A DNA stretch of 64,000 bases from Siniperca chuatsi. Taxonomy: Eukaryota; Chordata; Actinopteri; Centrarchiformes; Sinipercidae. The translations under genes were made by a program, and so were the position numbers. The number at the start of each line of letters is the position of its first letter. Position 1 is the stretch's first letter. Shown piece by piece: positions 1 through 64,000 of this stretch. The notes beneath the pieces were generated by a model. That model saw only the letters and a list, made by a program, of their open reading frames with translations, was not told the DNA's origin and did no database searches. Location: positions 15,535,833-15,599,832 of the forward strand of contig NC_058045.1 of the NCBI RefSeq assembly GCF_020085105.1, given 5' to 3'.

Positions 1-882
1 AGTCACGTGGTGTGAATGAGGACTACCTGAAGCTCGAGTCTCTGGTTCAGAAGGTGGTCTCGCCCTACCTGGGCACCCACGGGCTTTACTCTGGAGATGG
101 TGCTGAGGCCCATTGCTGTGTTCTGGGTGAGACAGTGTGGGCACAAACCCAAAAAGCACACTAATAATGGCATGTGTCTGACGAGTAACATAAATTAATC
201 AACACCTTCCCTACTTTTCCTCTCGTCTTTCAGAGAAGTGTTTACCGTGGGGCTGGCCCAAGTCTGCGGATCAACCGTCTAAAAACCCTGTGGTACGCTC
301 AAAAAGCTACAATATCCCTCTGCTGCTGACCCCGGTGGCTGAGTATGACCCAGATGCCAGCTCTGTTGGCAGTGGAGGAATCCGGCGCCACTCGGCCTGT
401 GAGATTATATCATGCTTGGAGGAACAAGGACTGGCCTACGCTGACCTGGCTTCAGGATCTGAATTGTCTGGCCCCTCCTCCAACAGGCTGTGTTTGGGCT
501 CTCAGTTCAATGGTATGACACAGATTAAGATGTCTGATGTTGGTTATTATTAAAAATCATAATATAATAATCCAGTACCCTCTCATTTACAGGTATCGTA
601 CAAGCAGGAGCGAGTGCCATGGGCTTGCCTCTTTCGTCTCCCTCCATCCTTCCCCTTCATTCCTCAGGAGCTCTCCATGGCACCGAGGCCACAACAACAA
701 TGACTGATCTCAGTAAGGGTGCATCCTCCACGCCACCCAGTGAATCATCTAGCCCTGAAACCATAATTGGACAAGTGCTAGAGTCTGCAGACTCAGACTC
801 AGATGGGATATTTATTGATTTCCCACCTCACTCCTCAGAGGCTATGGGGTACAGCCGCGAGAGCAGGCAGAGCACTGTGTAG
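1..882 (+). CDS. prr5: PRR5 (Protor-1) family protein, 3' end of gene
   Basis: PRR5 is a subunit of mTOR complex 2 that binds Rictor. Three exons are visible: 1-126 (cut by the window edge), 234-512 and 593-882, joined in phase 1 at both GT-AG introns, with the stop at 880-882. The partial protein (about 230 residues) keeps PRR5 signatures in order: ESRGV-like NEDYLKLESLVQKVVSPYLG, NPVVRSKSYN, IRRHSACE, then DSDSDGIFIDF and the C-terminus RQSTV. Human PRR5 has close counterparts of each, including a RQSVV end; PRR5L lacks the NPVVRSKSYN and GIFIDF blocks, so PRR5 is preferred over PRR5L. The middle is Ser/Pro-rich and probably disordered. The last three residues (S-T-V) fit a class I PDZ ligand. 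Human PRR5 lies on 22q13, so its place beside TMEM60 is not the mammalian one. The family call is from recalled sequence and is strong; which teleost paralogue it is cannot be told. Confidence 0.87.
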
Positions 883-2265
883 GTGTAGCCCCCCACCCAC
901 CCCCAGCCCTCACCCCCAAAGTGTGTACGGTAATAATCTGTGAGAAGGATTAAAGAAATCTTACAACTACATTTCATTAAATGCGTACCATTTTCCTTTC
1001 TTACTGTAGTACGATGAGTTTCCATGACGAGTCCATTCCAAGTGCTTTCACTGGTGAGTGAAAACCTCGCAACTCTAAAAGGTCAACTTTTTAAGAACTA
1101 AGAAAATCACCTTTTTCCAACAACATACACAGCAAATCTCAGTGGAATTGTTATTAAAGGACTAAAATGTTCCCCAGGTTTTCAACTTGAGGACACAGTA
1201 GTTGTGACTGAGCTTTCAAAAGGTTATATTCCGTATTTTTCTTATTGACAACAAATTCTATGAAAAGACCAAAATCAACAATGCTTAACAACAATCCTAC
1301 AAGTATTGCCTCTGTAGCCAAAACCTGATACAGCCTATTCCCCTCTGCCACATACCTCAAATTTTGTCCAAAAACTACTAAAAACACATCAATGAGCCGC
1401 TCTGTTGCACTGACGCGTTTCTTCATTTGGATGAACGTGGGCACTGTAGTTTATTGCTGGTACTGTAAGTACTCACTAGATAATCAAATGTGTATTAATA
1501 TGTGGCTGAAAATAGTCCCCAACAAATACACTGTTTACTCCTGTTTAAGTAACTTAACTAAACTACACTGCCCACCTTTTTTTTGGATTGAATTTGTGAC
1601 CCATTTTTCAAAATGTATGTCTTTAGTAGGAACGAATGGGCGTGAGTGTCACAGACATGCCGAGGAAGTCAGAAAGTATTGAGAGATTGTTGGTTTTGGT
1701 ATTTTCATGAGATTTGTTGACAATATCGAAAATATACAATATAATCAATATTATCCTTTCATAGAGAAAAAAATTGGAGTTATGAGGTTTTCACGCAGCA
1801 TCAGTTTCTTACCTGGCTGCGGATGGCTGTTACAAACACCATTTACATGGAAAAATAACTTAAAAAATAACTTTACATATTTATCATGGATTTGTTTTGT
1901 ATATGTGTATTTTGAACCTCACAGCAGTTTTATATTTTCTGTTTACGCTTTGTTGTCTGCCTCTTGGCGGTAACACAGTGATGAGGTCTTCTGCTTTCAC
2001 TTTTGTACAACATGTGGACTGTTGAATTGTTTTTATTGTCAGCGGCAGTTATCAAGCTCTAATGCAAAATGATCTTAGAGAAAACATCAGTGTGACAGCA
2101 TTTGCTTTTCTGTATTAGCTTTGTACAGCAGGAGTTTGAGGAATGTGACGATGTTTATTGTTTACATTTGACAAAGACATGAACATTTTGGCTGAATGTC
2201 GTGTCACACACTGTATTTTGCACCACCACTACCTTGTAAATAAAAGTTCATTGTTTGTTTTTAGG
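883..2265 (+). other. PRR5 3' untranslated region and poly(A) signal
   Basis: After the PRR5 stop the sequence turns AT-rich with no conserved protein. An AATAAA at 2239-2244 follows a long 3' UTR-like stretch and is the best cleavage signal; a second AT-rich AATAAA lies near 2453. Two splice-bounded short segments inside this stretch (1010-1053 and 1178-1248) could form an alternative 3' end and are discussed as a finding. Confidence 0.5.
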
Positions 2266-2791
2266 ACAGCTAGATAGTGTAAAGTGAGCTTTGACCTTTA
2301 AATGAATTTAGATTTTAATAAGGGCTTTTTAACTGAATCTTTTTCAAATGATGTTTTACCTCAAGCGTTTTGTACTTTACTTTTTTTGACAATCTATGAT
2401 GTCTATGGAGTTGTACTTTGTATTAATTTGTTATACTAGCCCAGTAAAAATTAAATAAATTCCTTCTATTTTAAAAGTGTGGAGGATCTACAGTTGCAGC
2501 TGGAATTAGTTTTCCCGCTTAGTCAAGCTCCATTAAGCCACCTTTTAATCAGGGCCGTAGCCTGGATTTTATAAATACTGAGGTCATGAGTCCTTATCCC
2601 CCCAATATACCTACCACCCCTATCTCTATTTTTATATGTTTTATATTAAGATAAAAAAAAAAATCAAAGTCTAAAAATACTGGAATCACCCCAAATATCA
2701 GAATCAGAAATCAGCATGTATAGGTTTTTATTTGTAAACCCACCTCAGGTTGAGCTTTAAGGTTCATTCCTGACCTTGGCAATAGTACATC

Positions 2792-2910
2792 CTTAACTCA
2801 AGGTCCACTAGATTTTGTTCAGAGCTTTTAGCCACATCTTGTGACCTTTATCAGAAGAGTTTGCTCAGTTGTTGCGAGTAAGAAATCTAGTAAATGGACC
2901 TTGAGTTAAG
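2792..2910. repeat. Inverted repeat, hairpin-forming (MITE-like relic)
   Basis: A perfect 16-base arm at 2792-2807 (CTTAACTCAAGGTCCA) is the reverse complement of 2895-2910. The pairing extends by 8 more bases (2808-2815 with 2883-2890) after a four-base bulge (2891-2894). The loop is about 67 bases. It lies between PRR5 and TMEM60. Family not recognised. Confidence 0.7.
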
Positions 2911-3047
2911 ATTGTTTTAGTAAAATCCACACCAGGTTGCTAAAACCCCCACATTTCCAGAAAAACTACAGAAGGCATGAACTCAACAGTAACTACAGCC
3001 ATGCAGTTATCAAGTTATAATAAAAAAAGTACATCAGCTGACAAACT

Positions 3048-3162
3048 CGTGCTTTTGTTTTGAAAAGGAGTGCCAGAAGCCTTGCATTTAACTATCAAAA
3101 TAAGATACACCAGTTGGTTGAAAACATGCTTTTGTTTTGTAAAGAGTGACCGGAAGCCTTGC
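3048..3162. repeat. Two-copy direct repeat, about 77-base period
   Basis: A 38-base segment at 3048-3085 recurs at 3125-3162 with a few changes; both read GCTTTTGTTTTG near the start and GAAGCCTTGC at the end. It sits just upstream of the TMEM60 first exon and may be part of an older element. No family assigned. Confidence 0.6.
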
Positions 3163-3678
3163 TGTTACTGCTAGCGGAACACTAGCTTGAACTAGCTAAA
3201 AGCTAACTACACTGCACTCCTCGCTGTGATCGAGCTGCTCTGCTGTTAAAAATAAATAGTTTGTTTAAAAGTGTCGACATTTGTCTTGCTGGTGAAGAGT
3301 TGGTCTATCAGACAGGTTGAATCTCCCGGTCAGCTTGGTAAGACATCTTTCTTTGAACAATGCTTTTACTTGGGTTTCAAAAGTTAGCTGTAGTTATTAT
3401 AGCTAGCCAACATAGAGTAGCTTCAGGTGTGCACTAAGTGGAAGTAACAGCAAAAGGATTTCTCAACTAGATACACATGTATGAAAGCCTGGACGTTAGT
3501 GGTGGGAGTTTTGATGTATGACCAAAGTTAACTCTTATTTTCAGTCGTTACACCCATCTGAGAATGAGAGTGAGCCTGCTGTGTTGTCTTTTGGTTTATA
3601 CTCAGATCGCTCACCTTGGCTGTGGTCCTCAGTCTCTCTGGGTGTGGATGACACTGGCTCCGTGCCAGACCTCTGTAG

Positions 3679-4083
3679 ATGAAGATGTCCCTGGCCCAGC
3701 GAGTGCTCCTCTCCTGGATCTTCGCCCTGATCTTCCTCATAATGCTGGTCCTCAAGCTGGACTCTAAGATCCACTGGAGCTGGTTTCTCATCTTCCTCCC
3801 TGTCTGGACCTTTGACACCATCCTCATCCTCATGCTGATTGTGAAGATGGCAGGGCGGTGTAAGCCGGACTTTGACCCCAGGGATGGTGAGCAGAGCCTG
3901 AAGAGGAGGTTGTGGTACCTGACAGCCCTGCTGCTGAAGCTGGCCTTCTGTCTGATACTGTGCTCCCACCTGGAGAAGCTCTTCGAAATGTGGGTCAGTG
4001 TGGTGTGTGTCCCCCTGTGGGTGCTGCTGGGTGGGGCGCTGGTGGAGCTGGGACACAGTGTTTTCCACTACAGGAGGGACTGA
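3679..4083 (+). CDS. tmem60: TMEM60, four-pass transmembrane protein 60
   Basis: A single coding exon gives a 134-residue protein, against 133 in human TMEM60. It starts MKMSLAQRVLL (human MRMSLAQRVLL) and keeps LIMLVLKLD, WFLIF, PVW.FDTIL, LIVKMAGRCK, FDPR, LLKLAFCL.LC and the LG..VF end. Four hydrophobic segments at about residues 7-26, 32-55, 80-98 and 104-128 predict a small polytopic membrane protein; its function is not established in any species I know. The ATG at 3679 is chosen because it matches the human N-terminus, two residues before an internal Met. A non-coding first exon is likely: a donor follows 3337 and an acceptor precedes 3545, so the start codon lies in exon 2 as in human. 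An AATAAA at 5182-5187 can end the message. TMEM60 and RSBN1L converge tail to tail here, as in human. Confidence 0.95.
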   Translation: MKMSLAQRVLLSWIFALIFLIMLVLKLDSKIHWSWFLIFLPVWTFDTILILMLIVKMAGRCKPDFDPRDGEQSLKRRLWYLTALLLKLAFCLILCSHLEKLFEMWVSVVCVPLWVLLGGALVELGHSVFHYRRD

Positions 4084-5200
4084 ACCCGAGGATGCTGCAA
4101 TACATGGTTTTGAAATGTAATATAGGGAACAAAACCTTTTACACTTGAGCATCTCTCGCTTGCTATGCACCAATCCGATCCACTGGAATCAGGGCAGATA
4201 CTGACCGTATGAAGTGGCTCGGGTATCGGTCAGACATGACAGTCCAGTTTATTTGTCGATGTGATTATAAAATTCACAATTTGTGCTGTAAGTTACATTT
4301 AAGTCACAGCAGGTTGCAGGCTCAATGGCACAGGGTTGGGGACCCAATGAGTTACTACAGTGTGGTTTACAGGTTTTAAATATGGGGGGAAAGAGCACTA
4401 GTCAGTTGGTGCAGCCTTTTCTCTTGCCATAGTTGGAGCTAGCTGTGTGTCATTCTGAGATACCATTGGATCTTCGTTCAATAGGAAGATGTTACGTACA
4501 CCAGTCTGCACAGTTTGGCATATTTTGAATACATCCAGCCTTCACATTGTTTTTGGCATTCACATTACTGCCTTCTGGCTCGTTTTTAGGCTGCAGGTAT
4601 TAATGAAAGGGTGAACTGGGCTAGAGGGAAGTAAGATTTTCATTGTCTGTAAGCTAGACCTTTACTGCCATGTGAGACTGGGTTTAAGAAATGGAGCTAA
4701 AGCAAACTACGGTTCACATGATCTGCCATTGTGATCCAAAATCAGTTACTTTCTACACTAAATGTTGGTTTACAGTTCACCCATATGTACTCACTGATAC
4801 AGTAATGTCTAATCCTTGTGACACTGAGAGCCATGTATGGACCGTATGAAATTTTCCAATCACTGAGCCATATTATACCTGTTTGTAAATTCACTGTTCA
4901 AAAGTAAGTCAATTTGAATGTAAATTCTTTGTAATATACATCCTAGGGGTGAATTTTTACCTGTCATCACACAATATCTGCCAGATGAACAGCCATGTTA
5001 CATAAATCAACAGGGTTTATCCTGACTCACCCGGTCAGGCAAAGCTCGATGTTGATAGACTCAACTTTCATAAGTGCATTTAACCTCAGTTTTAGCTGTA
5101 CCTAATGTCTGGAGTGTTAAATAGGCCTTTTTCACTGAAGACATTTTAACATGTCATAGTATGAAAAGCACAGGTGTAAATAATAAAATTAAAGATGGCT
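4084..5200 (+). other. TMEM60 3' untranslated region
   Basis: No coding potential is seen between the TMEM60 stop and the AATAAA at 5182-5187. The stretch is of mixed composition without obvious repeats. Its length as a 3' UTR is inferred from the first good poly(A) signal. Confidence 0.45.
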
Positions 5201-5879
5201 GAATTCCATTTAGCTTGTTTCAGGTTTCTTGGTATTGTGCATTCTGGCTCACTGTCATGACTTATTTATTTTATTCTATTCTATTTTATGTATATGTGTA
5301 TATATATTTAACAGGGGTAATGGACAGTCATTGACTGTCCCAGAGTTAGCTAAATTTCATCAGCAGTCCCTGGGCAAGCAAATCCACAAAAGAATTATGA
5401 CATCAAATGTTATAATTCAAACAGGGGTACAGAAAATAAACACTGCATCATACAAAACTAAAAGCACTTTCCATTTAAAACATCACATCATACATTACTG
5501 GGACACTTTAATAGAACGGAGCCATCATTAATGTTATTAGTAACACCTCTGCTTTTCCTATTATAACAAGTCAAAATGTCTGCTGTGAAAAGGGTCAGCA
5601 TGCTACATGAGCATTTAGCATGTTAGCATTCTATATTAAACTAAAAGTACAGCTCAGGCTGAAGGGAAGTTTTATAGATATCCTGATATATCCTGAAGTG
5701 ATGGAGAAGTGGATATTTTGAATTATTGTGGCACCAAATTTCATGGCAACTAATCCAATAGTTTTCAGTGTTGGACCATCATCATCATCATCTGTAGACC
5801 CAAGACTTAAGTAGCTTAAAAAGACAAATATTGACACCTTAATGATATGAAATGCAGGAGAGACATTAACACTAAGTCA

Positions 5880-6698
5880 ATATTTTTGAACCATTTATTG
5901 AGAGGTTCTGATCAGAGTATAAATCACACTACCAAGTCTTATCTTAGGAAATAAAATGTATTTACAACAAAATTTTCACATACATTGGTTCAAATAAAAA
6001 CAGACAAATGATATAAATAAGTTCCATGGAAAATAAAACTTGTCTTACAAAAAATATATGCAATTTCTGTATACATTTTCTCACATTGGTGCTAATAACA
6101 TCTATACTGTACAGTTTTGGTACATACAGTATCATTTACAGCCCTGTGTGAGTCAAACACCGTCCAGTCTGAAAACAACTACTTGCTCCATTTTGGAGTG
6201 TTATAAACATCAAACCCCATCGACTAAAGCAACATGGCAAAGAGGATTTCAGCGGGAGCTCGGTGACTTGCTAAAACGTCCCAAACAGTGAACGTAGGTA
6301 CTTCCTATAGAAGGGAGTAAGGATGGTTGTTTTCAGATTGGTTAGTCCAGTACCTAAAATAGGTGCTTTAAGAGCGAAGCTAAGTAGTGCACAGGCACTG
6401 ACACATGGGTCACATAACATTTTATATAGAGCCTACGTACATTCGCTAACAAACGTGAAGTGAGCTACTTAGCTTACATTCTTAGGCACTGATAAAATAC
6501 TTGGAGAGTGCATCCTCTTTTCACTATGTCACTGGAGTAATGTGGCTGTGTCGGCAAAATAATGGAATGCACCCCGCTCATCTATTACAAATTAAAGAAG
6601 ACCAGCTGATGTCTGAAGGAAGGATGCATTTTCAAATACTTTAACAAAGCCTCAGCGTAAGTTGTACAGTAAAAAAAGAAGACTAGACATCTAGACAT
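5880..6698 (-). other. RSBN1L 3' untranslated region
   Basis: On the minus strand the sequence after the RSBN1L stop is non-coding, and an AATAAA lies at 5899-5894. The TMEM60 and RSBN1L messages therefore converge with about 700 bases between their predicted ends. Confidence 0.45.
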
Positions 6699-9600
6699 TC
6701 ATATTAAGAAGTCTTTCTGTGTTTGGGGGGTGTGTGTTTTAAGGGGCTGTTTTAACGAGTGCTGCTGTGGCCGAGTGTCCTGTACGGGTGTGGCAGCTTT
6801 TCCCTGCACTGTGTCCTTTACTTTTGGTCCTTTAGAGGGCACAACTGTCCGACTGTCAGATCCAAGCTTAGAGGAAGAGCCTCGAGAGTCACTGTGATGG
6901 TGGGTCTTAGGCCTACTGTCTGTGAAGGAAAGGGCCAGAGTTTGGTGAGCCTCCATCGGCTTAAAGAGGTCAAAGGTGATGAGTGTCCTTGGTGGTTTGT
7001 GTTCTGGTGGCGCAGGACCAGAGGCAGACTTCTTCCTCTCCTCTTTACTGTTGACGTCTTTATCCTTCTTTCCGTCTTTCTTTACCTGAATGTTCGCAGG
7101 TTTGGGAATGCCTGTCTTCCCGTCCTCTCTCCCTGACTTTGTCTGCACCCCCTGCGTACTCGACGTGTTGCCCTCCTTGCCCTCCCTGTGCCCGCTTTTC
7201 TCCTTCTTCCCGTGTGAAGACTTGTGTTTATGCGAACAGGCGTCCCGAGCCTCCTCTCTGTCTGGCCGTAAGTGAGACGCTCCCTGTCCCTTCTCTTTAT
7301 CGCTCCCTGCGTGCTCCTTCTCTCTCTTGACGTGGGGTTGTGTCTTTGAGTCCCACTTCTCGTCTCTCTGTGCAGGCAGGGAAGTTTGAGAGGCTTTACT
7401 GCCCTCTCTTGTCCGCTCCTCGTCCTCTTTTTTCCTTATCTGTGGCAATGGCTGTGTCGATGTATTACCCTCTCGTCCTCCCTCGGACTTAACTTTCTCC
7501 TGCTCTCTCACCCTGTCCTTCTCTCTATCCCTGTCTTTCACCCTATCCTTTTTATCCCTTTCCTTCTCTTTACTCCTATCCTTGTCCTTCTTAACCCTCT
7601 CCTTTTCATCTTTATCTCTTTTGCTTTTATCTTTTTCCCTTTTGATTTGTGGTGTGTTGTAAGTGCTTGTTATGCTATCTTTAGTTTTCTCTTTCAGACC
7701 TTGACCTGGTACAGTCTTTTGCTGCCTCTCTTCCTCCACATCGTTCTCCTTCCTAATTTGCTGTAGTGACTTAAAGGATGCACTGTCTACTCCACTCTCC
7801 TCATGGCCCTTCTGCGGTGTCCGGCATGTGTCTGCATCTTCATCTCCCCCTCCCTTATCTTCCTCTTTTTCATCTTCCTCAGCTTTAGGCTCCATTAGTG
7901 TGTGAGTGAGTACACCTTCATCTCTCTCCTTCTTGACAAAAGGTAGAGACTGTGTCGCTGACAACTCCTTTATCTCGGCTCTGTTCTCTTGCTCTTCTTC
8001 CTTGAAAATCTGTGTCGGAGTTTGTGAGGGCAGCCCCTCCCTTTCCTCAGTCTCCTCATCCTCCAGCTTTGTCACTGTCTGTACAGCAGGGTCACACTCC
8101 TTCCCCTCAACCTCCTCGTCTTCCTCCTCTTCTTTGATAGGAAGTGCCACTTCTCTAGGTGCACACTTCTCTTCCTTCACCTCTTCCTCCTCCTCCTTCT
8201 CTTCGTGCTGATGATACTGTCTGAGTCGGATATGCCAGGCCAGACTGCAGACAGCAGACACAGTTTTGAACTGGTGGACAACTCCTCTGGGAATGAAGTA
8301 GATGTCATCGTGGTAGAGTTGGATTCGGGCGTATCGGATGCCCTCCCTCCTTAACTGGTTGAGCTTGGCATCATCGATCCACTGTACACACTGTGGGGGC
8401 AGTAACAGGAACACGAGATTCAGTAAAATAAAATCAATAAAATAAAAATAAAATGTCCAAATATTTAAATTCTTGCATGGAAGAAAGAACAACTGATTCT
8501 GATCATGTATTGCACAGCCTAACAGTATTATACTGAGGAATTCCTCTACTCTAAATTGATTACCAAGAGACAATGTGGCATGTTAGAAGTCAAAGAAAAG
8601 CTCTGGGTTTTCTTTTTTGCACTTAAAGCTGCATTAGTTGACTTTTTTTTGACACTTGGGGACAACAAGCTGTAAACACAACTTTGACATATTAACGCAT
8701 ATATATTATATACATAGACATATTATGGTGAAAATGTTAGCATCCGGTTGCTTATTTACACATCCAGCAGACACAGCAACATTATCATTCATTTGGAGTT
8801 GTGTTTCTGGCCACCTGGCAAATGTACGTCCAATATTCACACTCTTTGCATACTCTTTGGTCTTCACCAACTCCTGAGAAAAATGTCTCTTTAGCAGCTA
8901 AATGCTCCACTGTGTTCACAAGCTTGTCGTTTGGTGCTGGGTAAGTAGTGTACAGTGGGTTTATCAGAGCTTTTTTTTTTTTTTTTTTTACTGAAAACAG
9001 CTGCTAGAAAGCAGGGTTGACGAGAGTGGTGAGAGCAAACTAAGCTCGAGCCATAAGACCAAAACAATGAGCTTTATTGTTAGTTTCAGCTCCTTGTTTT
9101 GGCAGAGCTGAAGGGAGCTACAGAACTGGGTGATAACTATCTGTGGATTATATTACACAGCCATTTGATTTATTGTTAATATGAAAATGTTGAGTAGTGC
9201 AACTTTAAAAGGATATTTGAAACATTTGATTTCACAATACCGCTGTATCCTACTAGACACAATTAATAAATCTGACCCACCTGAGACAGCGGAGGTTCGT
9301 GGAGGTCCAGCTGCAGCCTCATGACCACATCTGGGAAATCTCCAGCGTGGAAACACACAACATCTTTGGTGATCCGGGCAGGAGCGCAACTGCTGTAAGA
9401 CAATACGAGAAGTCCTGTTTACTGACATGAGTTAAAATCTGAATGCAAAAACAGCAACACCAACTGTGTTTCTTACACATCACAGCTGTACAGTGAAAGC
9501 CTTTAGACGTTGTCAACCACACAAGACACCCTGAGATTGAAATGCTCCCCACAGTTTATTATTTCACAGTATCCTTATATCTGTAAAGAAGTATTCTGTT

Positions 9601-12600
9601 ACCTGTGGTTTTAATGTTTGTTTGTTTTTTTAACATTGACCATCTACACTTTGTTGCCTTCTACTGTGTTACCTTCAACATTTTTAACTGTCTATAGCGG
9701 CAGACCAAAAGGTGCTTTACCACGGCTATCTGGGCAACACAGCTGTCAGGTTGTATTCTATACAAAAGTGTAAAAGTGTGTGTACTGTGTGTGATAAGGA
9801 AAAAGATGTCACTGTGTACTCACTCCTCTCCGCAGCGCACAGCCTTCAGCACACCTACAGCAGCAGTAGTTTGTCTCTCAAACCCCTGACCGATGTGGTC
9901 AGCGTGGGCTCTCGTCCGGTCCTCAAACAGCATCTCCCTGGGCTCGCTGGCTCTGGGTAGATATTGCAGGTTCTTTATCTCATTGGTGGACCTGAAATAC
10001 ATTTATTCACAACAGTCAGGATATGTTCAAGGCATGTTTAAGTACCTGTGCATGGCATGTGGTGTTGAAAGATAAGCTGAAAGTATTTCACTCATCAGCT
10101 TTACTGCAAACGTTTTTCTTCTTCTTCGTTTTTTAAAAATGAGGATACTGGCGAACACCTGTGCACTGGCAAACATTTACACACTCAATATGTCAACCCA
10201 CCTTTTCCTTTTGAAGGGTGATTTTGGCATGTCCGCCATAGGGATCATCTGTTCTCCAGGTCTGACCCACATGATGGGGCCGTCGTCACTCTCAGTGGGG
10301 CTCTGCAGCCGCAGACTGGAGAATGTTCCCCAGGGCAGAGTCCGCTGCGTCAACACATGGTGAGAAACTTCGAGTTACATAAGGACTCGTAGCTATACAC
10401 AGGGAAAAGTGAGACAGACGTTCACACGCCCACTGGCTGTAGGGGTGTTTACCTACACAGACATAACAAACACACTAACCTCCAGAAAAGGAGATTCCTC
10501 TAACATGCTGATGAACTCGGGGAAGTAGTCTCCAACCTCTTCGTCCACAGCCCCGACCAGACTGACCTGCCGCATGGCCCCAGCACGGTACGTTCCCTGG
10601 GAATATGTCCGCTTCACCTGCAGGAGGGACCACAAAGAAGACAGATCAGACCTTCACCCGGCAGGTTTCAAAATATCCTAATTTGACAGATCTAAAACTA
10701 AACCTGACGTGTACTTTACTGCCAGCTGAGACCTTTTTAAAACATCATATGCACCTTTTATAGATGACATGTTAGTCTAACAATTGAGGCTAGCACTGTC
10801 AATGTGTTTTTAACATAAATGGTGTGACCTTTTCAGTGCACCTGCCTTTAATAATGCACTCATTAAGAGTACCATCAGCATCTGCTTGGTAGTTAACAGG
10901 ACCTTAAATACAAAGATTAAGGTCTTTGGTGGAACTCCATGTCACCCACAGTGACAAACACACGACAAATTCAAGACACGCTATTGTTACGCTGAGGAAG
11001 TTTAACAAGGAAATTAGTGAAAAACCAACAGATTTTCAAGCACTGTGGATTACACTATCAAATCTAGAAAACGGGAAGACAACAAGATCAGACCTCAGGT
11101 TAACATCAGTCCCTCATCAGACATTAAGGCTCAGCTGAACGAACGTCAACATTAAAGTGTGAATGGGATTGCATGAAGCAGGGACGACGCCTCAGAACAG
11201 CTTATACACCTTTAGTATACGTATGTGTCAGAATCAGGGTGATTCTACTCTGATCATTTTGTAGTTTTAGTTGGTGGTGTTATCGTACGTTCGTAATAGA
11301 GTACCGCAAGATGTACAAAATGTGTTGTGTGTATGTGGAGAGGGGGGCTACATAAGATGGTAAAGATGTTAATGATAATGTGTCCACCACCTGTATACTC
11401 CATCTACACTACAGTTACATTGTACTAAATAAGATATAATTTTATTCATCCCGATGGAAATGGACATTTACAAAGTAAAGAAATATACGATATAATATGA
11501 TATGTTTATATACAATAAATATAAACTGTTTATTTGATGTATACATATTACACACATAAAGCTCAGGTCTCTGCACGCTTTACACAACGAGTTTAACTTA
11601 CTTCCATCAGGACAGAGGTTTTACCTCCGTAGAGGCGGCACTAAAGGGTTTATGAGGTTTTTTACCCCATAATTTATTGGCTTCTTAAACAAAATGTAAT
11701 TTGGCCTGTTACTAGCTGTAGCTGCAACAGGGTTTCTGGCTTCTTCTTCTCCCTGCTTTCACTAGATGATTGTGGTGACATTTACTACAATGACATTGGT
11801 TGTGTACTTTGTGTTGTGTGTTTTTTTATTCATTGCTGTGCTTTTCTGTATTTATTATTATTGACTGCAGTCTGTAAGCCAAAGTGCCCCTCTGGGACAT
11901 TAACATTTGAATACTGCTCGCATCACCCTCCAAGTGTGTAGGAGAAACTACGGTGGCCGCGGAACTCGAACAGCCCTATCTAGAGCCAGTATTTGGTTTG
12001 TCCGTTCTGGGCTACTGTAGAAACACTCCGTGGAAGGGGACCCCCTCCCTCTGTAGATAAAAACGGCTTATTCTAAGGTAATGAAAATACAATGATTCTT
12101 ATTTTCAGGTGATTATATGTTAATGAAAACACACTTATAAATATTATATTCCATTTCTGCCAATAGCTCCTTTTAAAATGTTACACACTGGGCCTTTAAA
12201 TGTCGGCCTTTCAATAATATTGACACCAGATGCCGACTAAATTAATACGGCCCTGTAAGCGTTCATTTAACTACTGCCAATGGGTTAACGCTGAAAAAAA
12301 AATAAAATTTTGTTTATTATAATTTTTGCTATATCCTCTCTCAAAGTGTACTTGACTTTACCACTTCAATAATTTAGAAAGAAAAAGAAAAAAGTTAAAA
12401 CATGCTGCAGCATCACAAGATGCCGTTTGTGATCCTCTGAAATGATGATTTTCAAAGTGAGAACTTAAGACCCCCGGGGTCTGTGACACACAGTCGGAGG
12501 AACAAAACACTGTGACAAAAATGTGCTGTGTTATTAAAAAGTACATATTTCAGGCTTGCGAGCAAAGCTATGCAATAAAATACATGTAATACTGTATCCA

Positions 12601-15600
12601 TTAATCCCACACGTAAGCTTAGTGTCAGCAGAAACTCTCCATCAGTCTAACAGCAAACGCAGTCATGAATCACTCACTCAGTCACAACTCGAGGGGCACT
12701 GAACACTGCTGCTTCACCATCTCAACACTGTTTGCTGGCATTGAAAACACAGTCCATATCATCAAGTGACGTGAAGCCCAAACCGGCTAAATTAAAAAAA
12801 TATGCTGACAGTTGTATCGAGTTTGGTTTTATTGAGAACAGCAACAGGATGAAATGCACCATCTGCCCTACGTTGGTAGCGGAGGAAGTCATGATGCCAG
12901 ACGAGCTGAAGCCATATCTGATTACAAAGCACTTGGAGTATCAGTACGATCAAAAAGGAGAGAGAGAGAGACCTTGGAAAAATGTAACCCCAGTGTGGGG
13001 TCCCTGGCTTGAATAATTTTAGGTTTTCCTGACCTAAATTAATTCACTCAATTTCTAAAAACATGTTCAAATGATACTAGAATACAAACTGTGATTGAGG
13101 TGTAGGGTGGACATCACGTCTGACTTTTCTTAATTTAAGAAATATAGTTTAACTAACTGCTGACTCAGGTGGATCAGATTTCTTACTCGTGTCTTAGTTT
13201 GTGTAAGATATAAATAGGTATTTAACCAATTATTAATAAATCATTTGAAAACCAAGTTCTTGGTACTTCTTCAAACATTTGTGCCTGTTAATATATTTCT
13301 AACGTGTGTGCAGGGGGGAAAGACTCACGTGGAAAACATTGTGAACCAAAAAATAAAACTGGAGGTTTCTGATTACAAATCTATTTCATGAAAGGTTCTT
13401 TCTACAAACGATCAAAGACAAATGCTTTACCAAAGGATTTAGGCCTATCTCAGCAGCAGTCTGCACTGGTGTTCATTATTTATTTCCTGATCTGTGACTG
13501 GCAAAATCCTATTTATATCTTGTCAAATTAACTCACATCACAGGATTTTAGATTGGGAAAGAGCACTACACTCTTTGAAATTAAGAAGTCAAAGAGAATT
13601 ATTTCAAACCTATTCAGCACGAAAGGAAAGTGACCATAAATTCTTAGCCAATAAAAAAAATAATCAAGTGAAAGCAACACCTTTAAGATTATCACTCACA
13701 ATTGTCAGGAACTAGTGGAGAAGTGGACTTAATTTAGCGCCCAGGAAGCTGATTTGACTCTCTAACACAAGCCGAGGCTATTATAAAACAGTAAACCCTG
13801 TGCAAAGCATACAATAACTTTTTTGAACTCATAGACCACTAAACTTTCTTCAGCAGTATCTTCAGAGGCTGACATGAAAGCACAACTCCAACTGAAGGTG
13901 CCATAATCACCATCAAGCACATAACAAAGGAGCTTTCCAAGAACCCATTATGGTGAGTGACAACAAACAACGTGACACACACCATTAGGGCTTACAAGAC
14001 AATCTGGACCCCGAAACACTTTGAACACGAGGCAACGTGCAAAGCTCTACCTGTCAATAGTCTGGACAAAGACTGACAGATAACTTCAAAGCACAAAAAA
14101 AAAAGACGATGTGTTGTTTCAGCTTGTGGCAGTTGAGTCTGTGCTGCTCACACCTCCAGACAACAAACTGACACTTCACAGTATCAAAGTGGACAGTTCG
14201 GCATCCTCACACACAGAGCCTTCTGCTGTATTGTTAACTATAGAGAGGAGAAATAATACCAGAAACAAGCATCTTACCTGAGAGTGGAAGTTGACCATGG
14301 TTGTCGTCTCGATGTCCTTCTTCCCCAGCACCTCCATCTTCACTGGCGCATTGGGGAACTTGTAGGAGAAGTAGTCCAGGAAGTCTGGGAGGTAGGACGC
14401 CGCTCCATGGATGATTCCCATCACAAAACACGCAGCCTGGGCCTCGTCCTCGCTGAACGACAGGGTCACAAACTCCTGGGCGAAACGCTGCATCTCAGCC
14501 GGAGACAGGTAGGAGAGCTGCTCAGTGTAGGCGTGCACCACAGACGCCCCTCCGTTGGCCTGCTGCTCGATGTGGATCAGGTGGCCAAACTCCAGACCAG
14601 GTAGGCCCGGTGCTGGGGTGCAGTGGAGCGGGGAGCTGTAGCCGAGCCGGTCCCTGACCATGGAGGAGATGGAGGCAGAGGTAGCGGCAGCAACAGGAGG
14701 ATCCTGGTGTTGTGGTTGTGCAGTGGTAGTGTGGAGTAGACTGCTGCTGTTAATGCTGTTGTTCCCATTAATTCGACTGAGGAACTCGGGCAGACCCAGG
14801 GACACTCCTGAACACACTGTCTGGCATGAGCGGTGGTACATTTTGGGTCGGCTGTGCCTCTCCTTCACCCGCTCGCCATCTTTGTGCTTCTTTTTCTTCT
14901 TCTTCTTGAGTTTCTTCAGCAGGAGGTCTTCCTCTGAACCAGCTGTGGGCTTCTCCGTGGACTCTGTGATGGAGGAAAAGACATTTTTACAGAGTAAGTA
15001 CAATGTTGAGCATCATTTGTGGCCTATAATAAGCAGTTCAGGTGGGGACTTCAATACACTTTATAGACTTGAGATTAAATATTAACTTTGAAAACTTTTG
15101 TGTAAAAGTAATGACATTTGTTCAGCTAGGTTATGTTTTAATGTAACAGTAAATTAATGTATGGTTTGTGTTTGTAATTGAACTTTAACATTTTTACTCT
15201 TAAAATGTAATATTTTATTCAAATTTCTGACATATTGTTATAAATCAGATATTTAATCATATTGGATGTCATCTGCTCTGCTCCGACTTGTTTTCTACAA
15301 ATAGTATATGAGAAGTGACTTGAGCAAAGTTGCCTCAGTATGCAGGCAAAACATATTTAAGAGACTAACGTAATTCAAAGTTTTCCCCAAAATAACGAAA
15401 AATCACTTTTCATCCCTACCTTTCTGTGGAGAAATCACCTCTCCGTTTTCTCTTGCAATGTCATGTACAGGTGGAAATTTGTGATTTTTCCACTCTTTAT
15501 TCTTTTCCTTTTTCTTCTCTCTGTCCTTCTCCTTCACACGGTGATCTGGGAAGAGCAGAAGAGCAGACAGAGTGAGGTGAAATGCTGCTACATCCATGCT

Positions 15601-16285
15601 GAGCAACATAACTGACGAACAAACATTTCCACGTGTATATATCACCATCTGGGCCTAATAAATACTGGGGCCTGTGGTAGAGACAATTATGTAATAATTT
15701 AATAAATCATTTAGTACAGTATTGCTTCACCTACAGTTTTTAATTTGGCCATAAAGTGGTTTAAGAGCCTTGCCGTGAGCAGGTTAGCTGTGCTGTCCTA
15801 CCTCTCTGTAGCATTTTCACGTCGCCGTTCTCGGTCTTTGTATGGCAGCTAGCTGGGCTCACTATCTCCACACCAACGGCTGAGCTCCGCTGCGCTTCAC
15901 TGCTTTTCTCCTTGTGTCGCTTCTCTTTTGCCTTTTTCACTTTGTGAGGCGAGGCGAGGAAGTTGCTGATTTTGAATATTTTCCGAGCGGGAGTAGCGGG
16001 CACCGCGGCGGCGGTGGAGTGGCTCGCCTTGGCCGGGCCGAAACTCCATTTCGCTGGGCTCCCACAACTCTGCTTCCCGTTGTGTTTTTCCCCTGCGCAC
16101 ACCTCTCCGTTCAGTTTCCTGTGCTTCAGGCCCTTCTCCTCCACCCGGACCTTCTTAGGGGGCGGTGGGTAAATGTCGCTGGAAGACTGCGGTCGGCTCT
16201 CCGGCGGCCGTTTAGCTATCAAGGGTTTAGGGGAATTTGTTTTGCTATTTGCTGCGAAATGCATGGAGTCCACGGCCTCGGCCAT
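6699..16285 (-). CDS. rsbn1l: RSBN1L, round spermatid basic protein 1-like, long-tailed form
   Basis: Eight exons (minus strand): 16285-15802, 15545-15420, 14963-14278, 10617-10480, 10344-10202, 9991-9824, 9392-9281, 8390-6699. All phases agree and give 1,182 residues (human RSBN1L about 846). The N-terminus is basic and disordered; a poly-lysine nuclear signal lies near residues 217-235. The conserved RSBN1 core runs from about residue 330 to 680, with [49 protein letters not shown] and [17 protein letters not shown]1 and worm DPY-21 are JmjC-type H4K20me2 demethylases; here an HxD pair (H555, D557 in RAHADH) and H658 (VVHQFK) could be the iron ligands. That role for RSBN1L is inference. Residues from about 684 form a roughly 500-residue Glu/Lys-rich tail absent from human. 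Start chosen because MAEAV heads the only long first exon beside a GC box. Confidence 0.94.
8623..9208. mobile_element. Non-autonomous DNA element (MITE-like) in RSBN1L intron 7
   Basis: The 586-base segment begins TTAAAGCTGCATTAG and ends with the near reverse complement (TAGTGCAACTTTAA), giving imperfect terminal inverted repeats of about 14 bases. It has no open frame of its own and contains a poly-T run near 8970-8990. It fits the common teleost pattern of short inverted-repeat elements with TTTAAAG ends. Target duplications are not clear. Family name not asserted. Confidence 0.6.
9388..9396 (-). promoter_or_regulatory. Tandem (NAGNAG) splice acceptor of RSBN1L exon 7
   Basis: On the minus strand the acceptor reads TTACAGCAG, offering two AG sites three bases apart. 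Both keep the frame and differ by one residue (D-S-C against D-C) just before the conserved [11 protein letters not shown] block. Which is used cannot be told from sequence. Confidence 0.5.
11926..12199. mobile_element. 5'-truncated teleost short interspersed element
   Basis: The run from CAAGTGTGTAGGAGAAAC through GGTTTGTCCGTTCTGGGCTA and ATTATATTCCATTTCTGCCA to ACACTGGGCCTTTAAA matches, from memory, a very abundant inverted-repeat element of percomorph genomes. Its 3' end is present; the opposite terminus is missing. It lies in RSBN1L intron 3. Not confirmed against a repeat library. Confidence 0.65.
12732..13016 (+). pseudogene. Degenerate hAT-transposon BED-finger fragment
   Basis: A 95-codon open stretch encodes [15 protein letters not shown], then MKCTIC and [12 protein letters not shown]. 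This is the BED-type zinc-finger start of hAT transposase-like proteins of the ZBED5/SCAND3 kind (K.R.Y...Y..FGF, C..C, P..LK.H...KH). The first zinc histidine, normally in LKRH, is a Tyr here, so the finger should not fold. Nothing of the downstream transposase follows. It is antisense to and inside RSBN1L intron 3. Read as a relic rather than a gene. Confidence 0.6.
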
Positions 16286-16400
16286 CTTGGAAGTTTCTAT
16301 TTTTTACGGTCAGACGTAACTGGTGCGTGAGAGCCAGGCCGGGGGCGGGGCTTAGCGAGCTACGTAAGACGCACGGAGGAGGGAGCGCAGCAGACAGGGT
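16286..16400 (-). promoter_or_regulatory. RSBN1L promoter region with GC box
   Basis: Immediately upstream of the RSBN1L start the sequence is GC-rich and contains GGGGCGGGGC at 16342-16351, a consensus Sp1/KLF site, about 60 bases before the ATG. No TATA box is evident. This suits a broadly expressed gene. Confidence 0.55.
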
Positions 16401-16817
16401 TGTTTACAGCCTGCAGGCCAAGACACAGTACTGTACTGCTAACAGTGCAGGTACACTGATTGCAACATTACCAGGGATATACAGAGGAGACCTGCTGCCA
16501 GAAGGGACCATTCATGATCTCAATTGTTTGTCAGTTTTGCTCTGCTGGGCTGGACAATCACTTTCAATTGTCAAATATGGAGGAAAAACGTGGACAAATA
16601 GGTTTAATTCCTCAATTATTTTGATCAAACAATATATCAGAAGTCGAGTTATTCATATTAGACCTCTAGTTTCATTAAAAAAAGGTTTTCAATTGTACGG
16701 AAGCACTGAAGCTCAGTACATTTACCAAAAATGACTTGTTTTAATTAATGATTAGATTTGTTGATTTGTTTTGTTTATTTTTACTTTTGTTTCTGGCTGT
16801 TTGTTTTTGGATACATG

Positions 16818-17000
16818 TTAAGTAAAGTCAATTTTATCTATATAGTGCAAAATCATAAATGACAAATTTGCCAGAGAGGACTTTACAATCTACAACATAT
16901 GACAACAACAAAAATCCCCACAGAGAAAAAAAAAAGAAAGAAAAATATGGATCAGAAAAGAAGAAACCTCCAGGTGTTGCTACATTTTGTGATAATGGTG
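16818..17000. repeat. Fragment of a teleost interspersed repeat
   Basis: The segment starting AAAGTCAATTTTATCTATAT, followed by AGTGCAAAATCATAA and GGACTTTACA, resembles a widespread fish repeat (TTTATTTATATAGCGCCAAATCA...CACTTTACA). It is diverged and partial. Call from memory. Confidence 0.5.
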
Positions 17001-17049
17001 TGATGGTTACGCTGTTACACCCAATGAATGCTTATATTGTTCTGCCATA

Positions 17050-18215
17050 AACAATAAAGAAATTTAAATTAAGTTGCCAAAAACAGAGATTTTATGTGTC
17101 AAAACTATGTTTAAAATATTAATATAGAGTTTATTCATTTATCAACAAATGCACCAGTAAAGTTTTTTTAAAGCACATCATGTTCTATGACAATTTTCAT
17201 AAACCTAATTTGCTGATGTATAGATGGTATATCTTACCAAAAATAGCTGGTACATTACAAAACTGTTTGAACCTATTAATAATTTTCTGATAGGCTTTTT
17301 AAAAAAGGTCTGGAAATTAAAAGTCCTCATATATATAGTGTTGTGCATTATTCATTAAAAAACCTTTAAACTAGTTCAGTTATTCATAGCATTTGTGCAG
17401 TGTTTGTGTGGAAATATTGTCCAATGTCCATATGTGACAACAAAGTATATATACATTAAAGTCTTCATAGATGTCATTAGTTGCAAATGACTGAATCTGT
17501 ATTCTGAGATATTTCTTAATAATGTCACTAGGTGGCAGTATAGTGATGAAAATACATTGAGGGGCATTTTGTTTCTCTGTGAAAATCATCACATCCACTG
17601 ACCCTCACAGCTGTCATCAGGGCTCCTGCAAAAGACCCACAAATGTTGGGAGGTGTCAGTTGAAAATGTGCCAATTTCTATTGCACAAGAAGACTTGATT
17701 AGTCACTAGTTTTATTACATCCAAGATCTAAGTACTATTATTCATTTAATGTCAACATTATGCGATTAGAAGTTCAATACAATGCCTAAACGCTTTCTTT
17801 CATAACATACTAATATTGGATGAAAGTTATCTTTTTGTTATGACAGAAAACAGAAACAAATCCTGCAACAATGTGGAAAATTACATTTCTCCCAACCCTT
17901 CTGTCAAATGGTCATCTCTCTCAGTCCACATCCATTTATATGCTACTCTTATTACTCTCCGTATCTGCAGCCACTAAAGTAGAGGTCTTAATCTGCCAGA
18001 GTGATAATGTACACAGTGTTCATCAGCGATGGCATTGGCTTACTCTAAAATGAGATTTGTTTACTTCTTTTGATCCAAATTGTTCACTGGGTGAATGTTA
18101 CACTCGGCACTGACACTTAAACAGTTGCCATAGAGAAGAAGACACAGTTTACAGGATAATAAAGTAAAGGTTATTTCTGGTTCCCTTAACGCAGGGCTGT
18201 GCAGAGAGAATAATC
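17050..18215. other. Intergenic, no gene seen
   Basis: AT-rich unique-looking sequence between RSBN1L and the next element. No open frame resembles a known protein and no RNA gene was recognised. Confidence 0.45.
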
Positions 18216-18221
18216 CTTGAG

Positions 18222-18722
18222 TAGTGGTGGAACATTTGTACTCAAGTACACATTTAAGGTACTTTCCATTTTATGCCACTTTATACTTCCACTCCACTAC
18301 AATTCAGATAGAAATATTATACTTTTTCCTCCACTACATTTACTTGACAACTATAGTTACTTTGCAGACAAAACATAATGAGCTTATAAAATATGATACA
18401 TTTTTCAAAACTAACTACCAGTACATAAAATCATTCAAATTAGCTCACCTTGACCAGCTACAATAGTAAAATGCTACTTACACATTAATGAATCAGTAAT
18501 AATAATCCAATAATATATTTATTACCATAAAACTCACAAGGGTCAATTTGTGCATTGAGTACTTTTACTTTTTGATAAGTACATTCTGTTAATAATAGTT
18601 ATAATAGTTTTACTTAAGTAACATTTTCGATGCAGGACTTTTACTTGTAATGGAGTATTTTTACAGTGTGGTATTGTTACTTTTACTCAAGTAAAGGATC
18701 TGAATACCTTCCTCCACCACTG
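18222..18722. mobile_element. Non-autonomous DNA element with TAGTGGTGG ends
   Basis: The left end reads AGTGGTGGAA and the right end is its reverse complement with small changes (TTCCTCCACCACTG). Inside are ACTCAAGTA motifs at both ends, CCACTTTATACTTCCACTCC and CTCCACTACATTTACTTGAC, characteristic of a very common teleost element. Flanks TCCTTGAG and ACCTTCAG could be an 8-base target duplication with two changes, which would suit hAT. About 500 bases, no open frame. Confidence 0.7.
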
Positions 18723-18912
18723 ACCTTCAGCATTCTGGATAAGAAAGCAAGTTGTCATTCCAATGTAATTACTTTCACCGGCCTAAAGTATCCTGTAAAT
18801 ATTGATGTAAAATACAGAGAAGAGGAAAGGTCGATGCACTCAGTCACACCTTTCTGTGCATTTACATGTAGTCCATCCACGTGGTTTCTATTAACCACAG
18901 CTGGGAAATATA

Positions 18913-19290
18913 CAGAATCAGAATCAGAAATACTTTCTTGATCCCCGAGGGGAAAGTCTTTCGTTACAGCTGCTAACTATCACGTCAGTGCACACAGGAA
19001 TAGAAGAACTAGCAAAAAATATAATACACTATAATACAGGTCAGATAAATTAAGTACCAAGTGGGTATAAGTAAAAAATTAAAATAAGTGTAAAATACAA
19101 AGTGGGTTTACCAGTTGATGATATTAACACAGTATAATAATACAATGTAATAATACAAGTAGTAAGTAATAGTGCATGAACTGTCAAGTTAGGTGTAGCT
19201 TATTAAGATGATTATGAGATGGTGGATATTGCACAGCAGTAATAGAAGTATGAATAAATATCAATAAATAGGGAATTTTAAACTGAAAAG
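18913..19290. mobile_element. Interspersed repeat copy A (GATCCCCGAGGGG type)
   Basis: It opens with CAGAATCAGAATCAGAAATA, then TTGATCCCCGAGGGGAAA and ATCACGTCAGTGCACACAGG, and continues as AT-rich tail sequence with TATTGCACAGCAGTAATAG. The first 160 bases are close to 29011-29172 (copy B), so this is a dispersed repeat. The opening motif is familiar from many fish genomes. LINE or SINE affiliation is not asserted. Confidence 0.7.
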
Positions 19291-19299
19291 AGTATATTG

Positions 19300-22200
19300 C
19301 ACAGCAGTATTAAACACAGAATATGGCACAATTATGTCAAGTATTGCAGAGATGTTAATGATCAATGTCCAGTTTAATGACTTAGGGTCATATAGACTAA
19401 CGCAGCACAAATCTATTCAATATGAATATCAGGATATGGTATAATGAAAAACCAAACAGCTTCAATTTAACGCCTTTATGGCAAGTGTCTTTATAGAACC
19501 ATTTATTTTTTATGCATGCCAAGTTCTAAAAAATGTCCACGTTCACCTCAGAGTCCACTCCCGTTGGGCAGAGGGCGACAGCAGCAGATAACCTGTTCCC
19601 ATGTTACACCCGCTTTCCATATCCTTCATCAGAACAAGGATTCTTAAATATAAATTTCAAACAATGTCTTAATGAAGTCCAGGCTTTTGGATTAGAAACA
19701 AATTGACCTGCCGTTATCTGGTGTTGGCTAGCTGTAGGAAATCCAGCCCAGATGTGAGGGACACTTGGTTGTTTCATTTTCAAGAATCCCTATCAGTCAA
19801 TTGACAGATGAAAAACATTCTCACACATGGCAAAGGAATGTATCAGTTACTGAAGAATTAAGGAATCGGCAACGGACGATTCGTGTGAATATGAATGTGT
19901 GTGCGTGTGTGAGACAAAGAGTAAGAAAGAGACAATTTTAAACTGATACACACTGATCCACATGATTAAGGCAGGTGTTGTATCATATAACTCTTTTGCT
20001 AAATGAATATATGTTCATTTCTTCTCGGCATGCAAACAGTGAGTCAGTAGAATAATATTGTCCAGGTAGGTTTATACCTTCAGGCAGGCAGACTGAGTGT
20101 GGTATTACAAGAGGCTGGCGCTGCACTACCACAGTCATTGGGATCACTCCAGTTCAGCTGGAAATGGGACACTTATGCACATAACAGACATGACCGACGA
20201 CAGTGGCTCCTCTGCCCAAAGTGGAGGGAGATGAAGTGGTCTGCCAGGAAGCCCAGGCAGCAAAGCCGGACTGATGGTCAGATGTTTGTTCTAGTCTGCA
20301 TGGAAAAAACCACAGTGTTTACACAATCCAGGACAAAGAGTGGGCCGAGCTAGCTCACTGGGGGAATTCTAAACACTGTATCGCAAGAGGGCACACTGAG
20401 GAGAAAAAAACTGCTGTCCATAAATGGGTAAAGCCAGGAGTGAGGGTATTATTGGTATTAATAGAGTTCCTGGCTGTGCTCTGCTGCTGTCGAGAACAGA
20501 ATGGATTCATTTAGATTGGCTACGATCAAATGAATTGACCCTCTTAACCTTAATCAATTGCAATAATCATTATCGTTCTTCATACAGCCCGTGCATCAGG
20601 TTAGTTTGTTGTGGCTAAGCAGCGACTGTCTGAGATTTATGCTTGGCTGTGCTGTGAAAGATGAGGCTCTATGATAATAAATCGATACGGCCTAGTGTTC
20701 AGACACAAGTCTCTTGAGTGTGTAAACATTTCTCTCACACCATTTCCCAGTGTAAGTGTTGAAGTACTGAAGTGACTGTGAAAGGTGAAAGCATACTTAT
20801 TCCTGGCTTTTATCCTGCCAACAGTTGTCAAATGAGCTCACTGCTGCATTAGCATAGAAGGAAGAGGAGGAAGGGTCCAACTTGCAGCAATGTAAAGTCA
20901 TATAGAGTATGTTTGGAAAGTTACTACCTTTATATGCAAGGATTAAAAGGCCTCAATATTGTCTAGTTGAAACATTTTACAGCCTCTTCTCCTAAGTAAA
21001 AAACTGAAATGATTGAATCCTTTTCTTTCATCCTCTCAAAACTCAACACTTCTGCAAACAGTAGCATTTAAAGTTATTATGCTCTTACAAGGTGCTGTTT
21101 CTCCAGGCTTATCTAGGAACTTGCAGGCCAGTGCTGTTCTATATTGAGCCATTTTCTTCCATAACTCGTTCTTCATTTCTAACCTGACGCTTCCCACAGT
21201 CCTCTTGCAAAACAAATGGTTTCCTTTGTCATTATTAAAGGACAGCTGAGTAATCTCTCCAGCTTCATGCAGTCAGAGCAACCGGCCAGTAAAAGAGACC
21301 AAGAACAAAAGGCACAAGGGTCAAGTTTCATCACAGTCTAAAAACAAGACAATTTAAGTGGTCTAATTTCTGAAACATCAAACGCTGGCATTGCATGCTA
21401 TCACTCATATCTCCTATCCTGCGGTGGGACTGACATTTACACCCCGGGTCTGAGAAACTAAAGCCTCATTATCTAAACTCCCTGCCAAGCAGATGCCTCA
21501 TTTAGTTCATGTGACTGTGTTTTCTCACTTTCTTTTTTCTGACTATATGTAGACACAATGAATTAGCAAAGAACCAAAATCTTACATGAACTGACAGTCT
21601 GCACACAGCGAGCTTAGCTTCTCCACCCAGAGATTGCCTCACCAATTCTCCACACTTGCTGAGGATTAGTACTGTCCGAATAAAGTCAATAGTACATGAG
21701 AAATTTCTCTCCCCTGGAATTGCATTTGAATCAAGCGGCCTTCTTGGATAAATCTGACATTCCTGACTTTCATTACTCAGAAGCTGAACTAAACCACACA
21801 GCTTACAGTAAAATGAAATATGTCCTTACAAATAGCAAACAAACTCTTGGCTCTGGCCCAGCAGCTAATATTTTGCTTCAAATGCATATTTTAACCTGTT
21901 GCATATGTTACTCACATGTTTGTGGACCCACTGACAGGAAGCTTGGGAAGCGCCTGCCAAAGCAACTGTGACACACATGCATATATTCAAGGCTGTGATA
22001 CTACAGCATGGAGTGAGAATGCATTACAAATGGTCTTCATTAAGTGATGTGATTACAATGAGGATACACTGGAATGTAATCATAGGATTACAATAAGACA
22101 CATTGGCTTTCTAAAGCATTCACAGTTTGTGCCTTTTTATGACTAATTTAGAACTGTTATGGCTAATTCTGCTTATGTTATAAAGTAGAAATATTTGACC

Positions 22201-22507
22201 ATTTCCTCACGCTTCATGTTTGTCATCCACTATCTCACAGAGACAATCTACTGAGAAGTACATCCACATAATCCTCCTCTCACTCCCTCTGTTTTTTCCC
22301 CACCTGTTTGCCTCTCAAAGCTTCTCGCTCCTCATTTCTCTCACAGACTCACTTTCCACTGAACAGCTCACTGATCAGTTCCCCCTCCCTCCTCTTCTCC
22401 CTCCCACCTTACCTCCTCCTCTCACTGTCACTGCGCTTCTCAAACTGAGGTGGGTCTTTTTTACACTCTCTCCCTCAGCTCCTTTCACTCTTTACTCTCA
22501 GGACGCG
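19300..22507. other. Intergenic and FGL2 5' flank, no gene seen
   Basis: About 3.2 kb without a supported gene. Short open frames here lack any recognisable domain. The 290 bases just before the FGL2 ATG are pyrimidine-rich and open in the FGL2 frame without an upstream in-frame ATG, as expected for a 5' UTR. Confidence 0.45.
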
Positions 22508-25500
22508 ATGAGGTTAACAGCACTGTGCGTATGTGGGACCCTGCTGGCCTTCTCAAGCCTCTCTTGGACCACAGCGGACTCTGACGAAGGAGACCTCCTG
22601 GGGGATAATGGTTTTGGGCCCTGCGCTGCAACTCTGAGACCTGAGGGGTCGTGCAGACAGGGGCAGGATGAGAGCATGTGCCCCTACCTATTCAGTCTGC
22701 CACCGCTGACTGTCCTTTTGCCAAAGCAGCTCGGAGAGCTGGAGACGATTGTGAAGGATCTGCAGAAGCTGAAGGACAATGTGGATCAACTGAGGAAGAT
22801 GTGCACAGATTGTACAGTAAGCCACATTGAGAGAGAGTGTGGAAGGCAAAGAGAGCATGAAAAGCTGAATGAGAGTACGGATGAGGATGAGAGGAACTGG
22901 CTGAATGAGAGAAATCATGAGAGACTAAAAGATTTCAGCCAGGAGTGTGGGACAGACAGGGTTAAAGTGGAAAAGACCATGGAAGGAGATAGTGACACAG
23001 ACTCAGAAAAAAGAACAATTTTGGAAGAGAAAGGGAGAAAAAAATGGGAAGCAGAAAGAGAGAGCGATAAAGGGGTCGTAAAAGAAAATGAGAAAGAAGA
23101 AACCCTAAAAAAAGTGGCAGAAAAAGATGGAAAAACTCAGACAGAGGGGGCAAAAGGAAAGGGCAAATTGGGGCAGGTAAAGGTGCCAATTGCTGGTGGA
23201 AATGAGAGAATAGTGGATGTGGTCAGAAAAAAGGTTGTTGAAAAAAATAACAGGGAGACAGAGGCAGACAGAAATAAAGAAAAAGATGGAAAAGGGAATT
23301 CTAAAGGATATCGAGAGGATAAGCTGGAGAATGGAAAAGAGAGGAAGATTACAAGTAATGCAAAATATAAGGAGAAAACAGAAGAAAGTGACCATCCCAT
23401 GTGGCGAGATGAAACAGAGAAAAAAACCCAAACTAAAGAAGACAGGGGCAGTGATGGAATAAAGATGTCTGACGACCATGATGAGCATACAAATAAGGAG
23501 CGAGAGCAGCACGGGGAGGAGAGGAAAAAGGAAATGGAAAAGGGAATAAAACAGGAGCGAAATAATGAAAAACCAAAACAGACTGAAAGCATTGGGCGCG
23601 CAGAAAAAGAGAAGACTATAAAAGAGGGGGAAGAGGAGGAGGAGGACAGGGAGACAGGGAAGGAGATCAAAACAGAAGGAGAAAAAATGGTCCAGAGCGT
23701 ACAGAGAGACAGTGATGGAGAATTAGCATCCAGCAAGGCGACTGAGAGGACATACTTTGTTTCAATCAGTCCGACTCCTCACTCTATCATTAGTTTAGCT
23801 CTGAGGCATGACTCCATGGACTCAAACGAAGCTAAAACCTTTACGTCATCTCTTCCATCTCCTCCTTTGTCCAGCTCTACTTTACATTTGATCACACATG
23901 TCAATCAAGGGATGACAATAACTGCTGACAGACTACCAACCCAAAGCACAGGCCTCGGAGCAGCTGGCATTGCTAAGCACCCAAGCCCTGGTGTAGGGGC
24001 AGGCTTTAGGACCACAAGTAGGCCAACAACAACAGCCACAATAAGCACACTGGGTGGCCCTGGACAGCAGATAACCAGTGCCACCATTAGGTTCACCTCT
24101 ACAACCAGTGCAAGACCTGGGGCAGGCTTCCAGGGTCGAGTTGGCTCAACTACGGCAACTACAACCACCACAACTCCTCATCAGAATTTATACACAAGTA
24201 CATTCCCAGGAGTCGCAGACCGCAGCCGTTGGACAGCTAAAAAGAACATCAGCTCAAACACTAAGACTGGCGTGAAGCCTCTATCAGGTCGAGGACCAAA
24301 GCCCGGTGAAAAGCATAAACCTGCAATTAAGCCTGAAGCAGACCAAAAGCTTAAAAATCCTAAGAATGCCCGTAAACCTGACCAAGCTCCTTTGCCTGAC
24401 AAAAAAACAAAACATGTCCAAAAGCAGAAGCCTCAAAAGTCAAAACCTGAGAAGCCTGTTCACCCTCTCAAAAAAGACAAGCCTGACCAAAAACAAAAAC
24501 CTCACAAAACGCTAAAAGAAGAAACAAAACCTGGGCAAAAGTCTACATCAAACCAATATCTCACACCTGTTCAAGAGCCTGAACCTGAAGGAAGTGAAAC
24601 AACTAGTCTCAGGGCAAAACCTAACCAAAAGTCTGCAGAATTAATAGAAAATTCTGATGAAAATCCTTCCCCCGAGCCTAAATCTGCCCAAGACTCAGCA
24701 CCTGGACAAAAGCTTACATCTGATCCTGCCCTGATCAAACCCCCTGATCAAAGGCCTAAACCCAGCCAGAACCTCCCTCAAATAAACCAAAAGCCTAAAC
24801 CTGGCCAAGCACCTAAACTTAACCAAAAACATCCAGAGCTCATGACAGGCCAAAAGACTAAACCAAATGTCAAGCCTAGACCTGACCTAACACCACAAAA
24901 CAATCAAGGGCTTAGAACACCTCGGCCTGACCAAATCCTTCATCTTAACCACGAATCTGTGCCTGACGAAAGCCCTGAAGCAGAATCCAACAAAACCTCC
25001 AAACCGAGGCCTCCTCCACCAACCAGACCTACATTCAAGCCAGGAGCAACACCTGCTCAAAGGCCAAAACCAGCAGCGCAACTAAAGCCAAGTCCAAAGA
25101 CCAAAACAGATTTAGATCCTCCTCAAATCAGCGCGACTACTTCAGACGACATCCAAAACTCTCAAACTGACATGCCACCTGCATCTGGCCCTGTAAAACA
25201 AATTGCTGAAGTTACTCATTCCGCAGGGGACACAGAGTTCAGTCCCAGCACGATGAAAACTATCACTCTGGGTCCAAAGACCTCCAACAGCCTGGAGACT
25301 ATACCCTTCCCTCGCCTTCACACTCTTTCCGAAGGCTTCACGATGAGCCCAGACAGCAGGATTACATCTGATCTGAGGCCACAGACAGCCGGTCAACCCC
25401 CACTGATCCCAATGACAACAAGACCAAACAAAATCATCCGTGGGATCCACCCAAGCGTTATCCCTAGCACCAGTCCAGGATCCACAAAGCCAGATCAAAC

Positions 25501-27735
25501 TTCTAATACTGACTCCACCTTAGATGCTAAGATACGTCACAATGTGGAGGAAGCAGCACCCAGACAAACTCCAGATCCAGACAAAATGATGATTCCAGCC
25601 CCTTCCCCCAGTGCTACCTCCACACCCAGCCCTGACCTCAGGTCAACAACCCCTGCCACCTCTGGCCCCGAGCCCCCAGCTGCTGAGTCTTCCACTCCCA
25701 GTGCACGTGAGCTGCGTGTGAAAATCAACCAGGTGGCTGCTTTCCTCAATAATAATGGAAGACCACCGGTCAGGCATCCAAAAGAGCACCCAGAGGACAA
25801 CCAGGGTGGCAGCAGGCCTGGCAGGACAGACAGCAAACTGCCAATGCTGATACCATCTAAAGGCAAGAGATATTATTTTTTTGTCTTTGTACGCATGCTC
25901 GACCATGAATTTACACATAAAGTAGGTAACTTTATGCTGGGATTATGGATGTTATTACAAAGCTTGCATGTATATTAGCATGTGTCGCAGCAAACAATTT
26001 TGATTTGCACAACAGTATAATGATTGCTTTGTTTCAACTTGTCAACTCAAAGAAATGTTTTCGTGTTCACCGTACAAAGAGTTAAATACAAAATGAAGCT
26101 CTAAAAGGAAAGAGAGGAGGCACATGCAACAACCAACCTCATAAAAATCTACTGTGTTTTGTTGACATTACATCACAATAATGATTAGGCTGAGAGAAAA
26201 CTGTGGAGGAACTGTTGTGCCTTAGTATTTGAGTGCTTGAAATTATATTACTCACTCAAATGACCTGAGCTGAAAGGATTTTAAGTAAGAGGACCACATG
26301 GTCAGCTGTAATGATCCTCATATCAAAAGAATTTCATATAATCATATAATTATGTGGTCTGAGATCATCTTTGTACCATACATCATGGCTAAAGGAGGAA
26401 TTTGCATATGTTCAAAATGTGTGTCTGCGTTAGTATCGTGATTAAGAAAAAAAAACACAACTATGTGTCGACTAAGCTTTAAAACATCCTTCAGTGGAGC
26501 GTGGCTTACAGTAAGTGGATAACTTATGATAATAGTAATATGAATTAAACTAACAACTGCCAGTCTCCTTATCTTGCAGTAACAGGTGAATCCCATTTGT
26601 TCACCTCATTCTTTACAGACTACATCATACTGTTGTATTTATCAAAACAATCACTAGGAAAAGATTGAAATCTCACATAGCTATTTTATAATTACACATT
26701 TTAAAATCTGCACTAATTATTTTATCTCTCAAATCCAATTTTCATTTTAAATGCTATATGTGAATCTACTGTGGAGGTCCACCTTCAAAGGCTGCAAAAG
26801 CACTAAATCTTTTAAGGTGGGAAAGCAGTTTTACACTGACCTGTTGCACTTGTGACCTCATTTCACGCTACTGCCAGCTGCAAGAAGATAATATTACCTG
26901 CAAGAGCAGGACTTTGGTTAGATCAAGCTCTAACTGTAGAAGGGTGTGTTTCTTTTGGTGAATTTTTAGGGGGGAAAAGGTATTCATAATTCTTTGCAAT
27001 TACTTCAAATTTTGCTTATCTGCAGTTACCATGGCGAGAAGAGACTGCTCCGACCACCTGCTCAGGGGTCAGACAAAAAGCGGAGTGTACCTCGTGACCC
27101 CTGACATCCGCACCAGCAGATTCCCGGTCTTCTGCGACATGGAGCTGGATGGAGGAGGCTGGACCGTCCTGCAGCGCCGACAGGATGGCAGCGTGACCTT
27201 CAACCGCACCTGGGCTGAGTACCGATCAGGCTTCGGGGAGCTGGACGGAGGGGAGTTTTGGCTGGGCAACAATATGATCCACCTGCTGACCCGGGACAGG
27301 GACATGGTGCTGCGGGTGGAGCTGGAGGACTTTGACGGGGTGATGGAGTATGCAGAGTACGAGCAGTTCAGAGTGGCAAGTGAACGGATGCTCTACAGAC
27401 TGACAGTAGGCAGGTACTCGGGTACTGCAGGTGATGCTCTCCGCTTCGGCAAAACTTATGATCACAACAACAGGGCGTTCACCACCCCGGACAGGGACCA
27501 CGACCGCTATCCATCCGGGAACTGCGGGGCCTACTACAGCTCCGGCTGGTGGTTTGATGCCTGCATGGCTGCAAACCTCAACGGGAGATACCATGTGGGG
27601 AGGTATAAAGGGGTCCGGGATGGGATTTTCTGGGGAACATGGCATAACATCTCTACAGAGTATTACCCCACCAATGATAGACAGTCTTTTAAAACTGTCA
27701 GGATGATGATCAGACCAAAGGGCTTTGCACCCTGA
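22508..27735 (+). CDS. fgl2: FGL2 (fibroleukin) with giant low-complexity insertion
   Basis: Two exons, 22508-25862 and 27026-27735, joined in phase 1, give about 1,354 residues; human FGL2 has 439. Residues 1-23 are a signal peptide. Residues 37-102 match the FGL2 N-terminus (CPYLFSLPPLTVLLPKQ, coiled coil, CTDC). Residues 1121-1354 are a complete fibrinogen C domain with RDCSDH, GGGWTVLQRRQDGS, NRTWAEYR, the calcium loop DRDHDRYPSGNCG, SSGWWFDACM and the end MMIRPKGFAP. FGL2 acts as a membrane prothrombinase and a secreted immune regulator. Between the conserved parts lie about 1,000 residues: Glu/Lys-rich (about 103-417), Ser/Thr/Pro-rich (418-600), Lys-Pro repeats (600-860), then Thr/Pro-rich. 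The frame is open throughout. Intron 1 uses a GC donor (AAAG/GCAAGA); a GT donor after 25925 would also join in phase, adding 21 residues. ATG 22508 is chosen because it begins the signal peptide. AATAAA at 28209-28214. Confidence 0.9.
25863..27025 (+). other. FGL2 intron 1
   Basis: The 1.16 kb intron begins GC in the preferred model and ends in CTTATCTGCAG. Human FGL2 also has two exons split just before the fibrinogen domain, so the position is conserved. No feature was seen inside. Confidence 0.6.
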
Positions 27736-28299
27736 GCTGTGACTTTCTCCAGGGCATGTTGGAAAAGAAACATAGAGGGTCTAACTACTAACTTCAACCA
27801 TAAACTCCTAAGGTACTCTTTACAATTGAATAAAACCTAGTATACGCTCCACACACTTATTGTACACTATTAACACAGCGCTGCCGCCTTGTGGTGTTTG
27901 GTTCTGCAATACTGATGTGTTAACAGGATAATATAACGACTGAGGATGTACATAGTTACAAAGGTTATAGTCCTAATTACATCGTATCTTTTTTTATAAC
28001 CTTTTAATATTAATATGTCATGTCAAGAGTGTAATTTGTTTAATGACGAGAAAGGGAAATCCTCTTGTGAAGAGTTATTTGTCAGTGAATCTGACGGGTA
28101 TGTAGCAACAGAGACTGATATTTTTTATATTATAGGACTGGAAAGCCAGTTGATGGTTGATTGAAGCTGTTTGGGATGTTTTATAATTAAGATTGTTTTG
28201 TTAAGATAAATAAAATTGATGAATATAAGAGTTTTTGCATTTGTTTCTCCTTCTTTCTGTTGAAATTATCTGTGACTAAAGTACAAAATAACCAATGAA

Positions 28300-28660
28300 T
28301 TAAATAACAAGTAGAGTTAAATCAACAATTTCTATAGAAAAACAGCCACACATTCCTCTGAGACATGCGACCTATCAGATTTACAGAACAGACTTATAAG
28401 TGGAGCTTTGGACGCGAACAACTGCTTCAAGACTCAAATCCCCAACAGCCTTTGCGGCGAGAACGACGTCATTTGCGACTGGCTCACACAGGACTACTGA
28501 TTGGACAAGACCAAAAGAGGGGCGGAACTAAGTTTACGCAAGATTGCACATCCGGTTTGTCAAGTTAATTAAAGTGACGCGGACTAAGACCGGAAGTAAA
28601 AGATTTTGCCTTCAACATACAATAAATAAAAATGAGGGAGAATACGGGCTGCTGGTATAT
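28300..28660. promoter_or_regulatory. Possible orphan promoter with ETS-type and CCAAT-type motifs
   Basis: A locally GC-richer patch carries GCGGCGAGAACGACGTCA, an ATTGG at about 28500, and CCGGAAGTAAA near 28590, which is an ETS-family site. No open frame nearby is convincing. It lies 1.1 kb upstream of FAM185A, which has its own CCGGAAGTA near 29620. It could be an upstream FAM185A promoter or start of a non-coding transcript. Weak call. Confidence 0.3.
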
Positions 28661-29010
28661 TTAGGCCATTATTTCCATCTAAAAGGATGAAACGGGAAAG
28701 CACTCCTAACTGCTTACAATGTGTAGTGTGCAAGGCTGCATTACAAACCGGACGAAGCGGGCAACTGCCCCGGTGCCCCACGAGTACAGGGCCCTCAAAA
28801 GCTCCAGGCTTAATGTGTGCCAATTTTGCCAAATTATTTGTGCTGATTTAATTGGAAAATCGTTTGGGAATATGCACTTCTAAAGCACAATGTCAGGTGA
28901 CATGAGGTGGGCTCTGCATTATTTTCTAATCTTGATGTCCTTTCTTGAAGAGGATCAATGTGTCAAAATCTAGTTTAAAGTCTTTTATTTCAGTTCTGTG
29001 CTTACATGTT

Positions 29011-29172
29011 CAGAATCAGAATCAGAAATACTTAATTGATCCCAGAGGGGAAACTACTTTGTTACAGCAGCTCACTATCACGTCAGTGCACACAGGAATA
29101 GAAGTACCAAGCAAAAAATATAATACACTATGATACAGGTCAGAAAATAAATTAAGCACCAAGTGGCTAAGG
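29011..29172. mobile_element. Interspersed repeat copy B
   Basis: It aligns with 18913-19075 over about 160 bases with few changes, from CAGAATCAGAATCAGAAATA to AAGCACCAAGTGGCTAAGG. It stops where the GT microsatellite begins, so the tail seen in copy A is missing. Confidence 0.7.
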
Positions 29173-29232
<60 letters not shown>

Positions 29233-29242
29233 ATGTGTGTGT
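29173..29242. repeat. (GT)n microsatellite
   Basis: About 70 bases of nearly uninterrupted GT dinucleotide directly abut repeat copy B. It is likely polymorphic in length. Confidence 0.95.
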
Positions 29243-29790
29243 TGTATCTTTACAATAACAGGGGCTAAATGAGTATGGTGTAAAAGGTATAAATTATAGT
29301 TGTGAAAAAATAATTGTTTGCATATATACTATAGCTTCAACAGAGCATTTTACAAAGTATTAATCTAACAGCAACTCACATTTTTTTTAGTGTGGTGTGT
29401 GTGTGCTTCACTTTGATTGTGTGTTTAATTTACAGTGGCCTTCTGTTGTCTTCTTTTATCTTGTAATGTATTATGTAAAAACACAACTTATTATAATTTC
29501 CAATTCAAATGTAATGTTTTTTCATTAGAGCCATTACTAATACCAAGGTTGAAGAGAATTTTTTTAAAGTGATGTTGTTAGAAGTTGAGGTTGACGCTTA
29601 TAGTCTGAAACCTCGTACCGGAAGTACTAGCATTGTGCTAACTGTAGCACACAGACTTGACAGCGTTGTGACAGTCCATGTTGACCGAATGGCAGCTTGT
29701 TTAGCGAAAGTAGTGTTTGTGTAGTTAATTAGCTGTAACAGCAGCAGTGTGAGGCGTGGAGGAGCTGGTCTACCGGGAGGTGATAAAGAG

Positions 29791-32434
29791 ATGTTTTGGA
29801 GCTCAGCAGGTCAGCTGGGATGTGTCAGACTTCTCCGCTGCTGGTCCCTCACAGTCAGCCCCAGGACACTCCCCCGGTGCTCCGCACATACTTCACGGTT
29901 CTTCTCCATCTCTGCCCCCGCGAAGTCTCCAACACATGAGGAGATGAACCAGCCTCTGAAGCAGTGGGCTCTGGAGGTGAGCCCCTTCAGCACGGTACGG
30001 GCACAGCTGGGCTGCAGCATCTCCATCCGCCCGCTGGACCTGCACGCCTTCCCTGAGGCTGACCGAGCCTTGGTCACAGTCCACGGGACAGACACCGAGC
30101 AGGAGGTCGGTCTGGATCACTTACACGTCCACTATGATGACCAGAGCAAAGAGCTGCTCATCTCCGCTGAGAAGGTTAACAGCAGCGTGTCGATTGATCT
30201 GGCTGCGCCTATCAAAAGTAGTGAGTGTCTCCTGTAAAATGATGATGCAAGAATGGATGAAAATGACCCCTTAATGTTTACAAAACATCCAGGGACAATG
30301 CTGGATGTCTCCAGTAGGGCCTACTATTGATCCTAATGGTGCTTTAAAATGCCATCAGATTTTTTTTTCAGCAGTTGGCTTGAAACTGTCTGTTGTCCTT
30401 CGGTGTCCCCCTAATGAATTTTGCTTTTGTCAGATCTCTTCATTACTACTCAAGGAAAAGGCAACGTGCAAGTGAAGAAAATGGAGTGTGATATCTGCAA
30501 GGTGCAGACAGAGAAGGGCAACTGTTTGCTGCACTCTGTCAAGGTAGGTTAAAAAAGCCACAAACAGTCCCCAACTACACCTAAAAGTACTTGTTCAAGT
30601 TAAAATTAAACGACCCACTGGACTGTTGTTGTAGAGTTGAAGATGTGTTTGGACTCATCAAAGAGGTTTTATCAGTTGAAGGAACGTGTTTCAGACTGAC
30701 ACTCCTCACTTCCTCTCACTGTTTGTTGTATCTCAGGGTCACCAGGTTGAGGTCCAGTCCCACGGAGGACATGTTACAGGTGTGGGAACTATCCATGGCA
30801 ATGTGGACATCAGCACATGTGGGGACAGTGTAAGGACGGTGTTACACTTACACTCAGCAGTCATTAGAGGGCAGCAGCAGCCTGAATACAGGCTTTATCT
30901 AAAATGTGTTCACAGCATCGAGGTTTACTGTACACCTTTTGATTTGGAGACAAAACAGGGGGAAAAAAGTCAAATCATACATCACCTGGCCACGGTCCTG
31001 TGCAGTGATTAGTTGTGTGTTTGCAGGCAGTGGATGTCAAGAAGCTCCAAGGCACCAAAATGAATGTTTCAACAGAACATGGCCCTCTGAAGGTCAAAGC
31101 CATCTATGCCGAGTCCAGCTGTGTCTCCTCCTGCTCTGGGAGAGTAGAACTGGGACATGTACACGGTGAGCAGACATCAGCATCTTTTCCTCATCTATAC
31201 TAAAGCATCTGTCTGTCCTCATCTATATTGTTTGCCTGGTTATTAGTGCTACAGCCAAACTCAAATGTAGAGTAAAGGAAAAAGTTAAATGTTACACTAA
31301 ATTTATTACACTTTTGTCCAAAACAACATAATGTTTTTCATCAATTTGGGGTTTGTTGTATTGTTCAAGAACACTTCAACATGTGGACAGGAAGAGCCAG
31401 GAATTAGGCTACCAACCCTACGATTAATAGGCAACCCACTCTACCACCTGAGCTACTGCAGCCTGCACTTAAAACTAATTGAAATTATCTATATCATCAT
31501 AGAATATCTGAAAACAGTTATCTTGTTAACTTCAGCAACGCTTACAGTCGGTGACAGAGGCTTGTCTCTGCCAAATTTTCCACAGTCTTTACCAGTTAAA
31601 AATGTAATAATTCACCTGCTAGTAACTGAAATAATCTGACAGCTAGTTATATTAGTTAAAACCAACCGTGTGCTTTCATTGATTAAAAGGTAACGCCACT
31701 GTGAAGAACGTGTCTGGAGATACAGTTATTGGTAAGCAAGCTGATTCTCTAATTGCACAATTAACTACATATGGTATCTATCAGTGGCTGAGAAAAGCAA
31801 ACCCTCTGAGGCTTTCTTTGCTTTTGCAGATGGTTCAAATAGTTTCCTGAAGGTTTCCTCTCACAGCGGAGGCATTGATGTCTATGTGGGAGACGGTGGC
31901 AGTGCCGAACTCCACAGTCAGGACGGTAAGCACACAGCATGAGAAGAATATTCACCTTTTGAACCACAGTTTTCCTTCTCGCGCACTGTTGCGTCATATT
32001 CTTTTTCTTTGTTTTTGCCTCATTCTTCTGTCGTACGTAGGAGCGGTGTGTGTACGTGTCCCTTCCTCGTTGAAAGCCGGGGTGGAGCTCTGTGGAGCTG
32101 CGGTGGATATCAGCCCAGAAGTTGTTCTGCATGGAGTAGAAAACAGCACAACTGAAGGCCAAACCACAGTTACTGGTAAGCCATTATTTTTCATTACATC
32201 ACACTCCATGGCAAAGCTAATTAACTAAACCCTCCATCAAGTAATTCAACACAGAACGTTCTGTTTCCTTTCTATAACCCGTCTTGTTTCTCTCGTTTCC
32301 CCTGCTGTGTGTTTCTCTCAGGCTATATAAATGGAGGGTCTCCAGTGGACCAGTGGGTTAAAGCTCAGGCAGACAGAGGCTCTGTCAGGCTGAAGACACA
32401 AAGCTGGTTTGAGTCCCTGAAGCTGGGGAGCTGA
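29791..32434 (+). CDS. fam185a: FAM185A
   Basis: Eight exons: 29791-30220, 30434-30543, 30737-30829, 31027-31165, 31690-31731, 31830-31925, 32041-32175, 32322-32434. Every junction is GT-AG with matching phase, giving 385 residues (human about 392). The N-terminus (MFWSSAGQLGCVRLLRCW) is basic, hydrophobic and free of acid, as in mitochondrial presequences. The body is a run of short beta-strand units (for example NLFITTQGKGNVQV, LKVSSHSGGIDVYVG), fitting the DUF4097-type beta-solenoid fold of the family. The molecular role is not well established. The first in-frame ATG is 29791; a GTG further upstream is ignored. The gene converges on FBXL13, as in the human FAM185A-FBXL13 pair. A SINE lies in intron 4. 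A CCGGAAGTA motif about 170 bases upstream may be an ETS-type promoter site. Confidence 0.92.
31340..31463 (-). mobile_element. tRNA-derived SINE in FAM185A intron 4
   Basis: On the minus strand it reads GGCTGCAGTAGCTCAGGTGG then TAGAGTGGGTTG, a tRNA-like A box. A diverged B-box region (GGTTGGTAGCC) and a CACATGTTGAAGTGTTCTTG tail typical of fish tRNA-derived SINEs follow. Not a functional tRNA: the B box is degenerate and the arms do not pair. Confidence 0.75.
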
Positions 32435-32769
32435 GTTATGAGTGACATTGCATCACTGCTCTGGGGCTTTACACTAACAGACAGAGCCAGATATTTACTG
32501 TCGCTCCTCAATTGGATGAACCTTTACCTCACTGAAGTATTTAAAACTCTGTGCTCAGGATATACTGTACTTTAAAAAAAAAAGGACATTATGTATCATC
32601 CATAGTATTTAACAAATATTCTATGTGTGTTAAAAGTCACTGTACGTACACTGAGTCTGGAAAGCATACTGTGTAACTGCACACCAGTGTTGGTTTGGGC
32701 TGTTTTAAATGTTAATTAGAAACAGTTTGCTCGCTCAGATTTTTTAAATATTTTTGTATGGTATGTAAA

Positions 32770-32808
<39 letters not shown>

Positions 32809-34290
32809 GGTGAGTCTCAAACTGTGACAAAAGCATGGAAAGTTTTAATCAAGAGGCAAATTCAGTCAGAAACTTCACCTCTGCCTCTGTGCTGTCAATT
32901 TCAATATACCTACAATTTGACTAGTTTTGACCTGGCTCCAATTATTGAAAACCTTTTAATTTAAGCACTAAGTATTGATAACTTACAACAAATTTTCCAC
33001 AAACCTCTTTGCATATTCCAGAAGAGCTTTATATCATTGCCCCAAATGAGAAGCAAACTGTACAGGATGTGAACTTGTTTCCAGTAATGAGCTTTAGTAT
33101 TAAAAATGTAGGTCCGGCATTAAACAAATCCACACATTAGAATGTCAGTAAAAATAAAACCAAGTGAAATGCAGTTACAAAGTGTTATATAATCAAAGGA
33201 TAAACCAACATCGTAATATAAAAGAATATAGATTTTTAATTTAAAGAGCATAATTAAACACATTTCTAAAGGAAAAAGAAAAACACTGAGTACACAGACA
33301 CTGCATAGACGAACCAATGTTAATCACAAAATGTAGACATTTAAAAATAATTACAATCAATTTTAACAAGCTCTGAAATCAGACTGTTGAAATGGTGAGG
33401 GACAGAGAGATCAAATTTAAAGTGCGTTGTACTTCCATGTATATGAAAGTATAAAGTTTCTTAAATAAATAGACACCAATTATGGTCATGTCTTAGTGCT
33501 CAAGATGCCAACTTTTGCATCCACACAGTGGTTTGTGCTGTTGCTGTCACCCTTGGTAAAAAATTAGTGGTAGACACCATCTGGTGATTGCATCTCTGTA
33601 CTTGTCCTCAATCTGGATTCCAAGGTTTTAAGACTGAGGTATTTTCTCTAGTGTCTTAAGACCACAGCTGGAACACTTTTTTAAACATCCACTTAGTTGT
33701 TTCAGAGCTTAAAACTTACAATTGAGAAGTTGCAGACTTTTGACTACTGACTGTATGAAATATGTGGAGCAATACACACATGTGTTGTCTTTGTACAAAT
33801 GAAATATACTATATTACAGCGAGAAAACAATATCAGTACTATAAACAAAATAATAAAAGATCCAAAACTCAAAATCAAAAACTAAAAATTCACAAATGTT
33901 TATGCACTGGGTATCTAAATTATCTGTTATGGGTATCTGGGTTATTAACCCACTAGAGCCTAGCAGGGTCAACGGAACAGGACTTTCCACTGTCAGGATC
34001 TGATTAAATATTAAGTGTGAGTGAGGTGCTGAAACAGTGCTACGTCTGAGCCTCTATCCAGACAGGTGGGGTACAGAGAACACAGAAAGGTTAGTCTTAA
34101 TCTGATTACTAACCAGTGATTTGGGATTTTATCCATGTGACTCAGTTTTGTGTGGATTATCTCAAGCGTATCATGCAAAATGGTTGGTTGAAGATGCTGA
34201 AGATATGTTTTGAAATAATGTCCCAAAGATGATGGTTGCTGTGATTGTGTGACCTCTGTTTTTACAAAATCATTACTTCTTGACATCTGT
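32435..34290. other. Convergent 3' ends of FAM185A and FBXL13
   Basis: No gene is seen between the two stop codons. A pure T run of 32 bases lies at 32773-32804. The remainder is AT-rich 3' UTR or spacer for both genes. Confidence 0.5.
32773..32804. repeat. Poly-T run, 32 bases
   Basis: An uninterrupted mononucleotide run after the FAM185A coding end. It could be the reverse tail of an old retroelement or simple slippage. Confidence 0.9.
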
Positions 34291-37200
34291 TTATATCCTC
34301 TCAGTACTTTCTGCTCTTGTCATCGCTGAGTGCCGCTCCACCACTTCCCAGGTGTCATCAGTCTTAATGGGTCTTGTGATTGGATGCACTATTTGGCACA
34401 CGTTGTATCCAGACCAGTATGGAGGGTCGTCATTGCTGTGCTCCCAGTACTCCACACGTGGCTGAAGCTTTAAGGCGACCACCCTAAAAGGAGGAACCGC
34501 TCTCTGGTCATTAAAAGTCATTGTGCAGGAATCTAACTATGCAGTGTTCATCTAAGTTTGTGTCTTACTTGGAGATGCTGCTGCAGCAGGCCATCGTGAT
34601 GGAGCAGAGTGGAGGACACATTTTATCTAAGTGTCGGAGAGTGCGATCTGTGAGAAGAACGCAGCCACTCACATCAAGTTCTCGCAGGTACTGAGATCCA
34701 CTTGTCAGATACTGCACTGCCATATCTGTCATCTGAGGCAGGGCAGAAGAAAATAGAAAACATGTGGCATGAAATGACAAGGGGAAACACAATCAACTTT
34801 AGCCAGGGAACATTTAAAGGCTTTAGAAGAGTGTGTGTGTATACCTTGGGACAACCTGACATCCGCAGTGTAACTAGACTTCTGCAGTAAAATGAAATGG
34901 CTCTGATGGCCGGGTCTGACAGAGCTACACAGTGAGACACATCAACATGTTCCAGATCTCTCACATTCTTGCACAGCTTCTGCCCTCGCGAGGAACAAAG
35001 GAGATGAGAGAAAGATGTGGGATGAACTGATGAGAAAATGAATGAGGAGGATCTATCTATCTATCTATCTATCTATCTATAAGAAGCCATAGATGCCTTG
35101 CTCTGTTCATATCTGTTAGTAGTCAGTAACAGCAAGTGAAACAACAACTGTGAAAATGCTTTTAAATTGCTTTTCCAGGAAACCGTTTGGGTACAAGTTT
35201 ATTTCCTGTCAGCTGTTGATGTTAGCACACACTGGAAAAGGAAGTAAACTTGTATTGTAAAAAATGAACTAAAAATTGTAAACTGTTCTATAAAAATGCC
35301 ACAACTGGCCATGTGTCAAAATTCTAGCTAGATTTGTACCTCTATGCCAACGTCTGTGACGTAGACACACTCAGCGAGAACTAACTTTTTCAAGTGAATT
35401 CCCTCGAGAGCCGCCAGCCCCTAAAAATACAAATATATATATATATAAGTTACAGACATCACCAACAGGGCCAGTTACCTTTTCTTTCAGGAATTTGTGA
35501 GCAAACATCCAAACAATACCTGATCCTGGATGTTGCAACCGCTGATGTCAAGAGAGCAGATAGAGCTGCCACTCAGCCACTCCAGACTCATGTCAGTCAG
35601 TCTCTCACAATAACTCAAGTTGAGATGGTACAGTTTACACAACCTGATAAATTGTGCACACACAACACAAAAAGACCTGCTGCGTGACACTATTAAACAG
35701 ACCACAATGAGATGTGTGTGTGAAGTCATATACCTTTGTGCAATCCTCATGACAGATACGTCAGTGATCTGACTGCAGTGACTGACATTAAGCTCTCTCA
35801 GTTTGGTGGATGAAGAACCTTCAGTCAAGCACTGGATCCCAATATCACGCACCCTGAAATCGAAAACAGTAAACCCATTACGTCATGCAATGCAACGAAA
35901 AAGCACAGAATCTGAAACCAAAGCAGCAACAAACACACACACTTGTAACAAAGTGAGATGTCCAGGTATTGCAGGTTTTTGAGGGCAGCGACAGATTTGA
36001 GGCTGGCGTCGGTCATTCTGGGGCATTCTGCAGCGTGGAGTCTGTGGAGGTCTTGTGAGCTGCTGCACAGCGCCTTCCAGCTGATGTCTGTTAGTTGGTT
36101 GTTACCTAAAGTGCACATGGGGTGTAGAACAGATAGAATAACTGGAATAGAATTACGTCCATCTTTTCATGTGTTCATGGAAATGACTGTTGCAGAACAC
36201 AAAATGATATCACCCTCAGCGCTAAAAGCCTTTAGTTTGGCTACTTCAGCGATGGCTTGGAAGGCGACGTCGGAAAGATGAGGAGCATCCAGCAGAGAAA
36301 TGGCAGACAGGCAGTGACATCGGGCAATTAGTGCCTGTTAGAGAAGAGTAAGACTCAAAACTTCTCTCTGCTGTGAGGGGTTATGTGTGTGTGGACAAAA
36401 AAAAAAAGTAAATTCAAAGCAAATTCTTTTCTAATTTCCTTATTTTCTGTGTCTTTGTTGAACATTCCAGAGCTGGGATGTTGACCCTGTATATGAAACC
36501 TGTGATGTGTTAAAAATGAACAAACTTACCAAGACACAGCTATCTGACAGCGTGGGCATGTCATTGATCACAATCTCCTTGAGTGAAGGACATCCGGCAG
36601 AAATGTACCTGAACCCATTTACTGTCATCTAGAAGGAGAGAGAGGAGGGAGGAAAATACGTGTCCACCTTGGAATCTGAATCATTCTCCTGGATGCAGTT
36701 TTTCTTGCACCTCATATTTTCATGGGCCCCATAAAGTGAAACCATACATCTGGCACAAATGCACATTCCCAGAGGAAAGTGCGTTTTATGTTGCGGTGAA
36801 TGTGTGTTATGTTATGGAGTGTACACATGGTGAGTGGGTGGACCAGAGTTGGTTGTATAAACCCAACCCTCCGCTTGGCCGCAGCTGCCTTTTACTCTCC
36901 TTCAGATCTTCGTTCATTCGAGTGCAAACAGTCACCAGCGTACAGCCAGAAACAAGAGGAGACACGTGCAAACAGAGAGGAGTGACTGGAAGGCGGACTG
37001 AACACTGAACTTTCAAAAAAGGCAAAAAGCTGTGTCCTGTCCACAGTTAAAGCTGACTGGAGTGACTACATATACCAAACTGAGAGGAGCATACCAACTG
37101 ACCTGAGTGCAGCCGGACAGGTTGAGGTGGATAAGATTGTGGCAGCCCTTCCCTGTGGTCAGGTACATAAACCCTTTATCTGTGAATCTGTAGCAGTAGG

Positions 37201-40200
37201 CCAGACTCAGGTATTGAAGGCTGAGACAGTTCCTGTTCGAAAATCAATAGTTAATAGTTAAGCTTTGTGTAGATTATAGCTGGTTGTTTTGTTGTTGATT
37301 TTTAACAAATGAAAAGGTGTACATTTGAGTACATAAACATTTTGTATTAGATATCTTCAAATTCTTGCATGGTAAAATGTGAAATATTTCCAGAACATTT
37401 TGCATAATGAGAGCTAATGACTGAAAACTGTTGAACCTGCAAATCTATCATCAATGCAATCATACAGTCCAAATGTTATAAGTGCCACATTTGTAACCTC
37501 TAAACCAAGCTGTTTTCAGACATGAAATGCGAGCCAGTAGTGGTCTGCACATTGGACAAACAAAAGTTTTTGTTTTTTTGTTCAATTTGGAGACCTGAGT
37601 GAGCTGGACCACAGTTTGGAGCACAAATCTCGTCACATGGTGTGATTTTTTTTTTTTTAACCACAACTGGAGGTTTACCTGGACAGTTCTCTTAGAGTTT
37701 TGTTTGTTATAAGTGTGCAAGAAAGGTTCAAGAAGAGCAGGCAGGGACAGCCCTCGACAATTCTCTGAACCATCACATCCTGTTAAAAAGCAGAGATTTA
37801 AATGTTACCTTAACTTCTCTCAGCAAGGCAACTGTTACTACAGTGTATGGCACAGTGTAATATCACAATCAACAGTGCAGTAACAAACATTTAAACTACT
37901 TGGTTTTCATGAAATGGAATCAATAAAACTGAGTAAAACTTGGAAAAATCCCACCAGACACTGAACAAATACTTATCTGTGACGTACTGCAAAATCTTAA
38001 TAGACAAATATATTGTAATCTTAGATAAAAGACGTTGTTCAATGGATATTTTCAATGATTTAATGTAGGACATGGCTGATTTTGCTATCATCTATACATT
38101 ATCATTAGTCTTAACAATGTTTTACTTACTGTAACATTAAAGCACTCTGACACATTGAGCTCCTGGAGATTTCTGCATTCACCTAAGAAAACAGAATGCA
38201 GAGAAAACAAGTAAAGAGCAGAGAAATGGCTGGTCTTTTGCTTTGCTATAATTATTATATGTACATTGTGATATGATAAAGTAATATACGACATTTTGTC
38301 TTCTTTCATAGCTGTATATACATATTCCTATCTCTTACATAATGTGCCAGCTCTCACTTCTTCCGCAAGGCAAGCAGCAGTTGTGTTCCATCAACAATAA
38401 CACTATTCACCTTTGACCCATTGCTTCTGTGTCCAAGCCTGTTTTCATAAGACTTTCATCCCAAACTCCTGCTTACTGAAAGGACAATCCCTGCAGGGCT
38501 CAGGATGCGTGTGACCTCCTCTCTCCTTATAGCCTCCCTGCTCCTCCTTCTGCTCCCGTCCACCGAGATGAAAAGACCGGGGAAGGGCAGAGGCCTCAGA
38601 GGAGCAAGACACAAACTCACACGGGACAGGTGTGGATTTACTCTTGGCTCTAATTTGTTCAATCCATTTTCACCTACTCTAATGATGATGTCTAGACTGC
38701 GACAAGACATGAAATTCATTCATTTTTTGTGTGTTTGAAAACTGTCAGGGTGAGAGGTGTTGGGCGTCACAGCAGATCAAGCCCCTCCAGGCGTGTGGCA
38801 CCTGACTGCTCAGTGTTGACAGAATCTGGAGACGTCTTTGTAGACTGTCAGGACCGACACCTCACCTCCATTCCCACCTCACAGACATGGTCCAAAAAAC
38901 CCAAGCACCTCCTTCTAGCCCGCAACCGGATCAAAGTCCTTCGTGATGGGGCCTTCTTTGGATATGAGAGTTTAACTAGTCTGGACTTGCAGCAGAATCA
39001 GATCTCTTTAGTGGAGGAAGGGGCCTTCCAGGGCCTGACACGCCTTACAACCCTGCTGCTGCAACACAACCGCCTGGGAACACTTAGTGAGGAGGCCCTC
39101 ATCCCCATGCCAAACCTTCACTACCTACGTCTATATGATAATCCCTGGAATTGTCTCTGCCAGATGGACAGTCTCATACTCACTCTGCAGGTCCCAAGAA
39201 ATCGTAATCTAGGAAAACATGCCAGGTGAGTGATTCCACAAAAAGTGTTTGATCTATTGCTCGGATTCCACAGGTGTCACATCTGATTTCACCGTGACTT
39301 AACAGTGTTTCCTCTTCTAGGTGTGCAGAGCCCATCAGGCTAAAAGGCATGAAGTTGAAGCAGGTTGATCCCGAGTTACTCTGTAAAGAGACAGACCCAA
39401 CGGGCGATCCACAGGGTGACCAAACAGATCTCACATACCCAGTAGAGCCCATTCCAATTCGCACCAAACCAGACGCCACCACGTCTTGCCATACTTACCT
39501 TTTCCCCCAAATACGGATGGACTGCAGAAACCGAGGCAAGCTCACAATCAGCTTTTATTTTCCTAAATCAGTTTGATTAATTGTACCCTACTCTGAGCCT
39601 CACTGTGTTTTTAGAAATTCAGCACACATGTTTCTTATGCAACAGAGAGGTTAGGAAAAATTTGTACCGTCATGTCAGAGAGCTCGTATGTTCATGATAA
39701 AATATTACTGTTGCATGACTGGAATAACTTAACTTCCATCTCTCAAAGGGCCAGACACAGAACTGGCAAAGAGACACATCTGGTTTAACAGGTGTTTTCT
39801 ATTCAAGGTTACGTTGCTTGCTTCCTTAACCTCTGACTGATGCTATGTTATCATCATTTGTCACCTTATGAACAACTTGGACAGCATTAATAATAAGAAT
39901 AAGTCTATTGCAAAACATGCGAGGCATTTTAAATTTGCCTGAGAATAGAGTAAATCAAATAGTGTGTACTCCTACTGGCAGGCCTGGATTTTAGTATCAA
40001 ATTCAGGTTATGGATAGAGGCAGAGTATGAATCTCTCTGTGCCAATTTCTCAGCTACTTGACTTGCAGTACTAACTTGCAGTAGTAAACTCAATCTTTGG
40101 CTTGACAAATTTGGATGGTAGAGATGAAAAATCTTAATTCTACTTAAAAAATAATAATACTCAACATGTGGACAAAGCAGTACTATTTTTTGGGTAAAAT

Positions 40201-43200
40201 AATCAAATGTAGTAACCCCTTCTCCTCGATGTTTAGGTCTAACTGAGGTGCCCACGGGTATTCCAGAGGATGTTGTTCATATCGATCTGTCCCATAATTC
40301 AATCCATCATCTCAGAGCCAGAGATTTCCAAGGAGCGAGGAGCCTCAGAACCCTTAACATCAGTAATAACAACATGGAGCACATTGACACAGGTATCTGT
40401 GTTATTATTACTGCATAGCTATTAATCATTATCAGTGAATATTACAGTAGGTGCTTTTTATTTCCTGTAATATCCAGGATGAAAACCTACACAAACAAAG
40501 TTGTGTTTTTCTTCGGCTTATGTGGAAAGCCAAAAGGTTGAGAATACATTACACAACTGCTGCTGACTTCTGTTTCCCATTTCTCATTTTTAGAGACAGC
40601 TGGCATTCTGCCATCTTTGTGTATACAGTATTGGCTTTATTTTGTAGTGGGAAAAGCTGAGAGGGTTACAGACATAAAATGATCACTGTGCTTTAGTTAT
40701 TCAGACACCAGCCCTCACATTCCTATCAGAGTTTGATTGCACCACTGGCTTTTACCTTTAGTAATGGTTAATAATAAACAGCAACAGGTCTGTCTAAATA
40801 TAACTATACTGAGACAAGCAAGCAACAAATGGATGCTATGCCCATGCATCTCTTTCTCTTTTCTCTCCCAGCTTCCCTGTCTGGGCTCCTGCACCTTCAT
40901 GAGCTGGACCTGTCAGACAACAGCCTGCATTTTTTTGAGTACGGGGTTCTTGAAGACCTTTACTTCCTGTCACAGCTAAAACTGGGGGGAAACCCCTGGG
41001 TGTGTGACTATAGGTGGGTTATTCTGCTCAAATGTTTATAATATTTTTTTAGACAAATGCAAATAATTATTAATAAGTGATTGCATTTTCTCAGCATCCA
41101 CTACTTGGTGTACTGGCTGCGTCTGCACCCAGGGGTGAAGCACTCTGGCCTGCTGTGTCGTTCACCTCCTGAACATACTGGGAAGAGTGTGGAGGAGTAT
41201 GTGCATTCCTACAACACAGAGTGTCCAAAAGACAGACAGCACAGCAGAACAGATCAAGACCAAACGGACCCTCAGCTATGGAACACACCAATGGAAGTGC
41301 AGGGAGAGCTGGAGGAGGAGCTGGAGCCGAGCCACTTAAGAGCACCGCAGAAATACCAGATCATCAGGCTGTCCTGACTCAGTCTGACCTAAAATTTGAC
41401 TTTAAAAAGGCTCTTTGTTTTCTCTTCTTTCTTAGTTTACAACATAATTTTCCATCTGTATCAGATGGAGAAACTACATTTTTCAGTGTTGCTTCTATGT
41501 TTTGTGTTGTCTTTTTAATCAAAATATAAGAATGATCAACTTTTTGACTGTTTTGACAATTTATTCCTATAAGAACATGATCTGTACAGGTCAATGCACA
41601 CCTAAATGAAACATGGGTATTGCTCATGAAACACTTGTGACAAAAAAACCCCCATAACATCTAGCAACCAAATGTGCAAAACTCACTGATACATTTCAAG
41701 CTGGGCCATTTTAGAGACGTGCAGCCACGCAGGTTGAGGTGGATCACAAATGGGCGGTAGTTCTGCAGAATCTGTTTCATTGTGCTGTCTGTTATCCAGT
41801 CTTTCTCCACAGAGAAGTTGATCTAACAGGGAAACACATCAGGGGACATTTCTTCTCCTGTTTCAAGTGCAACTTTAAACACTGCTATAAATTAAATACA
41901 AGAAGCAATCTCTCAGTACAGACCTGACTCCACAATGTGCCTGACTGGATGATAGCTTTCCATGTGCAACACACCTCAGCACAATTTAGCCAGTCTCGCA
42001 ATTCTAAATATTGAAAGATCTGCAGAGAAAACAATCATATGACATATTTGATTAATTCATTCAGAAACATTTGAATTTCGTCTCTATTTATTTGATTAAT
42101 ATCTAAGTACTTTAAGGTATTCATTTTATCCATTCTTCCATAATGTTCTTGTAAATAAATATATAATAAGGTTTAGGTTTTAATCTCACACAACCAGCTG
42201 TCACTATGGATTCATTGCCTCCTCTGCCGCTGCCACTTTGCAAGGCAGTGTGATGTAAGTGTACAAGCAGCCTCTTTCTTTCTCCAAACATAGTCATGTT
42301 GAAGCACAATTTATCGGGAGAAGTGTTGGACAGAAACACCAGAGCAAATAAAGCCAGAACTGCACTCCCTCTGCTAGCGAATGTGAATCCAACACAAACA
42401 GGGGCTACAACTACCAGAAAGTGGAAGCTGAGTCAGAAAGATGTTTACTGGAGTTTATAGAATATTTGTAAACTATACAGCCACTGGTATGAAACTACTC
42501 CTATAATTATATAAGATAAAAAAAAATATATGATATGCAAAAAACAAAACAAAAACACAACAACACAGCAACAGATCTTGTGAGAGAGTTGTCCCATAAA
42601 CACAACCATTTCTGTGGTAATGGCTAATAGGTATACCAGACCATAATGAGCTGCAACTGACTGATTAATCAACTGGCCTCAAAGAGACTGAGGGCATATT
42701 TACAGTGGAGTCCCCTTTAAGTCTTACGTAACAGATATGATCTCATCACTGACTGCTTTTAGAACAGAGACATGAAGCTGCTACAGCTTTAAATGCAGGG
42801 CTATCATCGCTCTAATCAGGCTCATGAACTATAAAGAAAACATGAGTGGCACATGAATGCTGTGTAGTTTAAGAGGCACTACCTTCAGTGAGAGGCTGCT
42901 AGGGAGCAGTGAGAGTCCATCACATCCTTCCCCAATCTGGTGGACTTGTTTGCCGATTTCAATAAACCCCATTTCCAACATCTGCAAGATTCATATAAAC
43001 AAGAAATGTAGAAAATTGCAAGAATTCAATATATTTGTTTACTTAAATTCCAAATAAATTTATACCTTAAAGTACTCTTTTGTCCTCTTTGAGTCCTTTG
43101 CAACATTACGCCATGCAGCTATGATGCGCTTAAGGTGGCCACTGTTTAAAAGTCTCTCAAGTTTCTCGATGGCAACTAAGTCAAAAAGAAATTTTAGTCT

Positions 43201-46200
43201 TGTTTCAAATGTCCATCACTTTTGAACAGAACAAGTATTTGCATTTCTGCATCCTTTTTTAGCAGAGGATAACATGTAACTAAATTATTGCAACAATATG
43301 ATCACAAAGTTGGATTGTACTGAATCTCAAGACAAATTTAGTTTATAAAAGTAGAGTCAAGTCTCAGAGTTTAAGAGTGAAAGGTGCAAGGGGCAGAATG
43401 AGTCACAAAAATGGGTGTATACAGTGGGGAAGACATGAGTGTCAGGAAAGACTTACAGTTTGGACACATTTCTTAACCACACTGCATGTTTTCTCTGGCT
43501 GTATACACGGAGAGTTACAGCTTGTAAAAACAGTCGATCCACATTAGTTAAGCAAAAGCTCCTCATGATTACTTTTTCATTCAGAAATACTTGAGTAATT
43601 ACCTACCAGCCTGTGTCTTCTTGTGTAATTTTACACAGTTTGACCATTTGGTGAGTGCAACTCGCTGGCATTTCCTCTCATAATGCTTCTTTGTCATGTC
43701 CATCTTCAGAGCCAGCTCTGTGGTTCCTCTCTTACTCTGCGTAGTGAACCTCTTCCACTTCCTGTCCCCAAACAGCAAACACAGCTCATCATTAATTCAG
43801 TGAAAAGGTACGCAGGCAGAACCTGCATGAACTCAACAGGACAGGAGTCAGTAACATAATATAATTTAATCTCAAGTAACTTTTTTTCTAACGATGATCT
43901 CAACTGAAGCAGGTTGGGACATTCAGACAGGACAGAGTGACTGAATGGACAAAAGGCCAACAATGCAGAAGTCTGCACTGACAATGGACAGGTGAAAGGC
44001 AATCTGTGAAATAGGATATCCTCTTTAACTCGTCAACTTGTTAACAATGATCCAGAGAAAACATTCAGGACTTTCATCCACATGGGTCAAATTTCTGCTT
44101 AGAGTTACATCTGAGTCACTCTCTCCTGGTATTATGGATGTTTCATTAATATTTTTGTGGATCAATTTCAGAGGCTTGAACTTTTTGTGTGTGAGAGGTT
44201 AGGTGAATGTATTGAATCTATGTCTTCCTATCACTCATGTACAATCTATATATATCCAAGACATGTGGATTTACAAAAAGACATGAAGAGGAAGGCAACA
44301 GATGTTTTATCATCTTCCAGATGAATTGCTGGATAGTGATATTTAAGCCATCACCATGCAGCCCTTTGAGTAAATGCTCATTTTCACACAGCACCAGCTG
44401 TCTACAATCACCTAATTGCAATCAGTGTAAGCAGAATCTGAAAAGTTTTAGTATCCTTCCTTGCACTTTTCCTTTTATTCCTTGCTCTCAAACTTTGTGG
44501 AGAAAGTAAGGGTAGAGCATGACTGATTGTTAACCGGGCTGGTAGTTTTAATCAACAGTCTGCTGCTGTTGCTGTAGGTGGACACTGTGATTGAACTCAC
44601 TGACATGGCTCTTCCATTTGGGTAAATAAAATACAAGTGTATTTTTGGCTAAATTTGTTACTGTCTGTTACTGTTTTTTCTATCCAACTTTGTTGTTTTT
44701 CAGGGTTTCTTGGATTTGCACTCTGTTGTTATGGGGCTGCATTTGTTTTCCTCCTCAAAAAGGTAAGAATTTCTGTATTATTCCCCGAACAGTGTTCAAC
44801 CATACCAACCATGTATTGTCTGTTTATTCCCTGATAGGTTACAATATTGCACATGGCTACTCTCTCAATGAAGATGAATTCAGTAGCCATGTAGGTGTGC
44901 TTGGTCCACAAACTTCAAACCAGTTTCATTCTGGAGCATCTTTAAACACAAACCATGACTCTTTCAGTCCAAGGGATGAGATGCAAGCTATGAGACTCCA
45001 AAACTTTGTTTCCCTTGAGAGTGAACCAGTACACCGTGAAAACAATGAGGATGCTAGCTCTGTTACTAGCCTCAGTGAAGAGATGGTGCAAAGCAAACCA
45101 GACTCAGGACATGAGCCAGATAAGTTTTTAGTGGCCCCCTCCGCTCCCCCTGAGCATGAAAGTTATGCTTATCGACACCCCTTTGGCTTTTTAGTGAAAG
45201 AGCACACACAACAGAAAACTATGGAGGGCATCAGTTTCCCAACAATCAACGATTTCAAACAGTTTATAGAGACAATGAAACGCTCCTTCTTAATGCCAGG
45301 AAGTGACTTGAGTAAACATTTTCAAACAGCACAGGAAGTTATGGAAAACGAGATAGCTTTTAATGCTCAAAATATTGAAGGAGAGCCTGACACAAGCTAT
45401 AGGTCTAATTCTGCACAAGAAGGCACTGCCCATGATGACGCCGGTGAAAATGAAGTCTGGAGTGAACCTATAAATACAGTGTTTGAACAAGGTGAACAGG
45501 GCGCCAACTACCAAATGCCAAGGGAAAGTCTCTTTGCCCCTGATCCTATCAACTACACAGCAAGTCTCATTTCTACCAGTGTTTATGACAACCAAGACTC
45601 GGGCCTGGACTCTGCTCTCTACCCACACCATCATTTAGCAGCCCCAGAGCATGTTTCAAGTAATTATGGAAGTTTTGACAACGGTGGCATTTCTGGGGAA
45701 AACCATGATATTTTCACAAATGCTCCTGATGTGGGAAACGAAGATATTCAGTCAACAAGCTACAAGCTCCCCGAACAAATACCCTCTGGCTTATTCTTTG
45801 GAGAGGGTTTTTCTTTTAGTGGCCAATTGACTGCATCCCCTGTCAACCCTCCAAACAGCCCATCTCAAGATTTCAGCTACTACTCAAGTGAGACATCCAA
45901 TATAACACCTCTAACCTCTGAGAAGAATATCCAACAACCAAACTATACAACTCACGGTAAAGACTCTTTAACAGGGTATCAAAAACCATCTGGTGGCTTT
46001 GAACTTGGTGAAGATTTCCAAAGTGAGGAGCTAGGCAGAGTGACTCCAGCCAATGTCCTTTCTGCCCCAAAGCCCCCGTCTTTGAATTCCTATGGCAAAA
46101 GTTTATATGTCAGTGCATCAAGAGGTCAACTCTACATCCCTGACAAACCAAAACACAGGGGAAGACAAAGCGTATCATTTCAGGCATATCAACCCGCTGT

Positions 46201-49200
46201 TGGCAAGGAATCAAAGGATATAAACTACACTCCCACCGTCCACCTGCGTGTATCTAGTGGCTCCGTTTCTTCAGGCTCTGAAAACCTTTCACCACAGAGT
46301 AGTAGTGGTCATGTGGGAGTTCAGACAAGCAGCCCACATGATGCTCAGAATGAAGTCCGATCCCACCCAGTGTTTACTGTGAAACCTTCCAGCTCTCTTC
46401 ACGGCTCAAGCAGGCATGATGGCTATCTCGGAGACCAGAGAGTCAGTGTTAATCAGGCAAAAGATGAGGAGAAATCAGACCCTTCCAAGCAGAATCTAGT
46501 CTCTGCCATTCAGGAACCAAAACAAATGACTGACAATACCCTGATTCCCATTTCTATTGGCTTAGATTCAACTCAGAGTGGTATCTCCTCTCAGGTTGGA
46601 GGTGGTTATGGAGATTTCAACTCTCTAACTAACTTAGCTCCAACGTCAGCATTGGAGAGAGCCTTTTCAAGATTAGTTGGCAATGAAGACATGTCCAGGA
46701 ACTTTGGCATCAAGAATAAGATCTCTGATAGGTTTCCAACTGGTGCTATACTTGGTGCCAGAAATCCCCAGGGCTCATTTTCTACCCCACAAAGACGAGG
46801 CATTAGTGGCTATGTGGGTGCAACCAGAGCTGGCCTTCTACAGACCTCCATACAACCGTCCAAAGTACGGAAGCGTCCAGCCAATGTGAATAAAGAGCCT
46901 GGCAACATGGCCTACTGGCCTCCTAAACCGCTGTCTGCAGCCAAAGTTTCTGGTTCTACTTTAAGTGGTGTCTTTCGGAGAAATGGTGGCAACACAAAAA
47001 GGCTTCCTCCTCAAACGGGCTCCAATATGTCACCATCTGTAAACACACATGTTGTGAAGTCCAGAAACAGCTATGTAAGGGGCAAAGTATCTCTATCAAA
47101 GACCCGTTACACACCATATCAGCTGGATGAAGGCAAAACCGGTAAACACCAATGGGATCCAAGGCAACGTAAATACAAGAACACTATATCCTACAATGTC
47201 AAAGGATTTGAAGAACAGTAAAGGTGAATCAACACTCTATCATCTATTATCTATCTAGTTTGCTGGTGAATATAACAGTTAGGTTTAGTTCTAATTAATC
47301 AAACACTTCTCACATCTCAAACTTCAAAATCAATTAAACTTAGGGGTAAATAAGACTACTTTTTTTAAAGCTGTAGGATTGCATTGGAGGCAAATATGCA
47401 AATACCAAAAATCTAGAGACAATTTACATCTAAAAGTCACTGTAGCCGACCAGCCTTTTGAGGAGAGGTAGAACTTGAGAACTTGAGAAAACGGCTGAAA
47501 AATTGACCTAGTATGAAAATTGTCTGTTGGTACTACAAGTTTGTTGTTTTTTGTCGTCTTTGCTATTATCGTAGGTGGAATTGCTGACAGCAAGTCCTTG
47601 TGCAAATATGGGTAAGTATTCATATTTTGAATGCTTAATGCTCACACAACTGAAAACTGAATTTGGAAATCAATTTTTTTTTTTTTGCCCCCCCCCCCAA
47701 AAGGATCTGTTGCCATCTTCAAATGGGAGGAAAATCAAGTTTCTGCAGTTCTACATACATCTGCTCTAATTAGTAAAGGCATGAACTTCAGTCTTGTTTA
47801 GCTAAAACTTCACTTAGTGCTTGTTAGGCTGCACTTTAGTCAAACAGGCTGACAAAAAAAGAAACTACTTGAATGGTGACGTGTCTAATGGCCCTTTGTT
47901 CCTTTTTCCACTCAAGAAATTCCTAATCAAACCCTCATGTGTTGATTGGGAAAGCAATACTGCAAGCCTACCTGAAGCAAGAGCTTGTTAAATGTTTCCT
48001 GTAACAGGAGTAGGCCTTCTCGAACAGACAAAAGGACAGCTAGAAAAGAATACGGAACAGCAATTATTATAAAAGCACTAAAACCAATATAATTTGAGTC
48101 TGAACAATGTGTCTGAGAAAGCTGGGCCTCAACCTGACTTTTGTATACTTGGTATGTATACTACTAAACCATACTGTACCATGGTGTCATGTGGGCCCAC
48201 ATAGACAGTGTCCACAGTCCTACGTGTCAGAGAGGTTGTTGCAGTGTGCTGTTCTGCATCAGCAACAAACTTGTGCCTCCAAAGAAGAAGGAAGTTGAAA
48301 TCAAAACAGATCGTGTCTAGTGTGCATTTGTATCTTTGAATGATTTGGAGCTCACAGACAGATTTAACAGAAACCGTATGCTACTTAACTGTTAAAAATA
48401 GTAATGGAGTTATTAGTTACTAGTGGAAGAAGTAATACATGTTATGTCAAGATTAAACCGTTGTAAATGTACATGACCTGTAGTGACCACTCGTTTAACT
48501 TTAAAACATGATTTTTCAAAATTAACAAAGACCATATAATATTCTCCATCAAAAATGTTCTCTAAAAATGAATTATGCCTGTAAGTGCTGACACTGGTGC
48601 TTAGGATCCCCAGGGGTGTTGCTTTTGAAAGTCACTTTAAGTACAGTGGTGAAGGTCTAGAAAATCTATGTACTGTACATCCACATAGAGAACTTAATTG
48701 TTGCGAGTATGTACTTAAAGAGGCACTTAAAAATCTGTTACTGTGAGCAAATGAACAATGGTGGGCAATGTAACCAGAGTAGGACATGATGCAATTGGAA
48801 ACACAATGTGACTCATTTTAGTTTAGTTTTGTACAAGCTTTCCCTTTCAGTGACTTACATTTTGGGGTCAGAGATGGAATGTAGAGGAAAAATTAGGTTT
48901 TCTTTGACATGGACTTTTAATCTTCACTCCTCAACATTTGTCAGCCTACTATGACTGTCACTCCCAGCAGTAAAATAAAACTTGAGAAAGTGAGCCACCA
49001 AGTGTCCGTCTCAAGGAAAGTCACAAGAAAGCAGGTCTACCTACCAGTCAACATCCTGAAGATTATCATGCCCCTGCAAGGCCATAAGAGTGTCTTTCAG
49101 AAACTGTATTGGGTCACTGGGACATGACAGGCATGAAGCTGTCAATAAGGCCTATTGTCAAAGAAAATGAAATAAAGATAGGAATTACTTTTCACATTCA

Positions 49201-49455
49201 GGAAAAATAAATATTCAAGTGGTGATAAGTCAACTACATAGGTAGTAATCAAACAGTGAACTGAATGTGCATTAACTACTTAAGAACTGACCTGAGCTCA
49301 TGTTTTCTGTAACGTTACATGTAACTAACTAGCTTAACTAACATAACGTTACCAACATTTCTACACAAGACAACTTCGCTTACCTTATATATTTGTGGCA
49401 GGCAGTGTTTCAGTTCGCACTCTTTCAGAAGAGGCTTTGCGTTTGCTACAGCCAT
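34291..49455 (-). CDS. fbxl13: FBXL13 (DRC6), F-box and leucine-rich repeat protein 13
   Basis: Twenty-one minus-strand exons: 49455-49384, 49151-49045, 48276-48224, 48039-47972, 43757-43607, 43175-43066, 42981-42883, 42019-41924, 41822-41687, 38182-38130, 37779-37679, 37232-37103, 36628-36530, 36334-36214, 36105-35943, 35853-35734, 35643-35520, 35420-35340, 34979-34845, 34732-34569, 34483-34291. Phases agree throughout, giving 791 residues (human 735). The F-box spans about 212-252 (LSLKIFQYLELRDWLNCAEV, WKAII, LWSQ). Cysteine-containing leucine-rich repeats follow to about 725 (HLNLSGC, ELNVSHCSQITD, ELDVSGC). A Trp-rich tail ends the protein. FBXL13 is DRC6 of the nexin-dynein regulatory complex in motile cilia; a ubiquitin-ligase role is also reported. 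Acceptor 43757 for exon 5 is the least certain junction; a site four bases upstream would break phase. An X-box lies 134 bases before the ATG. LRRC17 and a second gene are nested on the other strand. Confidence 0.92.
35051..35080. repeat. (ATCT)n microsatellite
   Basis: Seven to eight clean tetranucleotide units in an FBXL13 intron. Confidence 0.95.
38505..41377 (+). CDS. lrrc17: LRRC17, secreted leucine-rich repeat protein, nested in FBXL13
   Basis: Six exons: 38505-38629, 38749-39225, 39321-39535, 40237-40392, 40872-41013, 41095-41377, phases consistent, 465 residues (human 441). Residues 1-20 are a signal peptide (MRVTSSLLIASLLLLLLPST). Two LRR blocks follow, each with a C-terminal cap (NPWNCLC and NPWVCDY). 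The second block closely matches human: DCRNRGLTEVPTGIP, LDLSDNSLHFFEYGVLEDLY, SIHYLVYWL, NTECPKD. LRRC17 is an extracellular protein reported to restrain RANKL-driven osteoclast formation. The whole gene lies within one FBXL13 intron (38183-41686) on the opposite strand, as in human. Intron 3 has a GC donor (CGAG/GCAAGC); only this junction restores the conserved DC.....L..VP..IP sequence. Start chosen for the signal peptide. Confidence 0.93.
44605..47221 (+). CDS. Unrecognised secreted, cysteine-free, disordered protein nested in FBXL13
   Basis: Three exons, 44605-44621, 44704-44762 and 44838-47221, join in phase (2, then 1) to give 819 residues. The two tiny first exons build MALPFGVSWICTLLLWGCIC, a clear signal peptide with likely cleavage before FPPQKG; reading through the introns instead loses it. 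The mature part has no cysteine that I can find. It is rich in Ser, Asn, Gln, Pro and Gly, and has N-glycosylation sequons (NYTASL, SNITPL, NYTTHG). The N-terminal two thirds are acidic; the last 170 residues are basic with aromatic residues (RQRKYKNTISYNVKG). This suggests an extracellular matrix, egg-coat or mineralisation-type protein, but I recognise no family. A donor just after the stop (AAAG/GTGAAT) and an acceptor near 47574 hint at a 3' UTR intron. The gene lies wholly in FBXL13 intron 4, antisense to it. The unbroken 2.4 kb frame makes chance unlikely. Confidence 0.75.
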
Positions 49456-49588
49456 ATCTTGTCTTTGACACATTTGCAAAGTAGAATTATTATCGAGGTA
49501 TGGAGTACCTTACTAACTAGCTAGCGCTTGTTTCATTTAGCGTTTGTCAGATTTTGCCTGGTGCTCCATCTCCCTTTGGAAGTTCAAC

Positions 49589-49601
49589 GTTGCCAGGTAA
49601 C
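49589..49601 (-). promoter_or_regulatory. X-box (RFX site) upstream of FBXL13
   Basis: GTTGCCAGGTAAC fits the RFX X-box consensus GTNRCC, 0-3 bases, RGYAAC at both half-sites. It lies 134 bases upstream of the FBXL13 ATG. RFX factors with FOXJ1 drive motile-cilia genes, and FBXL13 encodes a dynein regulatory complex subunit, so the site is probably functional. Confidence 0.75.
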
Positions 49602-49851
49602 GAAGCAAGTAAAACTTCTAAGTAACGTTGGACAACTAATGCGTTGCAGCAAGATTTAAATGTAACGTAGTGTACAGGGTCAACGGTGTGACTCACGTGA
49701 ATTTTCAGTTAACAAATTACACATGTTAACAGTTTAACCCTAACACTTTTGTTCCAAAAATATTTTGAAAGCTAAGATTTTGTTTATAGCTAGAAACTCA
49801 TTGCTAATCACCCAGCAAAAGATTTGGTCGGCCACTCCGAGCTGGCCGCGG

Positions 49852-50303
49852 TGTTGCCAGATTGGGCGGTTTAGCGTTTTAAATGCAATGACTGACATGT
49901 GATTACTGCCAAAAAACTTCAATTCATTGTTTATTACAACTAAGTTGAAACTTTTCCTATTCCAATTATTATTCTGTCATAGCTATATGGCAAAAGACTT
50001 GTAAAAACTTGCATCTGTTCATATGAGAAACTTTTAACGTTAAATGTAACATCCAAAAGACGTTTGTTATTTATGACTTCTATTATAAATGATCATTTGT
50101 TTCATTATTGTAACCGTGGTTTTGAGTTTGTCTAATGATACTGATAAAACAGAAGACCGGAGACGATAGGACCGCTTATTATTATTCTTGCTCGTATTTT
50201 AACTTATATTTTTTCTTAAATTAACATTAGAAATTGGGTTAAATTTAAGACGATTGGACGGGCTCTGATTGGGCTACTTTTTTGTCTGTCCAATCTGGCA
50301 ACA
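49852..50303. repeat. Segment bounded by a 14-base inverted repeat
   Basis: TGTTGCCAGATTGG at 49852-49865 is repeated as its exact reverse complement at 50290-50303. The 452-base segment fills much of the space between FBXL13 and ARMC10. It may be a MITE, or a pair of GTTGCC half X-box and ATTGG (CCAAT) composites. No target duplication is evident. Confidence 0.6.
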
Positions 50304-50572
50304 ATGGCTGTCCGGAACAACGGAGCAGAACGTCACTGTTGACAACTGTGGCTTGTCAGCAAACTTCACCAGGTTTCAGAACAATGAATCTGTCAAAGAT
50401 GAGTTTCGATGGGCTTTTTAGTGGTTTCGATGGGTTGTCGTCAGTGCTAGCTAACTAAGGAGCCGGGTTAGTTAACTGGTGAATCAACAGATTTGACAAA
50501 ACGTTTCGAAGCATCTGTAGCATCGCGTTAGCTAGCTAGCTAGCTGAGCTTAGCTAAAGACATAGCAGCAGC

Positions 50573-52660
50573 ATGGGTGATGGCAGTGTTACTCCCAGGC
50601 TCGGCAACATGAAAGCGTTACTTGGAATAGTTGCCGGAGCTGGGGCCTCCTACGGGATATACAAACTTATCAGCGGGGGAAGCTTCAAGAGAAACAAGAA
50701 AAGTGCCACAAACGAAAGTCCCGGTGTCAGGAGCAGTCAGCCCAGCGAAGTTACCCTACAGCCGGGGAGCCTGCTGGCCAAAGTGTCTGGACTGGATGTT
50801 GTCTGCCCCCGACCTGATGTTGCATCAGGTAAGAACCATAGATCTCATAAAGCTACTAATACTCACAGTAACTACAGCTAAACCTGTGCGATTGTTCCAG
50901 CTAAGTGAATACCTCAAGATAATTCCTCAAAGTGTCCTGTGTCTAAACACTTTTCCAAAACACCCATAGTAATTCCCTAAATATGGTCACATCTTTTATA
51001 TCAAGAGTTTAATAAAACATCATTGAGAGTCTCCTCCAGTGCACACACATACTAAATATCATTAAATGTTTGTTAAATGGCTTATTTTGATCCATAGGGG
51101 ACATCACCCACCAGTCCCCTGGCAACCTGGAGCCACAGCACTTGAAAATGCTGCTGTCATGTCTGCAGACCAGCAATAATCCATCCGACAGATGTCGGAT
51201 CCTGCTTACATTAGGAAATGCTGCTGCCTTCACTGTGAATCAGGTACAGTAAAAGTATACTTTCTCTAAAACCTACAAGTGAGGTTAGTACTGGTTGCTT
51301 TATTGTAACATTGTAAGTTATCTAATTAAAAATGTGTAGCTGTTGTATTTTGTCAGTGATCTCACTCAAGGTTCTGTATATACCTTTTGGCGTTATATAT
51401 CTCTTTTCAGCCATGTAATATAATTTGCCTTTTTTCACTAATCCTCCAGAATCTAATACGGAAATTTGAAGGGATTCATATCATAGCTGGTTTCCTCTCT
51501 GATCCTGCGGCAGAGGTCAGAGTGCAGACTCTGAATGCTTTAAATAATCTGTGTATGAACATCCAAAACCTGGAACAAATAAAGGTATGTTGCTGTAAAC
51601 TGTACAGCAAATAGCATGCAATCTGTTACCGAGTATGAGATCTTTTTGGTTATATATCATGTTTCCTATTTTTTTTGTGGAAGAAACCAAAATCACCTTG
51701 TCTTATAGGTTTATGTGCCACAAGTGCTGGAGCTGATTGAGATGTCGCCAGTGAATTCTGACCTTCAGCTTGGAGCTCTAAGGCTGCTGACAAACCTTTC
51801 AGTCACAGATAAACATCAACACTTGCTGAAGGAATCAATTACACTTTTACTCTCTCTACTTGTCGTGAGCAATGAAGCATTACAGGTTGGTATCTTTTCA
51901 TATGGCACCTAGTTGATCTTCTTCACATTTTTCCAAAATCAGTTGTCTAAAGCTATAAAAGTTCTTTTTAAACAATTCTCATATTATGATAATACTGTAT
52001 TGATACCATTTTGGAACATTTGAAAAGTTGTAGCTCTTGTTGAAAAACAGATAAGGCCGGTGAGCTGTGAATGCTGTATGAATGAATTAAGCACTTCTAA
52101 TATTTGTGTTTCAGGTTCAGACTTTAAAAGTCCTTGTGAATTTGTCATCAAATCCGGATTTGATAGATGACATTGTTCAAGCTCAGGTAAGAATAACGGG
52201 ATAAAAATGCAGTCTTTATCTGACCCTCTTCATGTAAGTCAACCGGTGCAGTTTGTATGTTTTTATATAATACACAGCAAGTTAGCATGGCTCTGTGGTA
52301 AGAGGTCATCAAAACTAATTTTTTTTATTCAAACTGTTGTGACAACGGTCCAAGTTTCATTGTGAATCCTCATTTCGATTTTGTTTTTTCCCCTTTTTTT
52401 GCCTTTAGGCACCAGCTTCAGTTGTGGTGCTGTTTGACGCACGAACAACCCCTGCAGTGCTTCTGCGACTGCTGACGTTTGCAGGGAACTTAAAGGCCTG
52501 GAGGCCCTCTGCCCAGGTGGCTGATGAACTGAGGCGAAAGCAGGATTGCCTCTTCCGGGTCATGTTAGATGAGTCTTCCCAGCTCCACAGCAGACTGGTC
52601 CAGCTGCTTTCACACCCCGATGGGGAGATTCAGGCCCAGGTGGCTCGTATCTTGACATAG
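50573..52660 (+). CDS. armc10: ARMC10, armadillo repeat protein of the mitochondrial outer membrane
   Basis: Six exons: 50573-50828, 51098-51243, 51450-51584, 51709-51885, 52115-52186, 52409-52660. All are GT-AG and in phase, giving 345 residues (human 343). An N-terminal membrane anchor lies at about 13-33 (MKALLGIVAGAGASYGIYKL), followed by a short basic stretch and a Ser-rich linker. Armadillo repeats run from about residue 100: ILLTLGNAAAFTVNQ, VQTLNALNNL, LGALRLLTNLSVTD and VLVNLSSNPDL. Human has LITLGNNAAFSVNQ and ALNNLSVN at the same places. ARMC10 sits in the mitochondrial outer membrane and is linked to Miro/TRAK mitochondrial transport and AMPK-driven fission. It is divergent from FBXL13, with 1.1 kb between the two start codons, as in the human pair. 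Start chosen because it opens the membrane anchor; a second ATG lies 12 codons in. Confidence 0.93.
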
Positions 52661-55600
52661 ACGTCCCTCTCTGCACTCTTGATCCATGCACAGCTTTCGC
52701 TTCCACACACTTTGCCAAAGCCATCAACCTATCGCCCTTCCCGTTCTATTATAAATCTGTTAACCTTTATAAAAGCTGCGTAGCCTCCTGTGGATACTCA
52801 GCTTACACTCAAATACTCTCTATACCTACAGTGTTCCCTAGATCAATATTATTACCACACATAACTAAATTATCTATTCCACCTCACCAGCCACTCTTCC
52901 CTGATTTCTGGTTTCTTACACTACAATTAATTGAGCAATGAGTGAGCAGGAAGCAACTATTCATTCAGCGTATAAACAGGCCACCCCTCCCTGTTTTTTT
53001 TGTTTTTTGTTTTTTTTCCTGCCAGCAAGAGCTTTCTTCTCATTGCCAGAGACTATTTTCCTTCAAAGATCCACAGTGCCCTTCCTTCTGAGAACTTCAC
53101 CTACTTTCTCTGAAGACATGTTCCAGGTGAAACTTTTGAACCCAAACCCACTGCCAAACATTTTCTAGAGAATGTGCTAGAACGACCTGTGCAGCATGAC
53201 CCAACTTACTACCCGTCTGTGGTTCAGAGAGACACTTAGCTGAAGAGGTTTCTTGCCGCATGCCTTGGAGACACAAATGAATGGATGTGCTGTAGCACCA
53301 GTCCTCGCTAATTTATCAACATGTTGGATTTAAAGATCATGGTCTTTGTCCAATGAAAGCAAGATCTTTTATCTATGTATTTAATTTGAGAATTAGTGAA
53401 TCACGACTTCGGAAGAGCCAAAGTGAGGTTAACCTACTCACGTTGGCCTCACGTTCTGTGACAGTGTGAGTTCAGTGTATTGGGAAGACTTTAGAGTGGA
53501 AACACTGCCTCCCCCGCTTTAAGAGTTAGCTGAGACACCTGGTGAGGATGCAACCTGGGTAAAGGTACCTGAGAGAAAACCCCAGGGTTGATCCAGGATG
53601 TACAGCTTGAAAATAAATGGAGGAGGGGTTGACCTCTGACAAAGCAGCCTGTAACAGTGATATTAGCTGTGATTGTTGTATTTGAACATTTTTCTGCATA
53701 AAATGGTTATCGAATTACAACAGTAAATGTTAAATTCAAGCCTTGTTATGTTATGCACTTACTGTAATAAGACAGGCTGTAAGTGACAGATCCACATGTC
53801 TAGCTGGAGGACTGGAGCTGTGGACCCATCTGCTGACTTATTAATATTTACAGAGAGGAGGATGGGTGTAGGTGCCGACCTCTAATTTGCATGAAAAATG
53901 TGACGATTATCCTGGAATATGATTTTTAATGCAAGGATTTTATGGCATGAGCCAATCCAGGTGTAAAGAAATGCTGCACTTTTTTATGTTTGGACACTGA
54001 CTTTATTGAACCCAAATCCTAAATATCTCTCAGGCAATATGGTTTACCAGAACAGATACAGCAGGAGGCTGATTTCCTTGTGACCTAGATTATCATATTT
54101 ATTGAATGAAGTTTGTCAGCATTTTGCCTATAAAATGACAAATATTGTTTGTTATGTCTATATGAATGGTTCAGTAAATACCCTATATGACATATTATGG
54201 ACGTCCATGTCTTTATTTCTCCTGTTTACTCAAATATATTAAACTAGATACATTTGACTGAATTTGTGACAAGTTCTGCTGTTGTAAGATGGTAGGCTGT
54301 GCGGTTGGAACTGCTTTTTGGCTTTGTCAGTTCAAAGTCTGCATATACCATCTTAAAGACAACAAGAATCGGAGGATTCCTGTCCAGGTATGACGTAGAG
54401 AAGAAACCGCACAACTCTCAAGCAATTTTATATTCACCTCATTCACAATGATGCTGCTGCTAGAGTCATAACAAAGTTGAAGAACACTAAACACATTTAT
54501 TTCACTAAAAGGTTTCAATTACTGCTGCTTTTCAATACATTTCTCAATGGCCTAGGACTAAAATACATCTCCAATTGTCTTTTATTGTGAATTTCCTCAG
54601 CCTCTCAGGTCATCTGGTTGGGGTCTTCTAACTGTCCAGAGTCCAAACGAAATATGTAGAAGAAACATTTAGTTCAAAGAGGCTATGAACTAAGCACCAC
54701 AGCGTTGGAACAAATGTCCAGAAGATATGAGACAACCCCAACTTATCCAGGTCAAAAACCTTTATGTTCTCCACCGCCTTTGACAGATCCTCAAAGGGTT
54801 ACTCCAGAGATTTAGTGCTGCTCATTCATAAAGCTGTAGGATTCAACAAAGAGATTCAAAAAGAATCGAAGCAGCAAAAGCTGAGATATCCTGACCTTTA
54901 GTCCCTAGTGTGGGTCGATCTCCAAAAACACTGGGTCCTATTTTCCCACAACTCTGTGTAGTTCTATTAGGCTTTCCCTGACTGGTAAAAGCCAACTTCT
55001 TTCAAACTCTGCACCTTAAGTTTGTAACGCAGGCTTCCTGTAAAATAAATCAAGGCCTCAAGCCAAATTTAATATAACCCTGATGACATAATCAAGAGTT
55101 ATTTTCTCAGACTTTAGAAAGCTCCCTCCAGAGCCAAAAGACATTATACAACAGTTTTCACAGGCTGAGAGTGCCCCTTTAAGCACTTATCATCCATCTT
55201 GCACTTTCATCATTTCTAACTTCTCTGGTTTTTTTTCTCTGCTAAACTTCTTTCTAACGTTTGAATTTACATTTTAATGATTTATGCTGAATTTCCTTAA
55301 TTTTGCAAAGCACTTTGAATTGCCGTTATGTATTAAATGTGCTCAAATACAAATAAAGTCCCTTGGACAAATGGTGATTTTTTTTGTGATGTGGGCGCAG
55401 ATGATGAATTTTGACAACCCTTTCAAATGAGGCTGATTTAGCACTGATGATGATGCGTTCAGGTCTTTGTCTCCTCCTCCCTCCCTCGCCCCCTCCCTCG
55501 CCCCCTCGCCTACATACAGCCTCCTCCCCCCTCTGAACAGACGAGTTGACCATCGGTGGCTCATCCTGTGCTCCCTCAGAGCCACACACCGCGGATCTGT

Positions 55601-55736
55601 GAGTGCAGGCAGCCAGGCGACCACAACCCAGCGCACCGATTAGGGGGCGCAAAACATTTCGGTTTAGCCGCATCAGCTATGAACAGCCACAACGTCAAGT
55701 AGACGTAGAAGCTCTCACACCATAAACGCATCGAGG
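52661..55736. other. ARMC10 3' UTR and spacer to DENND5B
   Basis: No further gene is visible. AATAAA occurs near 53612 and the 3' UTR probably ends there or later. The last 300 bases before DENND5B become GC-rich, with a CCCTCCCTCGCC-type tract at about 55473-55515, likely part of its promoter. Confidence 0.45.
55470..55736 (+). promoter_or_regulatory. DENND5B promoter and 5' UTR region
   Basis: A C/T-rich tract contains CCCTCCCTCGCCCC repeated in tandem at about 55479-55508, suited to Sp/KLF factors. GC-rich sequence then runs to the ATG at 55737. No TATA box is seen. Confidence 0.45.
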
Positions 55737-58700
55737 ATGAACGGGTCTGCAGCGGCCACAGGATCGGCTTCTTGCCGTTTCGCCCACTATTTTGTTGTGT
55801 GTGGAGTGGACACGGAGACGGGCCTAGAGCCGGACGACGGAGCAGGTAGTTGGTCGATAAACATGATCGAAACAAAGCCGCACTACACTACCCGAGCATA
55901 TGTTTCATGCCATGCTGTATGTAAAACATTTGCCATTTCATGTCGGCCTATTTGTGTGTGTGTCGGGGTGACAGCCATTTAAATAGAGTTTGATTGGACG
56001 CCACATTCCTCTTCCTTTCAAAGCGTTGTTGACAACATACAACCTGCGAGTAGCCTGTGTAGAATAGCTTATGTTATGGCCAATACAATTTTATTTTTAA
56101 CAAATTTCATTAGAATTTGCTAATACGTTTTTTTTTTTTGGCAGAATTTGTGTGGTGGTTTTCTGAACCTATACGGTATATTTTTTGAGTTTGAAACAGA
56201 AAAATCCAAGAGAATGATCATTTTCCTATGAACTTGAAGCAATTTGATTGAATTTAAAAAGACCACTATACTGTGTCACCCTATAGTCTTGTCCTTTAGT
56301 ATAATCTCTGCTTGGGGAAAACGCATTACAGTTCTGTAAATTGTGTTTTGATCATATTTTCAAGACTATACTGTAAGTCAATTGAGAATATAGCTTTGTT
56401 GGTTTTTGCAAGTCATCCACTGCTACACCTGAATAAGGAACATAGCAGAGAAAGGCTTGAATAGAGGGAGGACAACAGCATCCTTTCCTGCCCAGTAAAG
56501 CTGGAACACAGCTGGAGCAGTGGTTCATGGTTAACACAGTGTGAGAAAGAGCTCCCAGATTACACTGTTGTGTAAATGTAAAAGCAGTGTTAATCTATGT
56601 CATGTGGCTGGTTCGTCTGTTCGGCTCTCTCGTCCTCTTCCTGCTCTCAAACAGAGATGGACCCTTTGTCACCTCTGTCCTTTTCTCACCAAAAGCCAAA
56701 GGTGTGGAAGGAAGCTAAAGGAAATGGATGCTGTAATGTTGGTGGATGCGGGGGTTGCCACGGTGATGACAGCTGCAGTGGGTGATGGTTTATTTGTGTT
56801 GGATAGAAATCGAGATATCAGGTGGTGCTGCGTTCCTCCACACTGAGCTGTTGACATTCAGCTGAGGACAGATTCACCCAGGAGCTCTTTGTGACGTCTC
56901 CGTGCCTCCCACTCTTTGAGAGGGAAAAGAACCGTGCAGGTGTGCTGAGTGCCAGCATCTTGAACGTCACTTCCAGGTTTGCAAACAGTAGTCACACCGT
57001 GTATTCTTTGGAAATGTTGCTCATGTAGAGCAGCTTTTCTCTTTCAGCCAAATGTCTTTTGAGTAATAGCACAAAGTCAGACAAGAAAAATGCATATGTA
57101 GGATGAGCTCTGTATCATGTTGGTACACATAGCTCTGCTGCAGATTATTTACTGCTCTAACTAACCATCTGGGACTTTGATGGCTCTCTCCCTGCGGCGA
57201 GTGACAGCGCTGCTGGCTAGTGTATCTGGGCGCCAGCAATCTGCTTATGTAACAGCAGGTCATCTCAGACCCACTGCAGCAGGGGGCTCTGCTCCTTTCA
57301 AGGGATTTCTGTCCCTTTTACATACACATATTCTGTAAGCTGTAGTCAAGCAAGAGATGTTAATTCTTTCATGTACACCAGCCTTATAAGTGTTTGGATG
57401 TGTGAGGTCATACAGTGTCTCTTATTGTGTGTAATTAGTGAATGCTTACCAAGAAACAATCTGCTCTTGTTGGCTTCTCAATAGATGCCACTGTGTTTTC
57501 TGCAGCCTAATCAAATTTCACATGACGTTGCCTGTTGGCGTGCTGAATGGCAGAGGCTTCAGGGCCGGTTCGGGCCTGATGAGTGTCACAGGGGGATGAC
57601 ATCAGTGTAGGGCAAGAACTCCCTGACCGAAACATCTGAGAACTTCTTTATAATGTCGAACATTATAAAGAAGTGAACTGAACTGCAAAGAGATGTATAT
57701 GTTTTGCACTTGTCCTATTAACAAATGTGCTGCTTGTACGCAGAAATGTTGAGTTATTTTATTTTTAGGCACTCAACACTTACTTTTATCATTTTTATTT
57801 TAAGCATATGAGCCCAGAACCAACGTCTGTGTCTAAGGCTGAGATGAAAAGCTAAATTTGTCTATTTTCTTTTTTTTGTCATATGATTCACCTTCAGTGG
57901 ACAGACAAATCTGCAATGCAAAGACGCAGTGATTTAAACAGTTTGAGCCAAAAAGGAATAACTCCTCATCAGTCACTGCCAGCTGACATTTGCTGTAATT
58001 TTAATCTCTTTCCACTTTTTATATCTGTTCTCGTCTATTCACGTAACGATGTGATAAATGGGACGGTGGGGGTAATTCAGTTGGTGAATATGACAGATGT
58101 CTACCTTCATGGCTGTCCCTGATTCAGTGTGCCTGTTTTAGGGATGGGGGAGCATTCGGGGCCATACATTTTTGTGATGAATGTCTAAACTATGGCATGA
58201 ATATGAAACACTTTGTTGTTTTTGTCCTCCAAAAATATTGACAGTATTGATATTTCAGTGACAGAGACTTTCATGTACTGAGGATTAGAGCTGAAAGTCG
58301 ATTAGTCGATAGACTAACTAGAAAATTAATCAGCATCTATTTTTGTTAATCAAGTAATCGTTAAATTATTATTTTTTTTTTTTTTTTTGCAGAAATGCCA
58401 AACCTTAACTAGTTCCTGCATTTCAACTGTGAGGATTTGCTGGTTTTCTTTGTTTTATGTGATAGTAACCTGAATATATTTGGGTTGTTAAACTCCTGGT
58501 CGGACAAAACAAGCACTTTGAAGACGTCACCTTGGATTTTAGGAGATTATGATGGACAGTTGTCACTATTTTCTGACGTGTTTCGGACCAAACGATTAAT
58601 CGATGAAAATCAAGAAAATAATAGGCAGATTAAATGATTATGAAAATTCTCATTAGTTGCAGCCCTTTTGATGACGTAAAGTATTCAGCAAATCATAGCT

Positions 58701-61700
58701 CGTAGACGGTTTCTACTGTGTGTATGTTAATGTGGTAAGAGGAGGAAACATGCTAATTACAGCCCAACTGAAACAGGCATTTAAGCTTTCATTCAAACAC
58801 GAACAACAAACCTCCCTCTCACTCTGTTCTGTTAACACAGAAAGACTGCGGCTGAATGTGAACTCTTTGGTGGGAACTCATGTCAGGAGGAGTGTGGCTT
58901 TCAACTGGGTCAGCTGATGACTCTCTGGGTGACGTAACCACTGACGAGCTTTGTCTTGATGGCTATCTTTGAGGCCACAGTGGAAATTGCTACCATGGCA
59001 ACTAGGTGTCCGTCTGTGAGGCTTGATTCTGCCTCTCAGCGCCTACACCAATTTGTATCTGTAGCAAAGAACATTGACTTCCCCCTTATAGACACTGTGA
59101 TCCATTAGCTTCTGTCTCCCACCTACCAGTCTGACTCAGTTAAACTTGTGATGCTCCTTTCTCACTCTACCTGTGGCGCAGTTTTCCTCTCTCGGGATGC
59201 TGTACGTCATCTCATAGGCAGGTGAGGTGGCTGTTCCTAAATGCTGAATGATTGCGTCAAAGCTGGCAACTGAGAGAAGATGGTTAGTTTGCCATTTGCC
59301 GTTGTTTTTGTTCTTGTAACGCAGTGATGTCAGTTAAAAAAAGAGTACTATTCAAGGGCATCCCCTCAGATGTGTGGATGAATAATGTAAAGTACCTCAA
59401 TCACTACTGTCAATCAGTTACACACACTGAATCATACACACACACACACACACACAGTTTATTTGTATCTGTTTTTCACTTATGCTCACACATACAGCAG
59501 TCTGTGTGTAACCGGAGCTCGAAGCTGACACAAGGTGCAGAGGCTGAAGAGGGGAGAAACTTGAGCCAGACAGGGAAATGCATCAAATCTGAGCATTGTG
59601 AATGTAGGACTATATAATAAAGTTTTCTTGCATGCTCTGCAAATTCAATCCTTTCATATACACACAGTTGTTATATTGAATCCTTTATCCGGAGCCTGAG
59701 CGCTCTTGATGTATGAAAAGGCAGCATATTTTCATCCTGTGCACTCCCTACAAGCATAAAGAGTTTCCTACTGCAGAGGGTCAGGGATGAGGGGTGTTGT
59801 ACCGCTTTTCCAGTATATCTCTATGGTAATGAGTTGAGTTACATAACCCTTGGAATGGTTTTTCCCTCTTTGCTGCAGAATGGTCCTAGCTGTCGACAAC
59901 AACTGTCTGAGCTTTTTCATACATCAAAGCTGCTGTCATTTTGTGACGTCCTCTGTTCTGTCCTTTTCATCTTTATAATGAATTCTTTCTCAGCAGTGAT
60001 GGAGGTCAAAGATCACTGTACTGCTATGACAATGCCATAATTATCTTTTTCTGTGCATCTGTCTGTCTTTCAGGCGAGGGCTTTGAGCAGAGCCCCATTC
60101 GCCGGTCCTTTAAGTCAAAGGTTCTGGTGCACTACCCTGAAAGCACAGACAGGAACCCCTTCAATAAAGATGCTGTCAACATGGTGAGCTCTTGGATCGC
60201 ACATAAATGCTCCCCCTCAGTGTTGTTCATTTTCTCTCACAAAAATAGAAATGATAAGGAAGGATGAGATGTGCCTTGTTAGTTGGGCAAATGTTCCATC
60301 CAGTGTATGTGAATATTGTGACAAATGACAAAAGAGGAACATGATAACAAAATCAACTGGGGGGAAAAAAGTGTAGTAGGAGCCATTTATCTTCGCTTGT
60401 TTGCTGCCTCTCATAGAAAACAATCTTCTTTCTTTTTTTTTTGTATAAATACACAGAACATATTTATTATCTGTTAGAAAAGCAGGTCAGGATGATGAAA
60501 CCATAAGACTCAAAAGAATTGTTAGCAGTCAGATGGAATTAAATTTAATGTCATACTTGCCTTTTTCACATCAAAATTTGTTTTGAACAGCCTCCCAGTA
60601 GACACCACAGTATTATGTGTTATTTATTTATGGTATCATTTATTATGGTATGTATTTTTTTAATGTAATTGTATTGTGGTTTCAGACCCTGAAACAGCTA
60701 CATTTGCAGGCAGCACAAATACAACAAAACATAGAACAAATACTGGTCGTGGGGTACTCAAACATATACAGTACATACATTCTCATAAGTTATTCCATAT
60801 TTAACAATTAAGTTACTTGTTCCGCAACTTGTTTTGTATAATTGATACACTTTCTCAATTTCTGTCAAAAATATTTCCTTTAATCTAAACCCTCTTTGAT
60901 GTTTTCTCCTCCCTTTCTTTCTCAACACTTCTCCTCAGCTCTGTATGCCGAGGGGTCTTTCCTTCCGCACGCAGGCAGACAGGCTGGATACTCAGTTTCA
61001 CTCATTCACGATGTCTTTTGACGACGGTGCACGTTCCTACGGCTTTGTTCACACCTTCTATGAGGAGGTGACCAGTGCTCAGATCATCACTGCCATGCAG
61101 ACTCTCTACCAGATGCACCATGTGGAGCACCATTCGGCTTCATCTGCCTCTTCGCCCTCACCCTCGTCCTCGTCTTCATCTGCCTCCTCGCCTTCCACCT
61201 CCAGCATGGACTCGCTTGTGAGCAGCTTGGATGAGTCAGACGCTGAGTCTCTGGCCGGGGTGTCCGCCTGCCTCGGCTGCGCAGGCTCCTTCGATCCAGC
61301 ACGGGACACTCTGTATGTGTCCAAAGCCCTCTGCCTCCTCACGCCGCTCCCCTTCCTTCAAGCTGCTCGACAGTTTCTGTCTCAGCTGCACCAGGGTGTG
61401 GTGTCACAGACAGCCCCACCCCTCCCTTTAGAGAGCTACATCCATAATATCTTGTACGAAGTGCCCCTGCCTCCTCCTGGGAGGTCGCTGAGGTTCCACG
61501 GGGTGCAGGGACCCATCGTGTGCCAGCGGCCTGGCCCGGGTGAGCTTCCGCTGGGGGAGTATCCTCTTGGAGAGGCATTCTCCCTGCTGGGTGTCGACAA
61601 TATGATGCAACTACTTACCTGTGCACTTCTGGAGACACAAGTCCTGCTTTGCTCTCACAGTAAGCACACACATTCAGTTATTAGCATGCTTGAGATGACA

Positions 61701-64000
61701 CTCAAAATAAGACATTCCAACATGTTGCCAACACTTACTGAGCATGTCAGTGCAAATAAGGTCATAGTCAGGGGAAGCGAATCAAAGGAAGATGTTATAA
61801 TATCAATGACAAAAAAAAAAAAAAATGACTGAATGAATGAATGAATCAACTTAATGAGTATGGAACATCCTCAGCCATTAATTGGGCTCTGATCTGTAGC
61901 ATGTAAACAGGAATATGAATTAAATAGTTCCATAAGCAACTCATGTTAACAGCTTAATTAATTTACTTCATCCCTTGAAAATGAGTTCTTCCCTTGGTAC
62001 TTATAGGTGATTAATTCACCCACCTCTCTCTCTCTCGTCCTTCTCATCTCCTTAGACTACCAGCGTTTGATGACAGTGGCAGAGGGCGTCACCACCTTGC
62101 TGTTCCCTTTCCAGTGGCAACACATCTACCTGCCTATTGTCTCTGCACCGCTACACCACCTCCTGGATGCTCCTGTGCCGTTCCTGATTGGTATCAAGCG
62201 CAGAGACGGAGCTCAGCGATCCTCCCTCCACCTGCCACACGAGGTACAGAACTAAACACTGTGTGTAAATGTATCTGTAGTTTCCTGTGTGAACATCCTA
62301 GTCAGAATTTCAGGACGCAGACATTTCAGTACACATTAAACTAAAGTATTCTTACAGCCATTTACTGATCCCCTCTGTGCTGCATGCGTGACAATTTGCC
62401 CTCTGCCTCTGGCCTGTCAGACTGAGAAGCTACACCCAGCCCCCCCCCTTTCACGAATCAAATCCTGTATCCGAGATTACTTTATGCTGCATGAATATCT
62501 CACTGAAGCCTCTTTGAAGTCACTCTGCCCCAGAAAAGAGGCAGTTGAAAGACAGCTCGGGGGGATAAAAGCAAAAATGCAGAGCACGAGAGATCCAGAA
62601 TAATGGGATTTGCTGAATAATTAATGAGAATTAGGGATCACCACTTATTTCTTGAGTTGTACAATTTGATGTATGGGTGGTAATTTGCTAGGAAGTAGGA
62701 AATATTTTAATCATGCATGTATAATTTGGTTGGAATGTTTTTCCTTCTTTTGTCAGTTTTTCTGAATGTTGACAAGGGCACAGTGTGGCTGACGTGGTCC
62801 AAAAAAAACCCTAGACTTAAATGGTCCTCCTTAATATTGATATGCAGGGAAAAGCTGAATGCTCATTTTTTCGTGTCCTTCAAAACATATGATCCTCTCC
62901 TGATTTTCCTATTTGAATGAAAGAGACAAGAAGACTAAGAATTGCATTAGACATTATAGAAGGATGAAGCTGCACAGAGTAAGAGGATGTCTGCAACTGT
63001 CCACTCTACTTTACATCTCCCAACTTCCCCTGAGGCTGTAAACTGACTGCCTGAGGTCACTGTTGAAGGCCATGTTGCTGCTGACTGCGCTGCGCCTCAC
63101 TGATGCTTACAGAAGCAGTATTTTTAAATCAATGCCTATCGTTCTCACAAAGTTCTGTAGTTCATTGCTCAGCAGCTTCATGGGCACAGTTTCTGCACAT
63201 GTTTCTGATGTGTTTGCCTGTGTGAGAGCCTGATATTGCAGGTTTCCACTATTTCCCCTGTTGCAGTGATAATGGTAATCAGTAGATAATCCTTCACATG
63301 CTAATATCCTCTGAGGGCTTATCACGGTGAAATGCCAAGAATCTATTAATGGAATGTAAATCTTCATCTCTGATCGTAATTGGATGTTAAAGCTCATCCA
63401 CTTTGGCTACATGAGATGAATAAGAGTCTATACATTGTGATTGGTTAAACCTGTTATGATTATCTGATGGAGGAGTCAGTTGCAAAGTGTTTTTTCATAT
63501 TTTGAACTCTCCTGTTTGTCTCTTTCTCCTACACAGGCCAACCTGTGCTTTGTGGACATTGACAACTGCTGTGTCGAGGCCCCCGAGGACCTTCCTGTGT
63601 TTCCAGACCAGACCGAGCTAATCCAGGAGCTGAGTGAGGTACTGCTGCGTTTTGGGCTCCCTCCACAGGGCGGTGTGATCACTAAGCCTGCCACCACCTC
63701 TCCTTGCCTGAGCAGCCTGGTGCTGGAGGATCTAATGGAGGACAGAAGGAACGGGAACCTTGGAGGCGAGGAGCTGGCGGTGCTGGAGAGGCTGCAGGCT
63801 CTGGCGCGCAGGTGCGGAGGAGGAAAAATGTCAGATGGAGAGAAGACGCTGGGAAGCGTGTTTGAGGAGGAGGAGAAAGAGCTGAAGGCTGCAAAGCTGA
63901 ACATTCAGCTGAGGGAGGTGTTTGCTGGACGTTTTGCCGCCATGTTTAGCAGGTATGAGGAGTTTGTCATCCACAGCGCTCTTGATTTGGACTCCTGGTT
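55737..64000 (+). CDS. dennd5b: DENND5B, DENN-domain Rab regulator, 5' part
   Basis: Five exons: 55737-55845, 60074-60183, 60939-61659, 62056-62243, and 63537 to the window end (still open). Phases agree. The first 36 residues include [11 protein letters not shown] and DTETGLEPD. The DENN uDENN/cDENN parts follow: [100 protein letters not shown] and [20 protein letters not shown] and RPGPGELPL point to DENND5B rather than DENND5A. DENND5 proteins are Rab6 effectors and exchange factors for Rab39. A Ser-rich stretch at about residues 137-165 is longer than I recall in human. Intron 1 is 4.2 kb. The RUN and PLAT domains lie beyond the window. Confidence 0.9.
57642..57674. repeat. Perfect 15-base inverted repeat with 3-base loop
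   Basis: ACTTCTTTATAATGT, then CGA, then the exact reverse complement ACATTATAAAGAAGT. It would form a strong short hairpin. No run of T follows, so it is not an obvious Pol III terminator, and the stem is too short for a normal pre-miRNA. Confidence 0.85.
58287..58666. mobile_element. Non-autonomous inverted-repeat element (AGGGCTGCAAC type)
   Basis: It runs from AGAGCTGAAAGTCGATTAGT to TTAGTTGCAGCCCT. Inside are CTGGTCGGACAAAACAAGCA, GAAGACGTCACCTTGG and many ATTAATCGAT words. This matches a highly abundant teleost element whose ends read AGGGCTGCAACTAA. About 380 bases, no open frame. Confidence 0.75.
59435..59456. repeat. (CA)n microsatellite
   Basis: About eleven CA units in DENND5B intron 1. 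Confidence 0.9.

Follow-up and report, generated by a model that had tools for sequence, protein, structure and literature searches.

Does the long open frame on the plus strand of this window (the whole 64,000-nt stretch of DNA that was analysed) belong to a genuine gene, and what would its product do? The first-pass annotation had joined this frame to two tiny upstream exons in matching phase. This model was confirmed: three coding exons, separated by GT-AG introns of phases 2 and 1, join in phase into a frame of 819 amino acids, and the start ATG has G at −3 and G at +4.

44605-44621, plus strand: coding exon 1 (17 nt), with the ATG, the first five residues and two bases of the sixth codon
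44622-44703, plus strand: intron 1 (82 nt), phase 2, GT-AG
44704-44762, plus strand: coding exon 2 (59 nt), with the hydrophobic core of the leader and all three Cys
44763-44837, plus strand: intron 2 (75 nt), phase 1, GT-AG
44838-47221, plus strand: coding exon 3 (2384 nt with the TAA), 793 whole codons, no Cys

Intron 2 contains no in-frame stop, so the frame survives if this intron is retained; the open frame through it had been overlooked in the earlier annotation.

The stop-free run comprises 863 codons including intron 2, and 793 in exon 3 alone. The longest open runs in simulated 64-kb sequences were 207, 227, and 221 codons for three Markov orders (40 sequences per order), and simulations from the exon's own composition reached 240 codons (200 sequences per order, two orders). 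The remaining five frames contain 34–66 stops. The period-3 ratio of exon 3 was 16.0, against a median of 1.7 in 189 control stretches of the same length. It ranked fourth of the 190, and the three stretches above it all lie within the window's other long ORF; however, the ratio was only 1.5–1.6 in three of seven 300-nt pieces, which counts against a gene. No in-frame Cys codon was found among the 793 codons of exon 3 versus 15.6 expected, and the other two plus-strand frames of this exon contain 11 of 792 and 41 of 792. In four other clean-framed coding stretches, a fifth being out of frame and left out, Cys was near expectation (9 vs 7.7, 4 vs 6.9, 6 vs 5.1, and 4 vs 2.4). Within the 600 nt upstream, a single ATG with a two-intron model passes the splice thresholds; one of 796 control positions gave any open model and none gave a leader of equal hydrophobicity, the leader and splice thresholds being post hoc in that they were derived from the observed model itself. 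A chance open frame, a pseudogene, or a non-coding transcript would fit the failure to find a homologue and the GC3 of exon 3 (0.387), which is close to the flank GC of 0.37–0.39 and below that of four clean-framed coding stretches (0.556–0.718; a fifth, at 0.390, was cut out of frame and lies outside the comparison set). The open length, periodicity, absence of Cys, and spliced leader speak against these readings, and such an origin is very improbable. The three-coding-exon gene, nested antisense in its host, is very probably genuine, and we infer that it is transcribed. If the gene is expressed and conserved, its product would be a secreted protein of considerable size that lacks any known domain.

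The gene had been placed antisense inside FBXL13, and the host exons support this placement, with the entire gene lying within one host intron.

49045-49151, minus strand: host exon 2, ending in phase 2, which suits host exon 3
43762-49044, minus strand: host intron 2 (5,283 nt), wholly enclosing the plus-strand gene; boundaries read from the DNA
43607-43761, minus strand: host exon 3, from the splice-site listing
41924-42019, minus strand: host F-box exon (Pfam F-box)

Spliced directly to each other, host exons 49151-49045 and 43761-43607 match in phase, so no exon is required between them, although one may exist. The minus strand of 47222-62218, translated straight through in three frames, gave no PDB match, and the host exons were then located via the splice-site listing. 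Pfam assigned F-box and LRR domains to the host gene. Its best PDB match was F-box/LRR-repeat protein 2 (E 9.9e-26), with FBXL13 absent from the matches, and N-terminal pieces with the F-box gave weak PDB matches only (best E 0.075, an F-box protein). We take the host to be FBXL13, in keeping with synteny. A second gene, which we take to be LRRC17, is likewise nested antisense within this host in the window, with an LRR exon at about 38729-39229 (LRR by Pfam); unlike the orphan gene, it codes for an LRR protein and sits between later host exons. Human NFE4, which lies inside FBXL13, was considered as a possible counterpart and set aside. Among the matches listed for open-licence PMC articles (titles and abstract openings), none reported a fish gene nested at the FBXL13 locus. 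If the intron position is common to other fishes, it would offer a synteny handle for orthologues where similarity may fail.

The earlier remark that no homologue is recognisable holds for Pfam, PDB, and the fish's own genome. The 819-residue product matched no Pfam family at E≤1; exon 3 had zero PDB matches at E≤1, residues 1-221 had two chance-level PDB matches only (E 0.19 and 1.1), and NCBIfam gave 0 matches. In its own genome, exon 3 matched the locus itself and one chance-level place on C6 (E 6.6; 39% over 46 residues, with one stop), and residues 121-213 and 647-819 matched the locus alone. As a control, a neighbouring fibrinogen exon found 104 places in the same genome, indicating that the search works for a globular domain, although old copies of disordered chains may escape it. 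In 49,801 bases around the C23 fibrinogen relative (the relative excluded), no match to the orphan protein was obtained at E≤1; the joined host exons and the LRRC17 and FAM185A pieces were also unmatched there. A peptide pattern was matched by 29 stretches in the prokaryotic collection and by 6 in the viral one, none of which codes for a relative. Five more weak tblastn places inside the window (lax settings, E 0.30–7.6) were judged to be chance, as were repeats in the host intron (four two-copy direct families and three inverted pairs; 20–24 nt, 75–81% alike). Rfam models gave none at gathering scores in 43000-50500. Disordered proteins of coats and matrices often escape homology searches, and leader exons of such small size are easy to overlook.

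A signal peptide built by splicing and a Cys-free mature chain had also been proposed; the sequence supports the second and, for the first, a spliced leader that resembles a signal peptide. This leader has a best 10-residue mean Kyte-Doolittle value of 2.34 and a Cys-x-Cys ahead of a possible cleavage point. The best 19-residue mean was 1.88 inside the leader and 0.64 downstream, leaving a single hydrophobic segment. All Cys of the product are at residues 11, 18, and 20; if cleavage occurs after Cys20, a site placed by hand with the −3/−1 rule, the mature chain would have 799 residues and no Cys. Against secretion, no Lys or Arg precedes the hydrophobic core, the first being at residue 25. N-glycosylation sites (6 vs a shuffle mean of 9.3), S-x-E sites (5 vs 6.9, P(≥) 0.84), and Ser-Gly sites (14 vs 9.1, P 0.06) were not clearly enriched, so export has no backing from typical secretory modifications. 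The glycosylation count would suit an intracellular disordered protein that starts inside exon 3, where residue 74 is an in-frame Met, with the leader being accidental or confined to a minor isoform; disorder and Cys depletion also fit intracellular condensate proteins. However, the sole threshold-passing splice model yields a hydrophobic leader equalled at none of the control positions, and every Cys sits in that leader, which makes an intracellular protein quite unlikely. Given a real gene, the product probably enters the secretory pathway via the leader of exons 1 and 2.

The chain had been described as rich in Ser, Asn, and Gln, which is right for those three, but Gly and Pro need adding (Ser 111, Gly 68, Pro 61, Asn 52, Glu 50, Leu 49, and Gln 48 in 819 residues). 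Acidity over most of the length was borne out for residues 21-400 (net charge −36) and not for residues 401-640 (−1) or 641-819 (+23), and the basic, Tyr-containing end stood. This charge segregation was matched by none of 5000 shuffles.

44840-45961, plus strand: acidic part, residues 27-400 in exon 3 (pI 4.56 for residues 21-400)
45245-45376, plus strand: longest predicted helices, residues 162-176 and 182-205 (block pLDDT 50–67, single-sequence model)
46682-47218, plus strand: basic C-terminal block, residues 641-819 (net +23, pI 10.95, 7 Tyr)

The chain looks mostly disordered: FoldIndex was below zero in 78% of 51-residue windows, and AlphaFold2 gave a mean pLDDT of 36.6 with 737 of 793 residues below 50, which is weak evidence from a single sequence without an alignment. 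The whole-chain FoldIndex of −0.026, barely under zero, counts against disorder.

The distribution of charge points to a coat or matrix protein that assembles itself, and an extracellular structural protein is plausible. We infer secretion, self-association, and a matrix role from the sequence, the last of these from composition. After export by the spliced leader, the chains would associate by opposite charge, acidic N-terminal part to basic C-terminal block, and the two short helices may assist; the result would be a hydrated coat or matrix, which Gln/Lys or Tyr crosslinks may hold in place. We tentatively favour, at somewhat below even chance, a secreted and disordered scaffold with charge blocks for an extracellular coat or matrix. 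A bolder reading, in which secreted polyampholytes with charge blocks and no Cys make up an undescribed family, form an extracellular coat by coacervation of their own acidic and basic ends, and arose within an FBXL13 intron in fishes, is rather doubtful. No internal repeats were found in the product, and many structural proteins have them, which counts against a matrix role. The lack of repeated peptide units also speaks against a secreted precursor that is processed at dibasic sites to release smaller active fragments, as do the absence of an R-x-[KR]-R furin site and the length of 819 residues, peptide precursors usually being far shorter. Such a precursor is very improbable, although seven dibasic positions (two overlapping) were found, six of them beyond residue 670.

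A mineralisation matrix of otolith, bone, or enameloid, in which the acidic disordered part would bind calcium, is suggested by the secreted-looking disordered chain and its acidic first half. The SCPP members include SPP1, DSPP, AMBN, and others; S-x-E phosphorylation sites are typical of their mature chains, and Pfam contains models of known members. The orphan gene resembles them in its small leader exon ahead of a disordered, probably secreted chain. Its introns are of phases 2 and 1, whereas SCPP introns are virtually all phase 0 according to PMC6732285, and its product lacks both S-x-E enrichment and a Pfam match; SCPP membership was rejected on these three grounds. With Starmaker and Starmaker-like proteins it shares probable secretion, few order-promoting residues, and disorder (by FoldIndex and single-sequence AlphaFold2, indicative only). 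It differs in its strongly basic C-terminal block and in being far less acidic: Asp is 4.5% and Glu 6.3% of the mature chain, versus 16.9% and 20.4% in medaka Starmaker-like according to PMC4260845 (10.8% of 799 residues vs 37% for Asp+Glu), and even residues 21-400 reach 14.2%. Proteins of this kind diverge rapidly, medaka Starmaker-like and zebrafish Starmaker having no similarity in sequence (PMC4260845). The mineralisation setting entertained earlier is weakened by the intron phases, the S-x-E count, and an Asp+Glu content of about 11% of the mature chain, and we regard it as distinctly improbable.

The egg coat or perivitelline space is one setting of the proposed coat or matrix role and overlaps with it: the protein would be an oocyte-made, secreted, non-ZP envelope component hardened by crosslinks. 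Its Gln, Lys, and Tyr content and Cys-free disordered chain would suit a crosslinked coat partner. Nine CANNTG E-box-type matches, including CAGGTG and CAGCTG, lie in about 1 kb upstream, a raw count of motifs that are common by chance; two oestrogen-response half-sites and no full element were found in 1 kb upstream. Like ZP-domain proteins (choriogenins, ZP2/ZP3), it would be a secreted coat protein, but it has no ZP domain and no Cys in the mature chain. The ZP domain is conserved among egg-envelope proteins (PMC9330664), and uncharacterised chorion proteins mentioned in PMC13079451 turned out to have ZP domains. ZP-family membership was rejected for want of any Pfam family at E≤1, and an egg-coat setting is unlikely.

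The flanks of the orphan gene carry the following candidate signals.

44340-44346, plus strand: TATA-like TATTTAA, a possible, weak promoter
44427-44577, plus strand: possible 5′-UTR intron (GTAAGC...TGTAG), read by eye and unproven
47333-47338, plus strand: ATTAAA, a possible poly(A) signal about 110 nt 3′ of the stop

An additional TATATA is located at 44247, and a mini-exon-like stretch at about 47576-47612 may be a duplicated first exon or a 3′-UTR exon.

On the plus strand at 44605–47221, exons of 17, 59, and 2384 nt with intervening GT-AG introns (82 and 75 nt) joined in phase into an 819-residue frame ending in TAA, as proposed in the first-pass annotation, which had described a long frame preceded by two tiny exons. 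The leader formed by exons 1 and 2 included a run of hydrophobic residues, and the product's three Cys (residues 11, 18, and 20) all fell within this leader, consistent with the claim that the mature chain lacks Cys. Intron 2 (44763–44837, +) is a multiple of three without an in-frame stop; in the mechanical ORF list, the frame therefore starts at an upstream TTG and spans 858 aa, and an intron-retaining form would likewise stay open. Its retention would add 25 residues, including one Cys, directly past the leader.

For the leader scan, the observed model itself supplied the splice thresholds, with the second donor relaxed by 2. Exactly one ATG plus two-intron model with splice scores at least equal to those observed was found in the 600 nt upstream. 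On both strands, any open model was found at 1 of 796 control positions, and an equally hydrophobic N-terminus at 0 of 796. An intracellular protein whose leader is misleading is a possible alternative to a secreted one.

The stop-free run over the gene was 863 codons, 793 of which belong to exon 3 (44838–47221); the other five frames of this exon contained 34 to 66 stops. The longest open runs were at most 227 codons in simulated 64-kb sequences (40 each, Markov orders 1, 2, and 5) and at most 240 codons in sequences with the exon's own composition (200 each, orders 1 and 2). The period-3 ratio of the exon was 16.0, which placed it fourth of the 190 stretches of that length compared across the window (median of the 189 controls, 1.7), and the three higher stretches start at 22.8–23.4 kb, inside another long ORF. 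Single 300-nt pieces gave ratios of 1.5 to 5.8, the low values indicating that the periodicity is just weakly visible in part of the exon. In-frame Cys codons numbered 0/793 versus 15.6 expected from codon-position composition (Poisson probability of zero, 1.7e-7), and 11/792 and 41/792 in the other two plus-strand frames; in four other clean-framed coding stretches of the window, Cys was close to expectation. The open run, the periodicity, the absence of Cys, and the leader scan led us to take 44605–47221 as a coding gene, a solid prediction as a gene model, and the original observation was real and well described.

The mature product has a mass of about 87 kDa. Residues 21–400, 401–640, and 641–819 carry net charges of −36, −1, and +23, with pI values of 4.56 and 10.95 for the first and last segments, respectively. 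Thus, the basic C-terminal end was borne out, whereas acidity said to cover most of the length applied to residues 21–400 but not to 401–640. This charge segregation was matched by 0 of 5000 shuffles. FoldIndex was below 0 in 78% of windows, with the whole chain barely negative (−0.026), and AlphaFold2 without relatives gave a mean pLDDT of 36.6. The longest predicted elements were two helices at protein residues 162–176 and 182–205 (exon-3 residues 136–150 and 156–179; block pLDDT 50–67), the others being a shorter helix and short strands. No stretch past the leader reached the hydrophobicity of a membrane span (the highest mean over 19 residues was 0.64), and the product had no internal repeats. 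No homologues were found in Pfam, PDB, NCBIfam, or elsewhere in its own genome, the animal sequences compared being this genome and PDB chains. Public fish annotation may well already list the gene as an uncharacterised locus.

In a secreted, disordered, Cys-free chain of this kind, the segregated opposite charges could bind it to itself and to neighbours. An extracellular coat or matrix scaffold is the likeliest role, which we propose tentatively; an egg coat would be one such setting. The intron phases, the acidity, and the phosphorylation-type sites do not fit a role in mineralisation, which is therefore less likely. Neither N-glycosylation nor S-x-E sites were enriched in the product; Ser-Gly sites were slightly more numerous than in shuffles (14 versus 9.1, P = 0.06).

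The minus-strand splice-site listing of the surrounding gene yielded F-box and LRR exons, both confirmed by Pfam. Its first coding exons, read from the DNA, were as follows.

First coding exons of the host gene
49455–49453 (ATG) to 49384, minus strand, coding exon 1, ATG included
49151–49045, minus strand, coding exon 2, phases match
beginning at 43761, minus strand, coding exon 3, phases match

The matching phases place the plus-strand gene wholly within a single 5,283-nt host intron, so the claimed antisense position held, in a host that is probably FBXL13. Host exon 2 encodes DPIQFLK, tentatively read by eye as part of a docking/dimerisation domain, and such a domain is listed for FBXL13 in PMC8339350. 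An LRR exon (38729–39229, +; Pfam LRR) lies antisense in another host intron, with two genes thus apparently nested antisense in this host within the window. The plus-strand LRR gene at about 38.8 kb is presumably LRRC17, and the ORF at 29.7 kb we take to be FAM185A-like; the identification of the host as FBXL13 rests on the DPIQFLK reading and these presumptive neighbours. A plus-strand gene, presumed by eye to be ARMC10, stands head-to-head with the host: its ATG, near 50573, lies about 1.1 kb from the host ATG (49455, minus; region 49455–50575).

At 22220–27735 (+), a fibrinogen-domain gene, presumably FGL2-like, has a first-exon ORF of more than 1,100 codons (1117 counted), and a very long, charged Lys/Pro-rich stretch precedes its fibrinogen exon at 27031. 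A relative on C23 showed 71% identity across that exon's residues 121–234. Downstream of the nested gene's coding sequence, a mini-exon-like stretch at 47576–47612 (+), with the acceptor TCGTAG followed by GTGGA...ATGG and GTAAGT, resembled the first coding exon of that gene in layout and is perhaps a 3′-UTR exon or a relic.
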